A stretch of DNA of 44,680 nt from Firmicutes bacterium HGW-Firmicutes-12 (GCA_002841595.1 PHAD01000004.1:1-44680), one strand, 5' to 3'; numbered from the stretch's first letter, positions 1 to 44,680 are shown. The notes: generated by a model from the sequence alone, not told the origin. Translations and numbers: made by a program.

Positions 1-292
1 CGGTGAAATCTTGGGCAAATAAATAAACCAAGCGATTATCAATCTTGCCGTATCCAGTAATCACCCCCTCACTCGGAATATCCTTATTGAACATATTAAA
101 ATTTGTACAGCGATGTGAAACAAAAATGTCCATTTCCCTAAAAGTTCCTACATCAAGTATTTTTTCAAGGCGTTCTCTAGCGGTTAGTTTTTTTTCACGG
201 TGCTGTTTTTCTATAGCTTTTTTCCCTCCGCCAGACATAATCCTCAAGGTTCGTTCCTGTAAATCAAGTATCTTTTCTGATGCTTTTATCAT
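1..292 (-). CDS. Acyl-CoA carboxylase / decarboxylase carboxyltransferase subunit, N-terminal part (cut by window edge)
   Basis: The reading frame is open from an ATG at 292 to the window edge (about 97 codons), preceded by a strong GGAGAGGAG ribosome binding site. The peptide begins MIKASEKILDLQER. It then shows SGGGKKAIEKQH, LTARERLEKILD and GYGKIDNRLVYLFAQDFT. These are the usual N-terminal signatures of the biotin-dependent carboxyltransferase family (propionyl-/methylmalonyl-CoA, MmdA/PccB type), in which the subunit moves CO2 between carboxybiotin and an acyl-CoA. It lies 77 bases downstream of the aldehyde dehydrogenase on the same strand and is probably co-transcribed with it from the sigma-54 promoter at 1857-1872. 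The acyl-CoA substrate, and whether it is a carboxylase or a sodium-pumping decarboxylase, cannot be told because about 80% of the gene lies outside the window. Confidence 0.85.
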   Translation of the reverse strand, partial: MIKASEKILDLQERTLRIMSGGGKKAIEKQHREKKLTARERLEKILDVGTFREMDIFVSHRCTNFNMFNKDIPSEGVITGYGKIDNRLVYLFAQDFT

Positions 293-325
293 GTTCTAAC
301 TCCTCTCCATGAATTACAAGACGTG

Positions 326-349
326 AGAAGCCGGTATATACCGGCTTCT
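326..349 (-). other. Perfect 24-base palindrome (mRNA hairpin) between aldehyde dehydrogenase and carboxyltransferase genes
   Basis: The sequence is perfectly self-complementary, with arms AGAAGCCGGTAT and ATACCGGCTTCT. It sits between two leftward genes. No T-run follows it on the minus strand, so it does not look like an intrinsic terminator. A role in mRNA processing, 3' end stabilisation or attenuation between the two genes is inferred. Confidence 0.6.
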
Positions 350-368
350 TCCCTGATCAAATTTCCAT

Positions 369-1793
369 TTAGCCTTGAAATGCTTTTCTAATTTTCTCGT
401 CAAACAACTCTTCATCTGTTGGCTGCGTTGAGGGCATGGGTCTGTAAACGAAAGAAAAATTCAAGAAGTCTTTCCAGTTAACATTGTGAGAAATGCTGTT
501 ATGACCCCAAGTTCCACATCCTACCGTAAAGGTCATGGGCATACCGTTCGTCCATGCTCCGCTATTTGCCAGAGCCTGGGGTTGATTTACGCAAATTCTG
601 ACGGTTTTAATTCTCTCACCCAAAACATGAACCCGTTCCGCTATATTGGTATGAATACCACTACTATGTCCAAGGCCTTGATAGTCAAGTATTTTTTCCA
701 TCTTCTGAACACCATCTTCAAAATCCCTACACTTTCTAATACTTGAAATCGGTGAAAGTTTCTCTCCGTTAAAGGGATATTGGTCTCCAAAACCTCCGTT
801 TTCTTCAACCAGAAGCATAATTGTATCACTCGGAACTTTAATACCAGCCATCTGTGCAATCTTGATAGCAGGCTGCGCAATAATATCCCGATTCAGGTTA
901 TGATCGTTAGGCGTATTAGGCCACATAACTTTCTTTAAGGTTTCTTTTTCTGGAGTGTTTTCCTTGACCAGAAATACATTTTTTTTCTCCATAGCTTTAA
1001 TAAACTTGTCGTAGCACTCTTCAAAAACAACTATGTTATTCTCCGTTGAACAACTAGTTCCACCGTCAAAGGTTTTGGATCTGACAATCATATCGGCGAC
1101 ATCATCCAAATCTGTAGTGCCGTCAATTAAAGAGGCAACGTTTCCGGTTCCTACACCAATAGTGGGCGTCCCCGAGCTATAGGCAGATTTTACCATGGGG
1201 GTTCCCCCCGTAGCCCAGACAAAGTCCACTTGTTTCATCAATTCTCCGGAGCATTCAAGGCTAACATATTCAGCTTCAATGGAAATGACCAAGTCTTCCG
1301 GAGCACCAAACTTCTTTAAGGTTTCTCTAATCTTATCCGTTATCACCATGTTTGTATTGGCACTTTTCGGGTGTGGTGCAATAATAATGGCATTTCTGCA
1401 TTTAATGCAGGACAGACTTTTGAAAATAGGAGCGCCTTCACCAGCAGTAACAGGTACGAGTGCTCCAATAACGCCCATCGGTTTCGCATAGATAGATACA
1501 CCGGTATCTTTATTGTCCTCAACAAGTCCTACCGATTTTCCTCCCTTAATATCGCGGTAAACGCCCCGTACTTTTCCATTAAGCTTGGCGATTTTAGCGT
1601 CAACAGTCCCCATGCCGGATTCATCCTTAAGCATTACTGCAACTTTCTTCACAAAATCAGGCTGGATCATCGCATAGGCAACTGCCGCGCAAAGTTCATC
1701 TACTTTTTGCTGGGAAAAACTATTTGCAATTTCCTGAGCTGCTTTCGCTCTCTTAACTAGACCTTCAATATAACTTCTGTAATCAACTGCCAT
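369..1793 (-). CDS. CoA-acylating aldehyde dehydrogenase (acetaldehyde/sulfoacetaldehyde dehydrogenase type)
   Basis: A 474-residue NAD(P)-dependent aldehyde dehydrogenase of the CoA-acylating branch, which oxidises an aldehyde to an acyl-CoA. The catalytic cysteine is in FDGGTSCSTENN around residue 245. The nucleotide-binding region includes ATGGTPMVKSAYSSG, and the C-terminus carries the glycine-rich TVGCGTWGHNSISHN block typical of EutE/AdhE-N/SauS enzymes. The segment VNQPQALANSGAWTNGMP resembles sulfoacetaldehyde dehydrogenases more than ethanol-cycle enzymes, but the substrate is uncertain. There is no N-terminal encapsulation peptide and no microcompartment shell gene nearby. The start is supported by AAGGAGGAAATAAAA before ATG. 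The gene lies directly downstream of a sigma-54 promoter and diverges from a sigma-54 activator, so it is probably induced by that regulator. Confidence 0.88.
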   Translation of the reverse strand: MAVDYRSYIEGLVKRAKAAQEIANSFSQQKVDELCAAVAYAMIQPDFVKKVAVMLKDESGMGTVDAKIAKLNGKVRGVYRDIKGGKSVGLVEDNKDTGVSIYAKPMGVIGALVPVTAGEGAPIFKSLSCIKCRNAIIIAPHPKSANTNMVITDKIRETLKKFGAPEDLVISIEAEYVSLECSGELMKQVDFVWATGGTPMVKSAYSSGTPTIGVGTGNVASLIDGTTDLDDVADMIVRSKTFDGGTSCSTENNIVVFEECYDKFIKAMEKKNVFLVKENTPEKETLKKVMWPNTPNDHNLNRDIIAQPAIKIAQMAGIKVPSDTIMLLVEENGGFGDQYPFNGEKLSPISSIRKCRDFEDGVQKMEKILDYQGLGHSSGIHTNIAERVHVLGERIKTVRICVNQPQALANSGAWTNGMPMTFTVGCGTWGHNSISHNVNWKDFLNFSFVYRPMPSTQPTDEELFDEKIRKAFQG

Positions 1794-1856
1794 TTTTATT
1801 TCCTCCTTATATTTTAGTTATTTTATACTCTCTTCTATTCTTACATTAATAAATAT

Positions 1857-1872
1857 TGCAAATTTCGTGCCA
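1857..1872 (-). promoter_or_regulatory. Sigma-54 (-24/-12) promoter of the aldehyde dehydrogenase operon
   Basis: On the minus strand the sequence reads TGGCAC-GAAAT-TTGCA, an exact match to the RpoN consensus TGGCAC-N5-TTGCW with GG and GC 12 bases apart. It lies about 65 bases upstream of the aldehyde dehydrogenase start. It overlaps the putative GTG start of the divergent activator, which leaves little room for a conventional regulator promoter. Confidence 0.85.
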
Positions 1873-3726
1873 ATATTGCTGATATTGCTATTACTTGTAG
1901 CATCAGGTTTTGTCGTTGCTCTGCCCATACTTTTTATCGCAGATTTGTTTATTACAAAGAACAAGCATCGCAGAATTGCAATGCTTGTTCACAATATTTT
2001 ATGTGTTATAATTCAATTAAGTCGCAATTTTGTAAGCTCTCAAGAAAAGTATCGCAGTTTTGCGAGGGAAGGATGTGGTTATTTGTCTTTTTCAGTAAAT
2101 GAGAAGGATCTTAAAATAGTATGCATCAATAATTATGCGGAATATTTGCTTGGTAACGCTGATAACCTTTCCATAAAAAATATAATATGTGAAACTATAA
2201 ATAATTCAACAATAAATGATGGAAATGTATCAGCTTTTAAAGATTTTAAAATAAGTATTAACGAAACCACAATGTATTTTTACCTTTTGTCCATTCTCGA
2301 GGAAAACAAGAAAAAATATCTATGTCTCCTTACTACTTCAAAAATCAATATGGTGCTGAGCGATATTGAAGTGATTGAGCAACAATTGAATGACATCTTG
2401 AACACTTCATATGATGGAATCGTTGTTACAGATAGAAACCTGATTACCACAAAAATAAACACTGCCTACCAAAAATTCTCCGGAGCTGACCCCTCCAAAT
2501 TAATCAATAAACACGCTAATGAATTTATTAAACAAGGGATAGTAGAGGACCTAGCCGTTATAAAATCCCACAAAACGAAACAACGCGTTTTTATGATACA
2601 ACCCTATCCCAATAATAAGGTCGCTTTGGTAACTACTACCCCTTTACTTGATGAAAACGGGGATGTCATTATCTTTGTCTCAAATGTTAGGGATATGACA
2701 ACCTTATATAAAATGCAAGAAGACCTGAAAACAATGTCTGATAAATTTACAGTTATTAATAATAGTACTAATAATCGAAAAAACAAAAACGATCATTACT
2801 CAAGAATAGTTTATCGTAGTGATACGATGGTAAAATTAATGTTACTTATACAACAGATTTCCAAAGTGGATTCTAACGTAATTATCTACGGAGAATCAGG
2901 GGTGGGAAAAGGATTGTTTGCCAGAACAATTCATGAACTAAGCGACCGACATTCCGGCCCTTTTATCAAAGTTAATTGTGGCGCTATACCTGAAAACCTA
3001 ATCGAATCTGAACTATTCGGTTATGAACCAGGATCTTTCACCGGCGCACAAAAAGGTGGAAAAAGCGGGCTTATCCAAGCTGCGCATAAGGGAATCCTCT
3101 TTCTGGATGAAATAGGTGAATTCCCTTTTGCTTTACAAGTAAAAATACTGGAATTCCTGCAAGATGGTGAATTTACAAAAATCGGTGGAACGAAATCAAC
3201 TAAAGTGGATGTTCGGGTTATTGCAGCAACAAACAAGGACTTGTACCAAATGGTACAGCAAAACAAGTTTCGGAAAGATTTATATTATCGGCTTAATGTG
3301 GTTCCAATTACAATAACACCACTGAGAGAACATAAGGAAGACATTCCTCTACTTATTGAACATTATAGTAGAGTTACCAATGAGAAATATAATATGAGTA
3401 AATTCTTTTCAAATGCGACTATTAACAGCCTCTTAAATTATACCTGGCCAGGTAATATTAGAGAACTGCAACATTTGATAGAAGCCTTATTTATTTCAAT
3501 TTTTAAAAATGAAATCACAATTGAAGATACATATCAATTCCTGGAGCCTTCACATATTGCCGCAGATAGCGAAACGGAAACCTCAAAGCGCGATATATCC
3601 TTTAAAGAAGCCATGCATATATATGAGAAAAAGTTTCTCAAAGAAGCCATTGCAAAATACGGTTCAGTAAAAAAAGCCTCGGAAATATTAAAAATCCATC
3701 CAGCAACTATTTGGAGAAAAATTTAA
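1867..3726 (+). CDS. Sigma-54-dependent transcriptional activator with N-terminal hydrophobic segment and PAS domains
   Basis: A 619-residue RpoN activator. Residues 1-30 are strongly hydrophobic (MPILLILLLLVASGF...) and may anchor it in the membrane. A PAS-like region follows (about 65-110), then a clearer PAS domain (about 165-285). The AAA+ domain has Walker A GESGVGKG, Walker B LFLDEIGEF and a GSFTGA loop, a variant of the sigma-54-contacting GAFTGA. The C-terminus (about 575-619) is a Fis-type helix-turn-helix ending in ATIWRKI, slightly shorter than usual. It is divergent from the aldehyde dehydrogenase operon, whose sigma-54 promoter overlaps its 5' end, so it probably activates that promoter. 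It is convergent with the thiolase end of the large operon. The GTG start at 1867 has no good ribosome binding site, so the true start is uncertain. The inducing ligand is unknown. Confidence 0.88.
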   Translation: MPILLILLLLVASGFVVALPILFIADLFITKNKHRRIAMLVHNILCVIIQLSRNFVSSQEKYRSFAREGCGYLSFSVNEKDLKIVCINNYAEYLLGNADNLSIKNIICETINNSTINDGNVSAFKDFKISINETTMYFYLLSILEENKKKYLCLLTTSKINMVLSDIEVIEQQLNDILNTSYDGIVVTDRNLITTKINTAYQKFSGADPSKLINKHANEFIKQGIVEDLAVIKSHKTKQRVFMIQPYPNNKVALVTTTPLLDENGDVIIFVSNVRDMTTLYKMQEDLKTMSDKFTVINNSTNNRKNKNDHYSRIVYRSDTMVKLMLLIQQISKVDSNVIIYGESGVGKGLFARTIHELSDRHSGPFIKVNCGAIPENLIESELFGYEPGSFTGAQKGGKSGLIQAAHKGILFLDEIGEFPFALQVKILEFLQDGEFTKIGGTKSTKVDVRVIAATNKDLYQMVQQNKFRKDLYYRLNVVPITITPLREHKEDIPLLIEHYSRVTNEKYNMSKFFSNATINSLLNYTWPGNIRELQHLIEALFISIFKNEITIEDTYQFLEPSHIAADSETETSKRDISFKEAMHIYEKKFLKEAIAKYGSVKKASEILKIHPATIWRKI

Positions 3727-3792
3727 TGTGCAACGATATATATTTAAGTGACTGCCATAATAATATCATACCCAGTTCATATTATAGCAAAA

Positions 3793-4941
3793 TCAGACCC
3801 GTTCAAAAATTCCGGCTGCACCCATTCCACCGCCGATACACATGCTCACCATACCATATTTAAGATTTCTCTTTTTCATTTCATAAAGCAAAGTTGCCGT
3901 GAGCTTGGCACCCGTGCCGCCCAATGGGTGACCTAAAGCAATAGCCCCGCCGTTGACATTTAAAATCTCCTGGTTGATGCCAAGCATCTTCATACAAGCA
4001 AGTGCCTGAGCAGCAAAAGCTTCGTTTAGTTCTATCAACTGAATATCGTCAAGTTTCAACCCGGCTTGCTTGAGCGCCCGAGGTATTGCATAAATTGGCC
4101 CTATACCCATAACATCCGGATCACACCCGGCTACAGCAAATGTTTTTAGAACTGCTATCGGTTCGATATGTAATTCAACAGCTTTTTTTTCTGACATGAT
4201 AAGAATTGCACCCGCACCATCGGTAGTCTGAGAGGTATTGCTAGCTGTTACTGTCCCATCATTTTTAAAGACTGGCTTAGCAGCAGCAATTACTTCACGT
4301 GTCATGCCTTTTTTTATTTCGTCCGTATCGACAACCTTGTTCTTCCCACCTGCTTTGAACTCGACAGGTACTATTTCTTCCTTAAATCTCCCCGTCGTAA
4401 CCGCACGTTCAGCTTTACAAAAGCTCTGGTAGGCAAATTCATCCTGCATCTGTCTTGTTATTTTATACCTAGTGGCCACCTTTTCTGCTGTTAACCCCAT
4501 ATTCAAATAGTATTCAGGATAATTTTCCATCAGATAAGGATTGGGACATATTTTCATTCCGCCTAGCGGGATGGTACTCATACTTTCAAAACCACCGGCT
4601 ACAACCACTTCAGCCCACCCTGCCATAACCTCGTTTACCCCAAGAGCAATTGCCTGTAGCCCCGAAGCACAGAATCGGTTTACTGTCATTGCAGACACAG
4701 AATTTGGTAAACCAGCTCTGATTGCAACAGTTCGCGCTGCATTAAAGCCTTGTTCTAATTCAGGAAAGGCACAGCCCAAAATAACATCATCAATCCAAGT
4801 AACATCAAGTTGTGGCACTTTCTCCAGTAAACACTTTACTGCTGTTGCCGCCAGTTCGTCCGGTCTAATATCTTTTAAGGCGCCTCTTGGAGCTCTCCCC
4901 GTAGGCGTTCTAACTGCTGCTACAATTACCGCAGTATTCAT
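3793..4941 (-). CDS. fadA: Acetyl-CoA acetyltransferase / 3-ketoacyl-CoA thiolase
   Basis: A 382-residue thiolase II-type enzyme that cleaves acetoacetyl-CoA or longer 3-ketoacyl-CoA with CoA, or condenses acetyl-CoA in reverse. All catalytic blocks are present: nucleophilic Cys in NRFCASGLQAI (about residue 90), NEAFAAQAL, the His in GGAIALGHPLGGTGAK and the second Cys in MCIGGGMGAAG near the C-terminus. It is the last gene of the ten-gene leftward operon, 15 bases after the FadN-type fusion. That fadN-fadA order is like Bacillus beta-oxidation operons. In this context it most likely splits acetoacetyl-CoA made by the AtoDA CoA transferase. The start is preceded by a GGGGG-type ribosome binding site. 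Confidence 0.93.
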   Translation of the reverse strand: MNTAVIVAAVRTPTGRAPRGALKDIRPDELAATAVKCLLEKVPQLDVTWIDDVILGCAFPELEQGFNAARTVAIRAGLPNSVSAMTVNRFCASGLQAIALGVNEVMAGWAEVVVAGGFESMSTIPLGGMKICPNPYLMENYPEYYLNMGLTAEKVATRYKITRQMQDEFAYQSFCKAERAVTTGRFKEEIVPVEFKAGGKNKVVDTDEIKKGMTREVIAAAKPVFKNDGTVTASNTSQTTDGAGAILIMSEKKAVELHIEPIAVLKTFAVAGCDPDVMGIGPIYAIPRALKQAGLKLDDIQLIELNEAFAAQALACMKMLGINQEILNVNGGAIALGHPLGGTGAKLTATLLYEMKKRNLKYGMVSMCIGGGMGAAGIFERV

Positions 4942-4956
4942 TTATTTGCTACCCCC

Positions 4957-7299
4957 TTAATTCCGAAGCGATTTACCTTTATTCAGCATATACTCCATCC
5001 TCTCCTGGGTCTTTACTTCTCCGCACAGGCTGATAAAGGCTTCTTTTTCCAGTTCCAGCAAATATTCTTCGCTGACCAGACTATTATTAAGAATTTTTCC
5101 CCCACAAAGAACCAGGGCAATCTTACTGCAAACATGCTCATCATACTTAGTAATAAAGCCGCCGCACATCATCTGGTACAAGTTATATTTAAGCAAGGCA
5201 TACAGTCCTTCCCCTCCGACTCGATACAGTTTACTCTTGTTAGGACTGGCTATTATATCTGCAAGCTCCAAAACATCCTTTTTAGCCTGGTATAGCTGCC
5301 GATCTATGTTCATAACAATACGATCCGTCTCTTTCAAATAACCCAGATTTATAGCATCGGGTGCACTAGTTGATACCTTTGCTCGTGCTATCGTATCAAA
5401 AGCACTTATAACAAAGGGAGCCAGATCTACTTTATTATTATTGAAATCTTCCGTGGCTCGCAAAAGCATCTCCTTGGTCCCTCCACCTCCTGGGAGTAAT
5501 CCAACCCCTACTTCTACTAGCCCCATATAGGTTTCAGCGCTAGCTCTTACCCTGGTACAATGCATAACTATTTCTGTTCCCGCACCCAAAACCATAGCAT
5601 AAGGTGCCGCTATTACCGGTTTGCTACAGTATTTCAAGGCAATATTCATATGCTGAAAGTCGGTAACAAGTTTCTCCAACAGAACCCACTCTTTATTGCG
5701 TGCAAGATTAAGCACCAAAGGCAAATTAGCTCCAATGCAAAAGTTCTTCCCGGCACTGGCAAAAACCATACCTCGATAATTTGTTTCCACCTCTGCCACG
5801 GCCTGGTTAGTCAATTCAATGACCTCATCCGTAATGCTGCTATTTGGAGAATGAAGTACATAACAGGCAACATCTTCGCCCATATCGATTAGGGAGGCAT
5901 GTTCATTTGCTAGAATAGCCTTTCCTTTGCTTTTCAACTGCCTGGCCTGTATTTTCTTACTCGTGTCATATTGGGTCTTTTCATCGTAAAAACTTTCCCT
6001 TCCTTCGGTAAGTAGTTCCTCCACAAAGGCAGGAATAGTATCTCCCTCAGCTCTCATCTTTTCTACTGATTTACGCACTCCAATCATATCCCAGAGTTCA
6101 AAAGGTCCTACTTCCCAGTTGTATCCCCATTTCATCGAATTATCGATATCTTTGATATTTTCGGTGACCTCTGGAATTAACTCTGCAGAAAAAAGAAGCA
6201 GGTTCTTGAGTACATCCCAAACAAACTTTCCAGCCCGATCATCTGCGTAAGCTAGCACTAACAGTTTTTCCTGAAGTTTTTTCTTTTCTCGCGCCAGAAT
6301 TAGGCTGTCAAATTCCACCTCTTTTTTGGGATGGTACGTCAGATCTTTGGACTCAATTACGAGCATTTCCTTGTTTTCCTTTTTATAGAACCCTTGACCT
6401 GACTTGTCGCCCCGATAACCTCGCCTCACCATTTCCTTAATAAACTCCGGTATTTCTAAGGAGTCTTTCTCTGCTTCATCCTTAATATTCTCTTGTAGGT
6501 AAGCGGCGACATCTACTACGGTATCTATTCCGACAAGGTCCATTAACCGGAAGGTGCCACTCCTAGGCCTACCAATTTCACTACCTGTCAGGGCATCAAC
6601 CTCTTCTACGGTGAGGTTATGTTCCAACATTTTGCGGACGACTGAAATAAGAGCCTGAGAACCCACCCTGTTGGCAACAAATCCTGGTGTATCTTGTGCT
6701 ACTACTACTCCTTTACCGAGGTGGTATTCACAAAATTCTTTCATATATTTCACAACGTTCGTATCGGTATAACGCGAAGGAACAATTTCGAGCAATTTCA
6801 TGTATCGTGGAGGATTAAAAAAATGGGTAATAATAAAGTTCTTTCTAATATCCTCTGACAGTGCCTCACACATGGAGTTAATAGATATACCCGAGGTGTT
6901 GGAGCTGAGTATAACTCCCTTTTTGAGATAAGGAGATATTTTCTGAAATAGGCTCTTTTTTATTTCTAGGTTTTCTAACACTACTTCTACTACAAGGTCT
7001 GCTTCCCTTAATAAACAAAGATCGTCCTCAAGGTTACCAAAAGTAATTCTATTAATATTCTCTTGCGTATATAGAAGCATGGACTTAGGCTTTTTTATTC
7101 TCTCATATGCCTTCATAACTACTCTGTTCCTCACGCCCTGATCCTGCAGGGTCAGGCCGATTTTTATCTCTTCATCATTCAATTTAGAAGGAACTATATC
7201 CAAAAGAGTTACTTTCAGACCAGCATTGGCTAGATGAGCTGCAATCGCTGCTCCCATCACACCCGAACCAAGCACGGCTGCTTTCTTTATATCATACAC
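4957..7299 (-). CDS. fadN: 3-hydroxyacyl-CoA dehydrogenase / enoyl-CoA hydratase fusion (FadN type)
   Basis: A 780-residue bifunctional beta-oxidation protein with the dehydrogenase first and the hydratase last, the FadN order (opposite to E. coli FadB). The N-terminal Rossmann motif is GSGVMGAAIA (residues 11-20). SSNTSGIS and HFFNPPRYMKLLEIV mark the 3-hydroxyacyl-CoA dehydrogenase catalytic region. A 3HCDH C-terminal domain follows (about 190-400), with KWGYNWEVGPFELWD. The crotonase domain lies at about 470-700, with FASAGKNFCIGANL and GLLPGGGGTKEM. It begins with GTG after GGGGGGAG. It could interconvert acetoacetyl-CoA, 3-hydroxybutyryl-CoA and crotonyl-CoA. It lies between the enoyl-CoA hydratase and thiolase genes in the same operon. 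Confidence 0.92.
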   Translation of the reverse strand: MYDIKKAAVLGSGVMGAAIAAHLANAGLKVTLLDIVPSKLNDEEIKIGLTLQDQGVRNRVVMKAYERIKKPKSMLLYTQENINRITFGNLEDDLCLLREADLVVEVVLENLEIKKSLFQKISPYLKKGVILSSNTSGISINSMCEALSEDIRKNFIITHFFNPPRYMKLLEIVPSRYTDTNVVKYMKEFCEYHLGKGVVVAQDTPGFVANRVGSQALISVVRKMLEHNLTVEEVDALTGSEIGRPRSGTFRLMDLVGIDTVVDVAAYLQENIKDEAEKDSLEIPEFIKEMVRRGYRGDKSGQGFYKKENKEMLVIESKDLTYHPKKEVEFDSLILAREKKKLQEKLLVLAYADDRAGKFVWDVLKNLLLFSAELIPEVTENIKDIDNSMKWGYNWEVGPFELWDMIGVRKSVEKMRAEGDTIPAFVEELLTEGRESFYDEKTQYDTSKKIQARQLKSKGKAILANEHASLIDMGEDVACYVLHSPNSSITDEVIELTNQAVAEVETNYRGMVFASAGKNFCIGANLPLVLNLARNKEWVLLEKLVTDFQHMNIALKYCSKPVIAAPYAMVLGAGTEIVMHCTRVRASAETYMGLVEVGVGLLPGGGGTKEMLLRATEDFNNNKVDLAPFVISAFDTIARAKVSTSAPDAINLGYLKETDRIVMNIDRQLYQAKKDVLELADIIASPNKSKLYRVGGEGLYALLKYNLYQMMCGGFITKYDEHVCSKIALVLCGGKILNNSLVSEEYLLELEKEAFISLCGEVKTQERMEYMLNKGKSLRN

Positions 7300-7330
7300 T
7301 CTCTGCTCCCCCCCTTAATTTTTATGCCCT

Positions 7331-8110
7331 TTACTTACCCTTAAAAATAGGCTGGCGTTTTTCTTGAAAAGCTCGTACCCCTTCTTTATGGTCTTTGGTC
7401 TGCATACAGATGCTCTGAAGATCCGTTTCTAACTCTAGTACAGTATCCAAAGTAAGCTCACCCTGGTTCAACACCCGTTTCATCATCATAATAGCTAAGG
7501 GCGCACTAGTAACAAGCTGACTTGCAAATTTGTAGGTAGCTTCTGCAAGCTGTTCATCTTCCACAACCCTATTCACTAACCCCATTTTCTCAGCAGTATC
7601 AGCATCTATCATGTCCCCAGTGAACATTAATTCTTTGGCTTTGTGTAAGCCAATTACTTTCGGCAGTAGATACATCCCGCCGCAATCAGGGACTAACCCT
7701 ATCTTGGCAAAACTCTGAATGAATTTAGATGATTTGGCGCAGAACACAATATCGCAGGCAAGAGCTATATTAAATCCGGCTCCTGCCGCTATCCCATTAA
7801 CCATAGCGATAACTGGTTTGCCCAAATTTCTGATAGTAGAAACGAGCTCACTGGCACGAGCAATAAAGTTACGAGCCTCGATAATATCATCAATAGAAAC
7901 CAGATCCATCAGGTCACCACCTGCACAAAAAGCCTTCCCTTTGCCGGTGATAACAATGGTCTTTACTTCAAAATCATTCTTAAACTCACTAAGCGCTTCC
8001 AGCATTTGCTGAAGTGTTTTCCTGTCTATAGAATTCTTAGTTGCAGGTCTGTTAAAATACAACGTTCCTATACCATCTTTTTTCTCAAATAACACCGAAT
8101 TCTCGTTCAT
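7331..8110 (-). CDS. Enoyl-CoA hydratase/isomerase family protein
   Basis: A 259-residue crotonase-fold protein. The oxyanion-hole blocks are GKGKAFCAGGDLMDL (about 58-72) and the NGIAAGAGFNIALACDIV stretch (about 107-124). The glutamate position in GLVPDCGGMYLLPKVIG is an aspartate, seen in some isomerase-like members, so hydratase chemistry is probable but not certain. The ATG at 8110, three codons inside the longest frame, is chosen because GGGGTG sits at a proper distance before it. The gene starts only 6 bases after the atoA stop, which indicates tight coupling. A role in crotonyl-CoA hydration or in processing a carnitine-derived enoyl-CoA is inferred. Confidence 0.85.
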   Translation of the reverse strand: MNENSVLFEKKDGIGTLYFNRPATKNSIDRKTLQQMLEALSEFKNDFEVKTIVITGKGKAFCAGGDLMDLVSIDDIIEARNFIARASELVSTIRNLGKPVIAMVNGIAAGAGFNIALACDIVFCAKSSKFIQSFAKIGLVPDCGGMYLLPKVIGLHKAKELMFTGDMIDADTAEKMGLVNRVVEDEQLAEATYKFASQLVTSAPLAIMMMKRVLNQGELTLDTVLELETDLQSICMQTKDHKEGVRAFQEKRQPIFKGK

Positions 8111-8115
8111 AAAAT

Positions 8116-8769
8116 TCACCCCATTACAGCTATTGTTTGAGGAATAATGAGTTTTGCTTCGGTCTTGGCTTGTATATCCTCTGCCGTTACGCCTGGAGCC
8201 AGTTCTTTTAGCACTATCCCCTCGGTTGTAACTTCCATAAAACCAAGCTCAGTAACTATGAAATCCACTTCCCGGCTAGCAGTCAGCGGTAAAGTACATT
8301 GTTTTAAAATCTTGGGTGATCCATCTTTTGCTGCATGCTCCATGGCAATGATTACCTTACGTGCACCGGCCACCAGATCCATCGCTCCACCCATGCCAGG
8401 AACCATTTTGCCCGGAATCATCCAGTTAGCTAGGTTACCCTGTTCGTCAACCTGTAGGGCACCCAAAACGGTTGCAGCTAAATGTCCACCCCTGATAATA
8501 GCAAAGGACATCGCACTGTCAAAACAAGCCCCACCAGGTAGAATTGTTACGGGCTGACCTCCTGCGTTAACAACATCCTTATCCTCCTGCCCCTCAAGAG
8601 GTGTAGGTCCCAGACCGACAAACCCATTTTCTGATTGAAGAGTTATTTTTACATCGTTGGGCAGGTAATTAGCCACCGCAGTTGGCATACCAATCCCTAG
8701 ATTTACAAGGTCTCCATCTTTAAAAAGTTTGGCTATTCTTTTCCCGATAATTTCCTTTGGACTTACCAT
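8116..8769 (-). CDS. atoA: Acetoacetate/butyrate CoA transferase, beta subunit
   Basis: A 217-residue family I CoA transferase beta subunit. The catalytic glutamate is in LQSENGFVGLGPTP (about residue 50). GGHLAATVLGALQVDEQGNLANW and the GGAMDLVAGA block are typical of AtoA/ScoB. It is paired with the alpha subunit 15 bases upstream. Together they transfer CoA between acetoacetate and an acyl-CoA donor (acetyl-CoA, butyryl-CoA). In this operon they would activate acetoacetate released by the beta-keto acid cleavage enzyme, so that the thiolase can convert it to acetyl-CoA. Confidence 0.93.
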   Translation of the reverse strand: MVSPKEIIGKRIAKLFKDGDLVNLGIGMPTAVANYLPNDVKITLQSENGFVGLGPTPLEGQEDKDVVNAGGQPVTILPGGACFDSAMSFAIIRGGHLAATVLGALQVDEQGNLANWMIPGKMVPGMGGAMDLVAGARKVIIAMEHAAKDGSPKILKQCTLPLTASREVDFIVTELGFMEVTTEGIVLKELAPGVTAEDIQAKTEAKLIIPQTIAVMG

Positions 8770-8784
8770 AATTTTCTTCCTCCT

Positions 8785-9441
8785 TTAACCCTTAATTATC
8801 ATATTTACAAAAATTCCGGGAGTAATGATCTCATCAGGGTCCAGACTCCCCTCTTCCACGATTTCCTCTGCTTCTACAATAACTAGCTTGGCAGCCATAG
8901 CTATGAGGGGATTAAAATTCCGGGCTGAATATCGGTAAACCAGGTTCCCACCAGTGTCAGCCTTAGCTGCTTTAATTAACGCTATGTCAGCGAAAAGAGG
9001 TTTTTCTAGAAGAAATGTTTTACCATCATACGTAAACTTTTCTTTACCTTCTTCAACAATTGTCCCAACACCTGTCGGTGTTAAAACACCACCCAGTCCT
9101 GCACCTGCACAACGTATTCTTTCGGCTAAAGTACCCTGTGGAACCAGTTCAACTTCTAATTCCCCTGCATTCATCTGCTTCCCAGTTTCCTGGTTTGTAC
9201 CTATATGAGAAACAATCGCCTTCTTGAGTTGCTTGTTCACAACAAGCTTACCAGTCCCTTTTCCAACGAAGCCCGTATCGTTTGTGATAACCGTTAAATC
9301 TTTTATTTGTTTTTCTACCATAATATCAACCAAGACCTCCGGTGTTCCTACCGCCAAAAACCCACCTATCATAATGATCTGACCATCACAGAATTTATCA
9401 TAAACATCTTCTCTTTTGACAACTTTAGTCATGATGAACAT
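8785..9441 (-). CDS. atoD: Acetoacetate/butyrate CoA transferase, alpha subunit
   Basis: A 218-residue family I CoA transferase alpha subunit. Hallmarks are MIGGFLAVGTPEVLVDI near the N-terminus, VITNDTGFVGKG, GAGLGGVLTPTGVGT around residue 115 and YRYSARNFNPLIAMAAKLVIVEAEEIV near the C-terminus. It pairs with AtoA immediately downstream. Two starts are possible: ATG at 9441 lies very close to AAGGAGG, and ATG at 9432 lies rather far from it. The difference is only three residues. Confidence 0.92.
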   Translation of the reverse strand: MFIMTKVVKREDVYDKFCDGQIIMIGGFLAVGTPEVLVDIMVEKQIKDLTVITNDTGFVGKGTGKLVVNKQLKKAIVSHIGTNQETGKQMNAGELEVELVPQGTLAERIRCAGAGLGGVLTPTGVGTIVEEGKEKFTYDGKTFLLEKPLFADIALIKAAKADTGGNLVYRYSARNFNPLIAMAAKLVIVEAEEIVEEGSLDPDEIITPGIFVNMIIKG

Positions 9442-9526
9442 ATTCCTCCTTATCTTCTAAAGATACTTCCGCCTAGCTTCGACACTTAACCATAACTCGA
9501 TTTACCTCAATTTATCGGTCTTAGAT

Positions 9527-10828
9527 CTACCAAATCTCATATTTAAAAGCTGTTTCCCTGATTTCTTTACGAAAATCAGGATGGGCTACGGCAATGAGAT
9601 TCTCTACCCGTTCCTTTATTGTTCTGGCCTTCATCGGCGCGATACCATATTCCGTAATGATATAGTCAACATTGTTGCGAGATAGGGTCACCACTGCTCC
9701 AGGCGAAAGCCAGGGCTGGATGGTAGAAACAGTTCCATCTTTTGCCGTAGAATAAAGAGCGATAATTGATCTCCCATTCTTCGCATGTATCGCGCCTACC
9801 GCGGTATCTGTCTGCCCTCCGGTTCCGCTGTATTGTCTGGTTCCAATCGACTCGGAACAAACCTGACCTGTCAAGTCTACCTGTAGGGCAGTATTAATCG
9901 ATACCATATTGTCATTTTGTGCTATCACATAGGGGTCATTTACGTAGGGTCCCCGGAAAAGGACAACGGAAGGGTTAAAATCCATAAATTCATATAGTTT
10001 TTGAGAACCTAGAGCAAACGTCCCGACCATTTTGCCTTTATGCAGGGTCTTTTTCTTTCCGGTTATTACACCTCCTTCTGCCAAGTCTGCCATACTGCTG
10101 GTAATCATTTCGGTATGTACACCTAAGTCCTTTTTATCCGTGAATGCCTGTGCGGCTGCATTAGGTATTGCTCCGATACCTAGTTGAAAGGTATCACCAT
10201 CATTGACTAGACTGGCAACATACCCACCTATAGTCTTGTCTATCTCACTTACTGGGAATGAAGATAGAGTCGGAATAGGTCTATCGATTTCTACCACATA
10301 GTCAATAGAATCAATATGGATTTCTGTATCCCCCCCGACATCAGGTAAATTAGGATTAATCTCCATGATTACCAGATCCGCAGTTTCAATAAATTCTTTC
10401 TCATAAAGAACACTAAGAGCTACTTTCACATAACCATGCCTATCCATAGGTGACGCCGTCCCTATAAATACTCTGGGGTAGTTAATTTGAAGCTTTCTTA
10501 CCATACCATTATGTAAATGAACAGGCTGATAGCTTACGGTCCCCAACGTGTGTGCAATTCTTGTACCGGCACTGTAAAACCAGCTATTCGTGATAAAACG
10601 GCCTTTCATTTCCGGATTACTAAAAAAAGGGTAATTCCCCATCCCTAAGGAATACCAGATTGTTACATCCTCTATCCGGTCTTTGATGGTATGTAGCTTA
10701 CTCATGATAGCCATAGGCTCCAAGCCGCAGAAACCAGATACTATCTCATCACCTGATTGAATTAGGTTTAAAGCCTCTTCAATACTTATTTTTTTGTTAT
10801 CGTATATTTCTTGTATCCTGTTCGTCAC
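9527..10828 (-). CDS. Acetyl-CoA hydrolase/transferase family CoA transferase (4-hydroxybutyrate CoA-transferase-like)
   Basis: A 433-residue family I-type CoA transferase of the acetyl-CoA hydrolase/4-hydroxybutyrate CoA-transferase (Cat2/AbfT) group. The presumed catalytic glutamate is in VCSESIGTRQYSGTGGQ (about residue 330). FQLGIGAIPNA, the HTEMITSSM segment and the C-terminal EYGIAPMKARTIKER block are family hallmarks. It sits between the beta-keto acid cleavage enzyme and AtoDA. An attractive role is to move CoA from the cleavage product (betainyl-CoA if carnitine is the substrate) to acetate, giving free betaine plus acetyl-CoA and replacing the thioesterase used by aerobic carnitine degraders. 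That role is inferred; family membership is clear. Confidence 0.88.
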   Translation of the reverse strand: MTNRIQEIYDNKKISIEEALNLIQSGDEIVSGFCGLEPMAIMSKLHTIKDRIEDVTIWYSLGMGNYPFFSNPEMKGRFITNSWFYSAGTRIAHTLGTVSYQPVHLHNGMVRKLQINYPRVFIGTASPMDRHGYVKVALSVLYEKEFIETADLVIMEINPNLPDVGGDTEIHIDSIDYVVEIDRPIPTLSSFPVSEIDKTIGGYVASLVNDGDTFQLGIGAIPNAAAQAFTDKKDLGVHTEMITSSMADLAEGGVITGKKKTLHKGKMVGTFALGSQKLYEFMDFNPSVVLFRGPYVNDPYVIAQNDNMVSINTALQVDLTGQVCSESIGTRQYSGTGGQTDTAVGAIHAKNGRSIIALYSTAKDGTVSTIQPWLSPGAVVTLSRNNVDYIITEYGIAPMKARTIKERVENLIAVAHPDFRKEIRETAFKYEIW

Positions 10829-10869
10829 TCATTAGTCCTCCTAAGCATTAAGTAATATCTTTTGGAAGA

Positions 10870-10896
10870 GCGCAGGACAAATATTTCGTCCTGCGC
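10870..10896 (-). other. Strong intergenic hairpin between the BKACE gene and the CoA transferase gene
   Basis: Perfect 9-base arms GCGCAGGAC and GTCCTGCGC are separated by a 9-base loop. There is no T-run on the minus strand, and the next operon gene starts 42 bases on. The feature therefore looks like an mRNA processing or stability element rather than a terminator. Confidence 0.6.
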
Positions 10897-10917
10897 CCGT
10901 TATTTATAAATTTGCGA

Positions 10918-11844
10918 CTATTTCATGGGTATTCCTAGCATTTCTCTGGCTTCATTAGGTGTTGCCGGCTCAAAGTCAAGTTCGCTCATTATTCGAGCCA
11001 TTTTCTCTACCAATTCTCCATTGTTTTTAGCGAAAACACCTTTTTTCAGGTAGAGGTTATCTTCCATTCCTACACGCACATGGCCACCTAATAACAAAGC
11101 CATTGTAGCGCTAGGGTACTCTGCCTTACCGGCCCCAATTACCGACCAGTTATATTTACCGGCTCCAAAAAGCCTATCTGCAGTAGTATGTAAATTCATG
11201 ATGTCATAAGGGGTTGAGTTTATCCCGCCGAGAATACCGGTCACAAACTGGAGGTAAATAGGGGGTTTTACAATTCCCTTACTTAACATATAAGCTATGT
11301 TATAAAGGTGTCCCGTATCATATACTTCCAATTCTGGCTTCGTCCCATTTTCATCCATAATCTTACATACCGTTTCCATTGCGCCAAATGTATTTTCGAA
11401 AATGAAGTTCTTGGTCATATCCAGCATTTGTGGTTCCCAATTATATTTAAATTCTTTTATCTTTTCCTTTGCCGGGAAAAGTCCCCAGTTGATGGATCCT
11501 GCATTCATTGAAGCCAGCTCCGGTTTGAAAGCCGGTATTACCGCTGCCCTTTGTTCAACCGTCATTCCAGCGCCGCCACCTGTTGTTATACAGATAATCA
11601 CATCTTTGTTCTTAGCCCGAATTTTATCTACTATCTCTCTATATAGATTAAGATCCGGAGATGGCAATCCATTCTCTGGGTTGCGAGCATGAATATGTAC
11701 AGAAGCAGCTCCTGCATTGGCAGCATCTATTGCATTTTGTGCAATCTCATCAGGGGTTATCGGTAAATGCGGGGACATGCTGGGCACGTGAATGGACCCA
11801 GTAATTGCACAGTTAATTATTCTTTTATAGTTTGGAACAGCCAT
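10918..11844 (-). CDS. Beta-keto acid cleavage enzyme (BKACE / DUF849), putative 3-dehydrocarnitine cleavage
   Basis: A 308-residue BKACE-family TIM-barrel enzyme. Family members use a zinc ion to react a beta-keto acid with acetyl-CoA, giving acetoacetate and a new acyl-CoA. Visible hallmarks are the zinc-binding HIHARNP (His50 and His52), the ICITTGGGAGMT strand, ELEVYDTGHLYN, and GGHVRVGMEDNLYL with the conserved Glu and Arg. The start follows GGAAGGGAG. The founding member cleaves 3-keto-5-aminohexanoate in lysine fermentation, but no other lysine-pathway genes are here. The adjacent carnitine-dehydrogenase-like gene and glycine betaine/carnitine importer favour 3-dehydrocarnitine. The segment SMNAGSINWGLFP differs from what I recall of the Pseudomonas CdhC protein, so it may belong to another BKACE subgroup. 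The substrate is inferred. Confidence 0.9.
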   Translation of the reverse strand: MAVPNYKRIINCAITGSIHVPSMSPHLPITPDEIAQNAIDAANAGAASVHIHARNPENGLPSPDLNLYREIVDKIRAKNKDVIICITTGGGAGMTVEQRAAVIPAFKPELASMNAGSINWGLFPAKEKIKEFKYNWEPQMLDMTKNFIFENTFGAMETVCKIMDENGTKPELEVYDTGHLYNIAYMLSKGIVKPPIYLQFVTGILGGINSTPYDIMNLHTTADRLFGAGKYNWSVIGAGKAEYPSATMALLLGGHVRVGMEDNLYLKKGVFAKNNGELVEKMARIMSELDFEPATPNEAREMLGIPMK

Positions 11845-11885
11845 ACATTACTCCCTTCCTTTCTTGAATTTTCTGTAAAAAGCAT

Positions 11886-12908
11886 CTACTCTTCAGGTAT
11901 TTCTGGAATATTAAACATCTTCAGATTGTCAAAAGAGTATGTATATTTTCCAGCCTCAATACCCTTAACAATTTCAACAACCTTATCACTTATTGGAGTT
12001 GGAATATTAAGCTTTTTGCCCCACTCTGAAACCACACCGTCAATAGCATCTATCTCCGACTTCTTACCTTTCTCCAAATCCTGCAACATACTGGCTTTTA
12101 ACTTGCGATGGGGACCAAAAATGGCATGATACATTGGAAACTTTGCTGCCCTTTCTTTCTTAGTTCTAAAGCCAAGTAACGTAAGATCATGGCCTTGCAA
12201 TGGCTCCATTACGATCCCTCTTGCTTTGGCAATCAGGATAGCTTCGTTTCCGATATGGGCAGCACAAGTAAGGGCCTTCTCATTGTCAAGTACTTCACCA
12301 AAAGTACACCCTAAAGCAGCCGACATCCCGCTCATTGTTGAATTAACTAGTAATTTTGTCCAGCGAATTCCCACCAGATTCGGAACTATTATTGTCTCGC
12401 CAATCAAATCAAGTATTTCTTTTACTTGTATAGTTCTCTCTCTAGTAGTGCCATCAAGTTCACCTAAGTCATAAGTCATATTTTTAACTTCTGAGGTAAG
12501 CATGGATACTCCAGGGCCAATCCAGGTAGCACCCCAACCAACGGTACCGCCTAAGGTTCGTTCTTTTCCAACCACTTCAGCCACCGCATCTTCGGGTACC
12601 CCATTCTGAAGTGTACAAACAACACTATCCGCGCCTAGGTGCCCCAAGAGCTGTTTTAAAGCAACTTCATTATAGGTCTGCTTGACCATGTATAAAACTA
12701 TGTCATAAATACCATCCATCTCTTCAGGGGTAATCGCCTTGACAGGCACATTCAAATCCATGGTGCCTGTAATTGTCGCTCCATTTTTATTAAGCGCTTC
12801 AACATTTTCCTTGTTGGCATCAATTAATATAACATCTCTACCACTTTTTGTGATAATGGCTCCAGCAATAGTTCCTAGTGATCCTACCCCCATAATGGCA
12901 ATTCTCAT
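11886..12908 (-). CDS. Ketopantoate reductase (PanE/ApbA) family dehydrogenase
   Basis: A 340-residue NAD(P)-dependent oxidoreductase of the ApbA/PanE family. The N-terminal dinucleotide motif is MGVGSLGTIAGA. TLQNGVPE and the conserved lysine in VGIRWTKLLVNSTMSG (about residue 190) belong to the catalytic domain. The C-terminal helical domain has KASMLQDLEKGKKSEIDAI, the family's substrate-binding signature. The ATG at 12908 follows AAAGGAGGTTTATCA and is preferred to the longer frame opening at 12941. Its position inside a beta-keto acid operon suggests a 2- or 3-hydroxy acid dehydrogenase role (a second entry point or stereoisomer) rather than pantothenate synthesis, since no pan genes are nearby. 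Confidence 0.85.
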   Translation of the reverse strand: MRIAIMGVGSLGTIAGAIITKSGRDVILIDANKENVEALNKNGATITGTMDLNVPVKAITPEEMDGIYDIVLYMVKQTYNEVALKQLLGHLGADSVVCTLQNGVPEDAVAEVVGKERTLGGTVGWGATWIGPGVSMLTSEVKNMTYDLGELDGTTRERTIQVKEILDLIGETIIVPNLVGIRWTKLLVNSTMSGMSAALGCTFGEVLDNEKALTCAAHIGNEAILIAKARGIVMEPLQGHDLTLLGFRTKKERAAKFPMYHAIFGPHRKLKASMLQDLEKGKKSEIDAIDGVVSEWGKKLNIPTPISDKVVEIVKGIEAGKYTYSFDNLKMFNIPEIPEE

Positions 12909-12942
12909 TGATAAACCTCCTTTTATCTCCGGTTTCCACAAG

Positions 12943-12971
12943 AATCCCTCTTCAACATAGTAAGAGGGATT
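12943..12971 (-). other. Intergenic hairpin between the GntP permease and the ketopantoate-reductase-like gene
   Basis: Perfect 10-base arms AATCCCTCTT and AAGAGGGATT are separated by a 9-base loop, located 35 bases before the downstream start. No run of T follows on the minus strand. This is the third such strong hairpin seen between the leftward metabolic genes. Confidence 0.55.
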
Positions 12972-13043
12972 GTGTCAATCCTCGAAATAAGTCTCGCTAC
13001 ATTCTGATGGATATATAAAAACTCCATCTGAACTAGTCTCGCT

Positions 13044-14354
13044 TTATTTAACACCCATCATAGCCAAGATTACACATACAATAACAGCAACGATAGGAAT
13101 TAAAACACTAGTGATAAAGATACCTTTGTAGGCCTGCTTATGGGTAAGTCCCATTACCATCAAAACAGTGATAATTCCACCACAATGAGGAAGGGTATCT
13201 AGTCCACCGGAAGCAATAGCAGATATTCTATGAAGCACTTCTGGGTTAACTCCCAAGTTTAGATATTCAGGGCCCATAGTTTTTAGGAAAATACTTAAAC
13301 CGCCGCTCGAAGATCCGGTAATTCCAGCTACAATATTCGTCGCAAAAACAGCCGAAATAATCGGATCGAAGCTAAGCCCCAGGGCAAAGTTAACAAAGCT
13401 TTGAAAAGCCGGCACTTTCTGTACAACAAATCCGAAACCCACTATCGCCGAAGTATTAATTAAAGGCATTATCCCAATAGAAATACCTTCGGTCAGTACC
13501 TTCACCGGATTCTGAATTTTTTTCATATTAGACAAATAGCAAACCAAGGTAGCAACCGACATTGCTACAGCTACGCTGGCCAATGGGTCCATTTTTCCTT
13601 TTAAAACAACAATAATCCCAATAACTAATACGATCGGAAGTAAAGCAATTCTCCAATCAGGTAGATCGGCACGATCTGCGGCAGCAAGCTCCAAACCAGT
13701 ACCCGTCACGCCTAATTCGTATGATTCATTATTGTCAGCAGCTAATCTCGCCTCTCGATTCAAATAGAACAAGCATAAGAAAAACATAACTAAAGATGCA
13801 ATAATACCTAAAACAGGAGCTGCCATTGGCGTTGTTCCCAATATCTGAGCAGGAATTATATTTTGTATTTGTGGTGTTCCAGGTAAAGCAGTCATGGTAA
13901 ATGTACCAGCTCCTGCCACCACCGAGGCACACAAAATGCGCTTGGGTACATTGGCTTGTTTGAAAAGCACCATACCTATAGGGTATACGGTAAATATAAC
14001 TACGAAGAGACTTACTCCACCGTAAGTAAGAACTACAGTAGCTAAAAGCATTATTAGGATAACTCTTTTTGTTCCAAGCCAGTCAATTAGCTTATATGAT
14101 ATAGAACTGGCTGAACCTGTATCGCCCATAACCTTTCCGAAGAGTGATCCTAGAATAAATAATAGGAAATACGTTCCGGCGAAATATTTGAAACCATCGC
14201 CGTAGTTTGTAGCTAATCCATTCCAAAGTCCTCCACCGTTGGTAATGAGTACTATTAATGCACAAATAAGTGAAGCTGGTATTATACCCCAACCTCTATA
14301 GGCCAGGTACATTACAAGAGCAAGAGCGATTAATACACCAATAACACCTAACAT
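13044..14354 (-). CDS. GntP-family carboxylate permease
   Basis: A 436-residue integral membrane protein, hydrophobic throughout with about 12-14 predicted helices. It has GntP-type features: ALPGTPQIQNIIPAQ in the middle and SSSGGLSIFLKTM plus SGGLDTLPHCGGIIT near the C-terminus. The family moves gluconate, 3-hydroxybutyrate and related hydroxy acids with protons. The start follows GGAGGTGTATTT. It is the second gene of the sigma-54 operon, directly after the carnitine-dehydrogenase-like gene. It may import a hydroxy acid substrate or export an acid product such as acetoacetate or 3-hydroxybutyrate. The substrate cannot be read from sequence. Confidence 0.88.
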   Translation of the reverse strand: MLGVIGVLIALALVMYLAYRGWGIIPASLICALIVLITNGGGLWNGLATNYGDGFKYFAGTYFLLFILGSLFGKVMGDTGSASSISYKLIDWLGTKRVILIMLLATVVLTYGGVSLFVVIFTVYPIGMVLFKQANVPKRILCASVVAGAGTFTMTALPGTPQIQNIIPAQILGTTPMAAPVLGIIASLVMFFLCLFYLNREARLAADNNESYELGVTGTGLELAAADRADLPDWRIALLPIVLVIGIIVVLKGKMDPLASVAVAMSVATLVCYLSNMKKIQNPVKVLTEGISIGIMPLINTSAIVGFGFVVQKVPAFQSFVNFALGLSFDPIISAVFATNIVAGITGSSSGGLSIFLKTMGPEYLNLGVNPEVLHRISAIASGGLDTLPHCGGIITVLMVMGLTHKQAYKGIFITSVLIPIVAVIVCVILAMMGVK

Positions 14355-14479
14355 AAATACACCTCCATAAATTTTTCATCATAATTTGACCCTTTAAGCT
14401 CTCTTCAACCCTCCTTTCCTCTCATAATATTTAAAGCTTCATAGCACAATGCGTATTGTAGATGGGTCAGCAAGCTAAA

Positions 14480-15445
14480 TCAGAATTTTTTATGCAGCTT
14501 AAGTAGTTCAACCAACATATCATCTCGCCAAGCTGCAATCTCAGCAGTGGTCTGGCCGAATTGGGATGGGCGATTAGCCATCTCCTGATTAACACCTTCC
14601 TGGGACTGCACAATCCAGTTTTCGGGCCACTTTTTCCAGTCGGCCATGTCAGCCCACCAATTCTCAACAGAAGGCCCAACATGAGTTAATAGACCACTGA
14701 TGCCGTGCGCACCACCTCCCAATTGGAAAATCAGGTTAGGTCCCATTATCCCGAAACGTAGACCAGGTCCAAAACAGGCAGCCTTATCCACATCTTCAAT
14801 ACTACAAACTCCCCTGTTTACAAGGTCAACCGCTTCGCGGTATAAAGCAACCTGAAGTCTGTTAGCAATAAATCCGAGAGCTTCTTTCTGCAAGATAACC
14901 GGCTCTTTACCCAGAGTTCTGAAAAATTCATAAGCCTTACGTATAGATGTTTCGCTTGTTTTCTCACCTTTACTAATTTCAACCAAGGGAATTAAAAAAG
15001 GTGGATTATAGGGATGAGCGCCCAAACATCTCTGAGGATATTGAGCAAACTTGGCAATCTCACTGATTAATAGACCGGAAGTACTGCTGGCTATGATAGT
15101 CGAGGGTTGTGCATACTTTTCTATCTCTGCTAACAGTGCCTGTTTAACCTCATAGTTTTCTGGAGCGGACTCCTGAATAAACCAAACATCGCTAACCGCC
15201 TCTTGGATACTTGTTGTATACGATGTAGAATTAACCGCCTGCTCAAACTGTCTGGTGTCCAAAATACCTTTTTTCACAAAGAATTCTAGGTTCTGGTTAA
15301 TTCTTACACGGGCATTTTCTAGAAACTCTTCTTTTACATCATATATAACTACCGAATACCCTTTAATTAAAAAGCTCGTGGCCCAACCGGACCCGATAAG
15401 ACCTGAACCAACACAAGCTATCTTCTTGATATCAGTTGCATCCAT
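14480..15445 (-). CDS. L-carnitine dehydrogenase-like 3-hydroxyacyl-CoA dehydrogenase family enzyme
   Basis: A 321-residue NAD-dependent dehydrogenase, the same length I recall for L-carnitine 3-dehydrogenases. The Rossmann motif GSGLIGSG spans residues 13-20. FIQESAPENYEVKQ, ASSTSGLL and GAHPYNPPFLIPLVEISKGE hold the catalytic Ser/His region, and EALGFIANRLQVALYREA the Asn/dimer region. FGPGLRFGIMGPNLIFQLGGG resembles the FGAGLRW...GG block of carnitine dehydrogenases. Family members oxidise free beta-hydroxy acids (carnitine, L-gulonate) or acyl-CoAs. The BKACE gene, CoA transferases and betaine/carnitine importer nearby favour carnitine to 3-dehydrocarnitine. It is the first gene after the sigma-54 promoter at 15498-15513, with a good AGGAGGGATCG ribosome binding site. 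Confidence 0.78.
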   Translation of the reverse strand: MDATDIKKIACVGSGLIGSGWATSFLIKGYSVVIYDVKEEFLENARVRINQNLEFFVKKGILDTRQFEQAVNSTSYTTSIQEAVSDVWFIQESAPENYEVKQALLAEIEKYAQPSTIIASSTSGLLISEIAKFAQYPQRCLGAHPYNPPFLIPLVEISKGEKTSETSIRKAYEFFRTLGKEPVILQKEALGFIANRLQVALYREAVDLVNRGVCSIEDVDKAACFGPGLRFGIMGPNLIFQLGGGAHGISGLLTHVGPSVENWWADMADWKKWPENWIVQSQEGVNQEMANRPSQFGQTTAEIAAWRDDMLVELLKLHKKF

Positions 15446-15497
15446 AGTCGATCCCTCCTAAATCACTTTATCCATAATCACCTTTACCATTTAAAGG

Positions 15498-15513
15498 TGC
15501 AATAAATATGCCA
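15498..15513 (-). promoter_or_regulatory. Sigma-54 (-24/-12) promoter of the ten-gene beta-hydroxy acid operon
   Basis: The minus strand reads TGGCAT-ATTTA-TTGCA. This matches the RpoN consensus with one deviation (T for C at the end of the -24 box) and exact spacing between GG and GC. It lies 53 bases upstream of the carnitine-dehydrogenase-like start. The gene for an RpoN activator is immediately upstream on the same strand. Confidence 0.85.
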
Positions 15514-15539
15514 ACCCACAAAGTTAATATATTGGGCTT

Positions 15540-15647
15540 ATAGATTTTGTAAGCAGCGATTTTTCTCATTTTTGTAAGATAAATAAGCTTTATGTTATTA
15601 GTTTTTATCATTTTTGATTTATAAAATTTGAATTGTGATAAACACAA
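15540..15647 (-). promoter_or_regulatory. Candidate upstream activator sites for the sigma-54 operon
   Basis: This AT-rich stretch contains a dispersed inverted repeat, GTTTTTATCA (15601-15610) and TGATAAACAC (15636-15645). It also has two direct copies of TTTTGTAAG about 24 bases apart (15546-15578). The second copy follows TTTTTCTCA, matching one arm of the palindrome at 17255-17286. The distance of 30-130 bases upstream of the -24 box fits enhancer sites for an RpoN activator. No binding site is proven. Confidence 0.4.
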
Positions 15648-15686
15648 AAAAAGCCTCTAAACGTATAGACGTCTAAAGACTTTTTT
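15646..15686 (-). terminator. Intrinsic terminator of the sigma-54 activator gene
   Basis: On the minus strand a 17-pair stem (three G-U pairs) runs from AAAAAAGTCTTTAGACG to its partner ending in GGCTTTTTTT. The loop is 6 bases and the T-run is clear. It starts 11 bases after the activator stop codon and separates it from the operon promoter. Confidence 0.85.
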
Positions 15687-15696
15687 ATAGCTACCT

Positions 15697-17187
15697 TTAT
15701 CTAATGTTATACTTGGAAATCCTCCTGTACAATGAGGCAGGTGATATTGATAAAATAGCGGCCGTTTCTTCCATATTCCACAGCGTGTTTTGCAGAACCG
15801 CAAGAATATATTCTTTCTCCTGCTGCTCAATAAAGTCTTTAAGACTTATTCTTTGCAGAGGCTTTGTTTCACTTTTCTCGAGTAATGCAACACTGTGTAA
15901 AGTCTTGCTATTCCTGCTAATTCTGTTTATTGCAGACTCTATAACTGCTTCTAGTTCACGGACGTTTCCTGGCCAATGATATCTTTCGAGTTGCTTTTGG
16001 GCTTTGGGACATACTTCTTTGATATCCAAATCAAATGACTTATTGCACTTATCAATAATATGATTTATCAAGAGAGGGACATCACCAAGTCTTTCCCGCA
16101 AAGGCGGTATCATTATTGATACCACATTTAGACGGTATAAGAGATCTTTTCTGTAAGCTCCTTTTTCAGCCATATCCCAAAGGTTCCGATTTGTAGCCGC
16201 AACTACACGAACATCAAGGGGGATGCTTTTTATTCCTCCTACTCGCTCAATTTCCTTTTCTTGAAGAACTCGAAGTATCTTAACCTGTGAATGAATTGGA
16301 ATCTCACCCACTTCATCAAGAAATATCGTTCCACCGTGAGCCAATTCAAACTTTCCGGGTTTTCCTCCCCTCTTAGCTCCGGTAAAAGCTCCTTCATCAT
16401 AGCCAAAGAGTTCCGATTCTAAAAGAGCCTCGGGAATTGCCGCACAGTTGACTCTAACAAAAGGTCCGTTAACTCTTTTGCTCTCTTTATGTATTGCATG
16501 GGCAAATAACTCTTTGCCAACTCCGGTGTCGCCATACAACAATATAGTTGAAGTCGTCAAAGCAGCTGACTTTATTAAGTTTTTTATTTCAATAATTTTA
16601 GGGTCTTTCGAGATTATGTCACTAAGTTTATATTTGGCCCGATTCTGTAAATCAAGCTTAATTGTTGTTAATTTTTGAACAGGAAATAATTTGTGTAATC
16701 CTTCTGCATTTTTTGCCATTACAAACAGGTCATCCAGATTATCAAATAAGTCCTTTCCCAAAACACCAAAAACTTTCCCCCCTACAATTAACGGATACCG
16801 TCGTGCTACAGTGTTTTTATCAGCAGTATGAAATAATCCACAGGGCTCATATTTCAATGTTTTACCAATAATATGTAACCGCGTGTCTTTTCCCAGGACA
16901 TGGAGCACATGTTTCCCGATAACTTCCTTCCGATTAAGACCCGTAAAACTACAATATGCCTCATTAATAAAAATAATATTACCTTCCGTGTCCGTAATAA
17001 TAACCTTTTCAAAGGGGTTATTAAGCAAAGCGTCAAGAAGGCTCGTTATGTTCTTTACAGATTTCTCAAAGAATTCTCTCTCAATATATTGGGGGACAAT
17101 ATTAGGGTATAGATCATTCCCCAAACAACCTTTAAGCAGGTTATCCAAATAATCTATTGAAGAGATCCTGTTAGTATGTTTTTTCAT
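15697..17187 (-). CDS. Sigma-54-dependent transcriptional activator (PAS / AAA+ / Fis-type HTH)
   Basis: A 496-residue RpoN activator. A PAS domain lies at about 55-160 (NPFEKVIITDTEGNIIFINEAY). The AAA+ domain spans about 190-425, with Walker A GDTGVGKE, a canonical GAFTGA loop, Walker B TIFLDEVGEIP and sensor residues RLNVVSIMIPPLRER. The C-terminal Fis-type helix-turn-helix is at about 450-496 (AAILSISPASLYRRISKY). It lacks a receiver domain, so the PAS region or a bound ligand probably senses the inducer. It lies between the importer operon and the sigma-54 operon and almost certainly drives 15498-15513. A perfect inverted repeat in front of it may be its own operator. The start follows GAGGTGAAGAG. 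Confidence 0.93.
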   Translation of the reverse strand: MKKHTNRISSIDYLDNLLKGCLGNDLYPNIVPQYIEREFFEKSVKNITSLLDALLNNPFEKVIITDTEGNIIFINEAYCSFTGLNRKEVIGKHVLHVLGKDTRLHIIGKTLKYEPCGLFHTADKNTVARRYPLIVGGKVFGVLGKDLFDNLDDLFVMAKNAEGLHKLFPVQKLTTIKLDLQNRAKYKLSDIISKDPKIIEIKNLIKSAALTTSTILLYGDTGVGKELFAHAIHKESKRVNGPFVRVNCAAIPEALLESELFGYDEGAFTGAKRGGKPGKFELAHGGTIFLDEVGEIPIHSQVKILRVLQEKEIERVGGIKSIPLDVRVVAATNRNLWDMAEKGAYRKDLLYRLNVVSIMIPPLRERLGDVPLLINHIIDKCNKSFDLDIKEVCPKAQKQLERYHWPGNVRELEAVIESAINRISRNSKTLHSVALLEKSETKPLQRISLKDFIEQQEKEYILAVLQNTLWNMEETAAILSISPASLYRRISKYNIR

Positions 17188-17254
17188 CTCTTCACCTCAC
17201 TTTTTATTCCTTACTGATTTATATCTTATCCTTCTTAATTATATCGCTTGTTTT

Positions 17255-17286
17255 TTGTAATTTTCTCAAATATGAGAAAATTACAA
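17255..17286. promoter_or_regulatory. Perfect 14-base inverted repeat upstream of the sigma-54 activator (candidate operator)
   Basis: Arms TTGTAATTTTCTCA and TGAGAAAATTACAA are separated by the four bases AATA. It lies 68 bases upstream of the activator start at 17187, in the AT-rich gap between importer and activator. It is not followed by a T-run and overlaps no gene. Its core TTTTCTCA recurs in the upstream region of the operon promoter, which suggests a shared binding site for the activator. Confidence 0.6.
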
Positions 17287-17391
17287 TTTCTCGCGTGCTA
17301 AAAATATTCTTTAAAATTGCATTTAATATTTTAACATATTCTGCATTTATATGAAATATCCTTCAGACATTTCGGCAACATACCTTAAACG

Positions 17392-17440
17392 AAAAAGGAA
17401 GTATCCCAAAACTACTTTTTTAAGTAGCCAGTGATACTCC
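17392..17440 (-). terminator. Intrinsic terminator of the glycine betaine/carnitine importer operon
   Basis: On the minus strand a long stem (outer pairing GGAGTATC with GATACTTCC, inner CTACTT with AAGTAG) is followed by TTTTTC. It lies 18 bases after the permease stop codon. Confidence 0.75.
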
Positions 17441-17457
17441 CCAATTATCCAATCTAT

Positions 17458-18306
17458 CTATGTAGCTTTTTTACTAGTTTCCTGCTTTTTAGCTATGTTT
17501 TCTGTCATACGGTCTAAAATTATAGCCAAAATAACTATACCTACTCCGCCTACCGTTCCCATGCCAATATCAAGCATCTGCATTGACCTCAAAACTACCA
17601 AGCCCAATCCACCGGCTCCGATCATAGATGCAATAACTGTCATAGCTAACGACATCATGATACACTGGTTTATCCCCGCCATAATAGTAGGTAAAGCCAG
17701 TGGTAGTTGCACGTCTACTAGAGTTTGCCATCTGCTAGAGCCAAAGGCCCGTGCCGCCTCCACCATTTCTCGTGAAACCTCACGTATGCCTAGATTAGTT
17801 AGACGTACTGCCGGAGGCATGGCAAATATCATTGTTGCTACCAAAGCTGCTACCTTACCCATACCAAAGAACATTACGGCTGGAATTAGATAAACAAAGC
17901 TTGGGAGCGTTTGCATAAAATCCAATACGGGACGCAAGATACGTTCAACCATATCATTTTGTGATGCTATAATCCCCATCGGTATGCCGAATAACAACGA
18001 TACAGCAGTCCCAGATAGAGCTAGTACGATGGTGGCCATTGTTTCTTCCCATACCTGCATACCGAAGGTTACGAGAAGACCTAATATAGCAAATACAGCC
18101 AGGCGGGTGCCGGCAAACCACCATACTATTAACCCTATTACAAGTATAACAACTGCTTCCGGTGGCCACAGTAAAGCTACTTCAAGCTTTCTGATAATAA
18201 TCTCTAAAAATGAGCTTAAAGACCGCAGTACGGGGCTGATATGAAAACTAACTACTTCAAAGATAGCATTAACCCAATCTGCAAGAGGGATAACAAAATC
18301 AATCAT
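17458..18306 (-). CDS. opuAB: Glycine betaine/carnitine ABC transporter, permease
   Basis: A 282-residue binding-protein-dependent permease of the ProW/OpuAB type. It has several membrane helices and the EAA-loop region EAARAFGSSRWQTLVDVQLPLALPTI (about 185-210), which docks to the ATPase. ALSGTAVSLLFGIPMG and MQTLPSFVYLIPAVMFFGMG are family blocks. The ATG at 18306 overlaps the ATPase stop codon and follows GGAGGGGGG, so it is preferred to the longer frame opening at 18327. It is the last gene of the three-gene importer operon and is followed by a terminator. Uptake of glycine betaine, carnitine or related quaternary amines is expected. Confidence 0.92.
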   Translation of the reverse strand: MIDFVIPLADWVNAIFEVVSFHISPVLRSLSSFLEIIIRKLEVALLWPPEAVVILVIGLIVWWFAGTRLAVFAILGLLVTFGMQVWEETMATIVLALSGTAVSLLFGIPMGIIASQNDMVERILRPVLDFMQTLPSFVYLIPAVMFFGMGKVAALVATMIFAMPPAVRLTNLGIREVSREMVEAARAFGSSRWQTLVDVQLPLALPTIMAGINQCIMMSLAMTVIASMIGAGGLGLVVLRSMQMLDIGMGTVGGVGIVILAIILDRMTENIAKKQETSKKAT

Positions 18307-19495
18307 TAACTGTGCCCCCCTCCGCAAGTTTAGCCATCACTGAACCACGTACAATGACACCTAATAATTTATTTTCTTCGTTTACTACAGCAAGGGGTCC
18401 ACTTTTCCCGGACAACAGCGCAAATATTTCCTTTAAAGGGGTATCTGGAAGTACAGATGACACATCACGCTGCAATATCTTCTCAAGGTTGTTTTGATTG
18501 TTTTCGACAGCTTGTAATGCATCATCAGCCATAACAAGCCCCTGTAGGCGGCGTTCTTTGTCAACTGCAAAAACGCTTGAAATACCGTTTTCTTGCATAC
18601 TACGTAATGCTCCCCGGGGTCCATCTTTGGAAGATATAACCACCACTACTGACTTCTTCATTACCATTTCCGCCGTGAGAACACGTGATCGGTCAACATC
18701 CTCAACAAACTTCTGTACATAATTAGTAGCCGGGGACATTAGTATTTCTTCCGGGGTGCCTATTTGTACAATAGCTCCATCTTTCATTAATGCAATTCTA
18801 TCCCCTAGCTTTAGGGCTTCATCAAGATCATGAGTAATAAATACAATGGTCCTGTTCATTTTGTTTTGCAATTCTAATAGCTCATTTTGCATTTCTTTCC
18901 TGATCAGGGGATCCAGAGCACTAAACGCTTCATCCATCAAAAGTATCTCCGGTTCAGTAGCCAAAGCTCGGGCCAATCCGACCCGCTGTTGCATACCCCC
19001 GCTGAGCTGAACTGGATAGGATGCTTCCCATCCTTTTAACCCCACAAGTTCTAAAGCTTCATAGGCCTTTTTTTCACGCTCTTCTAAAGAAAGACCCCTA
19101 ATTTTAAGGCCATAGGCAGCATTTTCAAGCACAGTTTTATGAGGGAGAATAGCAAAACTTTGGAACACCATACTTATTTTTTTACGACGTAATTCCTGTA
19201 ATTCACTCTGGTCCATACTCGTAACATCCTTACCATCAATAATGACACTCCCTGAAGTCGGTTCAATAAGACGATTCAGACAACGAATTAAGGTGGATTT
19301 ACCACTACCGGAAAGGCCCATTACTACAAAGGATTCACCTGCTTTAACCGTAAAAGAAACATCATTAACAGCAACCGTCTGTCCTGTTTCTTCCTTTACT
19401 TGATTACTGGTGTATCCTTTTTTTATAAGTTCCAGAGCTTTTTCTCGGTGTTTGCCAAATATTTTATATAGATTGCGTACCTCAATAATATTCAT
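18299..19495 (-). CDS. opuAA: Glycine betaine/carnitine ABC transporter, ATP-binding subunit with CBS domains
   Basis: A 398-residue ProV/OpuAA-type ATPase. Walker A is GLSGSGKST (about residue 60), the signature motif LSGGMQQRVGLARAL and Walker B EILLMDEAFSALDP. The N-terminal MNIIEVRNLYKIFGKH and EETGQTVAVNDVSF segments are typical of this subfamily. Two CBS domains occupy about 270-395. In related transporters these sense ionic strength or nucleotides, so osmotic gating is possible. The pairing with a catabolic operon suggests nutrient uptake as well as osmoprotection. Its stop overlaps the permease start. Confidence 0.95.
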   Translation of the reverse strand: MNIIEVRNLYKIFGKHREKALELIKKGYTSNQVKEETGQTVAVNDVSFTVKAGESFVVMGLSGSGKSTLIRCLNRLIEPTSGSVIIDGKDVTSMDQSELQELRRKKISMVFQSFAILPHKTVLENAAYGLKIRGLSLEEREKKAYEALELVGLKGWEASYPVQLSGGMQQRVGLARALATEPEILLMDEAFSALDPLIRKEMQNELLELQNKMNRTIVFITHDLDEALKLGDRIALMKDGAIVQIGTPEEILMSPATNYVQKFVEDVDRSRVLTAEMVMKKSVVVVISSKDGPRGALRSMQENGISSVFAVDKERRLQGLVMADDALQAVENNQNNLEKILQRDVSSVLPDTPLKEIFALLSGKSGPLAVVNEENKLLGVIVRGSVMAKLAEGGTVND

Positions 19496-19526
19496 ACTAA
19501 ATACCTTCCTTTGGCCATTAAAAAAC

Positions 19527-20393
19527 TTATCCCTTTAACCATGTATCAATTTTGTCTCTGTTTTTTTCAATCCAATCCTTAGCCAAAGCTTCTATTTCCT
19601 TATCCTCTTCTTGATATGCGAAAAGAAACTCCTCTGTATCATCAATGCTCATCTCAAAGTTTTTACAATAGTTATACATATCAGGCGCATAATCATTAAA
19701 TCCTTGACGTATGCCCCAGTATTCACTGTCTAGTTCCCAGTAACCATCAGGATCAGCTAAAATTTCAACATCATACTTACGAATCATGGTATGAGGACGC
19801 CATCCTAAGAAAACAATTGGTTCCTCATGCTTAATCGCATAATCCGCTTCGGCCATCATTGACGCCATTGTCCCCGATACTAATTCAAGATCCAATCCGT
19901 AGCCGTCAATAATCTCCTGACTGACCAGCATCATACCCGAGCCAGGTTCAAAGCCAATAAGCTTACCATTAACTAATTCTTCATTTCCCTTAAGATCGGC
20001 AATAGAATCTACTTCAACATATTTCGGTATGACCCATCCAACAGGTGCGTCAGAAAAAATAGCACTTCCTAACTCATACTTGTCACTATACTTCTCATGG
20101 TATGTCTCATGAATAGATGGTAACCATACTCCTGGCCAGATATCAGTATCTCCTTGTACCAACGCCATAAACATAAAACCTATATCTCCTTGTACTACTT
20201 CAACTTTATACCCCTGTTCAGTTGCAATTTGCTTAGTTATTTCAACAAAAGGAACTTCATAATCATACGGTGCTTGACCAATTTTAATTACCTTATTCTT
20301 TTCGGTGTCGGCTCCACCGCCACAACCTACTACCAGCACCACACTTACAATCAAAAAACACAGCATTACAATAAATCTTTTTAAATTTCTCAT
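19527..20393 (-). CDS. opuAC: Glycine betaine/carnitine ABC transporter, substrate-binding lipoprotein
   Basis: A 288-residue OpuAC-family binding protein. Residues 1-24 form a lipoprotein signal peptide ending in the lipobox-like VVGCGGG, so it should be lipid-anchored outside the membrane. Tryptophans in DIWPGVWLP (about residue 83) and FLGWRPHTM (about 195) fit the aromatic cage that binds a trimethylammonium group. ADLKG and GFEPGSGMM are further family features. It opens the importer operon with TAGGAGGTTTTTAA before ATG. Whether betaine or carnitine is preferred cannot be read directly; the neighbouring catabolic operon argues for carnitine or a similar compound. Confidence 0.93.
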   Translation of the reverse strand: MRNLKRFIVMLCFLIVSVVLVVGCGGGADTEKNKVIKIGQAPYDYEVPFVEITKQIATEQGYKVEVVQGDIGFMFMALVQGDTDIWPGVWLPSIHETYHEKYSDKYELGSAIFSDAPVGWVIPKYVEVDSIADLKGNEELVNGKLIGFEPGSGMMLVSQEIIDGYGLDLELVSGTMASMMAEADYAIKHEEPIVFLGWRPHTMIRKYDVEILADPDGYWELDSEYWGIRQGFNDYAPDMYNYCKNFEMSIDDTEEFLFAYQEEDKEIEALAKDWIEKNRDKIDTWLKG

Positions 20394-20601
20394 TTAAAAA
20401 CCTCCTAGTTTGTACTAAAATGTTTGCTACTATTAATTATGCACATAAGTATATTATATGTATGGAGAATAATAATATTCGTACTATAATTAATTAACCT
20501 TTTATATTATTTTAACACAACCTATTGTTTATGTGAAATCGCTCTATGACGAATTCGATTACTATCACCACTATATGCCCAATATAATTACATATTATTG
20601 A

Positions 20602-20798
20602 CTACCGTTTGACAATTCCTCTTCCATATTCTGTTGCTGCTAGTGCCTGCTCTTCATTTGCATTCCAATGATTCCTAAAGCCTTCACTTATTAATTCAAA
20701 TCCTGCATCGTGCAATAATTCGTTTAAGACCTTTGTGGATTCACCGCTCCAGCCGTAGCAACCAAAAGTAAAACATTATTTTTTATTTTCTTTTTCAC
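20602..20798 (-). pseudogene. C-terminal remnant of an FprA-type flavodoxin-domain flavoprotein
   Basis: On the minus strand the frame ending at 20602 encodes GCYGWSGESTKVLNELL followed by HDAGFELISEGF and a C-terminal EYGRGIVKR. This closely resembles the last FMN-binding loop and C-terminus of the flavodoxin domain in A-type flavoproteins (flavo-diiron oxidases). An upstream GTG at 20798 with an AGGAGG site reads VKKKIKNNVLLLV in another frame. Adding one T in the TTTT run near 20766 would join them as LLFGCYGW. No metallo-beta-lactamase domain or rest of the flavodoxin domain is present. The remaining parts of the 553-base gap (20394-20601 and 20799-20946) show no gene; weak AT-rich promoter-like sequences precede opuAC. 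Confidence 0.65.
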
Positions 20799-20946
20799 TA
20801 AACTATCCTCCTATGAAGTGTTTTTTCCTTGCTCCCTTTATTCTTACCAGACAAAAAGTTTCAAACACTTAACAAATATTGGTTTGGTGTCTCAAAATAT
20901 ACTATATTCTTTCCGAAAAGATTGAGATGGGTAGCTTCGCTTCCCG

Positions 20947-21861
20947 TCAGTTTTTTATCTTAGTCAGAACGTCTGCTAGCTCTTTCGGCAACTCGGAGGT
21001 AAACTCCATCTCTTTTTGATTTACTGGATGATTAAAAGCAAGCCGAAAAGCATGGAGAAATTGCCTATTTAAAAGTGCTGTATCCCCCCCGTAAATGAAA
21101 TCACCGAGGATAGGGTAGCCTAAATGACTCAAATGAACACGTATTTGATGGGTACGGCCCGTTTCTAGCCTAACAGCTAAAAGAGTATGTCCAGGGAGCC
21201 TTTCCTCCACTCGATAATGAGTTATGGAAGGCTTCCCATCTTTACTTATCATGCGTCTTGCTGTAGGCTTATCCTCCCTCGCAATCGGTAAATCTATGCA
21301 ACCACTGTCGTCTTGCACCTCACCTAAAACTAGCGCTAAATAAGAACGTTTAATTGCCCCATCCCTTTGCTGTCTAAAGAATTGTTGAGCCCCATACGTG
21401 CTTTTGGCTAATAGAACTAGACCCGTGGTATCCTTATCCAAGCGATTAACAATATGAGGAGTGCTATTGTCCTTGTTCCTCTCCCAATGAAATAGCACAC
21501 CATTAGCCAGGGTACCCCGGGGATAGTGTTTAGTTGGATGCACACAGACACCTGCCTGTTTATCTAAAACCAGGATGTCCTGGTCCTCATATATAATCTT
21601 GATAGGAAGCTCCTCTGGGGCAAGATACGGGTTCTTTGCTTCAGGTGGATAGATAAGTACTATCCGATCACCTTCCCGGATAGTACTCTTCAGAGGAACA
21701 GGCAAATCATTAACCAATACAGACCCCTGATTTTTAAGCCTCCCAAGAGCTTTAGCCGACAGGTGTTTCTTACCTGTTAGGTAAGAGTGAAGTAGGCGAT
21801 TGCCTTCTCCCTGTGCAACAATGAATTCTACTTTATATAAATCTTGTCTAACTCGCTCCAT
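20947..21861 (-). CDS. RluA-family 23S rRNA/tRNA pseudouridine synthase
   Basis: A 304-residue pseudouridine synthase of the RluA/RluD family, which isomerises uridines in structured RNA. An S4-like RNA-binding segment covers about residues 15-75 (SAKALGRLKNQGSVLVND). The catalytic block is HIVNRLDKDTTGLVLLAKS, with the active-site aspartate in RLDKDT. RTHQIRVHLSHLGYPILGD is the second signature. The ATG at 21861 follows TTAAGGAGAAGAAG and is preferred to the longer frame opening at 21894. The gene stands alone between a terminator and the flavodoxin remnant. The exact RNA target is unknown. Confidence 0.93.
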   Translation of the reverse strand: MERVRQDLYKVEFIVAQGEGNRLLHSYLTGKKHLSAKALGRLKNQGSVLVNDLPVPLKSTIREGDRIVLIYPPEAKNPYLAPEELPIKIIYEDQDILVLDKQAGVCVHPTKHYPRGTLANGVLFHWERNKDNSTPHIVNRLDKDTTGLVLLAKSTYGAQQFFRQQRDGAIKRSYLALVLGEVQDDSGCIDLPIAREDKPTARRMISKDGKPSITHYRVEERLPGHTLLAVRLETGRTHQIRVHLSHLGYPILGDFIYGGDTALLNRQFLHAFRLAFNHPVNQKEMEFTSELPKELADVLTKIKN

Positions 21862-21976
21862 CTTCTTCTCCTTAATTAAAAAGTAATTAGCCATTCTCCT
21901 TAGCCTTAAGAATTAATGATTATAATAATCTTCCCTACAATAATAATATCAACCTTATCAGAAACATCATACAAAG

Positions 21977-22024
21977 AAAAGCCCCACAGGTGAGTTAGTC
22001 GAACTAAAACATGCGAGGCTTTTA
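21977..22024 (-). terminator. Intrinsic terminator downstream of topB
   Basis: On the minus strand AAAAGCCTC pairs with the closing GGGGCTTTT, with a second inner stem TTAGT/ACTAA, followed by TTTTC. The 135 bases between it and the topB stop codon, and the 115 bases from it to the RluA-family gene, show no other feature. Confidence 0.6.
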
Positions 22025-22159
22025 TGATTTGCATTTTTTTATTTACGTGCTTACTCTAGAAGATTTGCTTAACATGTACTTACCTTGTCTTTCTTAATAT
22101 CATCTGTTGAAGTAGCTCCTCATACTGTTTAATATATTTTTTTTGAATATTATTACATA

Positions 22160-24088
22160 TCACAAATGTATTCCCTTATTCTTTTTCACTCTATCGATGG
22201 TTCTCGTGATGTAACTTACCAGCTTTTCATCAAAAACTTTCTCAGTGGTCTCTTTGTTTTGAATCATCAATAATCCCTTTTCCCAACTGGCTGTCAGGAT
22301 AGGATTCAAAAGTTCCTTAGCCGAACGACGAAGCAATTCCACTATCGCCTCCCCTTTTGGTTCAGGTGTCACAATCTGCGACTTAGGATTTATTTTGATG
22401 TGACCAATATCCTGGAGCTTCTTTATTATCCCTGCCCGAGTCGCTGAAGTTCCAATTCCGCATGTTTTAATCTGTTCACGCAGTTCTTCGTTCTCGATAT
22501 ATTTACCAGCCTTCTCCATAGTAAGAACCAGGGAACCATCGGAGAAACGCGAGGGAGGCTTTGTTTCCTTTTGTTCCAATTTAAATTTGGTAACTTCACA
22601 ATTTTCTTTTTTTATAAGCATATGAATAGGGGATGTGCTAACCTCCTCTTCACTTTTTGCTGGAGATACTTCATAAACCTCCTTCCAGCCCGCTTCCTTA
22701 AGAGTCTTAGAATTAGTAACGAATACCTCACCCTTAATATCCGTCTCCACTTTCACGGTATTGAACTCTGCAACAGGATAAAAAATAGCTAAAAAGCGTT
22801 TGACGATGAGACTATAAACATTGCGACTATCCTGGTTCATCCTAGATAGATCAGAAGTCATATAAGTAGGTATGATGGCGTAGTGATCTGTGACCTTGCT
22901 ATCATCAACGAATCTTTTTGTGGACTTATTCACACTAAGCTTACCAAAATCCTTAATTCTTAAGGTAGCTTCACTAAAGGTACCATTGTTAGATAATCCC
23001 TTGAGGACTTTGGGTATTTCTTGTATTACATCTGTCGACATGACCCGACTATCGGTCCTGGGATAGGAAATTAGCTTTTTCTCATAAAGACTCTGGGCAA
23101 TTTCGAGGGTTTTATCCACCGGAAGCTTAAACTTTTTATTGGCTTCCGATTGTAACTCCGCTAGATTAAAGAGAAGAGGTGGTTGCTCCTTTTTGACCTT
23201 TATCTCCACTTTTTTTACGAATGCCTCGTGTCCCTGGAGTTTATCGATAATAGCTTGTGCTTCGTCCTGGCTAAGATATTTCTCTTCCTCATCGTCTTTA
23301 TCAGTATTCTTAACTTTTCTTGTAGGTGGTTGCCACTTGCCTTTATACGTAACATTGCTCTCTTGCGATTGGAAGTCTGCCATTACCCCATAGTGAACTT
23401 TCGGAACAAAGTTACGGATCTCTAGTTCCCGTTCCACCACCAGCCCTAATACACAGGTCATCACCCGACCAATAGCTATAACTGAACGCTTATTCTCTTT
23501 AAGATAGTTGGCAAGGCCTTTGCCATACTGGCAAGTATATATTCGGCTAAAGTTCATACCAAAAAGCCAGTCCTCCTTAGCTCGGCAGTAAGCTGCTTTA
23601 GCCAAGGAATCATATTCACTTAGATCCTTGGCTTCTTCAATTCCCTTTTTTACCGCCTCATCAGTGTGTGAAGAAATCCACACCCGTTTGGCAGGCTTAT
23701 TCGTTCCACTCTGCTGATACACCAGCCGAAAGATATACTCACCCTCTCGCCCACTATCAGTACAGGAATAGATTATATCCACATCAGATCGATTCATTAA
23801 TTGCTTGATCACTTCAAACTGCTTCTTAGTTCCCGTGTTCTCAATAACCTTGTATTTATATTCTTTAGGAATGATAGGTAAATGTTCAATCTTCCATGAT
23901 TTATAGGCAGGGTCATAGGCATCAGGGTAAGCCAAGGTCACTAGATGTCCAAAACACCATGAGATAATTGATGTCTGATTTTCAACATAGCCTCTTCCCC
24001 GATCAGCATTTGTGTTCTGTAACCCTAGCACACTGGCAAAACTAGCTGCCACTGAAGGCTTTTCTGTAATGTATAGCTTTTTACCCAC
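22160..24088 (-). CDS. topB: DNA topoisomerase III (type IA)
   Basis: A 642-residue type IA topoisomerase that relaxes or decatenates DNA through a transient 5'-phosphotyrosine link. The Toprim domain starts at the N-terminus (LYITEKPSVAASFA) and has the metal-binding CTDSGREGEYIFRLV (about residues 108-122). The active-site tyrosine is in LISYPRTDSR (about residue 340). Later hallmarks are TDHYAIIPT and GIGTSATRAGIIKKL. No C-terminal zinc ribbon is present, as in many Firmicute TopB proteins. It begins with GTG after AAGGGGAATATAA. Stand-alone TopB copies are often carried by mobile elements, but no conjugation genes are present here. Confidence 0.95.
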   Translation of the reverse strand: MGKKLYITEKPSVAASFASVLGLQNTNADRGRGYVENQTSIISWCFGHLVTLAYPDAYDPAYKSWKIEHLPIIPKEYKYKVIENTGTKKQFEVIKQLMNRSDVDIIYSCTDSGREGEYIFRLVYQQSGTNKPAKRVWISSHTDEAVKKGIEEAKDLSEYDSLAKAAYCRAKEDWLFGMNFSRIYTCQYGKGLANYLKENKRSVIAIGRVMTCVLGLVVERELEIRNFVPKVHYGVMADFQSQESNVTYKGKWQPPTRKVKNTDKDDEEEKYLSQDEAQAIIDKLQGHEAFVKKVEIKVKKEQPPLLFNLAELQSEANKKFKLPVDKTLEIAQSLYEKKLISYPRTDSRVMSTDVIQEIPKVLKGLSNNGTFSEATLRIKDFGKLSVNKSTKRFVDDSKVTDHYAIIPTYMTSDLSRMNQDSRNVYSLIVKRFLAIFYPVAEFNTVKVETDIKGEVFVTNSKTLKEAGWKEVYEVSPAKSEEEVSTSPIHMLIKKENCEVTKFKLEQKETKPPSRFSDGSLVLTMEKAGKYIENEELREQIKTCGIGTSATRAGIIKKLQDIGHIKINPKSQIVTPEPKGEAIVELLRRSAKELLNPILTASWEKGLLMIQNKETTEKVFDEKLVSYITRTIDRVKKNKGIHL

Positions 24089-24248
24089 TTATATTCCCCT
24101 TAGTTTTTATTTACAACACTACGTTTAAGTTTAATAAAGTTTATTTGTCTTTTCAAGAAGTCTTTAAACTTAGATGTCGCAGGTTCACTCGACAAGCCTA
24201 TGAATTCCACAAATAATCCTTTGGATACGAAATGCAAATATGTTCGAT

Positions 24249-24407
24249 TTACATAACAAAAAGCCCGGGTTCATCATAAGAACGCACGGGCTTTCGGCAT
24301 TTCGCCTTTAGAAGTTTTTGCTTTTTGTTTGGTTCGACCTGAGTCTGCGGCTTACGCTGCCAGGTGTTTCGCGGTAGCCAAAGCTTACCATTATCTTTTT
24401 TGATCAC
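24249..24407 (-). CDS. Possible 52-residue basic small protein
   Basis: A frame from GTG at 24407 to TAA at 24249 encodes a very basic peptide beginning VIKKDNGKLWLPRNTW. It continues with QRKPQTQVEPNKKQK, then a single cysteine in AKCRKPV, and ends DEPGLFVM. A GAGAGGG element lies 6 bases before the GTG. Composition and the tryptophan/proline/lysine pattern look protein-like, and it sits in a 439-base gap between carD and topB that is otherwise empty. Against it, a terminator-like hairpin (24258-24294) lies inside its 3' end, so a transcript ending there would lack the stop codon. The alternative is a structured non-coding RNA over the same bases. I do not recognise a family or function. Confidence 0.45.
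   Translation of the reverse strand: MIKKDNGKLWLPRNTWQRKPQTQVEPNKKQKLLKAKCRKPVRSYDEPGLFVM
24258..24294 (-). terminator. Terminator-like hairpin between the small frame and topB
   Basis: On the minus strand AAAGCCCG pairs with CGGGCTTT and an inner GTTC pairs with GAAC around a 7-base loop, followed by TTTTTG. It overlaps the 3' end of the 52-codon frame. It could instead end a non-coding RNA from 24300-24420 or protect topB from read-through. Confidence 0.6.
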
Positions 24408-24490
24408 ACTAAACCCTCTCTTCTTGTGAATTCGGTACTACCTTCCATTAAACTTTAACAGTAATTACAGAGTTTATTTTTCCTGCAATA

Positions 24491-24520
24491 TAAAAACAAG
24501 CAGCCTTTTGAGAGCTGCTT
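24491..24520 (-). terminator. Intrinsic terminator of carD
   Basis: On the minus strand AAGCAGC and GCTGCTT form a 7-pair stem around a 9-base loop, followed by GTTTTTAT. It begins 8 bases after the carD stop codon. Confidence 0.85.
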
Positions 24521-24527
24521 ATCTTTG

Positions 24528-25019
24528 TTAACTGAGATTATTAACTACTTCATTTTCATTAATAACTGTATCTAAGACATCGTCAGCCTGCACTTGATTA
24601 AGACCTTGAACCAACATTAGCTCACTAGTTAATACATGCCTGGCATTTTCCAACATCATTTTATCTCCTGCAGCAAGTACCTTCTTTCTACTCATGCTGA
24701 TTAGATCACGAATTACCTGCGCTCCTTCGTATATATCGCCACTTTTCATTTTATTAAGATTGTTACGATACCGATGAGTTGGATTAGTTATAATATCTGG
24801 TTCCGTATGATTAAAATTATTCAATACATCTTCCAATATATTTTTATCAACAATCTTTCGCAATCTCATTTTGGAGCCAATTGGAAACATTACTTGCATG
24901 TTTTTTATAGTCATTAAATAGTACAACTTCTTTTTTCCTAAAATTTCTCGTTCAGCAATTGCTTCAATGACACTTGCCCCATGCATAGGGTATACAACCT
25001 TATCACCAATCTGGTACAT
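24528..25019 (-). CDS. carD: CarD/CdnL-family transcriptional regulator
   Basis: A 163-residue CarD_CdnL_TRCF-family protein. The N-terminal beta-barrel domain begins MYQIGDKVVYPMHGASVIE and contains YYLMTIKNMQVMFPI. In this family it contacts the RNA polymerase beta subunit (as in TRCF/Mfd) and stabilises open complexes. The C-terminal half is helical (about 70-160) and ends acidic. The length matches the usual 150-165 residues. It has GTAGGAGGTGGTTTC before ATG, a clear promoter and a strong terminator, so it is a single-gene unit. It probably tunes global or rRNA transcription. Confidence 0.93.
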   Translation of the reverse strand: MYQIGDKVVYPMHGASVIEAIAEREILGKKKLYYLMTIKNMQVMFPIGSKMRLRKIVDKNILEDVLNNFNHTEPDIITNPTHRYRNNLNKMKSGDIYEGAQVIRDLISMSRKKVLAAGDKMMLENARHVLTSELMLVQGLNQVQADDVLDTVINENEVVNNLS

Positions 25020-25043
25020 GAAACCACCTCCTACATAAGATTA

Positions 25044-25107
25044 ATTATACCACATTATGCTGTAAATAAAAAATTTATTTTATCATGATTTGTTGACTTT
25101 TGTCAAC
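25044..25107 (-). promoter_or_regulatory. Promoter region of carD with inverted repeat over the -35 box
   Basis: Reading leftward, TTGACA (25106-25101) is followed 18 bases later by TAAAAT (25082-25077), a good sigma-A promoter. A second -10-like TATAAT with an extended TG lies at 25049-25044. The -35 box is inside a small inverted repeat, GTTGAC and GTCAAC separated by TTTT (25092-25107), which could be an operator. Confidence 0.6.
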
Positions 25108-25847
25108 CAATTCATTTTTTAGGTCTTTTAAACTCTTTATCAGGGTACCCAACCATCTAACTTTTATGTATATTGTTATAGCGGCATGCTTAATTCTTTT
25201 AAGCTTAGGTAAAGATGCCCTAGCCTTAACGAATCCCTATTTAAACACTTTTTTGAATTTGCTGCTAAATGAGCACGTATAGCCTAGAAGCTGCCTGGTT
25301 TCAGAAGTTTCTAGTCCATCGCCGCCTCCGCCCCGAAGAATTAGGAGGAAGTATTCATAATACTCTTACAGATAAAGCCACATATCCGATAGATCAGGAG
25401 GTGCTACATTCACAAGCAGTACTTGAGGTTTTTAATAAATATGGCACCTATCTTCTTCCTCAAGCCTATCCGGAAGGTTGTCCCAACCACCCCTCCTATC
25501 CTGCCGGACATTCTGTTATTGCAGGGGCGGGCGTAACCATGCTAAAAGCATTTTTTAGGGAGTCTTTTATTCTATCTAATCCAGTTGTACCAAGTACTGA
25601 TGGTCTCTCGCTTCTTCCTTATTCAGGTCCACCCTTAACTATTGGTGGTGAATTAAATAAGTTGGCCTGTAATATAAGTATGGGCCGAAATTTTGCCGGT
25701 ATACACTGGCGTTCCGATGACACTGAAGGCTTAAAGCTAGGTGAAGCTGTAGCTATAGGGATCCTTCAGGATTATCGTAACACCTATAATGAAGATTTTA
25801 TTGGATTTTCCTTTACTAAATTTGATGGAAATACCATAATCATATAG
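25100..25847 (+). pseudogene. Broken vanadium-dependent haloperoxidase / PAP2-like phosphoesterase gene
   Basis: Two rightward frames hold pieces of one protein. The first (25100-25282) contains AACLILLSLGKDALALTNPYLN, a characteristic stretch of bacterial vanadium haloperoxidases. The second (25269-25847, 192 codons) begins STYSLEAAWFQKFLVHRRLRPEE and carries the PAP2/haloperoxidase active-site motifs PSYPAGHS and GIHWRSD, with the catalytic histidines, to a normal-looking C-terminus. About 15-25 residues normally found between the pieces are missing, there is a frame change near 25270, and most of the N-terminal half of the protein is absent. The ATG at 25269 has no ribosome binding site. 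It abuts the carD promoter, so a deletion at this junction probably created the remnant. Loss of function is likely. Confidence 0.75.
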
Positions 25848-25860
25848 TGATGGAATCACA

Positions 25861-25898
25861 AATTAGCAGCTTCGACTTTCCAAGCTGCTAATTTCGTT
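25861..25898 (+). terminator. Intrinsic terminator after the haloperoxidase remnant
   Basis: A perfect 12-base stem (AATTAGCAGCTT with AAGCTGCTAATT) surrounds a 9-base loop and is followed by TTCGTTTG on the plus strand. Its position between convergent genes suggests it may work for both. Confidence 0.7.
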
Positions 25899-25909
25899 TG
25901 TAATTTTAA

Positions 25910-26851
25910 TTACATTAAACTTATGACAATACTGACAATTGGAATTGTCGCTAAACTAAATAATGTCGTAACAAATATTACTTCTGTCGCATATTCATCA
26001 TCAGACCCATAGGCCTTTGCTACCATAGCGATGGTAGTCATTGCGGGAAGTCCGACTATTAGAGTTAAGATTGTTCTTGGTATCTCCGGCAGAAAAAAAC
26101 CTAAGAGATAATAGACGATTACCGGAATAATCAACATTTTGACAACAGTTAAAACAAAGATACTCGGTTTCTTTAAGGCTTTTCTTATCGATACATAAAA
26201 AAGCGAGCCTCCTAGATAAATCAGTGTTAAATACTTACTCGTCCCACCTATACCGATAATTATATTCATAATAAGATCAGGTACTGGTATTCTAAAAACC
26301 ATAATAATAAAAGCAATAACTAAAGCAGTTGTAGTAGGATTTATCATGTTTTTAACTGCACCCAACGGGTTAGCTTGATTTTGATGCCTACTGCATAAAT
26401 AAACCCCAAAGGTCCATAAAAGGGCCATATCTATTAGGGTATACACTGATATACATACGTTTGCTATGGGATCTTTAAAAATAGCCTGAATTAGGGGTAT
26501 CCCCATAAACCCCATATTGCCAAAGCTTGCAAGTGCAATAAACATACTAGCGGTCTTGCCTTGGAGCTTGCAAAGTTTGCTAGTTATTATTGCAGTGAAG
26601 ATGAGAATCGCATAACATAATACTACCCCTATCGCAAATCTACCACTAATTAGAAACTCTTCAAGTGAAACGCCGCTTCCAGCAACAACACTAAAAATCA
26701 AGGCTGGAAGAATAATCTTAATTATAAGATTAGAGAGGTTTTTTAATGCTTCTTCTGTGAGAACACTTGTTTTTGCTGCAATCATACCTATAAACATAAG
26801 TATCGCAAATATTATGATTTGATTTAGTATTACACTTAGCTGTCCAGTCAT
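25910..26851 (-). CDS. AEC-family (auxin efflux carrier-like) transporter
   Basis: A 313-residue membrane protein with about ten hydrophobic helices, typical of the AEC/MdcF family of organic-acid and amino-acid-type carriers. SFGNMGFMGIPLIQAIF (about 107-123) is the conserved discontinuous-helix region. The C-terminal GLPAMTTIAMVAKAYGSDDEYATEVIFVTT block matches the family. The ATG at 26851 follows AAGAAGGTTATATAA. It stands alone between the haloperoxidase remnant and the FLEET locus. A second AEC gene lies at 34179-35072. The substrate is unknown. Confidence 0.88.
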   Translation of the reverse strand: MTGQLSVILNQIIIFAILMFIGMIAAKTSVLTEEALKNLSNLIIKIILPALIFSVVAGSGVSLEEFLISGRFAIGVVLCYAILIFTAIITSKLCKLQGKTASMFIALASFGNMGFMGIPLIQAIFKDPIANVCISVYTLIDMALLWTFGVYLCSRHQNQANPLGAVKNMINPTTTALVIAFIIMVFRIPVPDLIMNIIIGIGGTSKYLTLIYLGGSLFYVSIRKALKKPSIFVLTVVKMLIIPVIVYYLLGFFLPEIPRTILTLIVGLPAMTTIAMVAKAYGSDDEYATEVIFVTTLFSLATIPIVSIVISLM

Positions 26852-26937
26852 TTATATAACCTTCTTATTATACTTAATCATTCCTATTGCACTAAAATTA
26901 CTCTAATACTACATTTTGCCAATACAGACGTCAATAG

Positions 26938-28032
26938 TTATTGCGCTGAAGCCCCTTTTGACTTCATCACTTCTTTCATGCCTTGGGTAGATTTAATTAC
27001 ACCGTCAGGGAAAATCCAAAGCGCCTCCAGACCCTCTATGCTCTCCACTAATTTGTTACTTTCTTCATAGGATAACAAAAAGACAGCAGTTGACATTATA
27101 TCGGCAATACCAGAATCCTCGACCATAACTGTTACAGCACGAAAATGGTTTGCCGGCATTAGGGTCTTAGGGTCTATCAGATGATGCAGGATATTCCCAT
27201 CAACTACATAGAAACGCTGATAGTCACCACTAGTAACCAAAGAGGTGTCTCTGATATATACCGTATCAAGTGGTTCATCATCAGGAATTAGGGCATTTCC
27301 CTGAGGATCTTGAATACCGATTCCCCATTTGTTTCGAATTCCATCATAGGGTTTTCCTATGATGCGTACATTACCACCACAGCTTATTATACATGATTTA
27401 ATTCCTGCTTCCATTAGTTCCCTTGTCACTATTTCGGTGGCAAATCCTTTGGCTACAGCACCAACATCGACACTCATGCCATGCTCCGACAAAAAGATTG
27501 ACTTTATTTCTTCATCTACAATAACCTTGTCAAGGTCTGTAAGGTTTGCGGCTGTCTGCAGCTCTTCTTGTGTGGGGATAGCGGCATGCTCAGGGTCACT
27601 TTTCCCTTCCTCACGATAATCATGCCAGATAGAAAGCACAGGTCCTAATGCAATATTAAAGGTTTCATTTGTTTTCTTATACCATTCCTTTGAAAATAGA
27701 ATAAGATCAATTATTTCCTGAGATACAATAACCGGTTGTATACCCGCATTATCATTTATAGTCTTGATATTATTTATACCAGAATAATCGTTGTATTTAT
27801 CAAACATTTTATGCAGTTCTTCATAACGACCCTGGGCTTTATTAACATATTGCTCGAATTCATCTTCACTACGGGTATAACCAATAAATTGAATTACTGT
27901 ATCAAAAGCACCAAAGAATTCATAACTATACTTTTCATAACCGCTAGCTTCATCTGATGCTTGCTTTTCTTTATTTGCACATCCTGAAATGAGCAGGATG
28001 ACTGCTAGTAATACAATAAATACTTTTTTCAT
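26938..28032 (-). CDS. fmnB: FAD:protein FMN transferase (ApbE/FmnB), lipoprotein
   Basis: A 364-residue ApbE-family enzyme that attaches FMN from FAD to threonines of exported redox proteins. The lipoprotein signal MKKVFIVLLAVILLISGCA places it outside the membrane. Catalytic-region hallmarks are FFGAFDTV, LGPVLSIWHDYRE, MSVDVGAVAKGFATEIV and CIISCGGNVRIIG. The ATG at 28032 follows AAGGTGATGATA and is preferred to the longer frame opening at 28077. It is the last gene of the FLEET cluster. A terminator after the pplA-like gene separates it from the rest, so it may have its own promoter. In Listeria, FmnB flavinylates PplA during extracellular electron transfer. Confidence 0.93.
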   Translation of the reverse strand: MKKVFIVLLAVILLISGCANKEKQASDEASGYEKYSYEFFGAFDTVIQFIGYTRSEDEFEQYVNKAQGRYEELHKMFDKYNDYSGINNIKTINDNAGIQPVIVSQEIIDLILFSKEWYKKTNETFNIALGPVLSIWHDYREEGKSDPEHAAIPTQEELQTAANLTDLDKVIVDEEIKSIFLSEHGMSVDVGAVAKGFATEIVTRELMEAGIKSCIISCGGNVRIIGKPYDGIRNKWGIGIQDPQGNALIPDDEPLDTVYIRDTSLVTSGDYQRFYVVDGNILHHLIDPKTLMPANHFRAVTVMVEDSGIADIMSTAVFLLSYEESNKLVESIEGLEALWIFPDGVIKSTQGMKEVMKSKGASAQ

Positions 28033-28116
28033 TATCATCACCTTATACATTCCAAATAAGCTTGAGTGAAAACTCACTTCTTCTCTTGTTCACTTTATAC
28101 TCTCCATTAAGAGCAT

Positions 28117-28153
28117 GTAAAAACCCCTTCTTTTTTGTAGAAGAGGTTTTTAC
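28117..28153 (-). terminator. Intrinsic terminator between the pplA-like gene and fmnB
   Basis: On the minus strand GTAAAAACCTCTTC pairs with GAAGGGGTTTTTAC (one G-U pair) around a 9-base loop, and the right arm supplies the TTTTT. It ends the upstream FLEET transcript and may only partly reduce read-through into fmnB. Confidence 0.75.
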
Positions 28154-28177
28154 TATTTCAAATATTATTACAAATTA

Positions 28178-28717
28178 CTACTTAGCATTAGCATAAGCTT
28201 CTGCAACAGCAGCTATATAATCCTGCACAGTTATGGTGACCTTTGAGTTAAGTTCCGCTACATCAGGAACACTTGGATGGTTATCATCTACTTGCTTAAC
28301 TTTCAGCGCCTTAACTTCATCAACTGTTTTACCAATCATCCACGCTTCCAACTCATCAATTTGTTGATACCATTCCTTACCAATCTTAGATGCTTTGATA
28401 AGGCCATACTTATCTCCAAGTTCAACTTTTGTCTGTGGTGCAACAGTCTTGTCTGTAGTAACTATGCCGCTTTCATCAAAATTAACTTTAACCTGGGCAT
28501 TGTCAATCTCCACAGCAATGATTTTACCATCTGCATCAAAGGTAGCCGCAGCCATAACGGCATCCACTTGGGCAAGTCCTTCCTTTTCTGCAGTTGCATC
28601 GGCGGACTTTTGAATAGAGATAACGTGGCCAAGGCCGGTTTTGGTTGCTGCAGTATCTGCTCCACATCCTGAAAGCAATAATAAGGCAGCCAAAGGTACA
28701 ATAATTAGTTTTTTCAT
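28178..28717 (-). CDS. Small exported lipoprotein in the pplA position of a FLEET locus
   Basis: A 179-residue protein with a lipoprotein signal (MKKLIIVPLAALLLLSGCGA). The mature part has a single domain of about 150 residues with beta-strand-like segments (AAATFDADGKIIAVEIDNAQVKV) and a helical C-terminus (VQDYIAAVAEAYANAK). The pattern of a GKI-type strand followed by a TVQDYIAAV helix recalls FMN-binding domains and the extracellular flavoprotein PplA. The usual flavin attachment motif [S/T]GA[S/T] is not present, so covalent flavinylation is uncertain. Position between dmkB and fmnB supports a role as the extracytoplasmic electron carrier. An alternative is a solute-binding or structural lipoprotein. 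The start follows GAGGAGGAGAATTA. Confidence 0.75.
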   Translation of the reverse strand: MKKLIIVPLAALLLLSGCGADTAATKTGLGHVISIQKSADATAEKEGLAQVDAVMAAATFDADGKIIAVEIDNAQVKVNFDESGIVTTDKTVAPQTKVELGDKYGLIKASKIGKEWYQQIDELEAWMIGKTVDEVKALKVKQVDDNHPSVPDVAELNSKVTITVQDYIAAVAEAYANAK

Positions 28718-28770
28718 TAATTCTCCTCCTCGTATTTTTTTATTGTAATTATTTTTACAATAGTTAAAAC

Positions 28771-29745
28771 TTATGCAGTAGCTGTAAATGAGCTATCTCC
28801 TAACCATAATACGGCCTCTTCCATAGCACGGCGTTGTTTCGTATCAGGAAGTCCCTCTAATAATCCTAAGCACTTATTGATATATCTATTCTTGATTCGT
28901 CTTGATTCTGCGGGTCCTCCTGCAGCTACAATAGCTGGTATCAGGGATGCTACATCTCCTTGACCACTAAAGAAACTCTCTAATTGTTTTCTTACAGATG
29001 TATTACGATAGGCTGCCAGAATTACCGGCAAAGTAATTACACCTTCTTTTAGGTCACGTATAACCGGTTTTCCTATCTTATCTTTATCGAATTCAGATGG
29101 TTCAATATCTAATAGATCATCACGTATCTGAAAAGCCGTACCAAAATACATTCCAAATCTCCCTAGGACTTTAACTTGCTCCTCACTGCAACCTGCAGAA
29201 AAAGCACCTAAAGAACAAGAAGCCGAGAGCAATATGCCCGTTTTTCGCATGATACGTTTGAGGTATTCTCTAACAGTAGGGACCTTGTTACGCCCCAAAT
29301 ACTGTTCAACCTCGCCCACACACATCGACTCTAGAGCTTGTGCAACTTCTTTTAATTTTTCTGCTGGCAATCCAGCTTCCGACAACATCATCACTGCTTT
29401 CACCAACATGTAGTCACCGGCGTATACTGCAAGATTGATACCATGCTTTGCCGAGACCGATGGTTGTCCTCTTCTGGTTTCCGCATTGTCGATTATATCG
29501 TCGTGCACTAAGGTTGCAGAGTGAAGAGTTTCAAGAGCTGCTGCCAGCGGAATAATCTTATCTCGCGAATATTCACCAAACATACCAGATAATATGGCAA
29601 GAATTGGTCTTAATCTCTTACCCCCGGCATTTATAGTTTTTTGCGAAGCTTCAGTCAAAATCCCGCCCTTTTGAGGGAATTTTTCCATAAGATAAGCTTC
29701 CAAAGCTTCCAGTTCGTTATTTATAAAAGAATAGCTTTCTAACAA
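28771..29745 (-). CDS. dmkB: Polyprenyl diphosphate synthase (DmkB, FLEET quinone side chain)
   Basis: A 324-residue trans-isoprenyl diphosphate synthase. The first aspartate-rich motif is in LVHDDIIDNAETRRG (about residue 84) and the second in FQIRDDLLDIE (about 210). GGKRLRPILAIL near residue 42 is the IPP-binding block. It should make the long prenyl chain for a demethylmenaquinone dedicated to extracellular electron transfer. It starts with TTG (29745) after GGAG. It lies between ndh2 and the pplA-like gene in the leftward operon. A function in general menaquinone synthesis is the alternative. Confidence 0.9.
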   Translation of the reverse strand: MLESYSFINNELEALEAYLMEKFPQKGGILTEASQKTINAGGKRLRPILAILSGMFGEYSRDKIIPLAAALETLHSATLVHDDIIDNAETRRGQPSVSAKHGINLAVYAGDYMLVKAVMMLSEAGLPAEKLKEVAQALESMCVGEVEQYLGRNKVPTVREYLKRIMRKTGILLSASCSLGAFSAGCSEEQVKVLGRFGMYFGTAFQIRDDLLDIEPSEFDKDKIGKPVIRDLKEGVITLPVILAAYRNTSVRKQLESFFSGQGDVASLIPAIVAAGGPAESRRIKNRYINKCLGLLEGLPDTKQRRAMEEAVLWLGDSSFTATA

Positions 29746-29777
29746 GATGCTTCAACTCCAATTCTAGGCTAGTATTA

Positions 29778-31679
29778 CTATTCCGGTCTATCAAAGCTTC
29801 TTTTGAATATCAGGCTAAACCTATGATTTTTCCAAAGGTATTCCCACACATTATTTAGATATGGTATAAGGTAATAGTCCACACCAAAGGCACGCCCTGC
29901 TCCGCCCATACAGGCAATCGCAGCAAAAATCATCCACCAGGTTTTCTCATAGATACCGGTCGTCATGATGAAATTAGCAGTCAAGGCAATTGATGCAAGA
30001 GCAGCCAAAAAGGTGAAAGTACCGGACAGGAGCGCAAGACCTAAAACAATTTCGGCTACGACAACGCCAATCTGGAAGACCATCTGGGTCGTATCGTTTG
30101 CTAATACTATATTTTCTATAAACCAATTCACTGGTCCAAAATCGATACGGAAAATCATATCTGCTGTCTTCTCCAAAATGATATTTATGAATCCCAAGTC
30201 AAGATTGAAAAGTGTCTGTACGGTCGCTGCCGCTCCTTCTACAGCTCCTTCTGTGGCTTCTGCCCCTGCCAGCGGTGTCGCGGCAGTATTGGCATCAGTC
30301 CCGGTTGCATATCCAAAAAAGGTTGCAAGCTTAGGAGACAAGAACCAACCTTCGCCTATTTTCTTTATTCCTTCATATAGCCAGGCCCACCCTAGAAACA
30401 ATCGTACAGGAACTAACCACCAAGCCTGTATTCTGGTTGACCAATGCTGTTCAATTATAAGCTTTCTTTGGCGACGTTCTAAAAGTTCATGGTATAGGTA
30501 GCGAGCTACTCCCCAGAAACCGGTAATCTCCCAGAGATAATGAATATTAACCATGAACTTCATAATTATCGAAAGCCAGACAGGTAATTCGCGGCCCATG
30601 ATATCGGATACTGCAAAAAAGTTTCCTACAGAAACCATAGTACCGTGCATTTTCACTGTAACTATTTCCGGCTCTTGTGAACGGATAGATTTTAGGATGT
30701 TTTTTGCTGCTCCACGACCGGTTTGGATAGCATTCTCTACCATAGCGGGCTGGGGTTTGCCCTGTTCATCCATAGTAGCGCCTATATCACCCACGGCATA
30801 TACATTCTCGAATTTGGTTCGACAGAATTCATCTACCTTAAGCCTCTTAGGGCCACCTAGTTTCTCCATTGCCATTTCATCTACCTCTTCAGCAGAACGC
30901 ACTCCGGCTGCCCATATTAAGGTTTTTGTATCAATAAACTGTTCCCCTGTAGAAAATCCTTCTGCATTAACCTCTTTGATAGGGGTGTTAAGCAAGATCT
31001 CCACACCCAGTTTCTTTAAATACTTATGAGCTTTCTTAGCGTTCTTCTCGGAGAGATTACTAAGAATTCGCGACATCATGTCCACTATGATTAGACGAAT
31101 TTCCCTATTTTTAATATCATGCTCCTTAGCCAAATCCTTCGTCCATAAAGCAAGTTCACCTATCATCTCTACACCAGTAAAACCTGCACCGCCCACAACA
31201 AAGGTTAACAGGCGTTTACGTTCTTGTTCATTTTCTTCATGTTCTGCTAAGATAAAGCAGTTTTTAATATGCTCCCGAATACGCACTGCATCATCAAACG
31301 ACCACAGAGTAAAGGCATTCTCCTTTAGTCCTGGTATACCAAAGAAATTCGGAGTGCTTCCCATCGCCATTACCAAGTAATCATACGAGAATTCCTTATT
31401 TTTTGAATGCAGCTTGTTATTCTCAAAGTCAAAACTCTTGATTTCATCTTTGATAACCTTAACGCCTGTATACTTGAATATTCGACCTAACGGAATACGA
31501 ATAGCTTCTTCGGATACACGGTTGCCAGCAGTTTCATGCAGTTCAGTTAGAAGGGTGTGGTACTCATTTTTATCTACCAGGGTAATCTCCACTTCATCCT
31601 TCTTCCGCTTCTTGTTTAGAGTCAGCGCGGCTTCAATACCTGCATAGCCCGCCCCTACAATTAGTACTTTTTTAACCAT
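29778..31679 (-). CDS. ndh2: Type II NADH:quinone oxidoreductase with C-terminal membrane extension (Ndh2, FLEET type)
   Basis: A 633-residue flavoprotein. Residues 1-400 are an NDH-2 domain. The FAD site is VLIVGAGYAGIEAALTL, the NADH site VVGGAGFTGVEMIGEL (about 160), and FENVYAVGDIGATM closes the FAD fold. Residues about 410-633 add a DoxX-like membrane part (WWLVPVRLFLGWAWLYEGIKK, then several hydrophobic helices). A similar C-terminal extension distinguishes the Listeria Ndh2 used for extracellular electron transfer from ordinary NDH-2. It should pass electrons from NADH to the dmkA/dmkB-made quinone. The start follows AGGAG, and the gene sits between dmkA and dmkB. Confidence 0.93.
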   Translation of the reverse strand: MVKKVLIVGAGYAGIEAALTLNKKRKKDEVEITLVDKNEYHTLLTELHETAGNRVSEEAIRIPLGRIFKYTGVKVIKDEIKSFDFENNKLHSKNKEFSYDYLVMAMGSTPNFFGIPGLKENAFTLWSFDDAVRIREHIKNCFILAEHEENEQERKRLLTFVVGGAGFTGVEMIGELALWTKDLAKEHDIKNREIRLIIVDMMSRILSNLSEKNAKKAHKYLKKLGVEILLNTPIKEVNAEGFSTGEQFIDTKTLIWAAGVRSAEEVDEMAMEKLGGPKRLKVDEFCRTKFENVYAVGDIGATMDEQGKPQPAMVENAIQTGRGAAKNILKSIRSQEPEIVTVKMHGTMVSVGNFFAVSDIMGRELPVWLSIIMKFMVNIHYLWEITGFWGVARYLYHELLERRQRKLIIEQHWSTRIQAWWLVPVRLFLGWAWLYEGIKKIGEGWFLSPKLATFFGYATGTDANTAATPLAGAEATEGAVEGAAATVQTLFNLDLGFINIILEKTADMIFRIDFGPVNWFIENIVLANDTTQMVFQIGVVVAEIVLGLALLSGTFTFLAALASIALTANFIMTTGIYEKTWWMIFAAIACMGGAGRAFGVDYYLIPYLNNVWEYLWKNHRFSLIFKRSFDRPE

Positions 31680-31722
31680 GTGTTCTCTCCTATCTTTTAA
31701 TTAGTTATCAAATATCCAATAC

Positions 31723-32655
31723 TTATATAATCAATCCATCCAACAGGGCGGATGTTGCCAGGAGTACCCCCGTGAGAATATAAATCTGCACTGTGGCTGC
31801 ATTAGATTGGATCAGATTCTTAATGTTATCAAAATTCTCGGCACAGTTTTTGACGGCTTGCATTGCCTTTGGCATAGTCAAAAGAGCAAGTAACCAGATA
31901 GGATTAAATGTATAAATTGCAATGGCTATTATTGAAAGATAGTTCAAACCAAATATCCCGACATATACCTTGACTGCCTTTTTCTTGCCAAGTCGAACTA
32001 CCCAGTTTTTCTTACCTGCTGCTAAATCTGTTTCATAATCCGGAAACTGATTTATCCAAAGTACATTTACTATCAGAAAGCCTATTGGTAAGGAAACTAG
32101 AAGCGGTAAAACATCAAATCGATTTGTCATAACTACATACATTCCATTTAATATCAACGGACCAAAGGAAAGCCCAACTGCTATCTCACCGAATCCACGA
32201 TAACAAAGCTTAAAAGGCGGCAGGCTATATATTACGGCAAGTAAAAATCCCGCCAAACCTATATAAATAACACTAAACTCTCTGAAAATAACAACATACA
32301 GACCGATAACTGCAGCTGCAGACATTGTGGCTATTCCGATTAACGCTGACTGACCCACTGTGAGTATCCCATCGACAATTGTTTTCTTTCCTCCAGAAAA
32401 AGGTGTCCTATGTTCATCATCTACACCTGGGTCAGCACCTGTAATATAGTCAATGCATTCATTAATGGCATTTTTGCCCACTTCAATTAAAAACACACCT
32501 AAAACAGCCACTAGAAACCAATAAGTATTGAACTCTCTATAAAAGCCAACAGCAATGATTGCACCTAAAAACATGGGAATGGCTGAAGCAATCCAAATCT
32601 TAGGATCTGCAACCTGCCAAAAACCTTTATTAACTCTTTTCCAGGTTATACTCAT
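31723..32655 (-). CDS. dmkA: UbiA/MenA-family prenyltransferase (DmkA, FLEET quinone synthesis)
   Basis: A 310-residue membrane prenyltransferase with about 8-9 helices. The first aspartate motif is NECIDYITGADPGVDDEH (about residues 65-82) and the second INQFPDYETDLAAGKKN (about 185-201). Both bind the Mg-prenyl diphosphate. It probably joins the DmkB product to 1,4-dihydroxy-2-naphthoate. The FLEET neighbours suggest a separate demethylmenaquinone pool. It lies between eetA and ndh2, and the start follows a GATGAGG-type site. An ordinary menA role remains possible because the rest of the genome is unseen. Confidence 0.9.
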   Translation of the reverse strand: MSITWKRVNKGFWQVADPKIWIASAIPMFLGAIIAVGFYREFNTYWFLVAVLGVFLIEVGKNAINECIDYITGADPGVDDEHRTPFSGGKKTIVDGILTVGQSALIGIATMSAAAVIGLYVVIFREFSVIYIGLAGFLLAVIYSLPPFKLCYRGFGEIAVGLSFGPLILNGMYVVMTNRFDVLPLLVSLPIGFLIVNVLWINQFPDYETDLAAGKKNWVVRLGKKKAVKVYVGIFGLNYLSIIAIAIYTFNPIWLLALLTMPKAMQAVKNCAENFDNIKNLIQSNAATVQIYILTGVLLATSALLDGLII

Positions 32656-32718
32656 TCCTCATCCCCCATTTTTAAAGAATTCTAGGTAAACCATTTTTCT
32701 ATTATTGACAAAACAACC

Positions 32719-33099
32719 TCATTTTACAATAATATCCACCTGGTCTTCTTCTAGATTATGCCCTTCTAGTTTAATAAAGGTCTTATTTGGTAGGCATACT
32801 GCAATCTCCCCAGGCCTTGTCAGCCATCCCGTATGAACACATACTGTATCTGGGCAATCAGATTCTTTAAAACGTGCCCTGCCATTCTCTGCAACTATGA
32901 CATTATGAAAATCATCGATAATCTGAATAGTGACTGGTTCATTAATACTGGCTAAGTTTATTCTTTGAATAACGCGATTATCTTGCACAACAACAGCAGT
33001 CATCTCCTCCGTTGTTGCATTAGTATAAAGCAGAGGGATAAAAAGGGCCGCAGTTAGAACAATTGCGATAATCACACAATCACCTATTTTCAGCTTCAT
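32719..33099 (-). CDS. eetA: NusG-domain-II-like protein EetA
   Basis: A 126-residue protein with one N-terminal membrane helix (CVIIAIVLTAALFIPLLY) and an outward NusG domain II-like beta domain. It carries CPDTVCVHTGWL, with two cysteines, and PGEIAVCLPNK, both typical of the EetA family found in extracellular electron transfer loci. It is the first gene of the leftward FLEET cluster. Its usual partner EetB is missing here. In Listeria, EetA and EetB are needed for electron transfer, but their exact chemistry is not settled. The ribosome binding site is weak. The 273-base gap upstream holds the nitroreductase terminator and AT-rich promoter-like sequence. Confidence 0.9.
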   Translation of the reverse strand: MKLKIGDCVIIAIVLTAALFIPLLYTNATTEEMTAVVVQDNRVIQRINLASINEPVTIQIIDDFHNVIVAENGRARFKESDCPDTVCVHTGWLTRPGEIAVCLPNKTFIKLEGHNLEEDQVDIIVK

Positions 33100-33286
33100 T
33101 AATTTCCCAGCTTTCTAGGTACTTTATTTCACATATAGTTGCATCGCTATATGACATTGATATTATATATAAATATACCCATCATTTAATACTATAAAAA
33201 TGTAACATATTTCTAATATACATTGCAATGAACAATTCCTACCAATCTACTCGTATATCAAATGCAGCATAAAAATATCCTATGAT

Positions 33287-33326
33287 AAATAAAATGGGAC
33301 CCTACTCTTTAAGTAAGAATCCCATT
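33287..33326 (-). terminator. Terminator-like hairpin after the nitroreductase gene
   Basis: On the minus strand AATGGGA pairs with TCCCATT. A smaller inner stem TACT/AGTA is visible, followed by TTATTT. It lies 47 bases past the nitroreductase stop codon. Confidence 0.65.
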
Positions 33327-33372
33327 ACATTAGCTTTAATTGAACGTTTTTTCTTATTTAGTATTCTAAGTT

Positions 33373-33945
33373 CTAGTCTAAGTATGTAACTTTTGTTTCT
33401 AATCCTTTGCGAGGGGGAGCATCTCCAATAACGTCTGGGTATCCCACACAAATGATCGCTATTGGGTCCTTATCCTGAGATATGTTAAAAATTCTTCTTA
33501 CATCTGATTTTTCGAATAGAGAAAGCCAAAGAGTTGAGAGGCCTTGGCTATGAGCGGCAAGAAGCATGTTTTGTATAGCGGCACTGCAGGCCTGTTGATA
33601 ACCTTGACTTGGAACATCCAAGAACTGTTCTGCCCCATTTCTAGTAGGATCACCAATAACAACAATAAGAACAGGTGCTTCTGTGATAAAGTCAATCTTG
33701 AATTTAGGCATCCATTTCCATCCGCTTCTTTCTACAAGCTTTTTCTTTGCTTCATCAGATGCTTCCTTTAATAGGTGATTGTAATCTGGGTTTGTAGCCA
33801 CGATAAAGTCCCAGGGCTGCTTGTTAGCAGGTGATGGTGAAAATATAGCACATTCCAACATGGTCTTAATCTTTTCAGATTCAACTTCTTGACTCTTAAA
33901 TTTACGACAACTTCTTCTGGTTAAAATTGCCTCAATACACTCCAT
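33373..33945 (-). CDS. Nitroreductase-family FMN oxidoreductase
   Basis: A 190-residue nitroreductase-fold protein. The N-terminal TRRSCRKFKSQEV holds the FMN-phosphate-binding arginines, and SPSPANKQPWDFIVA is the second hallmark (about residues 36-50). AAIQNMLLAAHSQGLSTLW and IAIICVGYPD are the remaining FMN-contact blocks. It would reduce nitro-compounds, quinones or flavins with NAD(P)H. It has AAAGGAGGAGCATAAT before ATG, is divergent from the AEC gene at 34179, and ends with its own hairpin before the FLEET locus. A functional link with FLEET is not shown. Confidence 0.92.
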   Translation of the reverse strand: MECIEAILTRRSCRKFKSQEVESEKIKTMLECAIFSPSPANKQPWDFIVATNPDYNHLLKEASDEAKKKLVERSGWKWMPKFKIDFITEAPVLIVVIGDPTRNGAEQFLDVPSQGYQQACSAAIQNMLLAAHSQGLSTLWLSLFEKSDVRRIFNISQDKDPIAIICVGYPDVIGDAPPRKGLETKVTYLD

Positions 33946-34178
33946 ATTATGCTCCTCCTTTTTTTAGATACATCATTAACCCCTATTTGTTTGGTTCTAT
34001 GGCTCTATTCTGATACGCAAATACCCACTAGTCTATTCATTAATTCTATCCATATATTAGTATATTTGTTTTTCCTAGATTATTAAAGTAACTTTTTGTG
34101 TCAGCTAGAAGGAATTCTTCGAGGATTTACCGAAATAGTACTACTTTACTTTAAAAAGAAAAAGAAAGGATTGTATGC

Positions 34179-35072
34179 ATGTCTATGCTTTTTCAGGTCG
34201 TATTACCTGTCTTACTAATTTTCTCAACCGGCTACATTGGACAGAGAATATTCAAGCTACATATTAAGTCCATTTCTACAGCAGCCTTGTATCTTATGAC
34301 ACCGCCTTTAGTTTTTCGAACTTTTTATACTGTCAAAATAGATGCTATGTACCTAAACATTTTAATCTATTCCATTTTGCTTTCAGTGACGATAATTGCC
34401 TTCATAAAAATTGTAGCGTATTATCGAAACTACAGTAATTCTAAAACAAGTGCTTTAATCTCATCAACAGCATTTATGAATAACGGTAATTATGGAGCAC
34501 CGCTCATGCTATTTGCGTACGGTGCCTTGGCTTTTCAATATTCGGTGGCCATCATGATCTTGCACACAATTATCATGAGTACCCTTGGTTTGTATTACAT
34601 AGCCAAAGGAAACTTCAGTGTCAAAAAAGCCATATACTCAGTACTTAGAATGCCCATTATACATGCTGTGTACGTGGGTTTAATCTGGCAGTATTTGAAT
34701 CTTCCATTGCCGGAGAACATCTATAATGCTATCAGTATGGTGGCTGATGCATCCATACCCCTTGTTATGTTGGTTCTGGGTATGCAGCTTGCTGAAATTA
34801 AGCTTCTTAATATTCAATGGGGTATTGTATCCTTAGGAACAGTTACTAGACTACTTATCTCGCCAGCTATAGCTTATGTTATTACTTTAATATTACCTGT
34901 TGAGCCTTTACTGGCAAAAGTCATGATTGTCCTAGGAGCCATGCCTTCAGCCGCTATTATGGTAATGTATTCTATTGAATTTGACTGTGACCCTCAACTA
35001 GTTTCATCCATCACTTTAATCAGTACCATATTAAGTCTTGTTACACTTAGCATTTTACTTACTATACTTTAG
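34179..35072 (+). CDS. AEC-family (auxin efflux carrier-like) transporter, second copy
   Basis: A 297-residue membrane protein of the AEC family with about ten helices. Conserved features are STAFMNNGNYGAPLMLFAYG (about residues 95-114) and the C-terminal GAMPSAAIMVMYSIEFDCDPQLVSSITLIST block. It is clearly divergent in sequence from the AEC copy at 25910-26851, so it is not a recent duplicate. The start follows AAAGGATTGTATGC. It is the only rightward gene between the FLEET and Pel regions and ends at a shared terminator. The substrate is unknown. Confidence 0.88.
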   Translation: MSMLFQVVLPVLLIFSTGYIGQRIFKLHIKSISTAALYLMTPPLVFRTFYTVKIDAMYLNILIYSILLSVTIIAFIKIVAYYRNYSNSKTSALISSTAFMNNGNYGAPLMLFAYGALAFQYSVAIMILHTIIMSTLGLYYIAKGNFSVKKAIYSVLRMPIIHAVYVGLIWQYLNLPLPENIYNAISMVADASIPLVMLVLGMQLAEIKLLNIQWGIVSLGTVTRLLISPAIAYVITLILPVEPLLAKVMIVLGAMPSAAIMVMYSIEFDCDPQLVSSITLISTILSLVTLSILLTIL

Positions 35073-35094
35073 AATTTTACTTGTTATGTATTAC

Positions 35095-35125
35095 AAAAAA
35101 GATTAGTCTATGGACTAATCTTTTT
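35095..35125. terminator. Bidirectional intrinsic terminator
   Basis: GATTAGTC and GACTAATC form an 8-pair stem around TATG, flanked by AAAAAA on the left and TTTTT on the right, so it can work on both strands. It ends the AEC transporter gene (plus strand). On the minus strand it overlaps the stop codon of the HMG-CoA-lyase-like gene. Confidence 0.85.
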
Positions 35126-36014
35126 GTTTTCCAACATGTATCATTCGACTGGTTAAGTCCGGCTTTATTTTATCTTTAACAATCCCTACTACATCCAATA
35201 ACAGCGGTAAATCAATTCCTGTATATATACCCATGCTTTCGAGCATATTTATTAAATCTTCTGATGAAGTATTGCCTGCTGCACCGGGAGCAAAGGGACA
35301 CCCGCCAAGGCCACCTATAGCTGTTTCAAATTTTGTTATACCGCTTTGCATGGCGACAATAGTGTTTGCCACTCCCAAACCTCGTGTATCATGAAGGTGT
35401 AGTCCCAGTTCAATTTTGTTATGCTCTTTTTTAATTGCTTCTATAACGTGTTGCATTTGAAGTGGGTTCGCTATACCTATTGTATCGCATAAGCATATAT
35501 CATTAATTCCCAATCCGAGGGCGGCATTTATCATCTTGTTGACATCTTCTACTGCTACCTTACCTTTATAGGGACAACCAAACGCTGTCGCAATAGACAA
35601 CTTGACTTTTATTTCAGGAAGCTCCTCGATGATCTGCGTTAGTTCAACAAAAGATTCAGGGATAGTACGATTAACATTAGCTTTATTATGTTCATCACTA
35701 GCAGATATAACATAAGTTATCTTTTTAACTCCACAATTCCAAGCCGCTCTAGCTCCATACATATTAGGAACCAAAGCAACAAATTCTGTAGTAGGATACT
35801 CTTTCAATACCTTTTGAATTATTTCTTGTGCATCCTTCATTTGTGGTATGGCTTTTGGATGGACAAAGGAAGTCACTTCTATATGCTGTAAATTAGCCCT
35901 AACCAGCCCTTCTATAATCCTTAGTTTTACATCTGTAGGTATCCATTCATTAATATTCTGAAAACCATCCCTAGGTCCAACTTCGACTATTTGTACTGAT
36001 TGAGGATATCTCAT
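35115..36014 (-). CDS. Hydroxymethylglutaryl-CoA lyase-like enzyme
   Basis: A 299-residue HMGL-family TIM-barrel lyase. The N-terminal signature is VEVGPRDGFQN, with the catalytic Arg-Asp. LGLHLHDTRGLG (about 200) holds the metal-binding histidines. GGLGGCPFAPGAAGNTSSED carries the catalytic-loop cysteine. It should split a 3-hydroxy-3-methyl acyl-CoA (HMG-CoA to acetyl-CoA and acetoacetate). The ATG at 36014 follows TATAGGAGTGTTCTTT and is preferred over the GTG at 36023. It is 11 bases downstream of the family III CoA transferase, which may make its CoA substrate. A related substrate cannot be excluded. Confidence 0.9.
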   Translation of the reverse strand: MRYPQSVQIVEVGPRDGFQNINEWIPTDVKLRIIEGLVRANLQHIEVTSFVHPKAIPQMKDAQEIIQKVLKEYPTTEFVALVPNMYGARAAWNCGVKKITYVISASDEHNKANVNRTIPESFVELTQIIEELPEIKVKLSIATAFGCPYKGKVAVEDVNKMINAALGLGINDICLCDTIGIANPLQMQHVIEAIKKEHNKIELGLHLHDTRGLGVANTIVAMQSGITKFETAIGGLGGCPFAPGAAGNTSSEDLINMLESMGIYTGIDLPLLLDVVGIVKDKIKPDLTSRMIHVGKQKD

Positions 36015-36025
36015 AAAGAACACTC

Positions 36026-37222
36026 CTATATCGTGCCATCTTTTTGCAGTATTTCTATGTCTTCATCGGATAAACCCACTAACCGGCCATACACTTCCTT
36101 ATTATCCTGCCCAAGAACAGGTGATGGGGTCCTAACAGATGTTTTGGTATCACTAAACTTAAGGTGTGAACCGGTAATCTTTAATTTACCGGCCACAGGA
36201 TGTTCTACCTCAACAAACATCTCTCTGGCCCCGGCAATATGGGGATCGTTTACCAATCGATCTATCGTATTAATAGGGGCCGCCGGTATCCCAGCCTTCA
36301 GCAACTTTTCCACAGCATCATCGATGGTTTGTTCTATTGTCCATACTTCTACAATTTTCTTAACTTCTGCATGATTTTTTACCCTTTTCGGATTTTTATC
36401 ATATCTCTCATCATGAACTAGCTCCGGCGTATCCATTAGATTACAGAGCAGCTGCCATAGCTTGTCATTACCACATCCAATAACGATACTGCCATCCTTA
36501 ACTCTAAAAGAGTCATAGGGATATACCGCTTCATAACGATTACCAATTTTTTGAGGAATGCGACCTTCTGTTAGATATATCTGGTTAATGATCTCTAAGC
36601 TTGAGACTACGGAATCAACTAAGGATACATCGACTTTTTGCCCCATCCCAGTCTTATCTTTGTATTTTAATGCTGCTAATATACCAATCGATAGCGACAA
36701 CCCTGCCAGTACATCTGCCATGGCAGTCCCTGTCCGTGTTGGTTCACCATCAGGCCATCCAGTGGTACTCATTAGACCTCCCATAGCCTGCCCAATGATG
36801 TCATAACCAGCCCTATCTTTATATGGCCCATAGTGCCCAAAGCCTGAAACACAACCATATACGATCCCAGAGTTTATCTTCTTTAAATCCTCATAGCCAA
36901 ATCCTAATTTTTCCATAGTTCCGGGCCGATAATTCTCAACTACGACATCTGCTGTTTTTACTAACTCAACGAATATCCGTTTACCTTCCTCAGCTTTTAG
37001 ATTCAGGGTTACTCCTTTTTTATTCCTGTTTAAATTCATATAATACGAGCTCTCTTTATTCACAAAAGGTCCGAATTGCCTACTGTCATCTCCAGTACCG
37101 GGTACTTCAATTTTGATTACCTCTGCACCCATGTCAGCCATTAACATAGTACAATAGGGTCCTGCTAATACCCTTGTTAAGTCTAATACTCTTACGCCGT
37201 TTAAAGCTCCAGCCGTCAGCAC
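36026..37222 (-). CDS. Family III CoA transferase (CaiB/BaiF)
   Basis: A 398-residue formyl-CoA-transferase-type enzyme that moves CoA between carboxylic acids. Hallmarks are LNGVRVLDLTRVLAGPYCTMLMAD at the N-terminus, NRNKKGVTLNLK, VVENYRPGTMEKLGFGYEDLKK and the catalytic aspartate in TGTAMADVLAGL (about residue 170). KVDVSLVDSVVSSLE follows the active-site region. The GTG at 37222 has AGAGGAG at good distance and is preferred to TTG at 37240. It precedes the HMG-CoA-lyase-like gene, so it may activate 3-hydroxy-3-methylglutarate or a related branched acid. Assignment as L-carnitine CoA transferase is possible by family but not supported by its neighbours. Confidence 0.9.
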   Translation of the reverse strand: MLTAGALNGVRVLDLTRVLAGPYCTMLMADMGAEVIKIEVPGTGDDSRQFGPFVNKESSYYMNLNRNKKGVTLNLKAEEGKRIFVELVKTADVVVENYRPGTMEKLGFGYEDLKKINSGIVYGCVSGFGHYGPYKDRAGYDIIGQAMGGLMSTTGWPDGEPTRTGTAMADVLAGLSLSIGILAALKYKDKTGMGQKVDVSLVDSVVSSLEIINQIYLTEGRIPQKIGNRYEAVYPYDSFRVKDGSIVIGCGNDKLWQLLCNLMDTPELVHDERYDKNPKRVKNHAEVKKIVEVWTIEQTIDDAVEKLLKAGIPAAPINTIDRLVNDPHIAGAREMFVEVEHPVAGKLKITGSHLKFSDTKTSVRTPSPVLGQDNKEVYGRLVGLSDEDIEILQKDGTI

Positions 37223-37251
37223 ATAAACCACTCCTCTCAAATACGAACAAG

Positions 37252-38409
37252 TTATTTATATGCCTTTTGCAAAATTGCTACTCCTTGTAAGCCACCCAGT
37301 CCACCATTTCCATGAACTAAACCATATTCTTTCTCGGTTTGTGGTAATTTCTCACATAAGGCGATTAGAGAATTAAAGGCGGGATTATTCCACGGGGCAC
37401 GTGCTAAATTCAGACCACCGGTAATGGTGATCTCATGGTTATGCAAAAAATCTGCAAGCTGTTCAATACCCTCAATCATTTTAGTTGTGATCAGAAAAGC
37501 CAAAGGAATCGGAGGATAGCACGTGTATACTTCCATTAAAGCATTTCCTTCTTTAAATTCTTTAACAAAATCCACCTGACCCTGCGAGCAGGCATTTCGG
37601 AAGGCTTTCCCTAAATGAGGAAAGATATCTTTTTGTTTGCCTACAATGGCGTCGATATTATGCGGTCCATCAGCTACTATATTGTATTTTGCACCTTTAA
37701 TCTCAATTTGATTTTGAGCCGGGATTTCTAAATAATCGGCTATTTCCTTATTTGTAATAATCATACCACCTGTAAAATCAACATAAGGGTTGGCACAGTC
37801 GGTTAACGTAAACAAATCTGCATTCATTTTCTCTAATAAGCTACTTCTATCTACTGCTTTGTTAACAGCATCTGATTCAATACTATCTTTCATATAAGCC
37901 TTATTATAATTCTCATATAATAAGGTCGCAGCAGATAAGAACTGCTCTTTTGATATGTCCAATTCCTTCAATAACTCATGGGCTAATTCATTATAAGCTG
38001 CCGGTATTGTAATATCTCCAAAAATACTCATCGCGTTAGTAATAAATTCTTTCCCCTGGTTTAATTTAATTGACGCAAGCGGTTCATGTCCAAATACAAA
38101 GACCGCATCAACTATCTTATTCTCGATCAACATCTTAGCATCCGATAGTGCTTGTATCGGTCCACACCCGCTTCTATAAATATTCAACATTGAAATGTCA
38201 GTACATTCCAATACGTTAAAATAGAAATGATTGGCCGCTTCAAAACTATCTGTTAAAGGATCAATAAACATATAAGCCGTTTTATAATCCCTCGTTTCAA
38301 GAACCTGATTGATTTGAATAGCCGTCTTGAATTTTGTTTTTAGATTTTCGGGATTTAAATTATTGCCCTTTAAATCGATAGCCCTATCAGCGTAAATAAT
38401 ATAAGCCAC
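37252..38409 (-). CDS. Thiolase-fold protein with non-canonical active site
   Basis: A 385-residue thiolase-superfamily protein. The nucleophile region is RSGCGPIQALSDAK (about residue 83), with a cysteine in place. The later catalytic blocks are unusual. Where normal thiolases have GHPxGxTG, this protein reads GGLNLARAPWNNPAFNS, and the second cysteine loop is replaced by VHGNGGLGGLQGVAIL. This PWNN/GNGG pattern is known in a divergent group of acetyl-CoA-acetyltransferase-like proteins of uncertain chemistry. It starts with GTG after AAAGGAGGTAATTT, only 26 bases from the pelG stop and 12 bases before the CaiB-like gene frame. It probably works with the CoA transferase and lyase on a branched or substituted acyl-CoA. 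The function is inferred. Confidence 0.75.
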   Translation of the reverse strand: MAYIIYADRAIDLKGNNLNPENLKTKFKTAIQINQVLETRDYKTAYMFIDPLTDSFEAANHFYFNVLECTDISMLNIYRSGCGPIQALSDAKMLIENKIVDAVFVFGHEPLASIKLNQGKEFITNAMSIFGDITIPAAYNELAHELLKELDISKEQFLSAATLLYENYNKAYMKDSIESDAVNKAVDRSSLLEKMNADLFTLTDCANPYVDFTGGMIITNKEIADYLEIPAQNQIEIKGAKYNIVADGPHNIDAIVGKQKDIFPHLGKAFRNACSQGQVDFVKEFKEGNALMEVYTCYPPIPLAFLITTKMIEGIEQLADFLHNHEITITGGLNLARAPWNNPAFNSLIALCEKLPQTEKEYGLVHGNGGLGGLQGVAILQKAYK

Positions 38410-38435
38410 ACAAATTACCTCCTTTAAATAATATG

Positions 38436-39884
38436 TTACTCTAATAACTCATATCTTTTTTCGACAAATGTGGTGATTAGACCTTTCTTTTTCACTTGAA
38501 ATAGTGGCTGTTTATTAAAAATAAAATAATCTAAATTACCTAGATAATACCTGGTTTGTGATAATCCTAAAAGTAGCGTAATAAAGGAGGCCATGAAAAA
38601 TCCAAAGCCATAATAAGACTCCCCCATAAGTATAGTGAAATATGTAAAGATTACATTCGTGAAAAAAAATGTTGCCGTAAGAATTAGGGCGCTCCTTCTC
38701 TCTTCAAAGTAAAGCATAATAATCATAAGTACTTGTATGATGGAAGTGTTAAAGGCCGCCAATACTAATAAATTGAAAATATTTATCGAAAACATTGATA
38801 GACTGAGTTTAGGCAATATAAAATTACCAACAATAATAAATAATATACAAAAGACAAAGTTAAGTTCTATTAGGTTACTCATCTCTGAGTTGAGTCCTTC
38901 AAGCATATGTTGTCTTGTGCTGTTTATTTCATTCAAGTTACCTTTGTAGACAATCTTTGAGATATATTCTTTATACCTATCATAGAAACTTACTTCCACA
39001 AATACCACAAAATAAATTATGGATGGGATGATAATTAGGAATGCATAAAAGTTTGGGACATCGTACAGCGGAGCATATACGAACACCCCGGCAACATAAT
39101 CTCCGAGTGGTCCTGACCAGATAATGAAATTATGGATAAATAATGCGGCAGTATAAAAAAAGCTTATAAAGAAAAGATCGTAATGCTTCTCAAAAGTCAT
39201 AAGAAAAAGAAAGTAACGATGACTTGAAGTATTGAAACGCTTTTGGATATTTAGCATCAGAAAAGCATTTATGAAAAGTATTCCCAAATTCATAATTAGC
39301 AGTAAGCCAATAATGATATGAATATATATGTTTGCTAATAAGACATAGCTACTAGCTACTACTATAACAAAACCCACTAGGAAGGAGTAAACAATACTCA
39401 TATAATCTTGTAATGCCGAAAGATAGGCCTGTAAAAGCCACATAATCATTAATTGCATAAATAAAACATATGCTGCAATCTTTATCTCCATTTCCAAAGG
39501 TGCATTCCATAAAAATATAATAGGAAGAAGTGAACCAAGCAATAGTACAATTGATAATATTCCATAAAGGGAGGGTACGATATCTTCATAGGCGTTCTCA
39601 AAGACCTTATCGGCAATGAAACGCGTAATAACCATACAAAAGCCACTTGTAAAAATTTGCGAGAATATAAATGAGTAGACAGTGATTATAAGAAATAACT
39701 GTCTTATATAATAAGGTTGATCTAGTACTTTTAAAAATAACTGAACTAAAACAAGCATTACCATGACAGTCACAAACGGTCCAACTGTTATGACGGCTGA
39801 AAAAAGACAACCCTTAACAATGCTCATAACCCCAGTTTTTTTAAATATTTTCTTTAATTCAAAACCTATTCCCGCCATCGTCAC
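38436..39884 (-). CDS. pelG: Pel polysaccharide transporter PelG (MATE/MOP-type membrane protein)
   Basis: A 482-residue membrane protein with about 12 helices. The N-terminus MAGIGFELKKIFKKTGVMS, followed by a glycine-containing helix GPFVTVMVMLVLVQ, is the typical PelG opening. A cytoplasmic-type charged loop (about 320-345) separates the two helix bundles, and the basic C-terminus ends TTFVEKRYELLE. PelG is the inner-membrane translocator of the Pel exopolysaccharide, working with PelD, PelE and PelF. It is the last pel gene, 53 bases downstream of pelF. Confidence 0.9.
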   Translation of the reverse strand: MTMAGIGFELKKIFKKTGVMSIVKGCLFSAVITVGPFVTVMVMLVLVQLFLKVLDQPYYIRQLFLIITVYSFIFSQIFTSGFCMVITRFIADKVFENAYEDIVPSLYGILSIVLLLGSLLPIIFLWNAPLEMEIKIAAYVLFMQLMIMWLLQAYLSALQDYMSIVYSFLVGFVIVVASSYVLLANIYIHIIIGLLLIMNLGILFINAFLMLNIQKRFNTSSHRYFLFLMTFEKHYDLFFISFFYTAALFIHNFIIWSGPLGDYVAGVFVYAPLYDVPNFYAFLIIIPSIIYFVVFVEVSFYDRYKEYISKIVYKGNLNEINSTRQHMLEGLNSEMSNLIELNFVFCILFIIVGNFILPKLSLSMFSINIFNLLVLAAFNTSIIQVLMIIMLYFEERRSALILTATFFFTNVIFTYFTILMGESYYGFGFFMASFITLLLGLSQTRYYLGNLDYFIFNKQPLFQVKKKGLITTFVEKRYELLE

Positions 39885-39937
39885 TCCCCCTTTCTCGAAA
39901 ATTCAATTTAATTAAGCTACGGGTTAGTTTTTTACTT

Positions 39938-41374
39938 TTATCTACCTTTAGATTCTTGATATAAGGATGCATAAATGTCTTTATATTTCTCGATGACCTG
40001 CTCTTGTATATACAAGTTTGACAAACGATTAAAACCGTTTTGCCCAAGCTTTTTACGTAATCCTTCATCCTTTATCAATTTTATCAACGCCTTGGCAAAG
40101 CCTTTATAATCCATAACCGGAACGATTATACCAGCATATCCGTAAGTATCCCCTGCTCCATCATCAGTACCATACATTAGATCTCGACAGTTCCCTACAT
40201 CTGTACAGACATAGGGGATAGCACATGCCATGCCTTCTAAAACAGCTATTGGATTACTTTCACTAATACTGCTTAAGGCTAAAATATCCATTTTACCAAC
40301 GTAATCAAGCGTTTTAATTGTTCCTGTGAAGAAAACATCTTTCCTGCCTAATCTTTGAACTAGTTTTTTACATTGTTCATAATATTCCTCATCTTCATCG
40401 ATCGGTCCCATAATATATAGCTTAGCTTCGGGAATCTCATCTTTTACTACGGCAAAACTATGGATCAATGTCATGACATCTTTTATCGGCACAACCCTGA
40501 TCAATGCCCCAATATTTATAGAATTATCTTTTTCGTCTTTTCTAGCTATATCCTTGAAATTTTTTATACTAATCCCATTAGGTATAATTTCAATTTTCTT
40601 TGGGTCACATCCGTAATCCACCTGCAGCTTCCGATTCTTTTCAAAAAGAGTAATTACTTTATCGGCTCTATCATAAGTGAGCTGCGTTGCATTATAAAAA
40701 AATTGTATCCATATTCTTTTAAAATATCCTTTAATCCAGTCCAGCTTAATTATATCCTCTTCTCTTTCACGAAAATATATCCCGTGTTCTGTTAAAAGAA
40801 AAGGCTTTTTATAGACAATTGAGGCCATGCTCCCTATTATCCCAGCATAACCTGTGGAGACACTATGATACACGTCGGCCTCAGGAATATCATGTTTGAC
40901 AATATGAAACAACGGTAGCAGCACAGCACGTACTGTCCAAAAATATTCGGTAAAGGGTGTCGTTGCATGCTCTACCCCATATGCCTTTTGTATAGTCCTA
41001 AAAAAGTCAAAGCTTAGAAAAAAATTTACAACATTATCAATCTTCTTTGTACGAAACAATAAAAAGAATTGGTCCCAGTTAATCTTACCACCAGAGATCA
41101 ACTTAGAGAGATTATCTATATCTGCTTGTGGAAGCTTATATTTCTTCCCATACTTTCCGGAAACATTTAAGATGCTATCTAAGAAAACCTCCTCAATCTT
41201 TGTCACATTTGGAGGTAGCTTATACTTATAATTCCCTTTCTCTTTCTCCTGGGCTCCTATGGAATAAATAATAAATTCTTGATCCGGCATATTAGAGATG
41301 ATCGTGTTTACCCAACTAGAAACTCCACCCACAACGTACGGATAACTACCTTCAATTATCATGCACACTTTCAT
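39938..41374 (-). CDS. pelF: Pel polysaccharide glycosyltransferase PelF (GT4 family)
   Basis: A 478-residue cytosolic GT4 glycosyltransferase. The N-terminal acceptor-side motif is GSYPYVVGGVSSWVNTII, followed by LTEHGIYFREREEDI (about residue 210), a PelF hallmark. The nucleotide-sugar site has the EX7E-type SISESNPIAVLEGMACAIPYV (about 380) and CTDVGNCRDLM. PelF polymerises Pel from UDP-sugars. Its ATG overlaps the stop of the deacetylase gene (TAATG), which indicates translational coupling. The spacing and order are those of Gram-positive pel operons. Confidence 0.95.
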   Translation of the reverse strand: MKVCMIIEGSYPYVVGGVSSWVNTIISNMPDQEFIIYSIGAQEKEKGNYKYKLPPNVTKIEEVFLDSILNVSGKYGKKYKLPQADIDNLSKLISGGKINWDQFFLLFRTKKIDNVVNFFLSFDFFRTIQKAYGVEHATTPFTEYFWTVRAVLLPLFHIVKHDIPEADVYHSVSTGYAGIIGSMASIVYKKPFLLTEHGIYFREREEDIIKLDWIKGYFKRIWIQFFYNATQLTYDRADKVITLFEKNRKLQVDYGCDPKKIEIIPNGISIKNFKDIARKDEKDNSINIGALIRVVPIKDVMTLIHSFAVVKDEIPEAKLYIMGPIDEDEEYYEQCKKLVQRLGRKDVFFTGTIKTLDYVGKMDILALSSISESNPIAVLEGMACAIPYVCTDVGNCRDLMYGTDDGAGDTYGYAGIIVPVMDYKGFAKALIKLIKDEGLRKKLGQNGFNRLSNLYIQEQVIEKYKDIYASLYQESKGR

Positions 41375-43194
41375 TAGGTATCACTACTTTCATATTCAAT
41401 ACGTACATCCGTATCGTTTACTTGTAGAAGATAAGAATTATCATCTATGAGCCGAAACTCGCAACCCTTTGTTTTTGTTATCTTTCTATTTGTTTTTAGG
41501 ATGAAAAAGACATGTTCTTTAAAACCACTTACTCTCATGTGGATACTATCTTTATCTTCTTCATAGGCATATTCACTTAATAAATAGTCTTCGAGATACT
41601 GTATTCCTGATGACATAGCACCACTTCTCAACCAGGGATATCTTTGATAAAAGTCTTCTAAAACAGTTGTGAATTCATCATAAAGTAATGACCAAGTTTT
41701 ACCCTCGCTTCTTTGGTCATCCATTATATCGTCAGGATGTATGAAGTGAGTATAAATACCCACTGAGTTTATGGCATTGAATACGCTCCAGTCATTGTAG
41801 CGATCCTTTAAAAAGCCACTGGCAACTCGTGGTATTTCCCATACTCCATCACTACTTAGTTCAAACTCCTGTACGTAAGAATCCGTATCTGCCTCAGGAA
41901 GATATACCGAAGCAATAATTTTTATATCTGGCACCGCTTGTAATAGGGCGCGCCGACCTTCTGGAGATATGATATTGGACGGAGGGATATATACACGAAA
42001 ACTATAATTTGGATATGCCTTTTTCGCGCACTCCTCCGTAAAACGCAAAGCCTGGGTTATGGCATCTTCACTAACCCAAGGCCGATAATTCAAATCTGTA
42101 GAAAGATTATCCACAGTAAGAGGTTGGTGGTTATAGCCATGAATACCAATCTCTCCGCCACTTTTTAATATTTCCCTCCCGAAGATTTTCATATACTCTT
42201 TAAAACTTGGATCATCCATACTATACGGGGAGTTAACCTGGTTGTTGTACGTAACTATATATGCTGTAGTAAATATGAAATTATTAATATTTGCTGCTTT
42301 CAATAGATCAGGCCACCATATCTGCCGATAGAATTGTGGCAAACTCATATTGTATTCAGCTAGAAAATCCGGTGAGGCTATCGATGATATAGGTGCAGGA
42401 AAATCATCAATATTTAAACTTTTAAAATTTGCAATAGGATATAAATAAGTCTCTTTGCCTACCCCTAGCACCCCAGTAATTAAGCCCCTGTTAACTTTCT
42501 CAGTCAGATCAGTACCATTATAAAAGATTATTCTTCCCAACCCATATTTTGTTTCCCAAAGCAAGGGATTGTCGTTATTTGAGGTTAAGTGCACTTTTAC
42601 ATCTTGATTAAGCTTAACATTTAGGGATGATGTCGCTAACCATTCTTCATCAAATATCAGCCCTTTTCCTTGAATAAATATATTGGATAAGAACTTCATT
42701 CCACTGTTATCAATATATTCACTACAACTGCTTATACCCATAGCATTTAAATGTTTTTCTAAGACTGAATTAATATCAGGTCGAGACATTATATATAGAA
42801 AAGCACCCTGCTTTACCTGTTCAAGGAGTTCTTCCAACATATCCTCGTTTTCTATACTATCTAAAGTTAGGACTAGATTATTAGCAGTACTTTGATCATT
42901 GACAAATTCCTGGTTTGATAATACCTTTACCTTCTTTTTCATGTACTCTAGGGTTTTTGATATATTATTTAATAGCTCTATACTGCTTTCACTCTGCGGA
43001 TCATAGATGATATGATACAATTCAATTTCTGGCATCGAAGATACTGGGACATCACTGGTTTTATGCATTTTCCCTGTACTTAATTCATTCGTATTTTTAA
43101 CAAATATCGTATAACCGTCAGCCATATTAAATTGAAAGAATACTCCTAGTACTAAAACAAATAATAAAATTGCTAATATAGAATGCTTAAACAT
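41374..43194 (-). CDS. PelA-like polysaccharide deacetylase (DUF2194-type), membrane-anchored
   Basis: A protein of about 606 residues with an N-terminal membrane helix (FKHSILAILLFVLVLGVFF) and an extracellular body. Residues about 60-250 are an amidotransferase-like region. Residues about 265-530 are a NodB-type deacetylase: the metal-binding aspartate pair in LNIDDFPAPI, the histidines in GGEIGIHGYNHQP, and a closing THFIHPDD. There is no glycoside hydrolase domain, unlike Pseudomonas PelA, which matches the shorter deacetylase-only PelA of Bacillus-type pel operons. It should partially deacetylate Pel. The ATG at 43194 lies just after GGTGGT; an in-frame ATG at 43206 is the alternative. 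It overlaps pelE and pelF. Confidence 0.85.
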   Translation of the reverse strand: MFKHSILAILLFVLVLGVFFQFNMADGYTIFVKNTNELSTGKMHKTSDVPVSSMPEIELYHIIYDPQSESSIELLNNISKTLEYMKKKVKVLSNQEFVNDQSTANNLVLTLDSIENEDMLEELLEQVKQGAFLYIMSRPDINSVLEKHLNAMGISSCSEYIDNSGMKFLSNIFIQGKGLIFDEEWLATSSLNVKLNQDVKVHLTSNNDNPLLWETKYGLGRIIFYNGTDLTEKVNRGLITGVLGVGKETYLYPIANFKSLNIDDFPAPISSIASPDFLAEYNMSLPQFYRQIWWPDLLKAANINNFIFTTAYIVTYNNQVNSPYSMDDPSFKEYMKIFGREILKSGGEIGIHGYNHQPLTVDNLSTDLNYRPWVSEDAITQALRFTEECAKKAYPNYSFRVYIPPSNIISPEGRRALLQAVPDIKIIASVYLPEADTDSYVQEFELSSDGVWEIPRVASGFLKDRYNDWSVFNAINSVGIYTHFIHPDDIMDDQRSEGKTWSLLYDEFTTVLEDFYQRYPWLRSGAMSSGIQYLEDYLLSEYAYEEDKDSIHMRVSGFKEHVFFILKTNRKITKTKGCEFRLIDDNSYLLQVNDTDVRIEYESSDT

Positions 43195-44068
43195 TGTTAC
43201 CACCATCCCAAAACCTTACTATATCCAGTGTGGTAGCTGAAAATTCCACAGTAGAGTTTTTTAACTCAGTCATTTTATCATAAAACTTACCTGCGTTTTT
43301 CGTATTATAATACAGCTTCAGAAAATGTATATACGGTTCCTCTTCTTCTGGGTAACATGTCTGAAATTCCAAACAGCATTCTTCTGCCCGTTGATATTCG
43401 TGCAATGACAAATCTAAATTTATTTTTTCAATAAAATAGTGTTTCTCTGGCATTGGATATGACAGCATAATCTCAAGAGCATTGTTATAGTTATCCTTAA
43501 CTGTTTTTAGTATGAATTCCTTTTCATTTTCAAAGCCTAAGTACTCATTCAGCACTTGTATATATGCTTTGAGATACTCTCGATTTCGGAGATTGCTCTT
43601 AACGAGTCCTTCTTTTTCATAAATTTCCATTTCAATTTTACGTTTTTTACTCTGCAGTGCGGTTGCCCCATAATGGGCAACTTCTGGATCTTTATCCCGC
43701 AAGGTATCAGACATATTCTGATAACCTTGGTCTGCTTTTTTGAACATCATTTCTATCATTAATCTTCTTTTCGTCATTCTATCTTCTAATGAAAGAATTT
43801 CATGGAAAGGCAGTACATTTATTTCCTTATCCATTCTTTCCATAATGACCGAATTATCATCGGCTTGTCTTTCATCTAGTTGCATTAACGCATTTTCATT
43901 AGTCCATTGTGTTTTGAATAAAAGTAAATAGAAAAAACCTATAAAAGGAAGAAATAATGCAATGATAAATTCACAAAAAGCGCGCTCCGGTTTTTTGTCC
44001 TTTATTGAATAAATAGGAAATAACAGTACTAACAAAACATAAGTCATAAATAAGATTATTTTCACCAT
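43187..44068 (-). CDS. pelE: PelE-like membrane protein with helical repeat domain
   Basis: A 293-residue protein. Two N-terminal membrane helices (IILFMTYVLLVLLFPIYS and FCEFIIALFLPFIGFFYLLLF) are followed by a mostly helical cytoplasmic domain with TPR-like repeats (RDKDPEVAHYGATALQSKKRK, then LSLHEYQRAEECCLEF). In the pel system PelE bridges PelD and the synthase PelF. Its identification rests on topology and its place between pelD and the deacetylase gene rather than on strong motifs. The ATG at 44068 overlaps the pelD stop region and follows GGTGAATG. Its own stop overlaps the deacetylase start. Confidence 0.8.
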   Translation of the reverse strand: MVKIILFMTYVLLVLLFPIYSIKDKKPERAFCEFIIALFLPFIGFFYLLLFKTQWTNENALMQLDERQADDNSVIMERMDKEINVLPFHEILSLEDRMTKRRLMIEMMFKKADQGYQNMSDTLRDKDPEVAHYGATALQSKKRKIEMEIYEKEGLVKSNLRNREYLKAYIQVLNEYLGFENEKEFILKTVKDNYNNALEIMLSYPMPEKHYFIEKINLDLSLHEYQRAEECCLEFQTCYPEEEEPYIHFLKLYYNTKNAGKFYDKMTELKNSTVEFSATTLDIVRFWDGGNNV

Positions 44069-44069
44069 A

Positions 44070-44680
44070 TCATTCACCAGCAACTTTAATAAATGTCCGA
44101 CCTTTTTGTTTCAACCTATTGATTACCATATCTCCAGTAAAACTGTCTGTATTAGTTAAGAGAATATAGAGATGTTGGTCATCCCCTAGTCCCATATAGT
44201 CTTCATACCTAACCAGCGTTTTAATCTGTTCAAATACTTCACTTGCATCTTGGATCTTATCAACAGATTTCAAGAGTGTATTTTTTATGCCGTACTTTTG
44301 ATTTCTCTTCTTTAGTTCAAAAAGATACTCTAGAAATGCTTCAAAAATAAGGACCCTTGTCCCTTTGATATATTTCTTTTCCAGCATCGACTCTTCGAAC
44401 ACATAAGCATTAGAAAGAGCATCAGAAATCAGCAAAGTAGTAATACTAAATAAATTTTGATAATACACAGTTAAATGCGAGAAATCCATCTCATATATTG
44501 CTATCATCCCAATTATTCTGGTGTTATGCACAATGGGGGCGGCCATCAAGGGTGAACCCTCTTCGAGGTTTTTGTTTATATATAGATTTTTACTATTTAT
44601 CATAGCAGATAGATAGGGAGTATTATTTATACTGAGTGAATTCTGTAGAACAATATTCTCATTCGTTGATTTAATCTTTA
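44070..44680 (-). CDS. pelD: PelD c-di-GMP receptor, C-terminal part (cut by window edge)
   Basis: The reading frame is open from the window edge to the stop at 44070, about 203 codons. A GAF domain comes first (AAPIVHNTRIIGMIAIYEMDF), then a degenerate GGDEF domain. The I-site RxxD is kept as RYED, but the catalytic GGDEF is replaced by DDQHL, followed by the expected YILL strand. Loss of synthase residues with a retained I-site is the known hallmark of PelD, which binds c-di-GMP and switches on Pel synthesis. The N-terminal membrane part lies outside the window. It overlaps pelE. Confidence 0.88.
   Translation of the reverse strand, partial: KIKSTNENIVLQNSLSINNTPYLSAMINSKNLYINKNLEEGSPLMAAPIVHNTRIIGMIAIYEMDFSHLTVYYQNLFSITTLLISDALSNAYVFEESMLEKKYIKGTRVLIFEAFLEYLFELKKRNQKYGIKNTLLKSVDKIQDASEVFEQIKTLVRYEDYMGLGDDQHLYILLTNTDSFTGDMVINRLKQKGRTFIKVAGE

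Follow-up and report, generated by a model that had tools for sequence, protein, structure and literature searches.

The six genes on the minus strand between positions 26,938 and 33,099 of the window (the whole stretch of 44,680 nucleotides analysed here) form a FLEET locus, that is, one for flavin-based extracellular electron transfer, and we favour, with a probability of about 0.6, the reading that a lipoprotein and the ApbE encoded beside it act there as an alternative flavin carrier within the full pathway proposed below. In the order of transcription the genes are eetA, dmkA, ndh2, dmkB, a lipoprotein gene and apbE (Table 1). The sequence-only reading had all six at these positions, on one strand and in this order, and it also chose the right class; in a tree, the window Ndh2 is nested among Ndh2 proteins encoded at FLEET loci. 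The reading overlooked two things: Pfam does not recognise the lipoprotein as a PplA, and the ApbE encoded with it falls in a distinct clade.

Table 1. Features of the six-gene cluster in transcription order, with positions counted from the first letter of the window
Feature	Position	Strand	Product and evidence
eetA	32719..33099	(-)	NusG domain II membrane protein, 126 aa; PF07009 (NusG_II/EetA), E 4e-30
dmkA	31723..32655	(-)	UbiA/MenA-type prenyltransferase, 310 aa; PF01040, E 1.6e-27
ndh2	29778..31679	(-)	EET-type type II NADH dehydrogenase with membrane C-terminal domain, 633 aa; PF07992 (Pyr_redox_2), 6e-45
dmkB	28771..29745	(-)	long-chain polyprenyl diphosphate synthase, 324 aa; PF00348, 3e-60
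lipoprotein gene	28178..28717	(-)	single-domain lipoprotein, FMN-bind2-like; motif ELNSKVT with predicted flavinylated Thr161; family alignment, profile chain to FMN_bind
motif codons	28235..28255	(-)	departed motif E-L-N-S-K-V-T, residues 155-161; taken from the sequence
hairpin	28116..28154	(-)	terminator-like, 15-bp, U-rich 3' side; between lipoprotein gene and apbE
apbE/fmnB	26938..28032	(-)	lipoprotein FMN transferase, diverged clade (TLMP loop); PF02424, 5e-65

The closest known system is the FLEET of Listeria monocytogenes and Lactiplantibacillus plantarum (Ndh2, DmkA, DmkB, EetA, EetB, PplA, FmnA and FmnB). As in those species, eetA, dmkA, an EET-type ndh2, dmkB, a lipoprotein gene and the gene for ApbE/FmnB are clustered, and EetB and ECF components are encoded in the genome. 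Unlike in those species, there is no Pfam-recognised PplA, the lipoprotein is a single domain with the motif ELNSKVT, the ApbE comes from another clade, eetB is unlinked and stands at an rnf cluster, and no separate FmnA was identified. The lack of a PF04205 match together with the motif ELNSKVT makes this a FLEET variant rather than a standard member. The variant is likely functional.

In the proposed pathway, Ndh2 would oxidise NADH and reduce a membrane (demethyl)menaquinone, itself made by DmkA and DmkB from DHNA that the cell would scavenge. The quinone electrons would then pass outward to the surface lipoprotein, which would stand in for PplA and carry FMN covalently on Thr161, the FMN being attached by the adjacent ApbE of the diverged clade. 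FAD would be exported by the EetB of an rnf-apbE-eetA-eetB cluster with the shared EcfA, EcfA' and EcfT, and the lipoprotein would hand its electrons to soluble or mineral acceptors.

The lipoprotein, its acceptor motif and its ApbE

The window lipoprotein has a lipobox (LLLSGC) and matches no Pfam family; PF04205 (FMN_bind) matches nothing in the window, and its best E value against 37 members of the lipoprotein family was 1.4. Two candidate identities were rejected, canonical PplA by Pfam and by the motif, and NCBIfam LytA by its score, 35 bits where the cutoff is 110. Most relatives have two domains in tandem, each about 155 aa long, and a single domain is found in the window protein and in that of locus L136. 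Before the last helix, 71 domains of the family share the motif [DE]-[LI]-x-[STA]-x-V-[TS]; in the family alignment the V is present in 71/71, the acceptor position is T in 70 and S in the remaining one, and the Gly-Ala at -2/-1 of the canonical D-x-x-[ST]-G-A-[ST] is replaced by x-V in every domain. In a model protein, changing G to A or A to V singly has been reported to leave about 50% of the flavinylation (PMC12052999). The open-access papers that we searched do not describe the departed motif, and other papers could do so.

Four further FLEET loci (L119, L120, L121 and L123), two of them in genomes of more than 6 Mb, encode lipoproteins with the motif DAI[ST]GV[ST], intermediate between the canonical form and the V-T form of the window family, with which they share a W-[HY]-x-Q signature. 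A profile comparison of the window family with these lipoproteins gave E 2e-8 and a score of 54, where 100 column shuffles never exceeded 19; the score was still 44 when the motif and the C-terminal helix were left out. The DAI[ST]GV[ST] lipoproteins in turn match canonical PplA-type FMN_bind at E 1e-16, and both steps of this chain put V-T on the flavinylated residue. Two further matches are weak: that of the window-family profile directly to canonical FMN_bind (E 0.001, probability 18-21%) and the first one in a profile search of the PDB, 2kzx_A (E 0.05), whose DAISGAT is aligned on the V-T motif. By the two-step profile chain, then, the window lipoprotein is homologous to the FMN_bind domain, and we predict that it is flavinylated at Thr161. 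Structure-based proof of an FMN_bind fold was also sought with two models, and led nowhere: Foldseek searches of the PDB with AlphaFold models of the single domain (pLDDT 84) and of a two-domain form (pLDDT 71), both built from shallow alignments, gave no significant match, FMN_bind included. The single-domain model places the Thr in the loop immediately before the C-terminal helix.

There is a resemblance to the FMN-bind2 proteins (PMC11334425), which likewise have a domain of about 160 aa that is usually paired, is invisible to Pfam FMN_bind, is encoded beside apbE and is regarded as a flavin carrier. The window copy differs in having one domain and a motif without Gly-Ala, and what ties it to FMN-bind2 is size, the paired domains of the family and the link through the DAISGV[ST] lipoproteins, not that paper's example sequences.

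Among the loci with enough contig, apbE lies directly 3' of the lipoprotein gene in 36 of 39; contrary to this general rule, the V-T lipoprotein genes at L068, L070 and L084 have no apbE within reach. A tree of 52 ApbEs, computed from sequence for rows picked by neighbourhood, unites those encoded beside V-T lipoproteins in one clade (support 100/100, branch 1.39). This clade excludes the ApbEs of PplA-type and GV[ST]-type FLEET loci, and also the ApbE encoded at the rnf cluster of the genome that holds the window, an enzyme of the canonical clade. By PplA-type we mean FLEET loci without a V-T or GV[ST] lipoprotein, and most, not all, of the PplA-type stretches examined hold a protein with the canonical D-x-x-[ST]-G-A-[ST]. 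At L119 and L120, the two DAI[ST]GV[ST] loci where an ApbE was found, that enzyme too is of the canonical clade.

All six catalytic residues of Listeria FmnB (K190, S257, R262, H273, D301 and T305; PMC8906456) are matched in the ApbE of the window clade, so the enzyme is probably active. After the catalytic His, ApbEs of the V-T clade read T-L-M-P, as against T-G-Y-P in other ApbEs, and they also carry an H-x-Y-R insertion. Thus the departed acceptor motif is accompanied by a departed loop near the active site, and the TLMP loop may be what reads the motif. On a broader scale, we would give even odds to the proposal that a family of envelope lipoproteins, widespread in Bacillota, is flavinylated at [DE]-[LI]-x-[STA]-x-V-T by a dedicated clade of TLMP-loop ApbEs, and that lipoprotein and ApbE together have replaced PplA-FmnB in FLEET at least twice. 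If this is true, ApbE specificity diverged along with its substrate, and enzyme-substrate recognition becomes directly testable. Surveys of flavin-based electron export depend on Pfam FMN_bind and D-x-x-[ST]-G-A-T, and would then be overlooking a carrier that about one in ten of the phylum's sampled genomes encodes.

The motif without G and A, and the negative fold searches, could alternatively mean that FLEET is present with a window lipoprotein that no longer binds flavin and has taken another role, the flavin carrier being some other protein. For instance, contig C121 (L007:4275-4718, minus strand) encodes a 147-aa membrane-anchored, Pfam-recognised FMN_bind protein with a canonical DVVTGAT. 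However, the neighbours of that gene are a response regulator, a histidine kinase and an ABC transporter ATPase, and not FLEET genes. Loss of function would preserve neither a Thr/Ser in 71/71 domains nor the adjacency of apbE, and the joint occurrence of departed motif and departed ApbE loop also argues against it, so that we consider such a loss unlikely and prefer a lipoprotein that still carries flavin.

The intergenic hairpin of Table 1 has a folding energy of -19.7 kcal/mol (z -4.6), a stability equalled in 0/200 shuffles; it is absent from the list of a consensus terminator scan. It is probably a partial terminator, which would lower expression of apbE relative to that of its lipoprotein substrate. 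The longest open reading frame of apbE begins with a GTG at 28077; the ATG at 28032 is the likelier start, and its product is MKKVFIVLLAVILLISGC.

Distribution and mosaic origin

Across the phylum Bacillota, 398 genomes were sampled, and 43 of them contain relatives of the V-T lipoprotein. Only 2 of the 25 genomes of the order have it, which makes lateral arrival likely and disfavours vertical inheritance, short of proof. A single-protein scan of genome contigs with the lipoprotein gave six loci, and most lipoprotein-apbE pairs stand without FLEET genes. Anaerovirgula multivorans, for one, has the pair with no FLEET genes close by in the part of its sequence examined.

The other genes of the locus point in a different direction from the pair. 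The Ndh2 tree places the window Ndh2 among those of PplA-type FLEET loci (99/95-96), together with those of one other genome, its exact sister being unsure because of a long branch; grouping it with the Ndh2 of other V-T FLEET loci is rejected (AU p 0.005). The window dmkA has 54-55% identity to the dmkA of the PplA-type loci L126 and L127 and 21-25% to others, and the best matches of eetA (by tblastn) and of dmkB are likewise to PplA-type FLEET loci. The window ApbE, on the other hand, is nested among those of stand-alone pairs (100/99). This makes the locus a mosaic of a PplA-type core and a pair recruited from elsewhere, and by these sequence comparisons it arose separately from the other V-T FLEET loci; the linkage of the lipoprotein-ApbE pair to FLEET cores has come about in no fewer than two distinct ways. 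In a check for mis-binning, the window contig had a GC content of 0.387 against 0.34-0.43 in the other contigs and a tetranucleotide correlation of 0.987, a weak test, as an unrelated A+T-rich genome reached 0.96.

The pair could instead be an independent flavoprotein module that has come to stand beside a FLEET core deprived of its PplA, with electrons that come from a source other than Ndh2 or quinol. Most pairs do stand alone, and that of the window groups with them. Nevertheless, the repeated joining to FLEET cores has been in the same direction each time, and the genome is without a Pfam-recognised PplA, which together lead us to hold an independent module improbable and to retain the pair as the carrier for the FLEET core beside it.

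Quinone supply and FAD export

In the window Ndh2, PDB type II NADH dehydrogenases match residues 1-392 only, of 633. The C-terminal part has a weak DoxD-like match (E 5e-4, under Pfam's cutoff), and this membrane domain aligns to its end with Ndh2 from six other FLEET loci. The dmkB product scores 254 bits with TIGR02748, which is below the cutoff of that model.

DmkA requires DHNA. With the MenB and MenD models, the genome yielded no more than relatives that fall far short of the cutoffs, at 162 bits (cutoff 343) and 63 bits (cutoff 244), respectively, and MqnA had no match in the genome; at a genome completeness of 96.8%, absence of the genes for DHNA synthesis is likely, yet not certain. 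In this the genome resembles L. plantarum, from which the scavenging of exogenous DHNA is known, and the cell probably obtains its quinone precursor in the same way. A MenG/UbiE-type methyltransferase passes the TIGR01934 cutoff in the genome. We note that the open frame of a MenG-like methyltransferase at L146:1498-2124 (contig C168) falls short of the model by about 30 residues at the N-terminus, which a frameshift or an odd start might explain. The outcome that the sequence-only reading had said would overturn it, namely genes serving only normal menaquinone synthesis, is very unlikely, also in a wider form in which the genes balance redox inside the cell or in the membrane and nothing outside accepts electrons. 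Although the methyltransferase means that menaquinone may be the end product, MenB, MenD and MqnA went undetected in a nearly complete genome, and to our knowledge neither the lipoprotein nor ApbE, EetA or the EET-type Ndh2 belongs to that pathway.

The same reading had described the locus as lacking eetB and had called for a genome-wide search for eetB and a riboflavin ECF transporter. The description holds for the locus and for the window, where no eetB was found, and fails for the genome, in which PF07456 matches at C20:15517-15951 (E 1.5e-44); absence of eetB from the genome is accordingly rejected. On contig C20 the genes rnfC, D, G, E, A and B are followed in one direction by apbE, eetA and eetB, the genome thus encoding a second ApbE and a second EetA, and genes for EcfA, EcfA' and EcfT lie together on contig C166, upstream of truA and a gene for an L13-like ribosomal protein. 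In Listeria EetB is the S-subunit that, with FmnA and shared ATPases, exports FAD, and in Clostridia Rnf is often accompanied by eetB (PMC9973259). Parts of an ECF-type FAD exporter are thus present in the genome, and the rnf-linked ApbE-EetA-EetB unit, a known arrangement (PMC9973259) that here lies outside the window, is by analogy probably a FAD export unit. Because eetB is encoded at the rnf cluster, a locus without it needs no new mechanism. More generally, a local absence of eetB needs a genome-wide check, since one EetB from an rnf cluster may serve several ApbEs.

Neighbouring genes in the window

Two transporters of the AEC family (Mem_trans), at 25910-26851 and 34179-35072, flank the six-gene cluster on opposite strands. 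The region 3793-20393 is possibly one of carnitine or betaine catabolism and encodes an OpuAC-type ABC transporter, a 3-hydroxyacyl-CoA dehydrogenase-like protein, a beta-keto acid cleavage enzyme, CoA transferases, a thiolase and sigma-54 activators; the link between carnitine and FLEET is one of gene neighbourhood only. At 38436-43206, PelG, a PelF-like glycosyltransferase and a DUF2194 protein are encoded in a region that resembles a Gram-positive exopolysaccharide export cluster.
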